Positions 1 to 43,903 of a DNA stretch of 43,903 nt are shown here, piece after piece (the first letter of the stretch is position 1; every line of letters starts with the position of its first letter). The stretch lies in contig JAHEZQ010000034.1 of NCBI GenBank assembly GCA_023250955.1, forward strand, positions 1-43,903. The letters run 5' to 3'. The DNA comes from Melioribacter sp. (GTDB taxonomy: Bacteria; Bacteroidota; Ignavibacteria; Ignavibacteriales; Melioribacteraceae). Under the pieces are notes generated by a model. It saw nothing but the letters and a program-made list of their open reading frames with translations, ran no database searches and was not told where the DNA came from. Both the position numbers and the translations under genes were made by a program.

Positions 1-1
1 T

Positions 2-682
2 GGTTCTGGTAATGCAATTAATAATCTTGATCCAAAAAGTATAAGAAATGAAATTGAAGAGAGCTTAAAACGTCTTCAAACCGATTTTATTGATCTTTAT
101 CAAATTCATAAACCGGATCCCAAAGTACCTGTAGAAGATTCTTGGGGAACTTTGGTTGAATTAAAAAAAGAGGGGAAAACAAAATTTATTGGTGTTAGCT
201 CTTATGATAAATCTCTACTTGAAAAGTGTATGAAGATAGAACAAGTGCAATCCTTACAACCTCCATATAGTATGCTTAAACGCGATTATGAAGAATCAAT
301 TCTTCCATACTGCCTAAAGAATAATATTGGAGTTGTAGCATATAGTCCAATGCAAGCAGGTCTTCTTACCGGCAAATTTGATATTAACAAATTATCTGAG
401 GATGACTGGCGAAGAAAAAATTACTTCTTCAAAGAACCAACTTTAACTAGAGCTTTATCCTTAGTGGATAAATTAAAACCGATAGCAAAAAAATCTGATA
501 TGACTGTAGGACAACTTGCAATAGCATGGGTATTAGAGAATCCGGCAATAACTTCCGCTATTGTTGGTGCCAGGACTGCAGAGCAGTGTAAAGAGAATAT
601 TAAAGCCTCGGATTATATTTTAAGTGAAGAAGAAATAGAAGAAATAAATAAATACCTAGAAGAGTTTAATTTGAAAGACTAA
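2..682 (+). CDS. Aldo/keto reductase, C-terminal part (5' truncated by window edge)
   Basis: The reading frame is open from the first bases of the window to the stop at 682, so the gene begins upstream. An internal ATG at 152 is not the true start, because the 50 codons before it continue the same domain: SLKRLQTDFIDLYQIHKPDP is the barrel segment typical of NADPH-dependent aldo/keto reductases, with the active-site His in YQIH. Later hallmarks are FIGVSS, the strand VVAYSPM, GLLTGKF, and the cofactor-binding end AITSAIVGARTAEQCKENI. The family reduces aldehydes and ketones in the cytoplasm; the substrate cannot be told. It is a single gene followed by the tRNA and lies outside the island. 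Confidence 0.9.
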   Translation, partial: GSGNAINNLDPKSIRNEIEESLKRLQTDFIDLYQIHKPDPKVPVEDSWGTLVELKKEGKTKFIGVSSYDKSLLEKCMKIEQVQSLQPPYSMLKRDYEESILPYCLKNNIGVVAYSPMQAGLLTGKFDINKLSEDDWRRKNYFFKEPTLTRALSLVDKLKPIAKKSDMTVGQLAIAWVLENPAITSAIVGARTAEQCKENIKASDYILSEEEIEEINKYLEEFNLKD

Positions 683-744
683 TAGAAAATTGAAAGATTA
701 TCATTCTTAATTTTAATCGAAATTATTTAAGAGTTGAACAAAGA

Positions 745-775
745 TTTGTTAATTCACTTCATTAAGTTATTTTTG
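745..775 (+). promoter_or_regulatory. Bacteroidota-type promoter for tRNA-Glu
   Basis: TTTG at 745-748 and TATTTTTG at 768-775 are separated by 19 bases. This matches the TTTG-N(17-23)-TAnnTTTG consensus of Bacteroidota primary sigma promoters. The tRNA begins 18 bases downstream, a sensible distance for a short leader. The motif is seen directly; promoter activity is inferred. Confidence 0.55.
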
Positions 776-793
776 TATGCACATAAATTAAAT

Positions 794-867
794 GGCGCGT
801 TCGTCTAGTGGTCTAGGACGCCGCCCTCTCAAGGCGGAGATCACGGGTTCGACCCCCGTACGCGCTA
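794..867 (+). tRNA. tRNA-Glu (anticodon CUC)
   Basis: A cloverleaf can be drawn by eye. The acceptor arm GGCGCGT (794-800) pairs with ACGCGCT (860-866), with a G-U pair at the end. The anticodon stem CCGCC/GGCGG encloses the loop CTCTCAA, giving anticodon CTC, which reads GAG (Glu). The T arm is CGGGTTCGACCCCCG-like. CCA is not encoded. The 3' end is the attachment site of the island that follows, and integration left the tRNA intact. Its likely original terminator is now at 17225-17251. Confidence 0.95.
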
Positions 868-871
868 CAAA
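840..871. repeat. attL: 32-bp direct repeat, 3' end of tRNA-Glu
   Basis: These 32 bases, from the T arm to just past the tRNA end, recur without mismatch at 17196-17227. Duplicated tRNA 3' ends flanking DNA with an integrase at one end mark site-specific integration by tyrosine recombinases. Confidence 0.92.
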
Positions 872-1160
872 TATGTTAGTAATTAGTAGAATATTATCAG
901 TCATTTTCATTTGATATACGATTAATAGTCATCAATCCAGTCATCACTTCAACTTAGCTTCAATTTTATTTTACTGTAAACAATGAAAATCCGATAAGAC
1001 TTAAAACAGTTCTTCCTTGTCCAAGTCCTCAAGACCCTTCATACAGTTATTAAAACGGAAATAAATTCCATAAAAATTTGAGGTAGGGGGGATATCAGAG
1101 AGCTAAATTTTGTAATTGTATAATGTCATATTTACCTGTCTAATATGAAATTACTATTAT

Positions 1161-2414
1161 TTATCTTACTTCTATTATATAAACAAACTTCTCTAATTTT
1201 TTTACAAGCTCAGGTAATGATTTTGCTTTGAGAGTATTTTTTGCTGGCAAGGTAGGAGATTTATCAAGTGACCCTATTAGGTTAATTAAATAAATTGATT
1301 TAATTGCATAAGATACGTTTTCGGCTGACCGATGTTTGGCATTTATAATTCCTATTAAATTACCTTTACTATCGAAAAGTGGTGCACCACTATTACCTGG
1401 TTGAATCGGTGCTGATATTTGATAAAGAGTTATATCACCTTGAAAACCAGTTTTAGAACTAATAATTCCATTTGTAACTTTTACTTCCTTTCCCATACTG
1501 TTAGTTAAAGGATAACCAAGAACAAAAATATTTTCTCCTACATCTGAAGTGTTTACATTTATTGTATATGGGATTCTATCAATTTTCCTAAAGGAATTGT
1601 CTTTTATTTTAATAATCGCTAAATCATTATTTTTATCAACAATAACCATTTCTGCTAGACATTCTTTGTTAAAATCCCCATTTATCCCTTTTACGATAAT
1701 AGAATCTGAATTCTCAATAACATGATAATTCGTTACAAGATAACCATCGCTAGTAATAGCAAATGCTGTTGCAGAAGATGGCATTTTTGAAATAACTTCA
1801 TTCAAATCGAAAGTATATCCAATAAAATTGCCGTCGCTATCAGTTTTAAATGGGTCAGATAAAAACTCATTATATTTTATTTTAATTCTCTCTATTTGTT
1901 TAGCAGATAAAATATTAGTTGTGATAAATTTATCAAGCTTATCTTTTTCTAACTGCTCATTAGTCAAATATTGAAATATTTTATCCCGCATTACTTCCAT
2001 AGAATAACTATAAATTTTATCACGTGATTCAGATATGTCATAAATTTTTTTTTCACCATATGTATTCAATATTCTTTCGCAAGTATTTTTATAATCGGTT
2101 ACGATATCATTAAGTTTATTCTCAATTAAGTAGTTACTGAAAATATTATAAGATAAAATTTTACTAACAGTTGTTTCCTTAGTTTCGTTTATTTCTTTTT
2201 TTACCTCTTGAATTGCAGCTTGTTCTTTTAATTTTTGTGCTAAACGTAATCTATACATATATTCATCATATCTGTCCCGTTCTTCTAATCGGTCACTAGT
2301 TTCTTGAGCTTCTTTATTAAGTCTCTTAAGTTCTTCTAAAAATGTTTGACTAAATATTATTTTCGAGGATACAAGTGAGAAGAATAACATAAAAAAAATA
2401 ATGGTTTTTTTCAT
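1161..2414 (-). CDS. Exported trypsin-like serine protease with N-terminal coiled coil
   Basis: 417 residues. A Lys-Lys start and hydrophobic core (residues 2-22, ending FSQ) form a signal peptide, so export is expected. Residues 25-185 are charged and probably helical or coiled-coil. Residues 205-370 form a trypsin/DegP-type protease fold with the full catalytic triad: His231 in VTNYHVIE, Asp264 in NNDLAIIKI and Ser342 in QPGNSGAPLF. No PDZ domain follows; the protein ends about 45 residues after the protease fold, unlike DegP/HtrA. It is the first island gene beside attL, in a single-gene unit pointing towards the tRNA. Family activity: cleavage of unfolded or specific exported proteins. 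The role in the island is unknown; peptidase modules in islands are often defence or stress related (inference). Confidence 0.85.
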   Translation of the reverse strand: MKKTIIFFMLFFSLVSSKIIFSQTFLEELKRLNKEAQETSDRLEERDRYDEYMYRLRLAQKLKEQAAIQEVKKEINETKETTVSKILSYNIFSNYLIENKLNDIVTDYKNTCERILNTYGEKKIYDISESRDKIYSYSMEVMRDKIFQYLTNEQLEKDKLDKFITTNILSAKQIERIKIKYNEFLSDPFKTDSDGNFIGYTFDLNEVISKMPSSATAFAITSDGYLVTNYHVIENSDSIIVKGINGDFNKECLAEMVIVDKNNDLAIIKIKDNSFRKIDRIPYTINVNTSDVGENIFVLGYPLTNSMGKEVKVTNGIISSKTGFQGDITLYQISAPIQPGNSGAPLFDSKGNLIGIINAKHRSAENVSYAIKSIYLINLIGSLDKSPTLPAKNTLKAKSLPELVKKLEKFVYIIEVR

Positions 2415-2843
2415 GATAGCATTCCTCCTATTATATTACAACTTAATATCGTGAGTAGAAATAGGAAAGTAGAATTTTAACTAGTATATCCTTTGCGGAT
2501 TTACTTTTTTGCTAATGCAACTTAAATTAAAATTGAAACAATTCAAATAGCGAGAAAGGAGATACTATAGGTTATTAAATAGTAGGAAGATATAAATACT
2601 GGGAGAAATAATATATTCTAATCAGCGTACGGTTACTATTTTATATGACTACCTTCTTCTAATTATTAATTTATTCTTTTTTATAGAAGTATTTTATTAT
2701 ATAGTGATTAACTTTTATAAATTCATAAAAATGATTTAGCTATACTAGAATCAAATCTATCAATAGTGCTAAATCTATTAAAAGTGTTAAAAGTATTGAA
2801 TCTTATTGGTTTTAGTACTTTTACTACTTTTATAACCTCTCAA
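2415..2843. other. Non-coding stretch between protease and RepA-like genes
   Basis: About 430 AT-rich bases with no credible gene. The right half (2740-2831) contains related AAATCTAT and AAAAGTnnTA words, including the inverted repeat listed separately. Because it lies beside a RepA-like gene it could hold an origin or protein-binding array (inference). No promoter was recognised. Confidence 0.5.
2780..2831. repeat. Imperfect 21-bp inverted repeat of AAAAGTnnTA words
   Basis: The left arm (2780-2800) reads AAAAGTGTTAAAAGTATTGAA on plus in two halves, AAAAGTGTTA and AAAGTATTGAA. The right arm (2811-2831) read on minus is AAAAGTAGTA followed by AAAGTACTAAA. About four differences separate the arms, with a 10-base loop. 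The stem has almost no G-C pairs and no following T-run, so it is a poor terminator. A repeated binding site for the adjacent RepA-like protein, or part of an origin, is a better guess. Confidence 0.5.
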
Positions 2844-3977
2844 CTATAAAGAGTATACTCCATATTTAGGATTCTTAATCAATCCATCGTTTGTCAACTT
2901 ATTCAAAAGAGTACTAATGTTACTTTGTTTTTTATTTAACTTCTCCGAAATCTCAGATGTTTTCATTGCCCGACCTTCTCTGCTTAATAAAGTAATGATT
3001 CCCATTCTCTCTGGTGTAGTATCAATAGTACTATCAATATTTTCAGCAGTAAAACTACAATTAGTTCTGTCAAATTTTAATGACAACTCATCAGCTATCA
3101 CATCTTTACCAGTTACATGAAGAGTATAATTAGATTTATTTTTTGTAAGGACAAATAATGTATCAGCCCCAGCAGTAACACCCGTTGTTCCTTGAATTTC
3201 ATCGATTATATAATTATCGAAATTAAGTGGTTTCCTAGTATGATGAACAAATAATAAACAAATTTTTCTCTCCATAGCAAATTGTTGAAACTCTGCTATT
3301 AACTGATATTCTCTAAAATAATTTTGTTTGGGTGATGAAGAATGTTTTGTAGCTCGACCGAGAGTATCAATTATAATTAATTTCAACTTGTGCTTTTCTA
3401 CATATTCACCTAAAACATCCAATCCACCTTCATCAATTTTTAAAATTCTTTCTCCGTATAAAAAATGTAAATTATCTGGTGCTTCAGCAGAAGGAAATAG
3501 AGATGATTTTAGCAACATATTTACTCTGTCTTGTAATCTTCTTTCAGAATCTTCATAATATACATAAAGAACATTTTTGGGTTCTACTTTTATTATACCC
3601 AATACATAAGTGCCAAAACATATTGAGAAAGAAAAATTTAAGCATAGCCAACTTTTTCCTAACTTAGGTCTACTAGCTAAAATCGCAAGTCCTTCAGGTA
3701 ATAGGTCTGGAATTATCCATTCTACTGGCTTAATTTTTTTTAACTGTATGTCTCTGGCAGAAATTAATAAATCATCTTTTTTAATCATCTTGTCATTAGT
3801 CTCATTTACTTTTGAAACAATACCTAGCGTTTCACGATAATATAAAACAGATTCTACCGCTATTTCCTCAGCTACTTCTTTTGTTAGATAACCGTCATTT
3901 TCACAAATAGCAGAACGTTCTTCAAATATTTCCTTTTCGATTTCAGAAAGTTCAAGTAAGTCTATTTTCTTATTCAA
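2844..3977 (-). CDS. RepA-like RecA-fold ATPase (AAA_25) with C-terminal winged helix
   Basis: 377 residues. A PEGLAIL strand leads into Walker A RPKLGKSW (103-110), YVYYEDS follows at 139-144, Walker B is KLIIIDT (199-205), and LLFVHHTRK (241-249) and GTTGVTAGADTLFVL (263-277) complete the pattern of hexameric RepA/DnaB-like replication helicases of plasmids and integrated elements. Residues 325-377 (TPERMGIITLL...) form a winged helix likely to bind DNA. The start is TTG at 3977, overlapping the previous gene's stop by a few bases; AAGGAG at 3988-3993, 10 bases away, supports it. It is the last gene of a three-gene minus-strand operon (4616 to 2844). It probably drives replication of the excised island, or is a remnant of such a function. 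Confidence 0.85.
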   Translation of the reverse strand: MNKKIDLLELSEIEKEIFEERSAICENDGYLTKEVAEEIAVESVLYYRETLGIVSKVNETNDKMIKKDDLLISARDIQLKKIKPVEWIIPDLLPEGLAILASRPKLGKSWLCLNFSFSICFGTYVLGIIKVEPKNVLYVYYEDSERRLQDRVNMLLKSSLFPSAEAPDNLHFLYGERILKIDEGGLDVLGEYVEKHKLKLIIIDTLGRATKHSSSPKQNYFREYQLIAEFQQFAMERKICLLFVHHTRKPLNFDNYIIDEIQGTTGVTAGADTLFVLTKNKSNYTLHVTGKDVIADELSLKFDRTNCSFTAENIDSTIDTTPERMGIITLLSREGRAMKTSEISEKLNKKQSNISTLLNKLTNDGLIKNPKYGVYSL

Positions 3978-4191
3978 TTTTCAAAAACTCCTTAGAATTC
4001 TCTATATTTTTTTCAACTTCTCCTTCGATAGGAGATTTTCTATTAACTTTTGGATAATTAGGATTTTTACCTACCCTAAAGGGGTATAGAGGACAAGAGT
4101 CAATAACACAATTTTGTACTTCTTTATATTGACCATTTGAACAGTCTAAGCAATGTAAACGAATTGCTTTTGTTGGCGTTATGGTTTTCAT
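3970..4191 (-). CDS. Small four-cysteine protein, probable zinc finger, phage/island type
   Basis: 73 residues. HCLDCSNGQYKEVQNC, then IDSCPLYPFRVGKNP, gives C-x2-C-x10-C-x5-C, a likely zinc-binding knuckle. Small proteins with a CLDC...CPLYPFR pattern are common in phages and integrated elements next to replication genes; their function is not known to me. The ATG overlaps the upstream stop as TAATG, and the end overlaps the RepA-like start by 8 bases, so the three genes are translationally coupled. Confidence 0.75.
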   Translation of the reverse strand: MKTITPTKAIRLHCLDCSNGQYKEVQNCVIDSCPLYPFRVGKNPNYPKVNRKSPIEGEVEKNIENSKEFLKIE

Positions 4192-4616
4192 TATGCGACC
4201 TCATTGAAGAAATCTTCTTGATGACCAATAGAATTTTCAAATTGTTCAGCAGTTTTCAGATTTAATTCATCAAGAGTGACAAATATTTGAAGTTCGAAAC
4301 CCTTGTTGGAAAACTGATATGCTTTACCATTTTTCAAAAAATAATTTCTGGTTGAAATGAAATTCTGTCCGTTAAGCGAAATAACTATCCATTTGAATTT
4401 TATATTTTCATCAGATAAAAGGGAGTAGGATAATCCGAGTGAATTGGATTTACGAAATAAATGCTTCTCTGTACGCTGGGTTACGAAAGTTCCTTCACCA
4501 GAGGTATCAATCCTACCTATGAATCTTGATTGATGTGCTAAGTTTAGCTTTACGTTAAAAACGTGAGGGTGCTTAGTTTGTAATAATTCGATTTGTTGGT
4601 TAGTTTTGTTTTGCAT
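4191..4616 (-). CDS. Hypothetical protein, first gene of the RepA-like operon
   Basis: 141 residues, no family recognised. It is rich in polar residues and beta strands, with the repeated theme FxTQRTEKHLF, FKWIVISLNGQNF, and a C-terminal acidic helix ending in NEVA. The ATG at 4616 follows AAAGGAG at a good distance. It is coupled to the Cys-rich gene by TAATG. Position suggests an accessory to element replication (inference). Confidence 0.65.
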   Translation of the reverse strand: MQNKTNQQIELLQTKHPHVFNVKLNLAHQSRFIGRIDTSGEGTFVTQRTEKHLFRKSNSLGLSYSLLSDENIKFKWIVISLNGQNFISTRNYFLKNGKAYQFSNKGFELQIFVTLDELNLKTAEQFENSIGHQEDFFNEVA

Positions 4617-4639
4617 TTCTAAACTCCTTTACGGCTAAG

Positions 4640-4669
4640 GGCAAGTGCTTGAACGCTTGCCTTTTTTTT
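4640..4669 (+). terminator. Rho-independent terminator-like hairpin, plus orientation
   Basis: GGCAAGTG (4640-4647) pairs with CGCTTGCC (4654-4661), with a CTTGAA loop, followed by eight T. It points plus, yet no plus-strand gene lies upstream, so it may stop antisense transcription. On the minus strand the same stem sits in the leader of the 4616 gene just before its ribosome site and could hide or expose it. Confidence 0.5.
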
Positions 4670-4679
4670 ATTCCCATAT

Positions 4680-4723
4680 AGAAAAAAAGCCGGAGAGTCT
4701 TTTACCAAGAGACAAACCGGCTT
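4680..4723 (-). terminator. Rho-independent terminator, minus orientation
   Basis: On the minus strand AAGCCGG (4723-4717) pairs with CCGGCTT (4693-4687), with an inner GTCT/AGAC stem (4713-4710 with 4700-4697), followed by a run of seven T in total (4688-4682). It lies between the 5648-4839 gene and the RepA-like operon. Confidence 0.7.
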
Positions 4724-4778
4724 CTCAATGAGAATAAGAGAAAATTTTATTTGATAAGACTTTTAGAGTCTCTTGGTA
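4703..4778 (-). promoter_or_regulatory. Possible attenuator/antiterminator between two minus-strand genes
   Basis: TACCAAGAGAC on the minus strand at 4778-4768 is perfectly complementary over 11 bases to GTCTCTTGGTA at 4713-4703, which lies inside the terminator loop and stem. An RNA from the upstream gene could therefore form either the terminator or this alternative helix. The complementarity is seen directly; the switching is inferred. Confidence 0.45.
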
Positions 4779-4838
4779 GGAGTTAAGAGGTCATTTGGGA
4801 GCCAATCCCAATTCCTAAAAGGGTAAAGTATAGATGGT

Positions 4839-5648
4839 TTATTTTATACCACAAAGGTTATACCAAGAAAGAGCAGTTTTGTTATTAACACCTAATTTTT
4901 TGCTAAGTTTATTAAAATTAATAGTCCCATTTTTTTTCATGCAATCTGATTTTTCTGATTGCAAATCTTTTTTTAGTAATTCAATATCATTTGTTAACAA
5001 CTTTCCCTCCCGATACAGACCAATTCTGCTGCTATAATTCGGGTATAGAATAATTTGCCTACTTAAACGTAACTCTTTCAATAAATTATGAGCTACATAA
5101 AGTTCATTGGTTAAATATTTAATTTCTTTTTCTTTTTCTTCGATTGTTGATTTTAACTTAAAGATGAAAGGTTCTTGTTCACTTAGTGGTATTTCATAAA
5201 GGATTTTTTTACCTAATTTTTCACAGTCACGTAATTGATGGAGAATTGTCTCTTTCATTTTTACAATTGTATCTAATTCACTGATTTCATGAGCTAATTC
5301 ATTTTTCAGTTCAGCTAATGAAACTTCAATCCAATCCTTCAATTGAATTCTGCCTTCATCATTAACTTTTTCTAGTTTTAACATCTTCCATTTTTTGTTG
5401 ATATTGATAAAGGTATTATCAAACACAATATCAGGATGTTTGTAAATTATTTTTCTTAAATCACCCGTAACTACGATTTCGATGTTATTACATGTATTAT
5501 CATTTAATAAATTCAAAGCTTGCAAGTTTGAGCCAATGGCATAATTAAGAATTCTAATAGATTCTTTCTTTATGGAGATAGATTCAGACAATTTTATTGA
5601 ATCTTTTTCATACTCGCTTAACCTTATTTTGATTTCTGACATGTTCAT
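4839..5648 (-). CDS. Coiled-coil protein with C-terminal helix-turn-helix
   Basis: 269 residues from the ATG at 5648, chosen because AAGGTGG ends 8 bases before it; a GTG at 5660 lies inside that ribosome site. Residues 1-45 and roughly 110-225 are long charged helices (SELDTIVKMKETILHQL, STIEEKEKEIKYL) likely to form coiled coils. The last 27 residues (NFNKLSKKLGVNNKTALSWY) look like a helix-turn-helix of resolvase/Hin type. No family is recognised for the whole. It is transcribed away from the restriction operon and ends at an attenuator-like region. It could be a regulator or a DNA-bridging protein of the island. Confidence 0.7.
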   Translation of the reverse strand: MNMSEIKIRLSEYEKDSIKLSESISIKKESIRILNYAIGSNLQALNLLNDNTCNNIEIVVTGDLRKIIYKHPDIVFDNTFININKKWKMLKLEKVNDEGRIQLKDWIEVSLAELKNELAHEISELDTIVKMKETILHQLRDCEKLGKKILYEIPLSEQEPFIFKLKSTIEEKEKEIKYLTNELYVAHNLLKELRLSRQIILYPNYSSRIGLYREGKLLTNDIELLKKDLQSEKSDCMKKNGTINFNKLSKKLGVNNKTALSWYNLCGIK

Positions 5649-5674
5649 ATTTGAAACCACCTTAGTAACCTTTA

Positions 5675-5689
5675 ATACTATAATAGTAT
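5675..5689. promoter_or_regulatory. Palindrome in divergent promoter region, possible operator
   Basis: ATACTAT-A-ATAGTAT is a perfect 7-bp inverted repeat about one central base. It sits 26 bases upstream of the minus-strand HTH-protein gene and 79 bases before hsdR. It is a candidate binding site for the HTH protein; chance is possible because it is AT-only apart from one C-G pair. Confidence 0.3.
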
Positions 5690-5768
5690 GAATGCACTTT
5701 AATTATGATTATAAGTTAAATTAATCATTTCTTTTACAATTGTTTACTAAAACCTTAATTTACAGTTA

Positions 5769-8150
5769 ATGACTGAACCTATAATAAATATCAACGACTA
5801 CGAAAGTGAAGCCGATACATGCCGTAAAGATGTCTTGCCTAAAATCTATGCAAGTGACTGGAAAGACGAGCAGATTTTAGAGCAGCGGACTTTCACTGAT
5901 GGTAAAATAGTGGTACTTGGAAGAAAAGCAAAAAGAAAAAAAGCAAAACGTTTTGACTACCTGCTTCGTTTTACACAAAACTTTCCTATTGCAATTATTG
6001 AAGCTAAAGTAAAATACAAAAAAGCGGCAGATGGTATACAGCAAGCAAAAAACTATGCTCAAATACTCGGAGTTAAATTCGCATATAGCACTAACGGTAC
6101 TGATATATTAGAATTTGATTTTACAACTGGTATTGAGAAACTAGTTTCAAAATATCCCCAGCCAATGGAGTTATGGAACAGATTAAATTCAGTTGAGCCA
6201 GTTAAAACAGAAATTCAAGAAACATTTCTAAAACCATTTTATGCTATTATTGGTAAAGAAATTCGCTACTACCAACGCATTGCAATCAATACTGCAGTAA
6301 AAGCAATTTTAGAAGGAAAGAAAAGAGCATTGCTTACACTTGCAACAGGTACAGGAAAAACTACCATTGCGTTTCAAATTATTTACAAACTTTGGAACAA
6401 CCGTTGGAACATCAAGGGTGAATATCGCAGACCCAAAATTTTATTTATTGCAGACAGAAGCATTTTAGTTACTGACCCACATGCAAAAGATTTTGCGGTA
6501 TTTGGTGATGCAAGATGTTTAGTCCCTGATGAAGGTTTGCCAAGTAGTAGAGAGATTTACTTCTCAACTTACCAATCATTAGCAGAAGATGAAAACAGAG
6601 TGGGAGCATTCAGAAATTTACCTAAAGATTTTTTTGATTTGATAGTAGTTGACGAGTGTCACCGTGGTAGTGCTACGGACGACGGTAACTGGAGAATAAT
6701 TCTAAACTACTTCAATACTTCTGTTCAGTTGGGTTTAACTGCAACTCCGTTGCGTGAAGATAACAAAGATACTTATCAGTATTTCAGAAACCCTCTTTAT
6801 ACTTATAGTTTGAAGCAAGGAATTGAAGACGGATTTTTAGCACCTTACATTGTGCATCGTATAGTTCCCGAACCAGATGCAATGGGTTGGCGACCAGAAG
6901 AAGGACAAGTTGATGATAATGGACTATTAATACCTGACGGAATTTATACAACACCTGACTTTGAAAGTTCACTATCCTATTTGCCAAGAACAAAAGCCGT
7001 TGCAAAACATCTTTATGATTTCATGGTGAAGAATGGAAGGTTTGATAAAACAATTGTGTTTTGTGTGAACCAACTTCACGCTGACGATTTTCGAAGAGAG
7101 TTTAGCAACTTGAATGCTGATTTGGTTATTCAGTATCCAGATTATGTTGTGAGAATTGTTTCCGATGAAAAAGAGATTGGGAAAGGTCATTTGGGCAAGT
7201 TTATGGATATTGATGAACCAATTCCAGTTGTTGTAACAACCTCTCGTCTATTAAGCACAGGCGTTGATGTGCAGACATGCAAGAATATTGTTTTATGCCG
7301 TATTATAAATTCAATGACTGAGTTCAAACAAATTATCGGTAGAGGAACAAGAGTTAGAGAGGACAAAGAGAAGTTATTTTTTACCATACTTGATTACACT
7401 GGAAGTGCTACAAGAAATTTTGCTGACCCTGACTTTGATGGAGAACCGCCATTGATAACTGAAGAAGAAATTGACGAAGACGGTAACACAATTCCAGGAA
7501 CAGAAAAAGATTTTCCAAACCCACCTTCACCCGATGATGAGGATGAAACACCAAAGCCACCAACAGGCGGTGGAGGAAGAATAGTGTATCGCATCAGCGA
7601 AGGTGAAGTAAGAATTGCAGCAGAGAGTGTTCAAATACTTGGAGCAGACGGAAAATTAAGAACAATTCAATTCACTCAATACGCCAAAGAACAAATCATA
7701 ACTTTATTCCCTTCTGCAAATGAGTTGCGAAGCAGATGGAGCAACAGCGAAGAACGAAAGGAAATTATTGAACAGTTGGAGAACAACGGAATTTCCATTG
7801 ACCAACTAATGGAAATTACAAAACAGAAAGAAGCAGACCCGTTTGACTTGCTTTGTTTTGTTGCTTATGATTTGAAACCGAAAACAAGAAAACAGAGAGC
7901 TGAACTTTTCAAGAAAAATAAAACTGATTTCTTTTCGCAATACAGCGAAAAGGCACAACTAGTTTTGCAAATGATTTTAGAAAAGTATGTTGACTTTGGT
8001 TTGAAAGAAATCCGACCTGATATAATTTCAGTTGACCCTTTTACTTTGCTAGGAAACACAATTGAAATTGTAAATGAGTTTGGCGGAATGGACAAATACA
8101 AACATGCAATTGAACAATTACAAAAACTACTTTACGCAGAAGCTGCATAG
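5769..8150 (+). CDS. hsdR: Type I restriction endonuclease R subunit, EcoEI type
   Basis: 793 residues. The N-terminal nuclease domain shows RFDYLL (Asp63), AIIEAK (Glu78, Lys80) and a QQAKNYA segment (92-98) matching the QxxxY motif of type I nucleases. The translocase core has Walker A ATGTGKT (192-198), DECH (295-298), LGLTATP (321-327) and, later, GRGTRVRED (motif VI). An acidic, proline-rich linker (LITEEEIDEDGNTIPG onwards, then PNPPSPDDEDETPKPP) leads into an EcoEI-type C-terminal domain. It translocates DNA with ATP and cleaves unmodified DNA when bound to the methylase/specificity protein encoded 9 bases downstream. The length is typical for EcoEI-type subunits. All motifs are intact. 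Confidence 0.93.
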   Translation: MTEPIININDYESEADTCRKDVLPKIYASDWKDEQILEQRTFTDGKIVVLGRKAKRKKAKRFDYLLRFTQNFPIAIIEAKVKYKKAADGIQQAKNYAQILGVKFAYSTNGTDILEFDFTTGIEKLVSKYPQPMELWNRLNSVEPVKTEIQETFLKPFYAIIGKEIRYYQRIAINTAVKAILEGKKRALLTLATGTGKTTIAFQIIYKLWNNRWNIKGEYRRPKILFIADRSILVTDPHAKDFAVFGDARCLVPDEGLPSSREIYFSTYQSLAEDENRVGAFRNLPKDFFDLIVVDECHRGSATDDGNWRIILNYFNTSVQLGLTATPLREDNKDTYQYFRNPLYTYSLKQGIEDGFLAPYIVHRIVPEPDAMGWRPEEGQVDDNGLLIPDGIYTTPDFESSLSYLPRTKAVAKHLYDFMVKNGRFDKTIVFCVNQLHADDFRREFSNLNADLVIQYPDYVVRIVSDEKEIGKGHLGKFMDIDEPIPVVVTTSRLLSTGVDVQTCKNIVLCRIINSMTEFKQIIGRGTRVREDKEKLFFTILDYTGSATRNFADPDFDGEPPLITEEEIDEDGNTIPGTEKDFPNPPSPDDEDETPKPPTGGGGRIVYRISEGEVRIAAESVQILGADGKLRTIQFTQYAKEQIITLFPSANELRSRWSNSEERKEIIEQLENNGISIDQLMEITKQKEADPFDLLCFVAYDLKPKTRKQRAELFKKNKTDFFSQYSEKAQLVLQMILEKYVDFGLKEIRPDIISVDPFTLLGNTIEIVNEFGGMDKYKHAIEQLQKLLYAEAA

Positions 8151-8159
8151 AAAATAAAA

Positions 8160-10346
8160 ATGAGTAAAAAGAAAAAAGAAAAAATCGTAAAACAAGAAAC
8201 ACCAACGCAACGCTTATCAGGCATCATAAAAAGTTGCCGTAAGATTATGCGTAAAGACAAAGGCATGAATGGTGATGCAGACCGTTTGCCAATGCTTACA
8301 TGGATTATGTTTCTAAAATTTCTTGACGACAACGAACAGTTGCAAGAAGTGAACGCAGATTTAGAAGGAAAGAAATATAAACCTGCAATTGCAAAACCTT
8401 ATCGGTGGAGTGATTGGGCAAGAGATAAAAATCTTACAGGTGATGATTTACTTGCGTTCATCAATAATGAAACTGTAAAACTTGCAGACGGAAAAGAACG
8501 GACAGGGTTGCTTTATTACTTGCGTGGCTTGCAAAGTGAAACAGGAACAGAACGCAAAGATGTAATCGCAACAGTTTTTAAAGGAGTAATAAACCGAATG
8601 ATTAACGGTTACTTGTTGCGTGATGTAATAAACAAGATTGATGAAATACATTTCACCAACAACGAAGAAGTAAATACACTCTCTCACTTGTATGAGAGCA
8701 TACTCAAAGAGATGCGTGATGCAAGCGGAGATGCAGGAGAATTTTATACGCCACGACCAGTTGTAAAATTTATGGTTGACATGCTTGACCCACAAATTGG
8801 CGAAATAGTTTTAGACCCAGCCGCAGGCACAGGAGGATTTTTAGTTGAAACATTTGAGCATTTAAAAAAGCAAGTCAAAACAGTTGGACAAAAAAATATT
8901 CTGCAACGTAAATCTTTGTTCGGTGGAGAAGCAAAACCACTTCCCTATTTGTTGTGCCAAATGAATTTGCTTTTGCATGGTTTGGAATATCCAAACATTG
9001 ACAGCGGAAACAGTTTGCGTTTTCCTTTGCGTGATATTAGCGACAAAGACAGAGTGAATATTGTTTTAACTAATCCACCTTTCGGTGGAGAAGAAGAAAA
9101 AGGAATCTTAAATAATTTTCCAGAAGATAAACGAACTTCTGAAACAGCATTTCTTTTTCTTCAAATGATAATGCGAAAGTTGAAAAGGAAAACACCAACA
9201 ACAGACGGAGGCAAAGCAGCAATCGTAGTTCCTAAAGGAACATTATTTACAGACGGAGTTTCAGCAAGAATCATGGAACAACTTCTAAAAGATTTTGAAG
9301 TTAATACGATAGTAAAATTAGCAGAAGGAGTTTTTGAACCCTACACATCAATAACCTCTTATTTAATTTTCTTCAATCATACAGGAAACCCAACTAAGAA
9401 AATTTGGTATTACGAAATCATTCCGTCAGAGCAAAGAAAAAAATACAGCAAGACAAAACCAATTTACTATGAAGAGTTTGACGAAATAAAAAAGTGGTGG
9501 AACAAAAGAAAGAAGAATGAAAATTGTTGGACTGTTTCTATTGATGAAATTTTGCAGAGAGATGAAAAAGAAAATTTATCAGTTAATCTTGACTTCAAAA
9601 ATCCGAACAAAGATTACGTAGTTACTTATGCAGACCCACTTGATACTGCAGATGATTTAATTGAAAAACAAAAATCTGTTACAAGTGAACTGCAAGAAAT
9701 AAAAACCGAACTTGATAATTTCTATTCAACCCTTTCAGAGAAATTTGATTTAGTTCCGCTTTCATTAGTTTTGAAACAATACAGAGTTGAAACTTGGATT
9801 GAGGACAATATAAATTACAAGCAGCTAACTATTTCAAAGTATGAAGGCATAAAACAGAGAGGACATAAACTTGGGTACGACATTGGAAGAAAAAGGCAAT
9901 TCATTGTGGATTTGGATAAATATCCAAATTCGATTCTTTACACAAGACAAACACTTCAACAAGACGAAGCAATTGGTTTAGCACCTTATGAAGTGAATGG
10001 CTGTATCACGACTGAAAACATGCCTATGTTCACAGTTACAGAAGCAGAGCCATTGTATGTTCATTATTTTTTCAAGTCAAACTTTTTTTTGAAACAGTTA
10101 CATAAAACGTCTGCAAAGGGAACTTCACAACAAACAATTCATGAGGATACATTTTTGACTTACTTAATTCCATTACCTGAACCCAATATTCAAAAGGAAG
10201 TAATTCGTTTGTTAGAGAAAGTAATTAAACTCAAAGAAGCACAAGAGGAAATAAGTAAATCATTATCCGAATTGTTTCCAGCAGTTTTGCAAAAAACATT
10301 TTCTGAAGAAACTATTCAACCAAAGAAAGAATTATTGAAAGCATAG
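8160..10346 (+). CDS. hsdM: Fused type I DNA methylase and specificity subunit (HsdM-HsdS)
   Basis: 728 residues. Residues 15-110 are the HsdM N-terminal helical domain (RLPMLTWIMFLKFLDD). The N6-adenine methylase core holds GEFYTPRPVV (193-202), the S-adenosylmethionine motif DPAAGTGG (219-226) and the catalytic NPPF (305-308). From about 530 to 715 it changes to a specificity-subunit target-recognition domain plus conserved helix (AKGTSQQTIHEDTFLTYLIP, then KLKEAQEEISKSLSELFPAV). Normal HsdS has two recognition domains; here there is one, fused to HsdM, so a dimer reading a symmetric site is likely (inference). It follows hsdR by 9 bases in one operon. Confidence 0.92.
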   Translation: MSKKKKEKIVKQETPTQRLSGIIKSCRKIMRKDKGMNGDADRLPMLTWIMFLKFLDDNEQLQEVNADLEGKKYKPAIAKPYRWSDWARDKNLTGDDLLAFINNETVKLADGKERTGLLYYLRGLQSETGTERKDVIATVFKGVINRMINGYLLRDVINKIDEIHFTNNEEVNTLSHLYESILKEMRDASGDAGEFYTPRPVVKFMVDMLDPQIGEIVLDPAAGTGGFLVETFEHLKKQVKTVGQKNILQRKSLFGGEAKPLPYLLCQMNLLLHGLEYPNIDSGNSLRFPLRDISDKDRVNIVLTNPPFGGEEEKGILNNFPEDKRTSETAFLFLQMIMRKLKRKTPTTDGGKAAIVVPKGTLFTDGVSARIMEQLLKDFEVNTIVKLAEGVFEPYTSITSYLIFFNHTGNPTKKIWYYEIIPSEQRKKYSKTKPIYYEEFDEIKKWWNKRKKNENCWTVSIDEILQRDEKENLSVNLDFKNPNKDYVVTYADPLDTADDLIEKQKSVTSELQEIKTELDNFYSTLSEKFDLVPLSLVLKQYRVETWIEDNINYKQLTISKYEGIKQRGHKLGYDIGRKRQFIVDLDKYPNSILYTRQTLQQDEAIGLAPYEVNGCITTENMPMFTVTEAEPLYVHYFFKSNFFLKQLHKTSAKGTSQQTIHEDTFLTYLIPLPEPNIQKEVIRLLEKVIKLKEAQEEISKSLSELFPAVLQKTFSEETIQPKKELLKA

Positions 10347-10366
10347 AATGAAACCAAGAATATTTG

Positions 10367-11614
10367 ATGCCACCAATAAATTTATCTATTGAATATTATG
10401 ACACGGCACAGCGAAACCTCTTTCAAGGTTTTCCCAACGCTGCAACTTTGAACAATCTTGTTCAGAACGGAATTACAATTTCAAGAGATGAATTTCTTGC
10501 TTACATGATGTTCACAGAGCAGATGGACAGAAACGGCTTCAGAACTTACAATGATTTACAAGGAAGAATTCGAAACAGGATAGGCGACATTGACGATTTC
10601 CTTTCATTCAACAACGGAAGTGTTCAAGCAAGAATAATTGGCAATGATATGATGCAAATTGGCTTTACAGAAAGAATCGGTGTTGCTCTTGGATTGTGTG
10701 TTATTAATAAGATTCATGGATTGACAGCCGCTGATTGGAAAAAAATACCAACAGCACCAGGGAGAGGTGGACATCCAACATTTGATTTTGAAATTCCTGT
10801 CGCATCAACAGGAAGTAATTTTATACAGGCAGAAAATAAAGGAAGCGCAGTTACTGATAATCTTTTGCAAAATGCGTCTGTACAAACCCATTACAGAGGA
10901 ATTCAAACTAAAAAGGAATATGTAAGAAAAGAAGAAGCAAAAAGACAAATCCCTATTCATCAAAACTTGTATTATGGAACAATTGGCGTTTTAGATAACA
11001 AAGCTAACAGCATAGTAAAAGTCTGGCTTGTTGACCCGCCTGCTTTTGAAATTGAAATAAAACCTAAAAAATACAAATTACTTGCACGACTTCATTACTA
11101 CTTAGACGAATTCAGAAATATCGGAGTAAGAGAAAAAATTATAAAGGCTTTGGAAATACGTATTAAGGAAATTGAAAATAGTGATGACTACTTAAAGTTT
11201 AACAATGTTCACTTGGATTATCCTCCGCTAAGAGGGTTCCACCTTTTTATGGATGGAAAAATGTTTGCAGCAGTTGACCTTAATGAAGCGTTTGGTCGAA
11301 TTTTTCTTGTTGTACGAGAGCAAGTGGTTTTGCCTTATATAATAGCATACCCCAAAGCAATTATGAGAATAATAATGCAGCAAAATTTTGAAAGTATTCT
11401 AAATTATGAATACAATCCAGATTTTATCAAAGATAATGTTCAGGTTCTATTGCGTTTAGGTTTAGAAGATTTAGTGGATAAGCAGCTTCCAAGCGGGATG
11501 AAGTTTATTTTCAACGAACGCAGAAAATTTTACGAAACAACATATTTTGGAAAAGTTAGCCATTCTACCGACGGCAGGATTTTTGGTTTATTGAACAATA
11601 ATGATATAAAATAA
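10367..11614 (+). CDS. Third protein of the restriction operon, unknown, possible nuclease motif
   Basis: 415 residues from the ATG at 10367; a TTG at 10364 directly precedes it and is less likely. I do not recognise a family. Residues 137-160 read HPTFDFEIP...FIQAENKGS, a strand-Asp...strand-Glu-x-Lys spacing (D141, E157, K159) that resembles a PD-(D/E)xK nuclease core. The resemblance is weak and untested. Residues 205-350 are mixed alpha/beta (TIGVLDNK, VKVWLVDPP). It lies 20 bases after hsdMS and must be co-transcribed with it. It may be an accessory nuclease, a restriction modulator or an unrelated passenger. Confidence 0.75.
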   Translation: MPPINLSIEYYDTAQRNLFQGFPNAATLNNLVQNGITISRDEFLAYMMFTEQMDRNGFRTYNDLQGRIRNRIGDIDDFLSFNNGSVQARIIGNDMMQIGFTERIGVALGLCVINKIHGLTAADWKKIPTAPGRGGHPTFDFEIPVASTGSNFIQAENKGSAVTDNLLQNASVQTHYRGIQTKKEYVRKEEAKRQIPIHQNLYYGTIGVLDNKANSIVKVWLVDPPAFEIEIKPKKYKLLARLHYYLDEFRNIGVREKIIKALEIRIKEIENSDDYLKFNNVHLDYPPLRGFHLFMDGKMFAAVDLNEAFGRIFLVVREQVVLPYIIAYPKAIMRIIMQQNFESILNYEYNPDFIKDNVQVLLRLGLEDLVDKQLPSGMKFIFNERRKFYETTYFGKVSHSTDGRIFGLLNNNDIK

Positions 11615-11772
11615 TATGATTTTTTTTCAACCATAATCAATTCTCACACTAAGTCTTTATATTTTAATTATGTAGCAAGTTTATAGATGCTTTTAAATTT
11701 CGCTTTTCAGGTGAGAGTAAAATCCAGATGTTAGTCTGGTCTATTCACAAGTGTATTACTATTTTATGAATT

Positions 11773-12660
11773 TTATGCTTTTATATAAAAATGATTTTGA
11801 CATGGAATTTTAATCTTAATAACATCCTTTATAATCCCTTCTCTCTCTACAATTTTTATACAGTCAGAGTATGGCTCAAACTGAAGGCAATCATATATTT
11901 TCTTATAAGTATTATTTTTAAAATATGTTCTAATTAATCTTAATATTCTATAAATGTCTGGTACGCCCGCATCATAATTTAGGACAGTTGGTTCGTTCCA
12001 CAATTCTTCGGGAATCAATCCGAGTGATGTAATAACGATTTTATGTGCTTTATCATAATCTATACCTTGTTTACTTAGTATAGTTTTAATTTTTTTATGT
12101 GTGATTGATTCATTATAAGGTCTTTTTAGTGCACATGGTAATAATAAGGCAATGCTTTTTGTACTCTTCAATAAAAGAATTTTCTTTTCTAATTTTTTAA
12201 TACTAGGTCTTCCATGAGCTAACCAGCTATTCAATAATAGTTTCTTTTTCCTTTTATTCATTGAAGATGATGTAAATTCTTTGATTTCTTCATTAATATA
12301 TTTTTGGTTGAGATTAATTTTGTTATCTGCTATATAAATAAAATCACTAATAATAGGGTCATATACACTCATTGATTCAATTAAACTTCTAAGCATGCCC
12401 ATTTTTTTCGCACTCGATGTAATCTCTAGAAATTGTTTTGGAGGAAGGTCTGAAACAAATGGAATATATTCTCTAGGTACAGTATAGCCGTTCCATTTTA
12501 CTCTATACCATTCAAAAATTGGTACCCAATGTAATGGGAAATTACAGAATCGAATTTTCTCTCTATTTTCAATAGTATTTTTCACTAATCTGGGGAGAGT
12601 AGAATTTCCCGCATACCAATCTTTTCTTAGTGAAGTAAAAAAGAAATCTTTATAATTCAT
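11773..12660 (-). CDS. ArcS-like protein (archaeosine-synthase-type domain), island encoded
   Basis: 295 residues. Residues 175-188 read PCALKRPYNESITH. This fits PC-x3-(K/R)PY-x2-S-x2-H, the signature of archaeal ArcS, which adds lysine to preQ0 in tRNA on the way to archaeosine. Downstream, HKIVITSLGLIPEELW (206-221) and NYDAGVP (228-234) match the ArcS family pattern of a 'P/SLG-x-xP-x-EL ... YD' strand-loop. The ArcS Pre-PUA/PUA parts are not seen; the first 165 residues are unrelated to anything I know. AGAGGA in the end of the upstream gene serves as its ribosome site. It is last of three tightly spaced genes with a TGT-like enzyme. Likely role: further modification of a 7-deazaguanine base inserted by that enzyme. 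Confidence 0.8.
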   Translation of the reverse strand: MNYKDFFFTSLRKDWYAGNSTLPRLVKNTIENREKIRFCNFPLHWVPIFEWYRVKWNGYTVPREYIPFVSDLPPKQFLEITSSAKKMGMLRSLIESMSVYDPIISDFIYIADNKINLNQKYINEEIKEFTSSSMNKRKKKLLLNSWLAHGRPSIKKLEKKILLLKSTKSIALLLPCALKRPYNESITHKKIKTILSKQGIDYDKAHKIVITSLGLIPEELWNEPTVLNYDAGVPDIYRILRLIRTYFKNNTYKKIYDCLQFEPYSDCIKIVEREGIIKDVIKIKIPCQNHFYIKA

Positions 12661-12670
12661 TTAAGTCCTC

Positions 12671-14188
12671 TCATTCCATAAAGTCCCCAGATAAACTAAT
12701 GCCCCAGGGTTTGATTATTAATAATTCACAATAACATTTATCCCCAGTTATTTTTTTTATTGGACATTCAGTAGTCACGTCATTGATATTGTCACTTTTA
12801 CTAGCCTCAAGACAAAATCGCTTTGCATGATTATATATCCACAAATCAATCAAATCAAAGATGTGGTAGTCTTTAATATCAATTAGCTTTCTGCCAAAAA
12901 TAAATTCAATAACATCTTTCTCTGGAATTTTAATATAAGGAGAGTGGATAAGGTCACTAAAAGATTTAACAATTCTATTTAAAGTTGACTTAACTAGTAC
13001 TTCAAAACTTTTATCAATTTTAATTCTAGTAACATGGTCTAGAATTTTTAGGCATCGAGTATTTAGTATAAATGCAGCGATTCCTGCATTGAATGGATAT
13101 TGGATGTCCTTCAAGTATAGTTTTTTCCATATCTCATTTCGAGCAGCAATTTTTACGAAAAGTTGAGTTATTCTTTGATTCTTTGAACTACGGCTTATTT
13201 CCTTAAATCTACGGAGTCTAACGAATAGTAACATTTTAGATACTTTATTGAAGAAAGGTATAAATGCTAACTGATAGGCATTCCCATCATATTTTTTGAC
13301 CAATCTATTTATTTCATTGTTGACCCCATCTCTAATTGCAACATCATTTGGCATATTTGCACCAAGATTTATTAATTCTTCAATATAATCTTTCTTTTCA
13401 ATAACACATGTTTTAATAAAATTAATGCTAAATGGTTTTTTGTCAGCATAAGCAACTTTAGCTAATTCTTTCCAAAATAATTGATATTGGGCACGTTTTG
13501 CACCCTGATATAATCTTGAAAAACTTTCAAATACTACTCCGATAAAAACATAATTTGCAATTTCAATAATGGGTAGTTTTTGCTTATCTAGTGTAGGAGC
13601 TTGAAAATACAATTCAAAATAAGCAGAATGTCTCTGTTGGGTTTTACCTTCTTCCAAAAGTATTTTTTGGATATCACTTCCTATGGTGTTGATTTTTTCG
13701 TCATCAAAAACTCCCATCCAATTGAAGTTATGTACATTGATAAAATTCTCAGCGCATATCCAACCGACAGAATTTCTTACTCGTGGTATAAGCTTAAGAA
13801 TTTTTAATAACAAATTGGATATTAATTTCTCTTGTAATTCAAAGTTAATTAGTAACAACACTAATGAAATATAAATTTGATACTCCAGCAAACTAGACAA
13901 TAAACTATGTTGAGTAGGTGTTTTATCAACAGATATTAGACCACAGATATTACTAAATAAAAAGTAAATACTTATTATAAACAGAATATAGAGGAGGAAT
14001 GACATTAAGCGATTAAACCATTTAACTATTATATTGTATGGAAATCCAATATCGCCTAATTCTATCTTTACATTTTTCATTCGTTGATGTTGTGCTAAAA
14101 TTGTTTCTCTTGCTTTAAAGATTCCAGTAATTGCTGAATAGACAACTGCTGCTAAACTTAGTGTAGTTTTTATAAGCTCACTTTCCAT
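12671..14188 (-). CDS. Membrane-anchored protein of unknown family in the TGT/ArcS operon
   Basis: 505 residues, family not recognised. Two transmembrane helices are evident at about 61-84 (LMSFLLYILFIISIYFLF) and 98-117 (LEYQIYISLVLLLINF); residues 5-25 are also apolar. The remaining ~380 residues are probably cytoplasmic, helical and basic (RLRRFKEISRSSKNQR), with IKTCVIEKKDYIEELINLGA recalling a short repeat. Near the C-terminus, CPIKKITGDKCYCE holds three Cys. AGGAG before the ATG overlaps the stop codon region of the TGT-like gene, and the next gene starts 10 bases after it, so the trio is one operon. It may be a membrane effector or anchor for a nucleic-acid modification system (inference). 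Confidence 0.8.
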   Translation of the reverse strand: MESELIKTTLSLAAVVYSAITGIFKARETILAQHQRMKNVKIELGDIGFPYNIIVKWFNRLMSFLLYILFIISIYFLFSNICGLISVDKTPTQHSLLSSLLEYQIYISLVLLLINFELQEKLISNLLLKILKLIPRVRNSVGWICAENFINVHNFNWMGVFDDEKINTIGSDIQKILLEEGKTQQRHSAYFELYFQAPTLDKQKLPIIEIANYVFIGVVFESFSRLYQGAKRAQYQLFWKELAKVAYADKKPFSINFIKTCVIEKKDYIEELINLGANMPNDVAIRDGVNNEINRLVKKYDGNAYQLAFIPFFNKVSKMLLFVRLRRFKEISRSSKNQRITQLFVKIAARNEIWKKLYLKDIQYPFNAGIAAFILNTRCLKILDHVTRIKIDKSFEVLVKSTLNRIVKSFSDLIHSPYIKIPEKDVIEFIFGRKLIDIKDYHIFDLIDLWIYNHAKRFCLEASKSDNINDVTTECPIKKITGDKCYCELLIIKPWGISLSGDFME

Positions 14189-14197
14189 TTTTTACTC

Positions 14198-15319
14198 CTA
14201 TTGCAACTTTGGAATTATAATTTCATTTAATATACGAGTAAAGAATTCCGATTTTTTTAATCTATCCGCTACAAATTGATAGTGTCGTTTCATATTTATT
14301 GCTTTTCTAAGGTTTTCTATTTCTGAAATAAAAACATAAGCATTATGAGTTGCTCTAGCTACTGCAAATTTTTGAAGTGTAGACAAACGATTCCGCATAT
14401 TTTTTTCTGAGCAGAATGGACATCCACAATTAGATAACAATTCTAGTTCATTATCATCTAATTTTCTACGATATCTAGTCAGACTAACAATTTTACTTAC
14501 GTTTCTATTTGTTGACCCTGGTAAAATAATTTCACCGAAGGCAGCTTTTGTTCTCCACGAGGTTGAATCGAAAGAATCAACTCCTAACATTGAAAGTAAG
14601 TATATTGTGCTTAAACTACCTGCTCCAAACGCATGTAAAATTAAATCTGAATTATTTTTTTTTATTGCTAGCATTAAGTCAGATATGAAATCCCACCTCC
14701 CCAATTTAGGCGATACTTTCTTTTTATATATACTAAATTTGTCGCCAATAAAACTATTCATAAATAGAGGGACTAAACTACCAACTCCCAGTATTTTTAA
14801 AGCTGGATTTATCTGACGAATCTGTTCCAATCTTTTTTGTACTAAGTTTTTATTATAAGTATGTAAAATTGGAATAAGATTTAGTAAAGAATTTGATTCA
14901 AACATGTAACGAGTATTTTGTATTGTTTTTGTCCATCGTCTATAATTAGAAGTATTTGTTGCTAAGGGGCTAAGCGGAATATCAAGAATTGCAGCAAATT
15001 CAGGAACTAACTCTTTATATAATATTAGTAAATCATTAACATCTACTTTACTTTTGCCAGTTCGTTGGAATAAAAATCCACCAGAATCTAAAAAAATATT
15101 TCCCTTAAAATTCAACATTTTTTTTATTCCAATATTTTTAGCTTTTTCTGTCACTCTTGGTTTTTGATAAAAATTGTATGCATTTAGCATCAGCCCTGGA
15201 CAATAATCAAGATGGTTCCAAACTTTAATTGATTGGAATAAATCATGCCCTAACCAAATAACAGGAGTTGTTATTGATGAATCATCGAGAGATATTCTAT
15301 TAATTTTACCTAAACCCAT
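14198..15319 (-). CDS. TGT-like transglycosylase (DpdA-like candidate), operon first gene
   Basis: 373 residues with the tRNA-guanine transglycosylase plan. IFLDSGGFLFQ (75-85) carries the conserved Asp78, LDIPLSP (112-118) matches the D-x-x-x-x-P motif that contacts the base, and ILGVGSLVP (176-184) the glycine loop. GVDSFDSTSWRTKAAFGE (246-263) has Asp251 at the nucleophile position. The zinc site is C298-G-C300-PF-C303 with H325 in ATHNAY. It is much diverged from housekeeping TGT. The family exchanges guanine for preQ1, queuine or preQ0 in tRNA; DpdA members do so in DNA. With an ArcS-like protein two genes on and a restriction operon beside it, DNA or a specific RNA is the likelier target. 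No strong ribosome site precedes the ATG. Confidence 0.85.
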   Translation of the reverse strand: MGLGKINRISLDDSSITTPVIWLGHDLFQSIKVWNHLDYCPGLMLNAYNFYQKPRVTEKAKNIGIKKMLNFKGNIFLDSGGFLFQRTGKSKVDVNDLLILYKELVPEFAAILDIPLSPLATNTSNYRRWTKTIQNTRYMFESNSLLNLIPILHTYNKNLVQKRLEQIRQINPALKILGVGSLVPLFMNSFIGDKFSIYKKKVSPKLGRWDFISDLMLAIKKNNSDLILHAFGAGSLSTIYLLSMLGVDSFDSTSWRTKAAFGEIILPGSTNRNVSKIVSLTRYRRKLDDNELELLSNCGCPFCSEKNMRNRLSTLQKFAVARATHNAYVFISEIENLRKAINMKRHYQFVADRLKKSEFFTRILNEIIIPKLQ

Positions 15320-15720
15320 AAAAAAGATTCTAATTTTTTCGTTTCAATCTCACCAATTTATTAATGTAAAATTATTTTTTATGCAATAGTTAGTGGTATT
15401 TTGGAAAGTGTTCTGAATGTGAGACATCCCCTTAAGATACCCCAAACCTTTTTAATAAGAAAACATACTCATCTGTAAAAATTATAATATTAAATTCATT
15501 AGTATTCAATTCTAAAATCATTATAACTTAATGAAGTAATATCATTCATTCAATAAAAATCAATTTTTACCTAAAATCTTTTTATCTCAATTATTGAGTA
15601 AATTGATAGATACTCTTAAGTCTTCGCTTCTTGATAGGTATATATCTGAGTAGTAGGAGAATTCAGCTTAATACATAATATTGAAATACAAATAATTCTA
15701 TCTAACAATTATATAGATTC
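15320..15720. other. Non-coding upstream region of the TGT/ArcS operon
   Basis: About 400 very AT-rich bases with stop codons in all frames and no RNA gene that I can see. It must hold the promoter of the minus-strand operon starting at 15319, but no TAnnTTTG element was found in the near upstream. An untranslated RNA cannot be excluded. Confidence 0.45.
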
Positions 15721-16038
15721 TTAATTCACAAGAGGATTTACAACTAGACAACCTTCAGCGATTGCTAATGTCATTGGATAATACTTTGTAAACGAACCAC
15801 TCCCAGTCTCAATTACACAATGAATATCTTCGTCTTTATTATTAACGATAAATTTATAGAACTGTGAAGGGGCACAAGTGACATATACTTTAATACTTAT
15901 ATTTTTATGATTTGGATTGCTTGGAGGGAATACTTCACCAATAAATGTTTCCTCATTTAAATTAGCTTCCCATTCGTTCAATCCAAGTTTTCTTAACAAT
16001 TTTACATCACGTTCGTATGGTTTGCCTTTATTGAACAT
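15721..16038 (-). CDS. Hypothetical protein between integrase and TGT operon
   Basis: 105 residues, no family recognised. The N-terminus is basic and helical (YERDVKLLRKLGLNEWEA); the rest is beta-rich (ISIKVYVTCAPSQFYKFIV and TGSGSFTKYYPMTLAIAEG). There is no signal peptide or membrane segment. AAGGAGA precedes the ATG at the right distance, supporting a real gene. It lies downstream of the integrase on the same strand with about 60 bases between, so the two may be co-transcribed. It may be an excision factor or an island regulator, but nothing shows this. Confidence 0.6.
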   Translation of the reverse strand: MFNKGKPYERDVKLLRKLGLNEWEANLNEETFIGEVFPPSNPNHKNISIKVYVTCAPSQFYKFIVNNKDEDIHCVIETGSGSFTKYYPMTLAIAEGCLVVNPLVN

Positions 16039-16098
16039 TTGAATCTCCTTGTAGTTCTTAACAAATATTTAATTAATATATCAGTTAATCGGGAAAAA

Positions 16099-17118
16099 TC
16101 ATGTAGCCATATTATTAATTTTATTTACTGAATTTAATGAATCTTCGCTTCTAAGATGAGAGTATATTTCAGTTGTCTTTATATCTGAATGACCTAGTAA
16201 TTTACTTACTTGATAAATAGAAACACCAGCTTGTACAAGCCAACTTGCAAACGTATGTCTTAGCGAATGGAAGTTTAATTTATTATTTAACTCTGACTTA
16301 ATAATATAATATCTGAATTTTCTTAGTAACTGACATGGTGTAATTTCTCTTCCGTTTATTGTAAATACTTTTTGACCAATCTTAATTCCATTTCGTTTAT
16401 TCAGAACAGCTAATGAATTATCATTTAATGGAATAGTCCTTATTTTTTTGCTTTTTGTAATATGGGTTCTATTATCAAGAATTATCATACGTTCTTGAAT
16501 ATTAACCTGACTCCATTCAAGTGATAATATTTCCATTTGTCTTAAACCGGTATTAACAGCAAATTCAATTATATCCTTTATATCCACTTCTTGAATTTGA
16601 TTCACTAATAATGAAAACTCCTCCTTAGTGAAATAAGTAGGTAGTTTCTGAGGCATCTTGAATCGTTTAATTGAAACGCAGGGATTTGAAAGTAAATATT
16701 TTTGACTGATAGCCCAATTAAAACAACTTGATAGATTTATGAGGTCTTTCCTCGCTTGGTAAATAGATGATTTAGTTATTCTGTAGTCTAAATAGTTTCT
16801 AATTAATTTTTCTGAAATATCCATGAGGTTTATATTTTGGCAATATTCACTAAAGTATTTGGATGTAGTAATAAAAGTAGCAGTAGTTTTAATAGTATGT
16901 ATTGATTCAGAATGTTTTATGAATTCTTTACTAAATGAATTGAAATCAATAGGTATATACAATTGTTTTGATTTTTTCTTAATTTCATTAGAGAAGTTTG
17001 TGAGAAACTGGAATGCTTCCTTTTTTAATTTAGACTTAGTTGATATGGCTTGTCTTATTCCATTTCCATCATCATAATAAATATAATAGTATCCGTTAGA
17101 ACGTTTAGATATGAACAT
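16099..17118 (-). CDS. Tyrosine recombinase (island integrase)
   Basis: 339 residues from the ATG at 17118; codons upstream to 17163 are in frame but the protein starts naturally at MFISKRSNGYYYIYY, with AGGA 8 bases before it. The N-terminal half is a SAM-like core-binding domain (60-150). The catalytic domain has Arg193 (NTGLRQMEI), H284-x-x-R287 (FHSLRHTFAS), His310 (LLGHSDIKTT) and the nucleophile Tyr319 (EIYSH), all present. It lies 78 bases inside the right repeat and presumably recombines the 32-bp tRNA-Glu attachment sites. The enzyme breaks and rejoins DNA through a 3'-phosphotyrosine link. It looks functional. Confidence 0.93.
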   Translation of the reverse strand: MFISKRSNGYYYIYYDDGNGIRQAISTKSKLKKEAFQFLTNFSNEIKKKSKQLYIPIDFNSFSKEFIKHSESIHTIKTTATFITTSKYFSEYCQNINLMDISEKLIRNYLDYRITKSSIYQARKDLINLSSCFNWAISQKYLLSNPCVSIKRFKMPQKLPTYFTKEEFSLLVNQIQEVDIKDIIEFAVNTGLRQMEILSLEWSQVNIQERMIILDNRTHITKSKKIRTIPLNDNSLAVLNKRNGIKIGQKVFTINGREITPCQLLRKFRYYIIKSELNNKLNFHSLRHTFASWLVQAGVSIYQVSKLLGHSDIKTTEIYSHLRSEDSLNSVNKINNMAT

Positions 17119-17195
17119 TATTATTAATCCTAATAGGGAAGCAGTCATCAATTGGGTCAACAATGAACTGTAAGTAGTATATATTATTGTAGCTT

Positions 17196-17227
17196 ATCAC
17201 GGGTTCGACCCCCGTACGCGCTACAAA
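17196..17227. repeat. attR: 32-bp direct repeat of the tRNA-Glu 3' end
   Basis: Identical to 840-871 over 32 bases, ending in CGCGCTACAAA. Only the T-arm and acceptor 3' strand of the tRNA are present, so no second tRNA is made. It marks the right end of the island; host sequence resumes at 17228. Confidence 0.92.
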
Positions 17228-17251
17228 GGGAAATTATTATTTCCCTTTTTT
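17225..17251 (+). terminator. Rho-independent terminator, formerly of the tRNA-Glu gene
   Basis: AAAGGGAAAT (17225-17234) pairs perfectly with ATTTCCCTTT (17239-17248) around a TATT loop, followed by further T. It starts within the tRNA-end repeat, exactly where a terminator of the uninterrupted tRNA gene would be. Insertion of the island has moved it 16.4 kb from the tRNA. Confidence 0.75.
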
Positions 17252-17274
17252 GTAAAATATTTCTAATAGATCAA

Positions 17275-17610
17275 ATGCCAAGATTCGAAAAACATATTTT
17301 TATTTGTGAGAACAAAAGAGAAGCGGGGCATCCAAAAGGATGTTGTTCGGAAAAAGGCTCAATGGTAATCCGTGAATTATTTAAAAAAAGATTAAAGGAA
17401 CTTGGGCTTAATACAAAAGTTAGAGTGAATAGTTCGGGCTGTTTGGATGCATGTGAATTTGGCTCTGCTGTTGTTATTTACCCGGAACAAATTTGGTACG
17501 GAGGAGTGAAACTCGAAGATGTGGAAGAGATTATTCAGAAGCATATTATCAATGATGAACCAGTAGAAAAATTGCAAATTAAAGCCAAAAGGTTTTTAGG
17601 TCATGATTGA
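17275..17610 (+). CDS. Thioredoxin-fold [2Fe-2S] ferredoxin
   Basis: 111 residues. HIFICENKR holds C11; further Cys at C23-C24, then NSSGCLDACEFG with C56 and C60. The C-x(11)-C...C-x3-C arrangement is that of thioredoxin-like [2Fe-2S] ferredoxins (related to NuoE and the Azotobacter/Clostridium Shethna type). The end, VVIYPEQIWYGGVKLEDVEEIIQKHI, is the family's typical close. It carries electrons in the cytoplasm; the partner is unknown. Its end overlaps the start of nth by 8 bases, so the two are translationally coupled. Confidence 0.9.
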   Translation: MPRFEKHIFICENKREAGHPKGCCSEKGSMVIRELFKKRLKELGLNTKVRVNSSGCLDACEFGSAVVIYPEQIWYGGVKLEDVEEIIQKHIINDEPVEKLQIKAKRFLGHD

Positions 17611-18250
17611 TAAAAAAGATAAATCTCGTGCAAAAAAAATATTTGATATTCTTTCTAAAGAATACCTGGGTGTACGCCCGGCACTAGAATATACATCTGC
17701 ATTTGAATTATTAATCTCAACAATTTTATCTGCACAGTGTACTGATGAACGTGTAAATATTATAACTATAAAACTTTTCAAAAAATATAAAAAGCCGGAG
17801 GATTATCTAAAAGTTTCAGCTAAGGAACTCGAGAAGGATATTTTCTCCACCGGATTTTACAGGCAAAAGGCAAAAAGTATTCGTAACTGTTGCACACAGC
17901 TTATAGAAAATTATCATGGGAAAGTACCTAAAAACTTTGATGAACTAACAAAATTATCCGGCGTAGGCAGAAAGACAGCATCAGTTGTTGCCGGTAATGC
18001 ATTTGGAATCCCCGCAATTGCAGTTGATACTCATGTTAAAAGATTATCCAACTTACTTGGGTTCATAAAATCAAACGATCCGGAGAAAATTGAGTTCTGC
18101 CTAAAAGAATTATTACCTGATAGTTACTGGATTAATGCTTCTCACTGGTTGGCAAAACATGGAAGAAATGTTTGTTATGCTAGAAAACCAAAATGCCATG
18201 ATTGTGTATTGGCGGACGATTGTCCTTCATTTAATTCATCATCAAAATAG
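17603..18250 (+). CDS. nth: Endonuclease III (DNA glycosylase/AP lyase)
   Basis: 215 residues, the usual length. The helix-hairpin-helix is LSGVGRKTASVV, with catalytic Lys124, and the catalytic Asp142 lies in AVDTHVKRLSN. The [4Fe-4S] cluster ligands C191-x6-C198-x2-C201-x5-C207 are complete. It removes oxidised pyrimidines from DNA and nicks the abasic site in base excision repair. The ATG lies inside the end of the ferredoxin gene (8-base overlap). Confidence 0.96.
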   Translation: MIDKKDKSRAKKIFDILSKEYLGVRPALEYTSAFELLISTILSAQCTDERVNIITIKLFKKYKKPEDYLKVSAKELEKDIFSTGFYRQKAKSIRNCCTQLIENYHGKVPKNFDELTKLSGVGRKTASVVAGNAFGIPAIAVDTHVKRLSNLLGFIKSNDPEKIEFCLKELLPDSYWINASHWLAKHGRNVCYARKPKCHDCVLADDCPSFNSSSK

Positions 18251-18261
18251 AAGGAGTAAAA

Positions 18262-18831
18262 ATGAGTTCTGATATAATGAGAGACAGAAGTTATTGTTTA
18301 TCCATACTTCAAGAATATACTAAGAGTGATAGTTTATTGAAACATGCCTATGCTGTAGAAACTTGTGTAAGAGCTTATGCTGAGAAATTTGGCGAAGACA
18401 TTGAATATTGGAGCTGCGTTGCTCTGCTTCATGATTTTGATTATGAAATGTTTCCTACTGCCGAACAGCACCCATATAAAGGATCGGAAATATTAAACGA
18501 GAAAGGATTTGATGAAGAATTCAGAAATGCAATCATGTCCCATGCAGATTATACAAATATTCCACGCAATACTCTTTTAAGAAAAACTCTTTTTGCTTGT
18601 GATGAATTAGCAGGATTTATTACTGCAGTAACGTATGTTAGGCCGAGTAGATCAATTGAAGAGGTAGAAGTAAAGTCAGTAATCAAAAAAATGAAAGATA
18701 AAGCATTTGCCCGAGCTGTGAACCGTGAAGATATTACAAAAGGTGCGGAAACGTTAGGTATTGTCTTGGAAGATCATATAGGATTTTGTATTAATGCTAT
18801 GAAATTGAATAGGGTCTTACTAGGTTTATAA
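18262..18831 (+). CDS. HD-domain metal-dependent phosphohydrolase
   Basis: 189 residues. H28 (LLKHAYAVE), the HD pair H57-D58 (ALLHDFDYE), a helical region with H94 (MSHADY) and D114 (FACDELAGF) give the H...HD...D metal set. Such small HD proteins hydrolyse phosphate esters or nucleotides; the substrate is not known. AAGGAG precedes the ATG. It is 11 bases after nth and is probably the third gene of the same operon. Confidence 0.88.
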   Translation: MSSDIMRDRSYCLSILQEYTKSDSLLKHAYAVETCVRAYAEKFGEDIEYWSCVALLHDFDYEMFPTAEQHPYKGSEILNEKGFDEEFRNAIMSHADYTNIPRNTLLRKTLFACDELAGFITAVTYVRPSRSIEEVEVKSVIKKMKDKAFARAVNREDITKGAETLGIVLEDHIGFCINAMKLNRVLLGL

Positions 18832-18922
18832 TGATAGCTAATAATGTTCTAATTATTTGTTACATAGTAAATGAAAGTGAATAAACTCCATATATAATGT
18901 TTTTGAATTTATGTAATTCTGT

Positions 18923-18960
18923 TTTGACTTGACATCGTGCTATATCTTACCTAAATTTTG
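18923..18960 (+). promoter_or_regulatory. Possible promoter for the T9SS operon
   Basis: TTTG at 18923-18926 and TTG at 18929-18931 precede CTAAATTTTG (18951-18960), which differs from TAnnTTTG by one extra base. It is the only candidate in the 230-base gap before porU, and about 100 bases lie between it and the start codon. Weak. Confidence 0.25.
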
Positions 18961-19062
18961 CCCAGAAAATTTGGAGAAAAACTATATAGAGTTTGTTTAC
19001 CGCTTTGAATTCCTATACTGAAAAAAAATTTTAAAAACATTATTAAATCATTCAACAGAGCG

Positions 19063-22000
19063 ATGAAATACAAATTCTTTTTAGTAATTCTCTTTTTTGT
19101 TTTAAATCTGATTGTTTACTCACAAGATTTAAGAGTTTTATCTTCCGATAGATCTTCAATTGTTATTGAATATCGTCCTATCTATAAAGACACCGTAACT
19201 ATATCAGCTTCCGGTAATTTTTATAAAAAATTAAATCTTCTTGGCGGATACATTGAGAATATTACTAAATATGGTCTTCCGCAAATTCCGGTGAGAGAAA
19301 TCAACGTTGGCGTTCCTTCAGAATTGGGAAATACAATTCAAGTTTTAAGTGCAGATTATTCCATTTTGCAAGGACAGTATGCACCTGTTCCTCAATTGCA
19401 GAAAGATCTACTTTCGTCTGTAGAGAATTATATAGCCGGAGATAAGTATTCAAGTTTCTCAGCTCCGGATATTGTTGCTTTTGATGAATACGGATTAGTT
19501 AGAAACTTGCCGGTACAGACGATTAAAATTCATCCTGTTATTTTTGATGCATCATCAAATATTATTAAGGTTTACAAAAAAATAGTTATTAAAATCTCGT
19601 TTGCTTCTACTCCTTCTAATAGAGAATTAATACTGGATAACACTTTTCAATCCATTGTTTTGAATTGGGAGACCGCTAGGAACTGGGGAATCTCTGAGAA
19701 AAAATTATCCAAGACATCAGCTTCAGTTTTAGCAACGGGCGATTGGTATAGGTTTGAAGCTCCGGAAGAAGGTATATATAAAATAGATAGAACTTTTTTA
19801 CAAGCAATTGGAATTGATGTTAATGCAACAGATTTTAATCCAAAGACAATAAAAATCTATAACAACGGGGGATATCCGCTTCCGGAAGATTTAAGTAAAT
19901 CGAACAACCAAGGTTTGATTGAAAATGCAATTGCAGTCATCGGTGAAGAAGATGGAAGATTTGATACTGGAGATTATATAATTTTTTACGGAAGACCCCA
20001 GGAATTTTGGGAATATAGTTCATCTGGAAAAAATATTGTACGAATTAAACAACCGTTTTCTAAAAAAAATTATTACTGGCTTACATACGGCAGTGCTAAT
20101 GGTAAACGTATTTCAAATAAACAATCCTTGAATGTTTCTGGTGCATATCAACAAATATCAACATTAGCATTTAAGAGTCTTGACAAAGACAGTGTAAATA
20201 TTGGAAGAAGCGGTAGAGATTATTTTGGAGACCAATTAGATAATACAACAAAAAGTAGGACATATCTCACAACTCTAAACGGTATTGTCCCTTCAAGTGT
20301 TATAAGATATAATTTCCGAGTTGCTAATGCATCCACAACAGTTTTTCCATATAGTATTGAAGAAAGCGGAAGCCAGATATACTCTGCTTATGTATCGGGA
20401 ATCTATCAATATATATTTGGTATTGAAAATATTGGTACTGCAATCTATGGCGGACAATTATCCGACGAAAGAAGTAACCTGAAATTTTCAATCAACACAT
20501 CTTCTTCTAGTGCAAAATTATATTTAGATTATTTTGAAATAGCCTATCAAAGACAACTTAAATCTGTATCGGACAACTTCTTATTATTTTCAAAAGATAC
20601 AACAGCAACTATTGAATATACATTAAGTAATTTTTCCAGTAGTTCAATACAAACATTTGATGTTTCTGATTTTGCCAATGTAAAAAATATTTCAAATGCT
20701 ATAATTAGCGGAGGACAATTTAAATTCCAATCTTCGGAAACTAAAGATAACGTTCGAAGATATCTTGCCGTAACGTCGGCAGCGTATAAAACTCCGGTTA
20801 ACGGAATTAAGATTAGTAATTCTAACATTCGTAGTAATCTTACAGGCAGCGAAATGATTGTAATAACAGCTAAAGATTTTAAGACTCAGGCAGAACGATA
20901 TGCCACTTATAGATCTAATCAATCACCTAATAAATTATCTACACAGATATTTTATGTCGATGAGATTTTCAATGAATTCTCATGCGGCTCTTTAGACCCT
21001 ACAGCCATTAGAGATTTTCTAAAGTATGCTTATGAGAACTGGCAGATAAAACCGTCTTACGTTTTGCTTTTTGGAGACGGTGATTATGATTATCTAAATA
21101 TGGAAAAATTAAATAAAAATTTTGTACCTCCATATGAAACAGTAGAATCTTTAGATGAGATATATTCATATCCGACAGACGATTATTATGCTCGTATTTC
21201 GGGTAATGATAGACGAAATGATATTGCTATTGGGAGGCTTAATATTAATACTGCTGAAGAAGCTGATTCTGTAATTAACAAAATAATAAAATACGAGACC
21301 GGACTTGAAAAGGGATTATGGAGAAATAATATTACACTTGTTGCAGATGACGGACCTCAGGAAGTGGGGCGTGATGATGGAAGTTTACACACTTCACAAT
21401 CGGAAAATTTAGCTAATAGAAGAATTCCAAAATATTTCGATCTTGATAAAATTTATTTAGCAGCTTATCCGACAGTTTTTACAGGGTTAGGAAGAAGGAA
21501 ACCTGAAGTTAATAAAGCAATTATAAATGCAATAAATGATGGGACTCTAATACTTAACTATGTAGGACATGGGAACCCTGCTGTTTGGGCACACGAAAAT
21601 GTGTTTGAAAGATCAACGTTTGTAAATCTATTAAAGAATCCAAATTATTTTTTCTTAACGGCCGCTACTTGTGATTTTGGTAAATATGATGACCCCACAC
21701 AACTTAGTTCAACAGAAATATTAATGAAGATGAACGGAGGAGCAATAGCTGCTTTTTCAGCTTCAAGAGTAGTTTTTGCAACCGATAATGCGACAATAAA
21801 TGATTCACTTTACAGTAGACTTTTCCAAACAAGAGAGGCAGGAAATCTTCCGATTAGAATTGGCAAGGCTTATCTTTTAGCCAAACAATTCTTATTCGAT
21901 GTTAATGATGAGAAATTCCATCTGTTCGGCGATCCAGCTATACGTTTGGATGAACCTCTTAATCCAACATCAATTGATTCCGTTAATGGTAAAACTTTAA

Positions 22001-23019
22001 AATCTGTTGTGCAGGTTAATGCATTAGGATCTGTTAAAATAAAAGGAACGGTAAGAAACACTAACGGAACTTTAGCTCAGTATAATGGTGATGCAGTAAT
22101 AAGTATGTACGATTCTGAACGGTCGCTTTATCTAAAAGAAATGGATTACACTGTAACATTGCAGGGCGGATTAGTTTATCGGGGAAAAACTTCTGTCTCG
22201 AACGGTGAGTTTCAAACTGAATTTGTTGTACCCAAAGATATTTCCTATGAAAATAAAAATGGAAAGATAGTTGCTTATATCGCCAACAGCGCGACTGATG
22301 GTGTTGGTTATTCAACTAATGTGTTGGTTGGCGGAACTAATCCGAATGCAGTTAACGATGGGAAAGGACCGGAAGTTGCTATCTATTTTGATGATATCAA
22401 TAATGAAAGTTCGTATCTCGTTAATCCCGATTTTACATTAATAGTAAAACTTTCTGATCAAACTGGCCTAAACACTACAGGAACGGGAATTGGTCATAAG
22501 TTGGAAGCGATATTGAATGATGATGAAACTAATCCAATTGATCTTACAAATAGTTTTATCGGCGATTTGAATTCCGGCGGTAAGTCAGGATTAATAAAAT
22601 ATAAATTTACTGGAATGGCAATAGGTGATTACAAAATAAAAATCAAAGCATGGGATGTGTTCAATAATTTTTCTTCTCAGGAAGCGAACTTTTCAGTTGT
22701 ATCAAGTGATAAAGGAATTGTATTACGTGACATAGTAAACTATCCTAATCCGTTCTCATCCAATACAACATTTACTTTCCAACATAATGTTGCAAGTGCT
22801 ATAAATGTAAAAATAAAAATTTACACAATTGCAGGTAGATTGATAAAACAAATAGACCAATCTGATCTACTAGATAAATTTGTTCGTATTGATTGGGACG
22901 GGCGCGATGCTGATGAAAATCAAATTGCAAACGGAACTTATCTTTACAAATTAATTGTGGAATCTGTTGATGGTAAGTACAAAGATAATGTACTTGGAAA
23001 ATTGGCTGTAATTAGATAA
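19063..23019 (+). CDS. porU: PorU-like type IX secretion sortase (peptidase family C25)
   Basis: 1318 residues. A signal peptide (KYKFFLVILFFVLNLIVYSQ) starts the protein. The N-terminal half is beta-rich. The gingipain-type C25 peptidase domain (about 570-930) shows YVLLFGDGDYDY, then NYVGHGNPAVWAHE with catalytic His836, and TAATCDFGKYDDP with catalytic Cys870. The C-terminus (from about 1224, NYPNPFSSNTTF...ANGTYLYKL) is a FlgD-like/T9SS-type domain. In T9SS, PorU cleaves cargo C-terminal signals at the cell surface and attaches A-LPS, working with PorV, whose homologue follows at once. Length is typical. Confidence 0.92.
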   Translation: MKYKFFLVILFFVLNLIVYSQDLRVLSSDRSSIVIEYRPIYKDTVTISASGNFYKKLNLLGGYIENITKYGLPQIPVREINVGVPSELGNTIQVLSADYSILQGQYAPVPQLQKDLLSSVENYIAGDKYSSFSAPDIVAFDEYGLVRNLPVQTIKIHPVIFDASSNIIKVYKKIVIKISFASTPSNRELILDNTFQSIVLNWETARNWGISEKKLSKTSASVLATGDWYRFEAPEEGIYKIDRTFLQAIGIDVNATDFNPKTIKIYNNGGYPLPEDLSKSNNQGLIENAIAVIGEEDGRFDTGDYIIFYGRPQEFWEYSSSGKNIVRIKQPFSKKNYYWLTYGSANGKRISNKQSLNVSGAYQQISTLAFKSLDKDSVNIGRSGRDYFGDQLDNTTKSRTYLTTLNGIVPSSVIRYNFRVANASTTVFPYSIEESGSQIYSAYVSGIYQYIFGIENIGTAIYGGQLSDERSNLKFSINTSSSSAKLYLDYFEIAYQRQLKSVSDNFLLFSKDTTATIEYTLSNFSSSSIQTFDVSDFANVKNISNAIISGGQFKFQSSETKDNVRRYLAVTSAAYKTPVNGIKISNSNIRSNLTGSEMIVITAKDFKTQAERYATYRSNQSPNKLSTQIFYVDEIFNEFSCGSLDPTAIRDFLKYAYENWQIKPSYVLLFGDGDYDYLNMEKLNKNFVPPYETVESLDEIYSYPTDDYYARISGNDRRNDIAIGRLNINTAEEADSVINKIIKYETGLEKGLWRNNITLVADDGPQEVGRDDGSLHTSQSENLANRRIPKYFDLDKIYLAAYPTVFTGLGRRKPEVNKAIINAINDGTLILNYVGHGNPAVWAHENVFERSTFVNLLKNPNYFFLTAATCDFGKYDDPTQLSSTEILMKMNGGAIAAFSASRVVFATDNATINDSLYSRLFQTREAGNLPIRIGKAYLLAKQFLFDVNDEKFHLFGDPAIRLDEPLNPTSIDSVNGKTLKSVVQVNALGSVKIKGTVRNTNGTLAQYNGDAVISMYDSERSLYLKEMDYTVTLQGGLVYRGKTSVSNGEFQTEFVVPKDISYENKNGKIVAYIANSATDGVGYSTNVLVGGTNPNAVNDGKGPEVAIYFDDINNESSYLVNPDFTLIVKLSDQTGLNTTGTGIGHKLEAILNDDETNPIDLTNSFIGDLNSGGKSGLIKYKFTGMAIGDYKIKIKAWDVFNNFSSQEANFSVVSSDKGIVLRDIVNYPNPFSSNTTFTFQHNVASAINVKIKIYTIAGRLIKQIDQSDLLDKFVRIDWDGRDADENQIANGTYLYKLIVESVDGKYKDNVLGKLAVIR

Positions 23020-23055
23020 AATATAACTTAACGAATCAGAAAAAATATCTTTTTT

Positions 23056-23060
23056 GGAGG
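23056..23060 (+). promoter_or_regulatory. Ribosome binding site fixing the porV start
   Basis: GGAGG lies 8 bases before the ATG at 23069. A TTG at 23054 is in frame but overlaps this motif, so the ATG is the start. Confidence 0.85.
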
Positions 23061-23068
23061 TAGTACAA

Positions 23069-24229
23069 ATGAAAAAAATATCGATGCTTTTGTTTGTGTG
23101 TGCATTGATAATGTCGTTTAACAAGATTTCAGCTCAAGGTGAAGCAGCAGTACCGTTTTTGCTTTTAGCTCCGGATTCAAGAGCGGGCGGAATTGGTGAA
23201 TCAGGTTCTGGATTGGCGGATAACTCAGCCGCTATTTTTTGGAACCCGGCCGGCATTGCTTTCTTAACAGGATCGGAATTCAGTTTTACTCACAGTAATT
23301 GGCTTCCGGCATTCAACCTTGATCTATTTTACGACTATGCAACTTATCGTCAATACATTGAAGATCTTAACGGCAGTGTAACTGCAAGTGTAACATATAT
23401 GAACTTTGGTGAATTTGTAAGAACAAGTTCAAATTCTCCCGATCCAATCGGAACATTTAAATCTTTCGATGCCGCACTAACATTAGGCTATGCGACTAAG
23501 TTAAGTAATAGTTGGGGGCTTGGATTAAACTTCAGATTAATTCACAGCCGTTTGGCCGATAAACCAACAGAAGCAGAACAAGGTAAAGGTGTTGCAACTT
23601 CAGTAAGCTTTGATGTTGCTGCTATGTGGCGTCCGGAACATTTTGAAGTACCACTCCTGGGTGATCTTGGAAATCAATTTAGTCTTGGAATGAATCTTAG
23701 TAATCTTGGACCTAAAATTTATTATATAGATCAGGCTCAAGCAGATCCAATCCCGACAAATCTGCGTGTAGGATTAGCAGCAAGAATATTTCAAGATGAA
23801 TTCAACTCGCTGACTTACACTGTAGATTTTAGTAAACTCCTGATCGGCGTTGCCGATAGTACTGGAAAACGTCCCGATTTTTACAAAGCAATATTTACAT
23901 CTTGGACCGACAGATCATTCAGTGAAGTTATGAAGGATGTTGTTACTTCAATGGGATTAGAATATTGGTACGGTAATGTTGCTGAAGGATTTCAGTTTGC
24001 ATTACGCGCAGGTTTCTTTTACGAAGATCCGGATCATGGAAATAGAAAATTTGTAACTCTTGGCGCTGGCATTCGTTATGAATTGTATGGATTTGATTTT
24101 AGTTATATAACCACAGATATATTTAAAGGAACTGAAAATCATCCGCTATCAAATACTCTCCGTTTTACTTTATCAATTGGTTGGGGATCTCAAACAAGAA
24201 CTACACTTGGTTTTCCTCGCGGAATATAA
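23069..24229 (+). CDS. porV: PorV-like outer-membrane protein of the type IX secretion system
   Basis: 386 residues. The signal peptide is MKKISMLLFVCALIMSFNKI...SAQ. The opening FLLLAPDSRAGGIGESG and then DNSAAIFWNPAGIAFL is the classic PorV/PorQ family start, followed by alternating beta strands of an outer-membrane barrel of the FadL type. PorV binds substrates leaving the translocon and delivers them to PorU at the cell surface. It is 49 bases after porU, and the M6-like gene starts 7 bases after its stop. Confidence 0.92.
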   Translation: MKKISMLLFVCALIMSFNKISAQGEAAVPFLLLAPDSRAGGIGESGSGLADNSAAIFWNPAGIAFLTGSEFSFTHSNWLPAFNLDLFYDYATYRQYIEDLNGSVTASVTYMNFGEFVRTSSNSPDPIGTFKSFDAALTLGYATKLSNSWGLGLNFRLIHSRLADKPTEAEQGKGVATSVSFDVAAMWRPEHFEVPLLGDLGNQFSLGMNLSNLGPKIYYIDQAQADPIPTNLRVGLAARIFQDEFNSLTYTVDFSKLLIGVADSTGKRPDFYKAIFTSWTDRSFSEVMKDVVTSMGLEYWYGNVAEGFQFALRAGFFYEDPDHGNRKFVTLGAGIRYELYGFDFSYITTDIFKGTENHPLSNTLRFTLSIGWGSQTRTTLGFPRGI

Positions 24230-24235
24230 ACCAAA

Positions 24236-27200
24236 ATGAAAAAAGTTTTTTCAATCGTATTCTTTATTCTTGGATTGGGCAGTTTATCTGCCCAATCTTT
24301 TGTAAAACCATATAATTCAGGTTTTAATCAGAACAGATATGTACAGTCCAATGATACTTTGAAGATTCTTGCTGTTATGATTGATTTCCAGGAAGATAAA
24401 TACGATGCTACAATTGGTAACGGCAAATTCGGTTCTAATTATACACAGGCTTATGGAGATACAATTTTAGATCCGCTTCCGCATAATGCAAATTATTTTT
24501 CAGACCATCTTCTTTTTGCAAAAAATTATTATCAAAAAGTATCACGCGGGAAATTAAATATTAGTTATAAAGTTTTACCGGATGTGGTTACTGTTACTAA
24601 AACTATGCGGAATTATGTTCCAACATATCAATCAAAAGATTTTACACCAATTGCAGATTTTGCAAGTGAAGTTTGGAAACTTGCTGACGGAAAATATTCT
24701 AACATTAAATTCTCCGACTATAATCTTTTCATAATATTTCATGCTGGAGTTAGCAGTGGTTTAGACCTTGGAACATTTTCGATAGATCGTAACTTGCCTT
24801 CGCTTTATTTAGGGCAAAGCGCTTTTAAAAAAGTTTACGGGGATCAGTTTACAGGGATTTCAACTCGCAGTGGTAAGATTGTAAATTCTATAATTCTTCC
24901 AGAGACAGAATCAAGAGAACTTACGGCGATTGATAATTCGATATTCTTGCAACAAATTACTATTAACGGTGAGTTGGTTAATAACATTGGTAACTATCTT
25001 GGTCTACCGGATCTGTTTGATACTGAAACGGGGCTTAGTGCTATTGGTAGATTTGGTTTAATGGACGGACAGGCGATCAGTGCAAATAATGGAATGTTTC
25101 CACCAGAACCGTCTGCATGGGAGAAAATATTTTTAGGTTGGGAACAACCGGTAACACTTAGAATTAATAATTCTCATCCCAGTGTTTCAGCAAGACTAAC
25201 TGCTTTGGTTCAGGATACAACTTTACTTAAAATCCCGATCAACTCAACAGAATATTTCCTTGTAGAGAACAGACAACAGGATGCAAAAAAAGATAGAGTA
25301 AGTATAACATACAGAAAGAGCGGGCAAACTTATAATACAATTATTCAAGCAGATACAAGCGGACTATTTAGTATAACACCGGATAAAATTGATGGCGGCG
25401 TTGTGGTTGATGTTGATGAATTCGATGCGGCTGTTCCAGGAAACGGTATTGTTATTTGGCATGTTGATGAAAAAATAATAAATGAAAAACTTGTTGAGAA
25501 TAAGATAAACAGCGATCCAAACGCAAGAGGTGTTTATGTAGAAGAAGCCGATGGAATTTTTGATATAGGCAAACGTTTCAATACAATTTTTGGAGTTGCT
25601 ATTGGAGAGGGAACTAACGAAGACTTTTGGTATGCAGGTAACAAAGCGAAGCTTTACAAAAACAGATTTGCACAGGATACAAAACCAAATACAATGTCTA
25701 CCAGCGGTTCGAATAGTTTAATCACAATGGAAAACTTTACTGCAGTTTCAAATAAGATGAGTTTTGATATCAGCTTTAGCAATGGGAATATAAAACTTAT
25801 TACTTCTAAAAAATTAAATATAGGACAGAATAAAATTTTTCTTTCGGCTCGAAGTTATTCGTCACAAAATTTTATATATGTTATAGAAAACTCTAATTTG
25901 CTCAAGTATGATTTGAATGGTACTCTCATAAAATCAATTCCAAATTTTTCTGATATACAGCCCATTGTTTTTGATTACAATTCTACTCAATATGTAATGG
26001 GAGGGAAAGGTACCCTGTTAAATATTTACTCGGAAAATTTACAAGATGAAAAACTGAAAACACTTGACTGCACGGGACAAAGAATTACGGCATTAAGTAT
26101 TGATCTAAAAAAAGTCGGTGTGCCGTCAATTCTTATCGGACTTTGGATTCCTAATGCACGGGCATATTTAATTCCGTTAGACATTTTAATGAACATGACA
26201 GTTTTTAAAACAAATGCTTATGGGATGTTAGAAACATATTACGAAATCACAAATTTTGGTGTAGATAATTCTTTTTATACAATGCTCGGCTCAGGAAATT
26301 TTTTCGAATATTCCTCTGAATCTAAAGGACTACAATTATATAATTATGGATATGGATTAAAATCAATTCTTACCAAAGGGAAAAATGGCGAATATGTTTC
26401 GACAATTTTAATGAAAGATAATAAATTTTTAATCGCCAAGCGTGGGAACATATTAGCATCATTTACAATAAAATCCGACTTTGCAATAAATACGTTTGCA
26501 TGCGCAGATCTTTTCAATGATGGTCAAAATTATATATTAATTTCAAACGGTAATTCTCTTGAAGCTTATAATTATGAAGGAGTAATGGCTAAAAATTTTC
26601 CATTTACGCTTTCATCTGGAGAAAATTTTATTGGAACTCCTTTAGCTGTAGATTTAGACCGGGATGGATTTTCAGAAGTAATTGGATTTACTGATAAAGG
26701 AAATATTATTGCGGTTAATCCGGTTACGGGAAAACTTGTAGACGGATTTCCAATTTCTAGTGGAGCTAAAATTTCTGCTACACCAATTTTAATTGCGGAA
26801 GAATTACCAACTATGGGACCACTTCCGACTTACAAACCTTATCTTGTTTTAATTGATCAAGCAAGTCAACTATATGTTTGGGATCTTGCACCAACACAAG
26901 GAAAATCATTTTGGAGTGGAGAATACGGCGATGCAGTCAATTCATCTTTTGTTACTGCACCTTCGATATCGCAGCAAGTAGCGGATTTCTTCCCAATTAA
27001 TAAAGCCTACAATTGGCCTAATCCGGTTTATGGTAATTCAACAAATATTCGTTATTACGTTTCGGAAGATTCCAATGTGAAAATAAAAATAGTTGATCTT
27101 GCGGGTGAATTAGTTGCAGAACTGAATAATAAAGCACGAGGCGGATTTGATAACGAAACTATTTGGGATGTTTCGAAAATTCAGAGTGGTATTTATTACG

Positions 27201-27271
27201 CTAATATTGAAGTAACAGGAATTAGTGGAAATGCTGCGAACAAGATTATAAAAATTGCAGTCGTAAAATAA
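24236..27271 (+). CDS. M6-like metalloprotease homologue with lost zinc motif and T9SS C-terminal domain
   Basis: 1011 residues. Signal peptide: KKVFSIVFFILGLGSLSAQ. Residues 40-350 follow the M6 peptidase plan: LAVMIDFQ, YYQKVSRGKLNISY, LGLPDLFDT, IGRFGLMDGQ, and PSAWEKIFLGWEQP. Where active members have HExGH, this protein has N249-N-I-G-N253, so all three catalytic/zinc residues are replaced by Asn and it should be inactive. Residues 520-900 look like repeat or beta-propeller sequence (LDRDGFSEVIGF recalls FG-GAP). The last ~90 residues (NWPNPVYGNSTNIRYY...GIYYANI) are a T9SS sorting domain. It is probably an exported non-catalytic protein coupled to PorU/PorV. Confidence 0.85.
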   Translation: MKKVFSIVFFILGLGSLSAQSFVKPYNSGFNQNRYVQSNDTLKILAVMIDFQEDKYDATIGNGKFGSNYTQAYGDTILDPLPHNANYFSDHLLFAKNYYQKVSRGKLNISYKVLPDVVTVTKTMRNYVPTYQSKDFTPIADFASEVWKLADGKYSNIKFSDYNLFIIFHAGVSSGLDLGTFSIDRNLPSLYLGQSAFKKVYGDQFTGISTRSGKIVNSIILPETESRELTAIDNSIFLQQITINGELVNNIGNYLGLPDLFDTETGLSAIGRFGLMDGQAISANNGMFPPEPSAWEKIFLGWEQPVTLRINNSHPSVSARLTALVQDTTLLKIPINSTEYFLVENRQQDAKKDRVSITYRKSGQTYNTIIQADTSGLFSITPDKIDGGVVVDVDEFDAAVPGNGIVIWHVDEKIINEKLVENKINSDPNARGVYVEEADGIFDIGKRFNTIFGVAIGEGTNEDFWYAGNKAKLYKNRFAQDTKPNTMSTSGSNSLITMENFTAVSNKMSFDISFSNGNIKLITSKKLNIGQNKIFLSARSYSSQNFIYVIENSNLLKYDLNGTLIKSIPNFSDIQPIVFDYNSTQYVMGGKGTLLNIYSENLQDEKLKTLDCTGQRITALSIDLKKVGVPSILIGLWIPNARAYLIPLDILMNMTVFKTNAYGMLETYYEITNFGVDNSFYTMLGSGNFFEYSSESKGLQLYNYGYGLKSILTKGKNGEYVSTILMKDNKFLIAKRGNILASFTIKSDFAINTFACADLFNDGQNYILISNGNSLEAYNYEGVMAKNFPFTLSSGENFIGTPLAVDLDRDGFSEVIGFTDKGNIIAVNPVTGKLVDGFPISSGAKISATPILIAEELPTMGPLPTYKPYLVLIDQASQLYVWDLAPTQGKSFWSGEYGDAVNSSFVTAPSISQQVADFFPINKAYNWPNPVYGNSTNIRYYVSEDSNVKIKIVDLAGELVAELNNKARGGFDNETIWDVSKIQSGIYYANIEVTGISGNAANKIIKIAVVK

Positions 27272-27276
27272 TTTTG

Positions 27277-30200
27277 ATGAAAAAACTTTTTCTAATATCG
27301 TTCTTAGTTTTTTCCGGAAGTATTCTTGCACAAGTAAGCGAATACAACCCGGACTTTAACTGGTTTACTATAAAAGGCAAACATGTTCGCGTTCATTATC
27401 ATGAAGAGGCCGAACGCACTGCTAAAACAGTTGCTAAGATAGCTGATGAAGTTTGGGGACCAATAACTTCTCTTTATCAATATGAACCGGACATAATTGA
27501 TTTTGTAATTAAAGACATAGATGATTATTCGAACGGTGCAACTTATTTCTTCGATAACAAAATTGAAATTTGGTCTTCGTCACTTGATTTTGATCTTCGA
27601 GGGACACACAATTGGCTCCGCAATGTAATCTCTCACGAGTTTACACACATGGTACAGATTCAAGCTTCAATGAAATTGTCCCGGACTTTTCCTGTGCTGT
27701 ATCTTCAATTCATGAATTACGAAGACAAACGAAGACCGGATATACTTTTCGGTTTCCCAAATATTATTGCATCTTATCCGATTCCCGGAATAAATGTTCC
27801 GGCCTGGTTCGCTGAGGGAACTGCACAATATATGCGTAAAGAATTTAACTATGATAGTTGGGATACTCACCGCGATATGATTTTACGAAGCTATGCTCTG
27901 AGCGATAAAATGTTAACATGGAATCAAATGGGTGTCTTTGATAAAACCAGTCTTGGTAATGAATCAGTTTATAATTCCGGTTTCGCACTTGTTAGATATA
28001 TCGCACAAAAATATGGTGAGGATAAACTACGCGAGATTAACAATAAACTTTCCAAATTAACAAACTTTACAATAGATGCAGCATTCAAAGATGTACTTGG
28101 TAAAGATGGAAACGAAATATATGATGAGTGGAGTAAATTCTTAAAGTCTGATTACAAAAAAAGAATTGCTGAAGTTGATAAAAATCAAGTTGCTGGAGAA
28201 ATGATATGCAAAGAAGGATTTGGAAATTTTTATCCGGTCTTTTCGAATGATGGTTCAAAAATATTTTACATTTCTAATAAATCGAATGATTATTTCGGTA
28301 TATCCTCATTATATATGCTTGATCTCAAAACAAAAGAAGAAAAAGAGATTACCTCACAGATTCGTTCCAGTGTTAGTATTATCCCAGGCACAAATAAAAT
28401 TGTTTACTCAAAGTTGAGTGATAGTAATCCACGTCTTGTCAATATTCACGATTTATATATTTATGATCTCGATAATAATAAAGAAACTCGTTTAACATTC
28501 GGGCTTCGTGCAAATAATCCTTCGGTTTCAAACGACGGCAAGAAAATAGTTTTTATTTTTCAAAATGACGGAAGTGTAAATCTTGGTACAGTTGATCTAG
28601 AAGGGAAAAATTTTAAGCGGCTCACATTCTTTGATAAAGGGGAACAGGTTTTCAATCCAAAATATTCTGTTGACGATTCATTCATACTTTTTGATTTTTC
28701 TTATAGTGATAACCGCGATGTTGCAAGAATTAATTCTGATGGTTCAAATTATCAACTTATAACTAATTCTAATGCAGATGAGCGTAATCCAGCCCAAGCT
28801 AAAAACGGTAAATTATATTACTCAAGTGATGAGTCCGGCATCTTCAATATTTACTCGCTGGATATGTCGTCTGGAGAGAAAAAGCAAATTACAAATGTAA
28901 CAGGTGGGGCATTTATGCCTGCTGTTAATGTTGATGGAGATTTAGTCTATACCGATTATTGTGCTGATGGATTCAAAATATTTTTTCTTCCGAAGAATGA
29001 TGAATTAAAAATTGATCCAGCTAATAAATATGTTTGGATTGGTAATCCACCCTTAGGAGATGATAAACCAAACGGGGATTTAGGTAAATTTAATATCAAT
29101 GCTTTAAGGAATTTTGATGATAAAGAATTATCAATTTACACTCCGGAAAAATATTCCGGATTCTTTTCTAAGATCAGTATTTTGCCTTTCATTAGGTTTG
29201 ACAATTACAACACATCAAATTCCGGTTTAGATAGAATCAAACCCGGAATTTATGTTGCATCAAGCGATGTGCTAAACCGCTTCGCTATCTTTGGTAGCGC
29301 TTCATTAAACCGAAGAATGGAACGCGATCTCTTTTTACAATTCGAATATAAAAATAAAATTCCGCTGCTATATAATCTGGGATTAAAACCCACGATCGGT
29401 ATTGAACTTTACAGCATAAGCCGTAAAAACAAAATTGATATTCCTTTCGGAATAGATTCTACATTTTATCCCCCGAGGATTGATTATAATATTCCTGCCG
29501 AGGTTACTTATAATTTATTTGAATTTGATTTTGTAGCTAAACACAAAATTTTTGCTGAAGGGAATAATATTGAAGCGCGTTTTATATTTAGCCAATACGT
29601 ATCAACGCTAAGCAGTTTTATTTTACCTGAAAGTGGAAATTATTTATATCCTGCCAGCGATGATAAATATTATATCGGAAGAAATATTCAAATTAAATAC
29701 ACACACGAAGTCATAAAGCCGCAAATTGATTCTGATATAAATCCGGTTGGTCGAAAAGTTGAATTTCAATACAATTATGAATTCAATCGTTTTAATAATG
29801 AGAGTCATTATACAGTTGTTGACGGGATTCTTGAACCGCTTTACAATGATTTTAATTTTCACAGATTAGAATTGAATTGGAAAGAATATTTTGCATTAGG
29901 ATCGGGACAAACATTAACTGCTCAATTCCGCGCAGGTTCGATTCTAGGCAAAGCAGTCCCGGACTTTTTTGATTTCTATCTTGGTGGATTAATCGGTATG
30001 AAGAGTTATCCTTTTTACGCTGTTAGCGGTAATAAAGTCGGGTGGTTAAATCTAACTTACCGTTTTCCACTCTTCAAAAATATTGATACCCGCATAGGCC
30101 AACTATACATTGATAAAATTTACTTATCGGTTTATGGAGATTTTGGAAATGCTTGGACCGGCGAATTTCCATCGTTAAACAATTTTAAAAAAGGTGCCGG

Positions 30201-30369
30201 CGCTGAAATAAGAATTAAGATGAATTCATTTTACTTATTCCCGACAAGTTTGTTTTTCAATGCTGCTTATTCGTTTGATAGAATTTCTAGAAGAATCCTA
30301 GGTGAAAATGTTACTTATGGCCAGGAATGGAGTTTCTACGGGGGAATACTTTTCGATTTCAGTCTATAA
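27277..30369 (+). CDS. Gluzincin peptidase / PD40 beta-propeller / outer-membrane barrel protein
   Basis: 1030 residues from the ATG at 27277 (a TTG directly before it is less likely). A signal peptide (KKLFLISFLVFSGSILAQ) is followed by a peptidase domain with HEFTH (120-124) and a downstream Glu at 180 (AWFAEGTAQY), a gluzincin arrangement. Residues 300-600 hold TolB-like PD40 repeats (NDGSKIFYISNKS, NDGKKIVFIFQND). Residues 640-1030 read as a surface-antigen beta barrel, ending in a Phe-Ser-Leu tail (GGILFDFSL) typical of outer-membrane proteins. A protease plus propeller plus barrel in one chain fits an outer-membrane protein of the envelope. It lies 5 bases after the M6-like gene. Confidence 0.8.
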   Translation: MKKLFLISFLVFSGSILAQVSEYNPDFNWFTIKGKHVRVHYHEEAERTAKTVAKIADEVWGPITSLYQYEPDIIDFVIKDIDDYSNGATYFFDNKIEIWSSSLDFDLRGTHNWLRNVISHEFTHMVQIQASMKLSRTFPVLYLQFMNYEDKRRPDILFGFPNIIASYPIPGINVPAWFAEGTAQYMRKEFNYDSWDTHRDMILRSYALSDKMLTWNQMGVFDKTSLGNESVYNSGFALVRYIAQKYGEDKLREINNKLSKLTNFTIDAAFKDVLGKDGNEIYDEWSKFLKSDYKKRIAEVDKNQVAGEMICKEGFGNFYPVFSNDGSKIFYISNKSNDYFGISSLYMLDLKTKEEKEITSQIRSSVSIIPGTNKIVYSKLSDSNPRLVNIHDLYIYDLDNNKETRLTFGLRANNPSVSNDGKKIVFIFQNDGSVNLGTVDLEGKNFKRLTFFDKGEQVFNPKYSVDDSFILFDFSYSDNRDVARINSDGSNYQLITNSNADERNPAQAKNGKLYYSSDESGIFNIYSLDMSSGEKKQITNVTGGAFMPAVNVDGDLVYTDYCADGFKIFFLPKNDELKIDPANKYVWIGNPPLGDDKPNGDLGKFNINALRNFDDKELSIYTPEKYSGFFSKISILPFIRFDNYNTSNSGLDRIKPGIYVASSDVLNRFAIFGSASLNRRMERDLFLQFEYKNKIPLLYNLGLKPTIGIELYSISRKNKIDIPFGIDSTFYPPRIDYNIPAEVTYNLFEFDFVAKHKIFAEGNNIEARFIFSQYVSTLSSFILPESGNYLYPASDDKYYIGRNIQIKYTHEVIKPQIDSDINPVGRKVEFQYNYEFNRFNNESHYTVVDGILEPLYNDFNFHRLELNWKEYFALGSGQTLTAQFRAGSILGKAVPDFFDFYLGGLIGMKSYPFYAVSGNKVGWLNLTYRFPLFKNIDTRIGQLYIDKIYLSVYGDFGNAWTGEFPSLNNFKKGAGAEIRIKMNSFYLFPTSLFFNAAYSFDRISRRILGENVTYGQEWSFYGGILFDFSL

Positions 30370-30382
30370 TTATTTTGGGTAA

Positions 30383-31297
30383 ATGATGAAGAAAATGTTT
30401 TTAATAATTGTTATCAGTTGTCAGTTGTCAGCAGTCAGCGGGCAATCCAATTTATCCGGTTCATTGAATCTGGATTCCAAAATTTCTTTTGATAAATCGG
30501 ATAGGTTTTCAAAAGATGGTACTAATAATATTAATGAAAATAAAAAATCTCCTTTACTAGCTGGTGCATTATCGTTTGTTGTCCCAGGTGCCGGGGAATT
30601 TTATTCTGAAAGTTATATTAAGTCTGCCGTCTTTATTGCAATTGAAGCTGCTGCAATAACGGTAGGATTGATTTATGATAAAAAGGGAAATGATCAAACT
30701 GATTTTTTCCAAAATTATGCAGATGGAGTTCAAGGATGGTCTGTGCTTAGATATGCCCAATGGACTTTGAATCACATTACGGAATTAAATCCGAATCTGA
30801 AACCGGCTGACTACCAAAATAAAGTTATTCAAAATGGTCAGGTAAATTGGGATGAATTAAATAAAATGGAAAACGATGTCGCTGGGCGCAGCGGGATAGA
30901 TGGAAGTGCTCCGGGAAGTTATTATTCTCATCGTCTACCAAAATATGGTGAACAGCAATACTATGAACTTATCGGAAAGTACCCGCAGTTTTATCAAGGT
31001 TGGAGTGATGCAGATATGTCGTTGGTATCATATGATGAGATTAAACGGAAACTCGATAGCGGAGGAACGAAATTTACCTACTATTCCGAAGAACGGGGTA
31101 AGGCAAATGATTTTTATAACGTTGCTTCAAAAGCAGTAATAGTTGTGGTTGTTAATCATATTATCAGCGCATTAGATGCAGCTTGGTCTGCACATGGATA
31201 CAATAGTAACCTTCAAATGCATGCGAGTATTGAAAAGTATAACACTGGTTTTAAAACCGTATATTACCCCCAATTAAATTTGCAGTATAGTTTTTAA
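30383..31297 (+). CDS. Membrane/periplasmic protein with DUF5683-like segment
   Basis: 304 residues; two in-frame ATGs (30383, 30386). The signal peptide is short (KKMFLIIVISCQLSAVSGQ) and its DNA contains CAGTTGTCAGTTGTCAGCAG, a partly repeated word. Residues 53-90 (SPLLAGALSFVVPGAGEFYS, then a hydrophobic helix) match the short 'P-G-x-G-x-x-Y' membrane segments of DUF5683-like proteins. The remaining 200 residues are soluble and end with a beta-strand aromatic residue (LQYSF). Function unknown. It is 13 bases after the previous gene's stop and 17 before der, so it belongs to the T9SS-linked run. Confidence 0.7.
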   Translation: MMKKMFLIIVISCQLSAVSGQSNLSGSLNLDSKISFDKSDRFSKDGTNNINENKKSPLLAGALSFVVPGAGEFYSESYIKSAVFIAIEAAAITVGLIYDKKGNDQTDFFQNYADGVQGWSVLRYAQWTLNHITELNPNLKPADYQNKVIQNGQVNWDELNKMENDVAGRSGIDGSAPGSYYSHRLPKYGEQQYYELIGKYPQFYQGWSDADMSLVSYDEIKRKLDSGGTKFTYYSEERGKANDFYNVASKAVIVVVVNHIISALDAAWSAHGYNSNLQMHASIEKYNTGFKTVYYPQLNLQYSF

Positions 31298-31313
31298 CAT
31301 ATTCTAATCAAAA

Positions 31314-32624
31314 ATGAGCACACCTTTAGTTTTAATTGTCGGAAGACCAAATGTTGGTAAATCAACTCTGTTCAACCGTTTAACTCACAGCACAACAGCA
31401 ATTGTTGATGATGTTAGCGGTGTAACGCGCGACAGGATTTACGGCGATGTTGAATGGAATGGAAAATATTTCCGCGTGATTGATACAGGTGGATACGTTC
31501 CAAACTCAGAGGATCTTTTTGAAATTGCAATCAGAGAGCAAATAGAAATTGCAATGGATGAATGCGATGCAGTTTTGTTTACAGTTGATGGAAGAATTGG
31601 ATTGACGCCGATTGATAAAGAAGTTGCCGATATTCTCCGAAGATCAAACAAGCTGGTATTTCTTCTTGTTAATAAAAGCGATACACCAAATTATGAAGTA
31701 ACAAAAGCAGATTTTTATTCGCTTGGGCTAAAACATGTTTATGATGTCTCCGCACTCAACGGAAGAAATCTTGGTAATCTTCTTGATGATTTGATGACAC
31801 ACTTGCAATTTTCGGATGAGGTTGATACTGAAACACGTTTGCGTCTTGCAATCATTGGTAAACCGAATGTTGGTAAATCTTCTCTTGTAAATGCACTGCT
31901 TGGTTATGATAGGACTATCGTTACAAATATTCCAGGGACAACAAGAGACAGTATTGATTCAATATTAAAATATTACGGCGAAGAAATTGTTCTTGTTGAT
32001 ACAGCCGGACTGCGCAAAAAAACAAAAGTAAAAGAGAATATCGAATTCTTCTCAAATGTGCGGACGTACAAAGCACTTTGGAGTTGTGATGTTGCAGTTC
32101 TATTATTAGATTCAATGTTAGGTGTGGAGAAACAAGATCAGAAAATTATTGATGAAGCAGTCCGCAGAAGAAAAGGATTGATCCTTGCCGTTAATAAGTG
32201 GGATCTTCTCGAAAAAGATACTGGCACAGCTAAAATTTATACCGATGCCATTCACGATAAAATGGGTTCGATTGATTATGTTCCGGTAATTTTTATTTCT
32301 GCATTAACAAAACAAAGAATCTTTAAGCTGATCGAAATTGCAAAAAAAGTTCACGAGGAAAGACATAAAAAAATCCCGACTCACGAACTTAATGATGTGT
32401 TATTACCCGAAATAGAAAATACGCCGCCGCCGTCATCTCCGACCGGCAAAGAAGTAAAGATTAAATATATTACACAAGTCGGCGATCATTATCCTATCTT
32501 TATGTTTTTCTGCAACGAACACAGATTCATTCCAGATCATTACAAAAGATTTTTAGAAAAGATGATCCGTAGACATTTTGGTTTTGAAGGCGTACCGATG
32601 ACTCTTTCGTTTAAAGCAAAATAA
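31314..32624 (+). CDS. der: GTPase Der (EngA), ribosome assembly
   Basis: 436 residues, the normal length. Two G domains in tandem: GRPNVGKST (8-16) and GKPNVGKSS (182-190), each with DTAG/DTGG and NKSD/NKWD motifs, followed by the KH-like C-terminal domain ([20 protein letters not shown]). Der works in 50S subunit maturation and is essential in most bacteria. It closes the plus-strand run. Confidence 0.97.
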
Positions 32625-32661
32625 AATTCTACAGTTCAGATCTTGTTTCACTTCTCATGTA

Positions 32662-33405
32662 TTACTTTTCCGGCGAGTAATTAAAACCTTTGATTATTAC
32701 TTCCATTTCTTGTCCGTTTGTCGGTGCTTGACCCGAGCGTAACCAAAAATTTATGTAGACATGCATCGGTAATTGAGGAATCAGGTCTTTGTTAGTATTA
32801 GATATAGGAATAAATTCCCATTTACTAATTTCATTTTGATCATCATCGCGGTGACCAGCCAAAGTCTGAAAAATAATAGAATCTGATTTCCATTTGTAAC
32901 GATGAGTTGTATATGAGCCTGATAACCTGATTACAAATTTTTTGTTGTTGTATTCCAAACCGTTTTTTGAAGGATAGACTGTAAAATTACCCGTTTCTAA
33001 AGATTCGTTATCAAACTTTGCCATTTCAATATCAATTTCGTTTTGCCCGTCGGGACCGGCATATTGAAAAAATCCGAGCACAACATTTTTGTCGAAAGAA
33101 TCTATTCGCCCTACCACATTCCATTGATATGTCCCAAATGATAAAGAATCTTTAGAAATAACTTCCGCACAGTACCATTTGTGGTCTGATGGGGAGTAAG
33201 AAATTTTTAGATGGAGTTGATCTAATGAATCAACCCAGATATTGTTTTCAGACCAGTTATTATTTCCCGGCGGTTTGCCTGTTGAAGTTGGTTTAATCTT
33301 CCATTCTCTTCCGGCAAAAGTTAATATTTGTCCGTTTGCAGGAAAAGCAGTTAGTATAATTACTGCCATTATCGTTATTAATGATGATCTAACTAAAGAA
33401 TACAA
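32662..33405 (-). CDS. Exported GH16-like glycoside hydrolase
   Basis: 247 residues. The start is uncertain: TTG at 33405 gives a full signal peptide (YSLVRSSLITIMAVIILTAFPANGQ), the first ATG at 33369 a shorter one. The catalytic strand GQNEIDIEMAK has E123-I-D125-I-E127, the nucleophile/acid-base pattern of GH16, with SFGTYQWNVVGRI before it as in the family's jelly roll. GH16 enzymes cut beta-1,3/1,4-glucans, agar or similar polymers; the substrate is not visible. The gene ends close to der and faces it. Confidence 0.85.
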   Translation of the reverse strand: MYSLVRSSLITIMAVIILTAFPANGQILTFAGREWKIKPTSTGKPPGNNNWSENNIWVDSLDQLHLKISYSPSDHKWYCAEVISKDSLSFGTYQWNVVGRIDSFDKNVVLGFFQYAGPDGQNEIDIEMAKFDNESLETGNFTVYPSKNGLEYNNKKFVIRLSGSYTTHRYKWKSDSIIFQTLAGHRDDDQNEISKWEFIPISNTNKDLIPQLPMHVYINFWLRSGQAPTNGQEMEVIIKGFNYSPEK

Positions 33406-33411
33406 GCTGAA

Positions 33412-33810
33412 TCAACTATCCTTAGTTTTTAATGTTAAAGCAAATATAGTAGAAATTAAAGTTGGGAAAAAAATAATAGCCTTAGCAATTTGTTTAATAC
33501 CAAATCCGCTGCTATTAATAACTGAAAGCAACCCCAGTAGCAAAAGAACAGAATTAAATGCTAATGTTATTATTTTTATGTCTCTACAGAATTTATGATG
33601 TATTACAAACCATTTACTCCAAATCATAATTGTAAGTAATAATAGATTAAGAATAATGGCAGAGAAAAAAATAACGACCCCAATAATTTGATTTTCACTA
33701 ATTCCGCTAATAAAAACTAAAACGATTCCTAGAATAAAAACCACAGAGTTTAATAATAGAGCGACAGTTCTCATAACTAATAATTTATTGATGAACTTTT
33801 TTGCAGTCAA
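33412..33810 (-). CDS. Small integral membrane protein
   Basis: 132 residues, four hydrophobic helices (about 14-34, 41-64, 80-98, 105-125), no family recognised. It ends 7 bases before the GH16-like start, so the two are probably co-transcribed. It may be an accessory of that gene, but nothing shows this. Confidence 0.65.
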   Translation of the reverse strand: MTAKKFINKLLVMRTVALLLNSVVFILGIVLVFISGISENQIIGVVIFFSAIILNLLLLTIMIWSKWFVIHHKFCRDIKIITLAFNSVLLLLGLLSVINSSGFGIKQIAKAIIFFPTLISTIFALTLKTKDS

Positions 33811-33837
33811 TTCTACCTAACTAAATATAAATAATAT

Positions 33838-34572
33838 CTAATTCATCTTTCGAATTCGCACTTCACAATCTTCCTTATCTTTTAAAAGTCTTACTAAATC
33901 ATTCACATTGGTATTTCCATAATGATAAGGATAAAGAATTTTCGGATTAAACATTTTTACAGCATCAGCTACCATAGCGGGAGTCATAGTATAAGGCAAG
34001 TTCATGGGAAGAAAAGCAATGTCAATTCCTTCAAGATTTTTCATCTCAGGTACATTTTCAGTATCACCGGCTACATAAACTTTTACATTTGCAAAAGTTA
34101 GTACGTATCCATTTCCCATTCCTTTTGGATGATAAGTTTCTCCGGTTTCTCTTTTATTAATGATGTTATAAGCCGGGACAGCTTCAATTTTAATTCCTTT
34201 ATAAGAAATTTTCTCATCGTTATTTAGAACTTTACCATCAACAACTTTTGGAAGAGATGCTTCATTGCAGAATAATTTTGTATCAGCCATCGTTATAGCT
34301 TCGATTGCTTTTGGATCAAGATGATCGCCATGCTCGTGGGTGATTAAAATTAAATCGGCTTTTGGTAATTTGGAATAATCAGCATATCTGGAAACAGGAT
34401 CAATATGTGTAACAACATTTTTAAATTCAAAAATTAAAGTGCCATGGCCAACAAAAGTTATCTTAAGATCACCAGCAGTTGTTTTAATAATATCAGTTTG
34501 AAAACTATTTTGTGCAATTAGAGTATTAACCGACAATAACAAAACTATTATTATTGTGATTAGATTTTTCAT
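33838..34572 (-). CDS. Exported MBL-fold metallohydrolase, UlaG/L-ascorbate-lactonase type
   Basis: 244 residues from the ATG at 34572, chosen for the GGAG 8 bases before it; a TTG at 34587 is less likely. Signal peptide: KNLITIIIVLLLSVNTLIAQ. The metal motif is THEHGDHLD (H79, H81, D83, H84), with YVAGDTENV and a late YPYHYGN giving the other ligands. The family hydrolyses esters or lactones with two metals. It is the last gene of the ArsR-led operon, 15 bases after the SRPBCC gene. Confidence 0.88.
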   Translation of the reverse strand: MKNLITIIIVLLLSVNTLIAQNSFQTDIIKTTAGDLKITFVGHGTLIFEFKNVVTHIDPVSRYADYSKLPKADLILITHEHGDHLDPKAIEAITMADTKLFCNEASLPKVVDGKVLNNDEKISYKGIKIEAVPAYNIINKRETGETYHPKGMGNGYVLTFANVKVYVAGDTENVPEMKNLEGIDIAFLPMNLPYTMTPAMVADAVKMFNPKILYPYHYGNTNVNDLVRLLKDKEDCEVRIRKMN

Positions 34573-34587
34573 CGCTGAACTCCACAA

Positions 34588-35013
34588 TTATTTTTCAAGA
34601 AAATCTTTTAATGAGGTATTAATTATTTGTGTCCATCCTTCAACAAAATTTCCTTTTGCAAGATGTGGATTGCTTACCGGGAATGATTCCAAACCTTTGT
34701 GAGTAAGTATCAAGCGTGTTTGATTCCCTTCATTAAATAATTCAAATGTTACGAACGATATTCCTTCATAACCGTCGTAACGCCAACTGTAGGTCAGTTT
34801 CTTGCCGACGATTACCTCGGTTACTTTGCAGAGATGTAAATATTGTTTTTCAGGGGGTCCGCCGTAGAATTGAAACTCAAATCCTATCTCGGTTTTGAAC
34901 TCCGCAAGATCAAAATACCATTTCTTCATTTCATTTTTATCGCTGATTGCTTTCCACACTTTTGTTGCGGGTGCGTTGTAAGTTCGTTCGATGATGATCG
35001 GTTCGTTGTTCAT
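34588..35013 (-). CDS. SRPBCC-fold protein (AHSA1-like), third of three
   Basis: 141 residues. IERTYNAPATKVWKAISDKN starts the helix-grip fold, and GGPPEKQYLHLCKVTEVIVG and a C-terminal helix (FVEGWTQIINTSLKDFL) complete it. Such proteins bind hydrophobic ligands; the ligand is unknown. The ATG overlaps the previous gene's TGA as ATGA. Confidence 0.85.
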   Translation of the reverse strand: MNNEPIIIERTYNAPATKVWKAISDKNEMKKWYFDLAEFKTEIGFEFQFYGGPPEKQYLHLCKVTEVIVGKKLTYSWRYDGYEGISFVTFELFNEGNQTRLILTHKGLESFPVSNPHLAKGNFVEGWTQIINTSLKDFLEK

Positions 35014-35483
35014 AATGTAAGTCCTTTCGTAATGTATGCAGCAAGTTTATTTATTGTTTGATTCAATCCTTCTTTGGCACCAAACTTTTCAATTGTACGA
35101 TCACGTTCTTCAGCAGTATCAAAGTGCATCTGCATATTGAGTTTAGTTTTGTTGTCTTGCTCTTCGAAAGTTACCGTTGTACGAAACTTAGGAGTTGATA
35201 CATGATCATAAACAATTTTCTCGGGTTTCGTAACTTCGATATAAATGATCTTGTTTTTATAATCAACTCCGTCCGGACCATGCATAATGAATAACCATTC
35301 ACCGCCCGGTCGGACATCCATTTTGTGAATTGTATTTGTAAAGCCATTAGGTCCCCACCAATGCTTTATATGCTGTGGATCGGTCCAAACTTTCCACACA
35401 AGTTCACGATGAGCGTTTAAGAGGCGAGTGATGGCTATTTCTCGGTCCGCAGTATTTGAAGTAAATTTATTTTTTCCATCCAT
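35010..35483 (-). CDS. SRPBCC-fold protein (AHSA1-like), second of three
   Basis: 157 residues. REIAITRLLNAHRELVWKVW, then WWGPNGFTNT, WLFIMHGPDGVDY and a closing helix (GAKEGLNQTINKLAAYI) mark an AHSA1/polyketide-cyclase-like fold. It resembles the protein at 36439-36945 through the RxFNAxRELVWKxWTxP start, so the two are likely gene duplicates. Translationally coupled to the next gene. Confidence 0.85.
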   Translation of the reverse strand: MDGKNKFTSNTADREIAITRLLNAHRELVWKVWTDPQHIKHWWGPNGFTNTIHKMDVRPGGEWLFIMHGPDGVDYKNKIIYIEVTKPEKIVYDHVSTPKFRTTVTFEEQDNKTKLNMQMHFDTAEERDRTIEKFGAKEGLNQTINKLAAYITKGLTL

Positions 35484-35527
35484 TAGAATTCCTTTCGTTA
35501 AATGAAACTGTCAACTGAAAATATTTT

Positions 35528-35968
35528 TCAGTTTTTATGTTGCCGCTTTGCCCGCCATTCATCAATACTCCACGTCCCGGGACTTGCAGCAGAAAAATAG
35601 AGCCAAACAAAACAGTAGATAATAGCAGTTACTCCGCCATTCAAAGTTGGCCAAAAGCCTTGAGGAAAGTGAAACTGGAAATAAGCTACCGCCATTTCTC
35701 CGGATAAAATAAATGCAACGGGACGAGTGAAGAAACCAAGAAGAAGTAATGCACCTCCGACTACTTCAAGAACTCCACCGATTCCAATCTCGGATAATAG
35801 TTTTGCTGTACCGCCGTCCGGGGGCATTCCAATTGGAAAGGCGAAGAGTTTCGAAGTACCTGCAAGAATGAAAATGAATGCAGCTACGATGCGGAGAATA
35901 CTTTTCAGATACGGAGCCAAGCCAATCCACTTGCCAATTATTTCTGATATGTTATTATTGTTTCTCAT
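35528..35968 (-). CDS. DoxX-family membrane protein
   Basis: 146 residues with four membrane helices. RIVAAFIFILAGTSKLFAFP, IGIGGVLEVVGGALLLLGFF and FILSGEMAVAYFQFHFPQGF are DoxX signatures. DoxX proteins are linked to redox and thiol stress in the membrane. Start overlaps the end of the VOC-type gene by 14 bases. Confidence 0.9.
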   Translation of the reverse strand: MRNNNNISEIIGKWIGLAPYLKSILRIVAAFIFILAGTSKLFAFPIGMPPDGGTAKLLSEIGIGGVLEVVGGALLLLGFFTRPVAFILSGEMAVAYFQFHFPQGFWPTLNGGVTAIIYCFVWLYFSAASPGTWSIDEWRAKRQHKN

Positions 35969-36413
35969 AAGCTTGCCTTAAAGTTATAATATCAATTTTA
36001 TCCATTTGAAGCATTGCATTCAAAACTCTTTTCGATTTTACAGGGTCTTTGTCATTCAACATTTTTCCTAAAGCAGTAGGAATAATTTGCCACGAGAGAC
36101 CATATTTATCTTTGAGCCAGCCGCATCTCGATTTTTCTCCGCCTTCAGAAAGTTTTTCCCAAAGTTCGTCTACTTCTTGCTGTGTCTCGCAGTTCACAAA
36201 GAACGATATAGCTTCTGTGAATTTGAATTGTGGTCCGCCGTTGAGCACGTAAAATTCTTGTCCTTCGAGTTGGAATGTCGCAGTAAAGATAGGTCCATTT
36301 TTCACTTGTCGTGTTACACTCATTATCTTTGAATTTTTAAAAATAGAAGTATAAAAATTCATCGCCTCTTCGGCATTTCCATCGAACCACAAAAATGGTG
36401 TGATCTTTTGCAT
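35955..36413 (-). CDS. VOC/PhnB-like glyoxalase-fold protein
   Basis: 152 residues from the ATG at 36413, preceded by AAAGGAA; a TTG at 36428 is less likely. MQKITPFLWFDGNAEEAMNF and LSEGGEKSRCGWLKDKYGLSW are typical of the 3-demethylubiquinone methyltransferase-like/PhnB group of the VOC superfamily. Substrate unknown. Part of the ArsR operon. Confidence 0.88.
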   Translation of the reverse strand: MQKITPFLWFDGNAEEAMNFYTSIFKNSKIMSVTRQVKNGPIFTATFQLEGQEFYVLNGGPQFKFTEAISFFVNCETQQEVDELWEKLSEGGEKSRCGWLKDKYGLSWQIIPTALGKMLNDKDPVKSKRVLNAMLQMDKIDIITLRQAYEKQ

Positions 36414-36438
36414 AGAATTTCCTTTCAATTTTTTTGAT

Positions 36439-36945
36439 TTATTTCAAACTTTCAGCAAGTTTATCGAACGATTCGTTCCAGCTTGTTCCGGTCAATTCCT
36501 TCATTTGTCCAACCGGAATACCAACATGTGTTAGTGTCATTTTAGTTTGATTACCAAGATCTTCGAATGTTATAGTTATTGTAAATTCCATCGGCCAATC
36601 GTCACTGGGCATTCCGTAATAAGAACCGGGGACTGCGTTTCCTTTCTCATCCGCAAAACTATCTGTGCAAACGATTCGTTCTAACGGTATAATTTCTTTG
36701 TATATACCTGTACTCCAATACTCTTGACCTTCAGCTGATTTCATACAAGAGTGATATTTTCCGCCAATTCTAAAATCTATTTTGCATGCAGGACAAGTAA
36801 AATTTTTCGGACCCCACCAACGCATAAGATGTTCCGGTTCGGTCCATGCCTTCCAAACAAGTTTCCGCGGTGCATTAAATATTCGAGTTATGATTAACTC
36901 TTTATTAGTGAATTTGGTTGTGTTGCTATCTATTTTGCTTGACAT
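36439..36945 (-). CDS. SRPBCC-fold protein (AHSA1-like), first of three
   Basis: 168 residues from the ATG at 36945, with AGGAG shortly before it inside the end of arsR; an in-frame ATG at 36972 is less likely. ITRIFNAPRKLVWKAWTEPE and WWGPKNFTCPACKIDFRIGG are AHSA1-like, close to the protein at 35010-35483. CPAC in the middle is unusual and might bind metal. It is directly behind arsR, the common ArsR-SRPBCC pairing in which the second protein is induced by the same signal. Confidence 0.87.
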   Translation of the reverse strand: MSSKIDSNTTKFTNKELIITRIFNAPRKLVWKAWTEPEHLMRWWGPKNFTCPACKIDFRIGGKYHSCMKSAEGQEYWSTGIYKEIIPLERIVCTDSFADEKGNAVPGSYYGMPSDDWPMEFTITITFEDLGNQTKMTLTHVGIPVGQMKELTGTSWNESFDKLAESLK

Positions 36946-37267
36946 TTTTTTTCTCCTTTGCTTGTAATTCATTTAAGTAATTTTCTAGTGCATCTAATTT
37001 TTCTTCCCAAATTTTTCTGTATTTCTCAATCCAATCCGAAACTTCGTTTAGTCTTTCCATTTTGACTTCACAATATCTTTCACGTCCTTGCTGTTTGATA
37101 TCAATTAGTCCGCATTGTTCTAAGATCTTTATATGTTTTGAAATAGCCGGACGGCTTATATCAAATTTTTCAGCTATACCATTAAGCGTTAGCAATTGAG
37201 TTGTTAGCAAAGCTAATATCGCTCTTCGGTTTGGATCGGCTATTGCCTGAAATACATCTCTTCTCAT
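36926..37267 (-). CDS. ArsR-family transcriptional regulator
   Basis: 113 residues. FQAIADPNRRAILALLTTQ, then EKFDISRPAISKHIKILEQC (recognition helix) and a wing CGLIDIKQQGRERYC form the classic ArsR winged helix. No metal-binding Cys pair is seen at the usual alpha-3 place (ISRPAISKH), so it probably does not sense arsenic. It heads the operon 37267 to 33838 and its 5' side carries a perfect 32-bp palindrome, so it is likely self-regulated. Confidence 0.92.
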   Translation of the reverse strand: MRRDVFQAIADPNRRAILALLTTQLLTLNGIAEKFDISRPAISKHIKILEQCGLIDIKQQGRERYCEVKMERLNEVSDWIEKYRKIWEEKLDALENYLNELQAKEKKNVKQNR

Positions 37268-37276
37268 ATTATTTCA

Positions 37277-37308
37277 TTATATATGTAACCAATTGGTTAC
37301 ATATATAA
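37277..37308. promoter_or_regulatory. Perfect 32-bp palindrome, probable ArsR operator
   Basis: The centre is ATGTAACCAATTGGTTACAT, and TATATA-type ends extend it to 32 bases with every base paired, axis between 37292 and 37293. It starts 10 bases upstream of the arsR start codon on the minus strand, so binding there would block arsR transcription or its start. A perfect palindrome of this length is unlikely by chance. Confidence 0.8.
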
Positions 37309-37471
37309 GACTTTGAATTTAAAAAAGCAAGAGGTATAAAAAAATTTTGTGAGAAGAGAATTGTCTCGCTGACATGATTAGCAAGTCTCGTAGTCTCGGT
37401 CTTGCATTGACTGAAAACAAATTAGTTATGTTCGTCAATATACAGGAGGGAATAAGTAGTTAGCACAGCAA

Positions 37472-37972
37472 TCAGTTGAGACCAGCGCGAACTCTTTTAA
37501 TCGCTTCTCTTGTAATACCTAATTCCTTGGCTAATCTGTTTGGTTTTCGGTTAATTAAAACCAATACTATTATTAGCAATAATCCTCCAAGCATAAAACC
37601 TTTCAAGGCTATAAATAGAATTATATTGAAAATAATCAAACCTACAAAAACCATAATTGTGTTTTGATTCGCTTCCATTACCGCCTCTTTCCACTCATCA
37701 AATTTTTGCGGATCTACTCCGGGAAAATCTTCGACAGTTAATTCCTTAAATTTTCTTCGGCCAACTGATTTTTGAGGCAAATCAAAATTACATTGCGGAC
37801 ATTTTAAATCTGTGTTAGATATTTCACTCCCGCAATTTGAACAAGTTTTCTTTTTTACAACAACTTGTGGATTTGGTTTGTGCTTTTCCAAACCAGTATG
37901 AACACAATTACCCGTTTTAGAATCAACAAAATACACTTCCCCATCTTGTGTGGCTATTCTTTTAAGTGCCAT
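37472..37972 (-). CDS. Zinc-ribbon membrane protein
   Basis: 166 residues. The N-terminal zinc ribbon is C44-x2-C47...C58-x2-C61 (CSNCG, CPQCN). Residues 98-137 hold two hydrophobic helices (VFVGLIIFNIILFIALKGFM, GGLLLIIVLVLI). The C-terminus, NRLAKELGITREAIKRVRAG, is helical and looks HTH-like. Function unknown. It stands alone, with the cassette-like spacers on its 5' side. Confidence 0.75.
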   Translation of the reverse strand: MALKRIATQDGEVYFVDSKTGNCVHTGLEKHKPNPQVVVKKKTCSNCGSEISNTDLKCPQCNFDLPQKSVGRRKFKELTVEDFPGVDPQKFDEWKEAVMEANQNTIMVFVGLIIFNIILFIALKGFMLGGLLLIIVLVLINRKPNRLAKELGITREAIKRVRAGLN

Positions 37973-37984
37973 TTTCTTGTTCCT

Positions 37985-38185
37985 TATTAGTTTGACAAAC
38001 GATATTGCGCTTAAGCCACCGCCAATAGACTATCATGACGGTATTATTAATGCAATTATTTATTTAAAATCTGTTTGTTTACTAATTGTACACTTAAAGA
38101 ACAACTAAAATTGCAAAAACTAAAACCGAAAAACTTACTACGACTTATTCGAAGAAGCGATATAGCTGAGGCGCGGGTTAACTAA
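37985..38185 (-). repeat. Diverged attC-like site downstream of the STAS-like gene (low confidence)
   Basis: On the minus strand, TTAACCCGCGCCTCAGC at the start and GCTTAAGCGCAATATCGTTTGTC in two parts at the end face each other about 195 bases apart. The arms share GCGC...AGC only imperfectly and the end does not fit GTTRRRY. It occupies the place where a cassette site would be. Confidence 0.3.
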
Positions 38186-38191
38186 TAATAT

Positions 38192-38560
38192 TTATTTTTT
38201 TAACCACGCTGCCGCTGTTTCAATTTCTGTAAATAACATTACAACATAGCCTGAATTATTAGATACTGTTTCATAAAATTTAAAATCTCTTAATTGTGCT
38301 TCAGGAACAAGCATTGCAATTTTGATATTGTGAGGGATATTTTGAATAATATATTTTTTTGGAATTTCGTAAATACCAGTTGTGCTAATTTTTAGTTCCT
38401 TAATCTGTCGATGATCAAGCAAAAGGTGAAAACAGTTATGTCTTTTAATCCAATTAAAAACATCAGCGCGCAATTTTTCTTCAGATTCTGTATCAAGAAC
38501 GCCTTCGGTTTTAATCCTTATTATTTTATCATCTTCGTTATATTCAATCTCCCATTCCAT
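38192..38560 (-). CDS. SpoIIAA/STAS-like small protein
   Basis: 122 residues. MEWEIEYNEDDKIIRIKTEG, the central LLLDHRQIKEL and the final AAAWLKK follow the SpoIIAA-like (STAS-related) pattern of free-standing small proteins with a lipid- or ligand-binding fold. Function in this genome unknown. It starts about 20 bases after the attC-like end at 38582, typical for a gene in an integron cassette. Confidence 0.75.
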   Translation of the reverse strand: MEWEIEYNEDDKIIRIKTEGVLDTESEEKLRADVFNWIKRHNCFHLLLDHRQIKELKISTTGIYEIPKKYIIQNIPHNIKIAMLVPEAQLRDFKFYETVSNNSGYVVMLFTEIETAAAWLKK

Positions 38561-38581
38561 AAAACTATCTTTTAGATTGTT

Positions 38582-38747
38582 GCCTAACGTCGTTGCGTTT
38601 AAGCGGACGCCGCAAGGTGTCCGCTACTAACAATTTGATTTATTAATTATAAAATTCATTTGCACAAATGCCGAACAAAAACCAAATCAACGAAAACAAC
38701 AAATGTTACGACCGGCCACAGCGTTCCGCTTGAGACGCTTGTTATGT
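38582..38747 (-). repeat. Integron attC-like recombination site
   Basis: Minus strand: ends with GTTAGGC (38588-38582), an exact GTTRRRY. It opens with ACATAAC (38747-38741), near RYYYAAC. Inside, CGTCTCAAGCGG near the start is complementary to CCGCTTAAACG near the end, apart from one extra base in the first arm, which is the unpaired base that fixes attC orientation. A further AGCGGAC/GTCCGCT hairpin lies at 38602-38625. It is about 166 bases long and follows the stop of the glycosylase gene within 10 bases, as cassettes do. Confidence 0.6.
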
Positions 38748-38753
38748 TGCATA

Positions 38754-39185
38754 TTATTTAATAATCTCCCAATCTTCTACCTTTCCTTTAACTTCATAAA
38801 ATATTGGATGAAGATCGATTTTCTTAACCTTACATAACTTGTTATATAAATCGTTATCTCTTTCTTTTAGTTTGCTTAATAAATGGTTGAATTCATAATT
38901 CAATTGACCGCTTGTTACTGCTAATTTCCCAATAAACCTTTTATTTATAATCTTACTTCTATCAAAACTATAACCTCTGTTGTCCGCCTCATCAACAATA
39001 CATCTCAAATAGTTAGCAATAACTCCAACTGGATTGCGACTATTTTTGAATCGAATCAATTGAGGATGATTCTTATATCCCTTAGTCTTGCCTTGTAATA
39101 CTTTTTGAGCTAAAAGACTTTCTCTCCAAAGTGCGACCAATCCCTTCGCATCTAAATAACAAGGATTAATTGACCAAAGTCTCAT
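38754..39185 (-). CDS. Pyrimidine-dimer DNA glycosylase (endonuclease V/DenV family)
   Basis: 143 residues. MRLWSINPCYLDAKGLVALW, then RESLLAQKVLQGKTKGYKNH and HPQLIRFK are the start of the Pyr_excise family; Glu22 in WRES sits where the catalytic Glu23 of T4 endonuclease V lies. The enzyme removes cyclobutane pyrimidine dimers by glycosylase/AP-lyase action. AAGGAAG precedes the ATG. It is followed at once by an attC-like site, and another boundary word (GTTATGTTGC on minus, about 39194-39203) stands before it, so it may be a mobile cassette. Confidence 0.85.
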   Translation of the reverse strand: MRLWSINPCYLDAKGLVALWRESLLAQKVLQGKTKGYKNHPQLIRFKNSRNPVGVIANYLRCIVDEADNRGYSFDRSKIINKRFIGKLAVTSGQLNYEFNHLLSKLKERDNDLYNKLCKVKKIDLHPIFYEVKGKVEDWEIIK

Positions 39186-39446
39186 TTCTTCCTTTTAGCA
39201 ACATAACTATTAATTAACCCGCCAGAAGACAACATCTCTATGTATGTTATCTATCAGTATATTCTTTGTTTCCGTTTCATTTTCCAATTTTTTGGCGTGA
39301 TATCATTCCACCTATTTTTTACAAATAAGCAGACAGAAACGGAAAATCTATTTTCTTTGTTCCTACATTCAAACAAAGTCCCCGATTAAGAATTGATTTG
39401 GTACTAACTCAACTTAGCGTAAAAGGGAATTGCAGTCAATTCTTTT

Positions 39447-41882
39447 CTATGAGTTCTTAAATACAACTTTAAATATTGAACCAACTCCTTTTTCACTTGT
39501 TGCTTTGATAGTCGCATTGTTGAGTTCACAATATTTTTTTACAAGAGCAAGACCTAATCCATTTCCATCATAAGCTCTTGTGTATCCTTGGTCTTCCTGC
39601 AGAAACAGTTTAAATAAATTTTCTTGAAAATCTTTACTCATACCAATTCCGGTATCTTTCACTTCAACAATAATTTCACCAGCCTCATTATTTTCAAGTA
39701 CAACTTCTACCATTCCTTTGGACGTATATTTTATTCCATTATCAATAAGGTTTGCAAAAATTTGTGTAACACAGTATCTATCAGCTGATATTCTAGTTTT
39801 ATTACCTTTACAATGGTATTCCAGTTTTATTCTTTTATTTTTTGCAATCTGATGATGTTCACTAATCAAGTTTTTCAAAATATCAGTATTCAAATCTATC
39901 TTTTCAAAAACCGGTTTGAAAAATCCGGTCTGCAGTTCAGACATATTAAGCATTAAATCAACGGTGCGGATAATTCGCATGCCTGATAATTCAACACCAT
40001 CAAAAACTTCATTGAAATCTTCATTGAGCTTACCGCTCATTTCTTCTTTTATGAGAGAAGTATTTCCTATGATAATATTTATCGGTGTTCTAATTTCGTG
40101 AGACATCTGTGCAAGAAATTGTGTTTTTAATTTTTCCGAAACTTCTGCTTTTTCTTTTGCTTCAACAAGTTCTATCTCAGCGAGTTTGCGTTTTGTAATG
40201 TCGGTAAATATACCTCTTATGCCGACTACCTTTTTGCCTTCATAGATTGGCCGGCTTGATGTTTGCGCCCAGCGTGTTTCCATCTTCTTATTAACATATC
40301 GGAATTCTCTCGGGTCTAAGATGTTCAGCAATGTAGCTTTAAAACCGCTTCTAATTATATTCAAATCTTCATGATGGGTAATTATAGAAAAAGAATTCCC
40401 CATCAACTCATCGGGAGCGTAACCATAAAGCTGAAACGATTGCGGGCTTACATATGTAATTATTCCATCAGTATTCAGAGTGAAAATTACATCGTTAAGA
40501 TTTTCAACCAGATCACGGTATTTTTCTTCCGATGAACGTAACGCCTCTTCGCTTTGCTTACGCTCTGTAATGTCTTTAGCAAAAACAGAAATAGCATATG
40601 GTTTATCATCGCGTGTAAGTAAATGCAAATTCATCCAAAGTATACGATTGCCAATTGTTGTCTGATATTCTGTAATCAAAGAACCTTCTTTTAATGTTTG
40701 ATTATAAAGTGAAGACAGTTTTTCTTCTAACTTTGGAGGAACAATTTCATTTAGCAGCATGCCTTTCTTTATTTGTATTCCAGATTGTCTGAAAAAATTT
40801 TCCAAGCCTTTGTTAAATGTTAATAAACGAAATTTATAGGCATCAATTGACCAAATCAGATCATCAGTACTGTCTATGATTGAAGCCAGTAAAGTTTTAG
40901 ATTCTTCAAGAGCAATCTCAGCAAGTCTACGCTCGGTGATGTCTTTGAGAATGGTAATAGCATGGGGTTCATCATTGATTTTAATTAATACAGCAGAAGC
41001 CAACACAAGCAATATTTTTCCAGCTTTATTCTTCAGCTCAAATTCAACATCATGAATTGAACCATGTTCATTAAGCATAGACACAAATTTTTGACGTTCA
41101 GTCTCGCCATACATATTGAGTTCTAATATATGATGGGCGATTAGTTCGTTGCGAGAGAATCCGGAGAATTTTTCAAAACTTTCATTGATCTCAATAATCT
41201 TTCCGCTTTTTAGTTCAGTTAAAAGAATAGCATCAGGGCTTGAGTGAAACAATTTTGAAAATTTATCTTCCGAAATTCTCAAATTCTCTTCTGCTTCTTT
41301 CCGTATTATCAATTCTTTTTCTGCATTACTCAGCGCCTTGTTCAGACTCCCAACTGATAGGTATTGCAACAACATTAGTAAACCAATATACATTGTAAAC
41401 ATTAACCAAAGTCTTAATGGAGTACGAGTAATTATGTCGGCTGGTAAAATTCCCCAATAATCAAACAAAACTAAAACTAATCCGCCGAATATTCCTATTA
41501 AACCAATGAATATGCCTTCTTTCCATCCTATGATTAATCCTGAGGCTAAAACAGTGAGCGGGAAAATCTGCATTACCGGCGCGTTAATTCCGCCAGCAGA
41601 CCAGGCTAATGTAAATGTTAGTATGATTATAAGACTTACAAAAATAAAAGCTGCAGCCCTAGTTAATCCTTTTCTATTGAGAAACAATGCTACTGCACTA
41701 ACTATATCTATGCAGGCAATTGTAGCAATCCAACGGAAAATATTTTCCGGTATTATAAAACACATAATAATCAGTGTAATAGTTATAATGATTATTGATC
41801 CTAAAATGAGATTTGATAAAATCAATGACTTTCGGTGAGTCTCACTATCTTGAAAGGTTGGTGGTGTTAGAAATTTGTACAT
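39447..41882 (-). CDS. Hybrid-free sensor histidine kinase with membrane domain and three PAS domains
   Basis: 811 residues. Residues 20-180 contain about six membrane helices, and a short coiled coil follows (180-205). Three PAS/PAC units are at about 205-320, 325-445 and 450-570, each ending in a DITERR/DITKRK word. The HisKA domain has QMSHEIRTP with His595, and the ATPase has NLIDNGIKYT, DTGIGMS and GNGLGLALVKKY. It phosphorylates itself on His595 and then passes the phosphate to a regulator. No response regulator lies beside it, so it is an orphan. The signal is unknown. Confidence 0.92.
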   Translation of the reverse strand: MYKFLTPPTFQDSETHRKSLILSNLILGSIIIITITLIIMCFIIPENIFRWIATIACIDIVSAVALFLNRKGLTRAAAFIFVSLIIILTFTLAWSAGGINAPVMQIFPLTVLASGLIIGWKEGIFIGLIGIFGGLVLVLFDYWGILPADIITRTPLRLWLMFTMYIGLLMLLQYLSVGSLNKALSNAEKELIIRKEAEENLRISEDKFSKLFHSSPDAILLTELKSGKIIEINESFEKFSGFSRNELIAHHILELNMYGETERQKFVSMLNEHGSIHDVEFELKNKAGKILLVLASAVLIKINDEPHAITILKDITERRLAEIALEESKTLLASIIDSTDDLIWSIDAYKFRLLTFNKGLENFFRQSGIQIKKGMLLNEIVPPKLEEKLSSLYNQTLKEGSLITEYQTTIGNRILWMNLHLLTRDDKPYAISVFAKDITERKQSEEALRSSEEKYRDLVENLNDVIFTLNTDGIITYVSPQSFQLYGYAPDELMGNSFSIITHHEDLNIIRSGFKATLLNILDPREFRYVNKKMETRWAQTSSRPIYEGKKVVGIRGIFTDITKRKLAEIELVEAKEKAEVSEKLKTQFLAQMSHEIRTPINIIIGNTSLIKEEMSGKLNEDFNEVFDGVELSGMRIIRTVDLMLNMSELQTGFFKPVFEKIDLNTDILKNLISEHHQIAKNKRIKLEYHCKGNKTRISADRYCVTQIFANLIDNGIKYTSKGMVEVVLENNEAGEIIVEVKDTGIGMSKDFQENLFKLFLQEDQGYTRAYDGNGLGLALVKKYCELNNATIKATSEKGVGSIFKVVFKNS

Positions 41883-42068
41883 TCTTCACCTTCTGATGTT
41901 ACTATATAACAATCAATCTATTCAGATATTATCTATGCTTCGTAATTACGATTCATTCAATCTATTTAATGGAAAATTTTAGTCAGAGGAAAAGTATGAT
42001 TTAACTTAATTATATAAGTGAAACTTGTCAATCGCTATCTTAACCTTAACCAATTTTAACAATGCCAA

Positions 42069-42866
42069 TTACTTAATTTCTTCAAATCTAATGTTTTGAA
42101 TTGAATAAGATTTCCAATCATTATAATCAAAGTGCCACCATTCAAATTCGTACACAGTAAATCCTTCGGCTTCCATTTCAGTGCGGAGTAAGTCGCGGAG
42201 ATTTCTTTGTTCGTCTGTTCCACCGTTATAACTCGGGTAAGCCCGCTCGGACATTTCATCATAAGGACTCGTCATCACTACAGGCTTTCCGGTTTTAAGA
42301 TCAAAGAGAGTAAGATCAACAGCACATCCGCGGTTATGTCTTGAGCCTTTGGCCGGATCTGCAACAAATTTTTTTGAATCATCCGGAGTGGCATCCCAAA
42401 AAACTTTTGTAATATACCACGGACGGTATGCATCGTGTATTAGCAAACCGTAACCTTTGCTTTGTAATTTTTTGTTTGCCCGAGCGACTGCTTCTGCAGC
42501 AGGTCTCTGTAAAAATGCCCTTGCCTGACTATATAAAGGTGTACTAAGAAAATTATTATTAGTTGCGTAACGAATATCAAGACGGATAGTTGAATCAAGT
42601 TTTACTAATTCAACAAGGTCTGATTTCTTAAACTCTCCAATTTCAACAGGAGGAGAAGCAGTTAGTGCTTCTGTAATTAATTGATCAACCGGACGAAGCG
42701 GTGTGATGTTAACATTCTGACCACTTGAAAATGATGGGAGAGTAATAAAAAGAGAAAGAGAAATAATTTTTATTATGGAATTTCTATTAGATCTGACGTT
42801 TAGCATAATTAATTTATCCATTCGGTTGGATTCAATGTAGCCCAAAACAAATTTGTTGTCAAACAT
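42069..42866 (-). CDS. D-Ala-D-Ala dipeptidase, VanX/DdpX family
   Basis: 265 residues from the ATG at 42866, where GAGG lies 8 bases upstream; ATGs at 42821 and 42806 give shorter forms with a better-placed signal peptide (SIIKIISLSLFITLPSFSSG). The family core is complete: DAYRP with Arg148, GSRHNRGCAVDLTL with zinc ligands H177 and D184, and EWWHF with Glu242 and His245. It cleaves the D-Ala-D-Ala dipeptide with zinc. No vanA/vanH-type genes are nearby, so a role in peptide scavenging or cell-wall recycling is likelier than vancomycin resistance. Confidence 0.9.
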   Translation of the reverse strand: MFDNKFVLGYIESNRMDKLIMLNVRSNRNSIIKIISLSLFITLPSFSSGQNVNITPLRPVDQLITEALTASPPVEIGEFKKSDLVELVKLDSTIRLDIRYATNNNFLSTPLYSQARAFLQRPAAEAVARANKKLQSKGYGLLIHDAYRPWYITKVFWDATPDDSKKFVADPAKGSRHNRGCAVDLTLFDLKTGKPVVMTSPYDEMSERAYPSYNGGTDEQRNLRDLLRTEMEAEGFTVYEFEWWHFDYNDWKSYSIQNIRFEEIK

Positions 42867-42875
42867 TTTCTTTAC

Positions 42876-42971
42876 CTCACCCTAAATCCTCTCCTTAAAA
42901 AAAGGAGAGGGACTTAAAGCTTCCCCTACTTAGTTAAGGAGGGTGACACAGGAGGAGGTTATAGGGGTGAG
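42876..42971. repeat. Nested hairpin repeat (intergenic repeat unit)
   Basis: CCTCTCCTT (42888-42896) pairs perfectly with AAGGAGAGG (42902-42910). Outside it, CTCACCCTA (42876-42884) faces TAGGGGTGAG (42962-42971) with one base difference. The words CTCACCCTAAATCC and AGGAGAGGG are typical of small dispersed non-coding repeats. Other copies cannot be looked for here. Confidence 0.6.
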
Positions 42972-43019
42972 TGAATCCTAAATTAATTATATTTATACCG
43001 AGATAATTTGCATAGGAAC

Positions 43020-43903
43020 ATGTACCAACAAAATGTGCAGAAAAATATTGTTGTAATCGGTGGCAATGCTGCGGGTCCTGCTGCGTCAGCTAAAGCTAAA
43101 CGCACCGCTCCAGATGCAAACGTTTTGATGATCGAAGCGAGCGAGTTTATTTCCACAGGCACGTGCGAGCTTCCGTATGTTCTTTCAGGCGAAATAAAAA
43201 ATTATGATGATATTGTTTTCTTCAGTGCAGAATCCTTTGAAAGCGAAAAAGGCGTTAAGGTTCTCACATCGCACTTTGTTGAAAAGATAGACCGAAGTAA
43301 AAAAATTCTTACAGTAAAAAATCTTAAGGACGGAAATAAATTTGAAAAACCGTACGATAAATTGATCTTATGCACCGGCTCAAATGCAAAATCAATTCCT
43401 TCACTTGCAGCTAATCTCACAAATGTTTTTACTCTCAAATCCGTCCGTGATCTGATTAATATTAAAAATTACTTAGAACAGAATAATGTCTGCAATGTTC
43501 TTGTTATTGGTGCGGGATATATTGGTTTGGAAACTGCGGATGCACTTAAAACTTTAGGTTACGCGGTAACAATTTTAGAAAAAGAAAATCTTCCAATGCC
43601 GGAACTTGAAGATGAAACACGCAATTTGATTCTCGATCTTCTTGAACAGAATAATGTTGAGTTTAACGGTGAAGCAAAAGATTACAGAGTTAAACAAGAC
43701 GGACAGAAATTTTTAAGTCTGAAATTACAGGGAAGAGTTCTTGAATATGATCTTGTTCTTCTCTCAATTGGATTTGAACCCAATAACAATTTGGCAGTAA
43801 CATCAAAACTTAGCATTGGTAAATTTGGCGGAATAACTGTTGACCAGAGATTGAAAACGAATGATCCGAACATTTATGCCGCAGGTGACTGCATGGAGGT
43901 TAT
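43020..43903 (+). CDS. CoA-disulfide-reductase-like FAD oxidoreductase (3' truncated by window edge)
   Basis: The frame runs open from the ATG at 43020 to the last base (294 codons seen). VVIGGNAAGPAA (11-22) binds FAD, STGTCELPYVLSGEI (45-59) has the redox Cys49 found in CoA-disulfide reductases/NADH oxidases, VLVIGAGYIGLE is the NAD(P)H Rossmann motif, and NIYAAGDCMEV near the cut end is the second FAD motif. Such enzymes reduce CoA disulfide, sulfur or oxygen with NAD(P)H. A ribosome site AGGAAC lies close before the ATG. The rest of the gene lies beyond the window. Confidence 0.88.
   Translation, partial: MYQQNVQKNIVVIGGNAAGPAASAKAKRTAPDANVLMIEASEFISTGTCELPYVLSGEIKNYDDIVFFSAESFESEKGVKVLTSHFVEKIDRSKKILTVKNLKDGNKFEKPYDKLILCTGSNAKSIPSLAANLTNVFTLKSVRDLINIKNYLEQNNVCNVLVIGAGYIGLETADALKTLGYAVTILEKENLPMPELEDETRNLILDLLEQNNVEFNGEAKDYRVKQDGQKFLSLKLQGRVLEYDLVLLSIGFEPNNNLAVTSKLSIGKFGGITVDQRLKTNDPNIYAAGDCMEV

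What the first reader, a model, noticed from the sequence alone, without database searches (positions are those of the whole stretch)
11773..12660. Bacterial, island-borne ArcS-like protein without the usual ArcS surroundings
ArcS belongs to archaeal tRNA archaeosine synthesis. Here the core motif PCALKRPYNESITH and the SLGLIPEELW...NYD pattern occur in a bacterial mobile island. The ~165-residue N-terminal part is unlike ArcS and may give a new target specificity.
Basis: partly seen in the sequence, partly recalled or inferred. Interest (0 to 1): 0.75.

Follow-up and report, generated by a model that had tools for sequence, protein, structure and literature searches.

The report
Bacterial ArcS–TGT–membrane protein gene cassette
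A bacterial mobile island carries a trimmed version of an archaeal RNA-modifying enzyme next to the kind of base-swapping enzyme it normally works with and an unknown membrane protein, and the same three genes turn up together in a distant bacterium, pointing to an undescribed system that may put an unusual modified guanine on DNA or RNA.

Summary
The ORF at 11773-12660 (-) is real; its C-terminal half is the ArcS core (DUF5591, 43.6 bits; fold match to AF0587, Z 13.4). Residues 79-165 are ArcS-like too; only 1-78 are unmatched. And an ArcS partner is present: the gene is last in a tight minus-strand run, TGT (14198-15319) – 505-aa protein with two probable TM helices – ArcS-like. The island is exactly delimited (872-17227; 32-bp tRNA-Glu repeat at both ends; clean empty site in three congeners). 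The same three genes lie together, in another order, on a 9.3-kb Acidobacteria MAG contig (45%, 26%, 24% identity). Similar standalone ArcS-like proteins occur on phage contigs beside QueC (13 of 13 loci) and sometimes a phage TGT (5 of 13). Most likely the pair changes guanine → preQ0 → amine (lysine?) adduct on a nucleic acid, more likely DNA than tRNA position 15, using host preQ0; the membrane protein is a sensor or effector (inferred). It fails defining tests of archaeal ArcS, Dpd, BRC and type IV CBASS. No activity, target or defence role is shown.

The parts
11773..12660 (-). ArcS-like protein, 295 aa (DUF5591 core plus the stretch that precedes it in archaeal ArcS); no PUA hit, no full TGT-like domain
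11848..12171 (-). DUF5591 (ArcS core) match, residues 164-271, with P175-C176, P181-Y182, H188, G214, P217, Y229-D230
12671..14188 (-). 505-aa protein, hydrophobic stretches at residues 53-88 and 95-114 (two probable TM helices) and a long C-terminal part; no Pfam, NCBIfam or PADLOC hit above threshold; homologue in L033 (24% over 435 aa)
14198..15319 (-). 373-aa TGT-family protein; D78 and D251 align with D95 and D249 of P. horikoshii ArcTGT (catalytic role recalled); zinc-site residues C298, C300, C303, H325
15721..16038 (-). 105-aa ORF between TGT and integrase, no significant family hit; no homologue among the loci held, L033 included; membership of the cassette unproven
16099..17163 (-). 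tyrosine recombinase (island integrase)
794..868 (+). tRNA-Glu (CTC), integration target
840..871 (+). attL, 32-bp direct repeat in the 3' end of tRNA-Glu
17196..17227 (+). attR, identical 32-bp direct repeat
872..17227 (.). the island, 16,356 bp; left and right flanks abut (0-1 bases between) in three congeners, L053, L054, L055

Best explanation
A mobile two-enzyme 7-deazaguanine modification cassette with a membrane partner. (1) The TGT swaps guanine in a nucleic acid for preQ0 made by the host's own queuosine pathway. (2) The ArcS-like protein adds an amine, by analogy lysine, to the preQ0 nitrile; in archaea this step stops the TGT from reversing its exchange. (3) With no RaSEA found, the product should stay an amine/lysine adduct rather than become archaeosine. 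(4) The target is probably DNA (or a nucleic acid other than G15 of tRNA), because neither enzyme has the tRNA-binding PUA module, the TGT does not group with tRNA TGTs, and ArcS-like proteins of this architecture otherwise sit in phages beside preQ0 genes. (5) The membrane protein is a sensor or effector that acts on the modified or unmodified state, most simply phage defence or self-marking of the island. Shown: gene content, homology, conserved catalytic residues, co-occurrence in two distant genomes, mobility. Inferred: chemistry, target, the membrane protein's role, defence.
For: Three-gene run with gaps of 9 and 10 bp. The same three genes together in L033: ArcS-like 45%, TGT 26%, E 2e-24, membrane protein 24% over 435 aa, E 2e-11, its soluble part alone above all 500 shuffles. 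In sampled genomes DUF5591 and the membrane protein were found only in the cassette genomes: 1 of 296, 1 of 164, 1 of 376, 1 of 396. Catalytic and zinc residues of the TGT kept in both cassettes. One clade of the two cassette TGTs with ArcTGT and four bacterial Tgts is rejected, AU p 0.001 (set named after the first tree, the four Tgts from one order). The window TGT matches the phage TGT family phrog_887 (52.4 bits), the family of the phage TGTs beside ArcS-like genes (95.8-162.4 bits). 13 of 13 viral loci of the A3 scan (12 distinct sequences) have a QueC-like gene near the ArcS-like gene, 5 of 13 such a phage TGT. Own genome has QueC, QueF and FolE/QueD-like genes, no RaSEA above the cut-off. 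ArcS transfers lysine to preQ0 even in a nucleoside, and ArcTGT does not exchange preQ0-Lys (PMC11298593, abstract).
Against: No activity, product or target was measured. The TGT's best NCBIfam model is archaeal tRNA TgtA (94.9 bits), not DpdA (16.3). One tree puts it on the phage-TGT side (98/97), but with fewer long rows it lies between phage TGTs and the tRNA/haloarchaeal TGTs, and a clade that leaves it on the tRNA/haloarchaeal/ArcS-domain side is not rejected (AU p 0.40); the DNA target is not established. ArcTGT works without its PUA domain (reference title seen), so lack of PUA is weak evidence. The genome that holds L033 has no QueC above the cut-off (20.9 of 22 bits), though it is a fragmented MAG. 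No nuclease or known effector domain was recognised in the membrane protein; its model failed (pLDDT 40.2). Only two cassettes are known, one on a MAG contig that may be mis-binned. The two cassette TGTs are not shown to be sisters (support 45/77 and 70/51).
Confidence: 0.5

Rival explanations
1. tRNA modification: the pair makes preQ0-Lys (archaeosine-like) in particular tRNAs of the host, the island or a phage, altering translation or shielding tRNAs from nucleases; the membrane protein is a separate or toxin-like partner.
For: TGT scores best against archaeal tRNA TgtA (94.9 bits) and its only PDB hit is ArcTGT; archaeal ArcS and ArcTGT act on tRNA; the PUA domain is reported dispensable for ArcTGT (title).
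Against: One clade of the cassette TGTs with ArcTGT and bacterial Tgts is rejected (AU p 0.001); neither protein has a PUA hit; ArcS-like proteins of this architecture otherwise found in phages beside preQ0 genes.
Confidence: 0.2
2. Nucleobase-protein conjugation: the ArcS-like enzyme joins the preQ0 nitrile to a protein amine (a lysine or N-terminus of the membrane protein), with the TGT-family protein binding or handling the base, as Cap9/Cap10 do in type IV CBASS.
For: Precedent: Cap10 is a TGT-family enzyme remodelled to bind a protein N-terminus linked to 7-amido-7-deazaguanine (PMC11996544, abstract). ArcS chemistry joins a lysine amine to preQ0. The membrane protein is the only further gene seen in both cassettes.
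Against: No QueC-like Cap9 and no CD-NTase among the island proteins scanned; the TGT keeps both catalytic aspartates and the zinc residues, as for base exchange. PADLOC's 'TGT' model (its link to CBASS is recalled) hits the L033 TGT at 17.0 bits and a haloarchaeal one at 18.1 bits, not the window TGT.
Confidence: 0.1
3. The TGT and ArcS-like genes work for the nearby type I restriction-modification genes (5769-10346) as a second self-mark.
For: Same island.
Against: No restriction gene was recognised next to the cassette in L033 (the contig ends 567 bases past the membrane gene); the R-M genes are on the opposite strand and carry their own methylase.
Confidence: 0.07
4. Relic of a phage DNA-modification cluster carried by the island, no longer functional.
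For: Phage-type ArcS-like architecture, no preQ0 genes among island proteins scanned.
Against: Three intact ORFs with catalytic residues kept, and ArcS-like 45% identical across phyla; the membrane protein was not found in the one viral scan (weak patterns).
Confidence: 0.08

Closest known systems
Phage ArcS-like (DUF5591) proteins with a phage TGT (DpdA type; name recalled) and preQ0 genes (Vibrio phage nt-1; contigs L019, L020)
   Same: ~300-aa standalone ArcS-like protein with the same N-terminal stretch; TGT-family gene adjacent in L019/L020; BFVD match to the nt-1 protein, E 3.7e-7
   Different: Phage clusters such as L019 carry preQ0 genes themselves; the island does not, and adds the membrane protein. 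Window + L033 ArcS-like form their own clade, 100/99
Archaeal ArcS + ArcTGT + RaSEA (archaeosine synthesis)
   Same: ArcS core and TGT family, conserved residues
   Different: No PUA hit, no full TGT-like N-terminal domain, no RaSEA above the cut-off, extra membrane protein
Dpd system (7-amido-7-deazaguanine in bacterial DNA)
   Same: TGT-family enzyme in a bacterial island
   Different: TGT scores 12.9 and 16.3 bits against DpdA models; no other Dpd protein hit among eight island proteins scanned with PADLOC
BREX-related capture (BRC) systems with TGT and GNAT
   Same: A TGT proposed to mark DNA (PMC12839542, passages)
   Different: No PglZ, DUF6079, DUF4007 or HerA hit in the island proteins scanned; 'ArcS' and 'archaeosine' do not occur in the BRC paper's text
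Type IV CBASS (Cap9 QueC-like, Cap10 TGT-family)
   Same: TGT-family protein reused in an immune operon
   Different: No QueC-like or CD-NTase gene among island proteins scanned

Membership tests
Archaeosine synthase ArcS (alpha subunit) | DUF5591 core with conserved PC..KPY..H and YD motifs | tested here: met
   Pfam 43.6 bits over a cut-off of 26; C176 and H188 in 29 of 30 rows; Z 13.4 to AF0587
Archaeosine synthase ArcS (alpha subunit) | NCBIfam ArcS equivalog score | tested here: not met
   46.9 of 440 bits, 41.8 of 600 bits
Archaeosine synthase ArcS (alpha subunit) | N-terminal TGT-like domain and C-terminal PUA domain | tested here: not met
   295 aa against 587-796 aa in 12 archaeal rows (starts as the script chose them; L034, a fusion, and L047, cut by its contig, not counted); match starts at residue 79; no PUA hit
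Archaeosine synthase ArcS (alpha subunit) | RaSEA partner | tested here: not met
   Own genome: best 27.1 bits, cut-off 212.15
Archaeosine synthase ArcS (alpha subunit) | Lysine transfer to preQ0 | not testable with these tools
   needs enzymology
TGT superfamily | Two catalytic Asp and CxCx2C...H zinc site | tested here: met
   D78, D251, C298, C300, C303, H325; aligned with D95, D249, C279, C281, C284, H307 of P. horikoshii ArcTGT
DpdA / Dpd system | DpdA-level TGT plus further Dpd genes | tested here: not met
   DpdA 16.3 of 200 bits; PADLOC 12.9 bits, no other Dpd hit among eight island proteins
Phage-type 7-deazaguanine DNA modification | Standalone ArcS-like protein of ~300 aa | tested here: met
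   12-row alignment A5 (window, L033, 10 viral) with 23 invariant columns from residue 16 to 247
Phage-type 7-deazaguanine DNA modification | TGT of the phage clade | tested here: inconclusive
   phrog_887 hit, 52.4 bits; same side as phage TGTs at 98/97 in one tree, in between in another
Phage-type 7-deazaguanine DNA modification | preQ0 synthesis genes in the cluster | tested here: not met
   None among island proteins scanned; host has QueC elsewhere
BREX-related capture (BRC) | PglZ, DUF6079, STAND, DUF4007, HerA | tested here: not met
   No such hit above threshold among 13 island proteins scanned with Pfam; sub-threshold nSTAND matches of the R-M helicase only
Type IV CBASS | CD-NTase and QueC-like Cap9 | tested here: not met
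   No such hit among 13 island proteins scanned with Pfam and eight with PADLOC
Any 7-deazaguanine DNA modification system | Modified base in DNA | not testable with these tools
   needs LC-MS

The most novel reading that the evidence does not exclude
A Dpd-independent bacterial nucleic-acid marking system whose mark is a preQ0 capped with lysine or another amine (a hyper-modified guanine that I do not know from bacterial DNA), written by a mobile TGT + ArcS-like pair from host preQ0 and read by a membrane-anchored partner; in its boldest form the amine belongs to the membrane protein itself, giving a nucleobase-protein conjugate made without any QueC-like ligase.
Probability: 0.3. Interest if true: 0.85.

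Novelty: new variant of a known kind. Interest (0 to 1): 0.62.

Why it matters
7-deazaguanines have been found in phage DNA, in the bacterial Dpd system (PMC6884629, passages) and lately on immune proteins (PMC11996544, abstract). A compact bacterial cassette that pairs a TGT with an ArcS core would bring the archaeosine chemistry into bacteria, probably on a new target, and three genes are few enough to test directly. It also shows that the ArcS core can stand outside the full archaeal protein, which helps to interpret phage ArcS homologues, whose function PMC6884629 calls less clear (passages).

Tried and rejected
Scans with single proteins or full-length alignments: searches (viral; genomes) found no relative, probably because the patterns chosen were poor; (viral) gave one contig, L019. 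A core-only alignment (A3) worked. Scans for the membrane protein and the TGT in viral contigs found none; A6 and A7 gave weak patterns, so this is not evidence of absence. Plasmid searches with ArcS-like proteins and membrane proteins: no match. Membrane protein: no significant Pfam, NCBIfam or PADLOC hit, a weak PHROG hit (E 0.0014), no significant PDB relative, AlphaFold model unusable. Structural matches below 2q07 (Z 5.3 and lower: uracil-DNA glycosylases, RecR and others) are treated as common arrangements. The Pfam TGT search of the genome behind L033 listed two other TGT pieces but not the cassette's own TGT, which the direct scan scores at 35.8 bits, cut-off 26.3.

Considered and dropped: that residues 1-78 are a foreign domain. 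Their P..W.P motif is shared with phage rows and largely with archaeal rows (P42 30 of 30, P47 26 of 30; columns) and they align weakly with the second half of the TGT domain (hhalign probability 9.7%, E 0.0033). A remnant of the TGT-like domain is likely but not proven.

Rows dropped: the 30-row alignment left out L022 (same contig as L019), L032 (identical to L031 over 13,883 bases) and L047; the ArcS tree also left out L008, a Xanthomonas phage copy without the conserved Cys and His. The second TGT tree left out six long or ArcS-domain rows. The phage TGT rows have no Pfam TGT hit and are assigned by PHROGs; the name DpdA for them is recalled.

No bacterial ArcS-TGT cassette was seen in the listings of nine literature searches (open-licence PMC only).

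Full report
OBSERVATION. The ORF is at the stated place. Residues 164-271 match DUF5591 at 43.6 bits, cut-off 26, and residues 88-272 the NCBIfam ArcS model at 46.9 bits, far below its equivalog cut-off of 440. A profile of 12 bacterial and viral relatives finds one PDB sequence, 2q07 (AF0587), E 2e-10; the AlphaFold model (mean pLDDT 77.9) matches it at Z 13.4, 119 residues, rmsd 2.8, next row Z 5.3, and matches the Vibrio phage nt-1 DUF5591 protein in BFVD, E 3.7e-7. In a 30-row alignment of window, L033, phage and archaeal proteins C176 and H188 are kept in 29 rows, P175, P181, G214, P217 and Y229 in 30.

THE N-TERMINAL PART. Profile-profile comparison with seven archaeal ArcS proteins gives 99.2% over 205 columns, window residues 79-289. 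E95 (29 of 30), D112 (30) and R151 (29) lie before the core. Archaeal ArcS has a TGT-like domain before and into this stretch (A8 against TGTs: 97.8%, archaeal residues 141-282), so the window protein keeps the end of that region and the core. Residues 1-78 give only a weak TGT alignment.

SURROUNDINGS. The ArcS-like gene is third in a minus-strand run: TGT, a 505-aa protein, ArcS-like, gaps of 9 and 10 bp. The TGT (Pfam 71.9 bits) is closest to archaeal TgtA among NCBIfam models (94.9 bits; general TGT 60.3, Q-type 29.7, DpdA 16.3) and hits the phage TGT family phrog_887 at 52.4 bits. Its D78 and D251 correspond to D95 and D249 of P. horikoshii ArcTGT (catalytic roles recalled) and the zinc residues are kept. 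It ends soon after the catalytic domain: its residues 2-355 of 373 match 17-337 of the 582 of ArcTGT. The 505-aa protein has hydrophobic stretches near its N terminus and no assigned family.

ISLAND. A 32-bp direct repeat at 840-871 and 17196-17227 from the 3' end of tRNA-Glu and an integrase at 16099-17163 delimit 16,356 bp. Of ten congener loci, three show a clean empty site: in L053 window 1-871 aligns to 583-1451 and window 17228 begins at 1452; L054 and L055 have one base between the two sides. L056 has two bases between them but a rearranged left side; L061 has 83 bases between, L057, L058 and L060 roughly 0.36-0.56 kb, and in L059 and L062 no tRNA gene was found in the stretch held. The island also carries a type I R-M set, a trypsin-like protease and an AAA_25 ATPase.

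SECOND CASSETTE. One genome scan with the core alignment returned 15 relatives among 57 pattern matches: 14 archaeal and one bacterial, L033, an Acidobacteria MAG contig of 9.3 kb. There an ArcS-like gene (5303-6181 +) is followed after 11 bp by a TGT (6193-7203 +) and a convergent 516-aa gene (7187-8737 -). ArcS-like 45% identical over 289 aa, TGT 26%, E 2e-24, membrane protein 24% over 435 aa, E 2e-11; 0 of 500 shuffles reach the observed score for the whole membrane protein, its soluble part or its TM part. In a search among ORFs of the loci then held it was the only hit beyond the window's own copies. DUF5591 was found in 1 of 296 genomes of the window's phylum and 1 of 376 of the L033 genome's; the membrane protein in 1 of 164 of the window's order and, by profile, 1 of 396 of the L033 genome's phylum: each time the cassette genome itself. 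Co-occurrence of three genes in two phyla, with changed order and orientation and different G+C (29% here; 49% in L033), makes chance neighbourhood unlikely. These are samples, and the pattern scan is a lower bound.

RELATIVES. Standalone ArcS-like proteins of this architecture occur in Vibrio phages GR11A and GR7B and at 13 viral loci (12 distinct sequences). All 13 have a QueC-like gene near it; 5 of 13 have a TGT like that of L019, whose family is phrog_887 in all five kinds tested (L022 is the L019 contig). L019 has, within 7 kb and with other ORFs between, QueD, a radical SAM protein that I take as QueE, QueC, FolE, ArcS-like and the phage TGT. In the ArcS tree window + L033 are a clade (100/99), parted from the 13 archaeal rows (96/84) with the 14 phage rows on their side, under a long-branch warning. 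For the TGT, one clade of the two cassette proteins with four bacterial Tgts and ArcTGT is rejected (AU p 0.001), but a clade that puts them with everything outside the phage, STSV1 and Aulosira rows is not (p 0.40); the two as sisters is not rejected (p 0.275) but not supported either.

MECHANISM. ArcS transfers lysine to preQ0, also in fragments and nucleoside, and the lysine adduct is no longer exchanged by ArcTGT (PMC11298593, abstract). The host can make preQ0: QueC 229.7 bits and QueF 111.8 bits. RaSEA is not found above its cut-off (27.1 of 212.15 bits; of 14 control genomes six ring, E. coli, T. maritima and L. lactis among them, and three pass the cut-off). So guanine → preQ0 → amine adduct is the most economical reading. 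Vibrio phage nt-1, which encodes an ArcS homologue, has dPreQ0, dG+ and dADG in its DNA (PMC6884629, passages), the best precedent for a DNA target. A conserved cysteine could form a thioimide with the nitrile, as in QueF (recalled; inference). The membrane protein is not explained: no nuclease domain was recognised, so 'sensor or effector' is an inference from its being the only further gene seen in both cassettes.

AGAINST. No QueC above the cut-off in the genome that holds L033 (20.9 of 22 bits), a fragmented MAG. No counterpart of the window's R-M genes was recognised in L033. The TGT's best model is a tRNA enzyme. Nothing here shows activity, a DNA target or defence.

NOVELTY. It fails defining tests of archaeal ArcS, Dpd, BRC and type IV CBASS. 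The enzyme families are known; the combination with the membrane protein was not seen in the listings of the literature searches. I rate it a new variant of a known kind.

Noticed in passing
L034:1717-2967 (+), archaeal MAG CSMAG_438: A 416-aa protein joins a RaSEA-like radical SAM stretch (109.1 bits, residues 10-205, cut-off 212) to an ArcS core (83.9 bits, 233-379): a natural fusion that supports the RaSEA-ArcS link.
   Followed up: partly
L007/L002, Vibrio phage GR11A 49.8-57.9 kb; L009, GR7B: ArcS-like gene clustered with QueC, a second PP-loop protein, ORFs without Pfam hit and a KamA-type aminomutase (lysine 2,3-aminomutase model 316.4 bits, cut-off 525): the amine donor or product may differ from lysine.
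   Followed up: partly
L008, Xanthomonas phage PhiXhv-12 (7863-8738 and 10577-12100): An ArcS-like protein without the conserved Cys and His, and a 507-aa protein annotated as an aminotransferase with a QueC-like stretch at 279-483 (131.6 bits, cut-off 150.3), in a cluster with sugar genes.
   Followed up: partly
window 5769-11614: Type I R-M set: EcoAI-type R subunit, a 728-aa protein with HsdM and HsdS-like parts, and an unassigned 416-aa protein behind it.
   Followed up: no
window 1161-2414 (-) and 2844-3977 (-): Island left end: a trypsin-like serine protease (N terminus signal-like by eye) and an AAA_25 ATPase with a C-terminal winged-helix match.
   Followed up: no
L004, L005, L006 (haloarchaeal plasmids): Short TGTs beside a DUF6884 protein and an ATP-binding protein, or beside an unknown gene and an annotated BREX ATP-binding protein; possibly like the TGTs of BRC systems in PMC12839542.
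   Followed up: partly
L003, Aulosira laxa plasmid6: A short TGT behind an SbcCD-like pair (metallophosphoesterase, AAA_23/SbcC) and a sub-threshold HerA-like ATPase; possibly another TGT-based cluster.
   Followed up: no
G298:C125:2452-3612: A congener has a second TGT at 315 bits, far above the 70.1 bits of the island's TGT.
   Followed up: no
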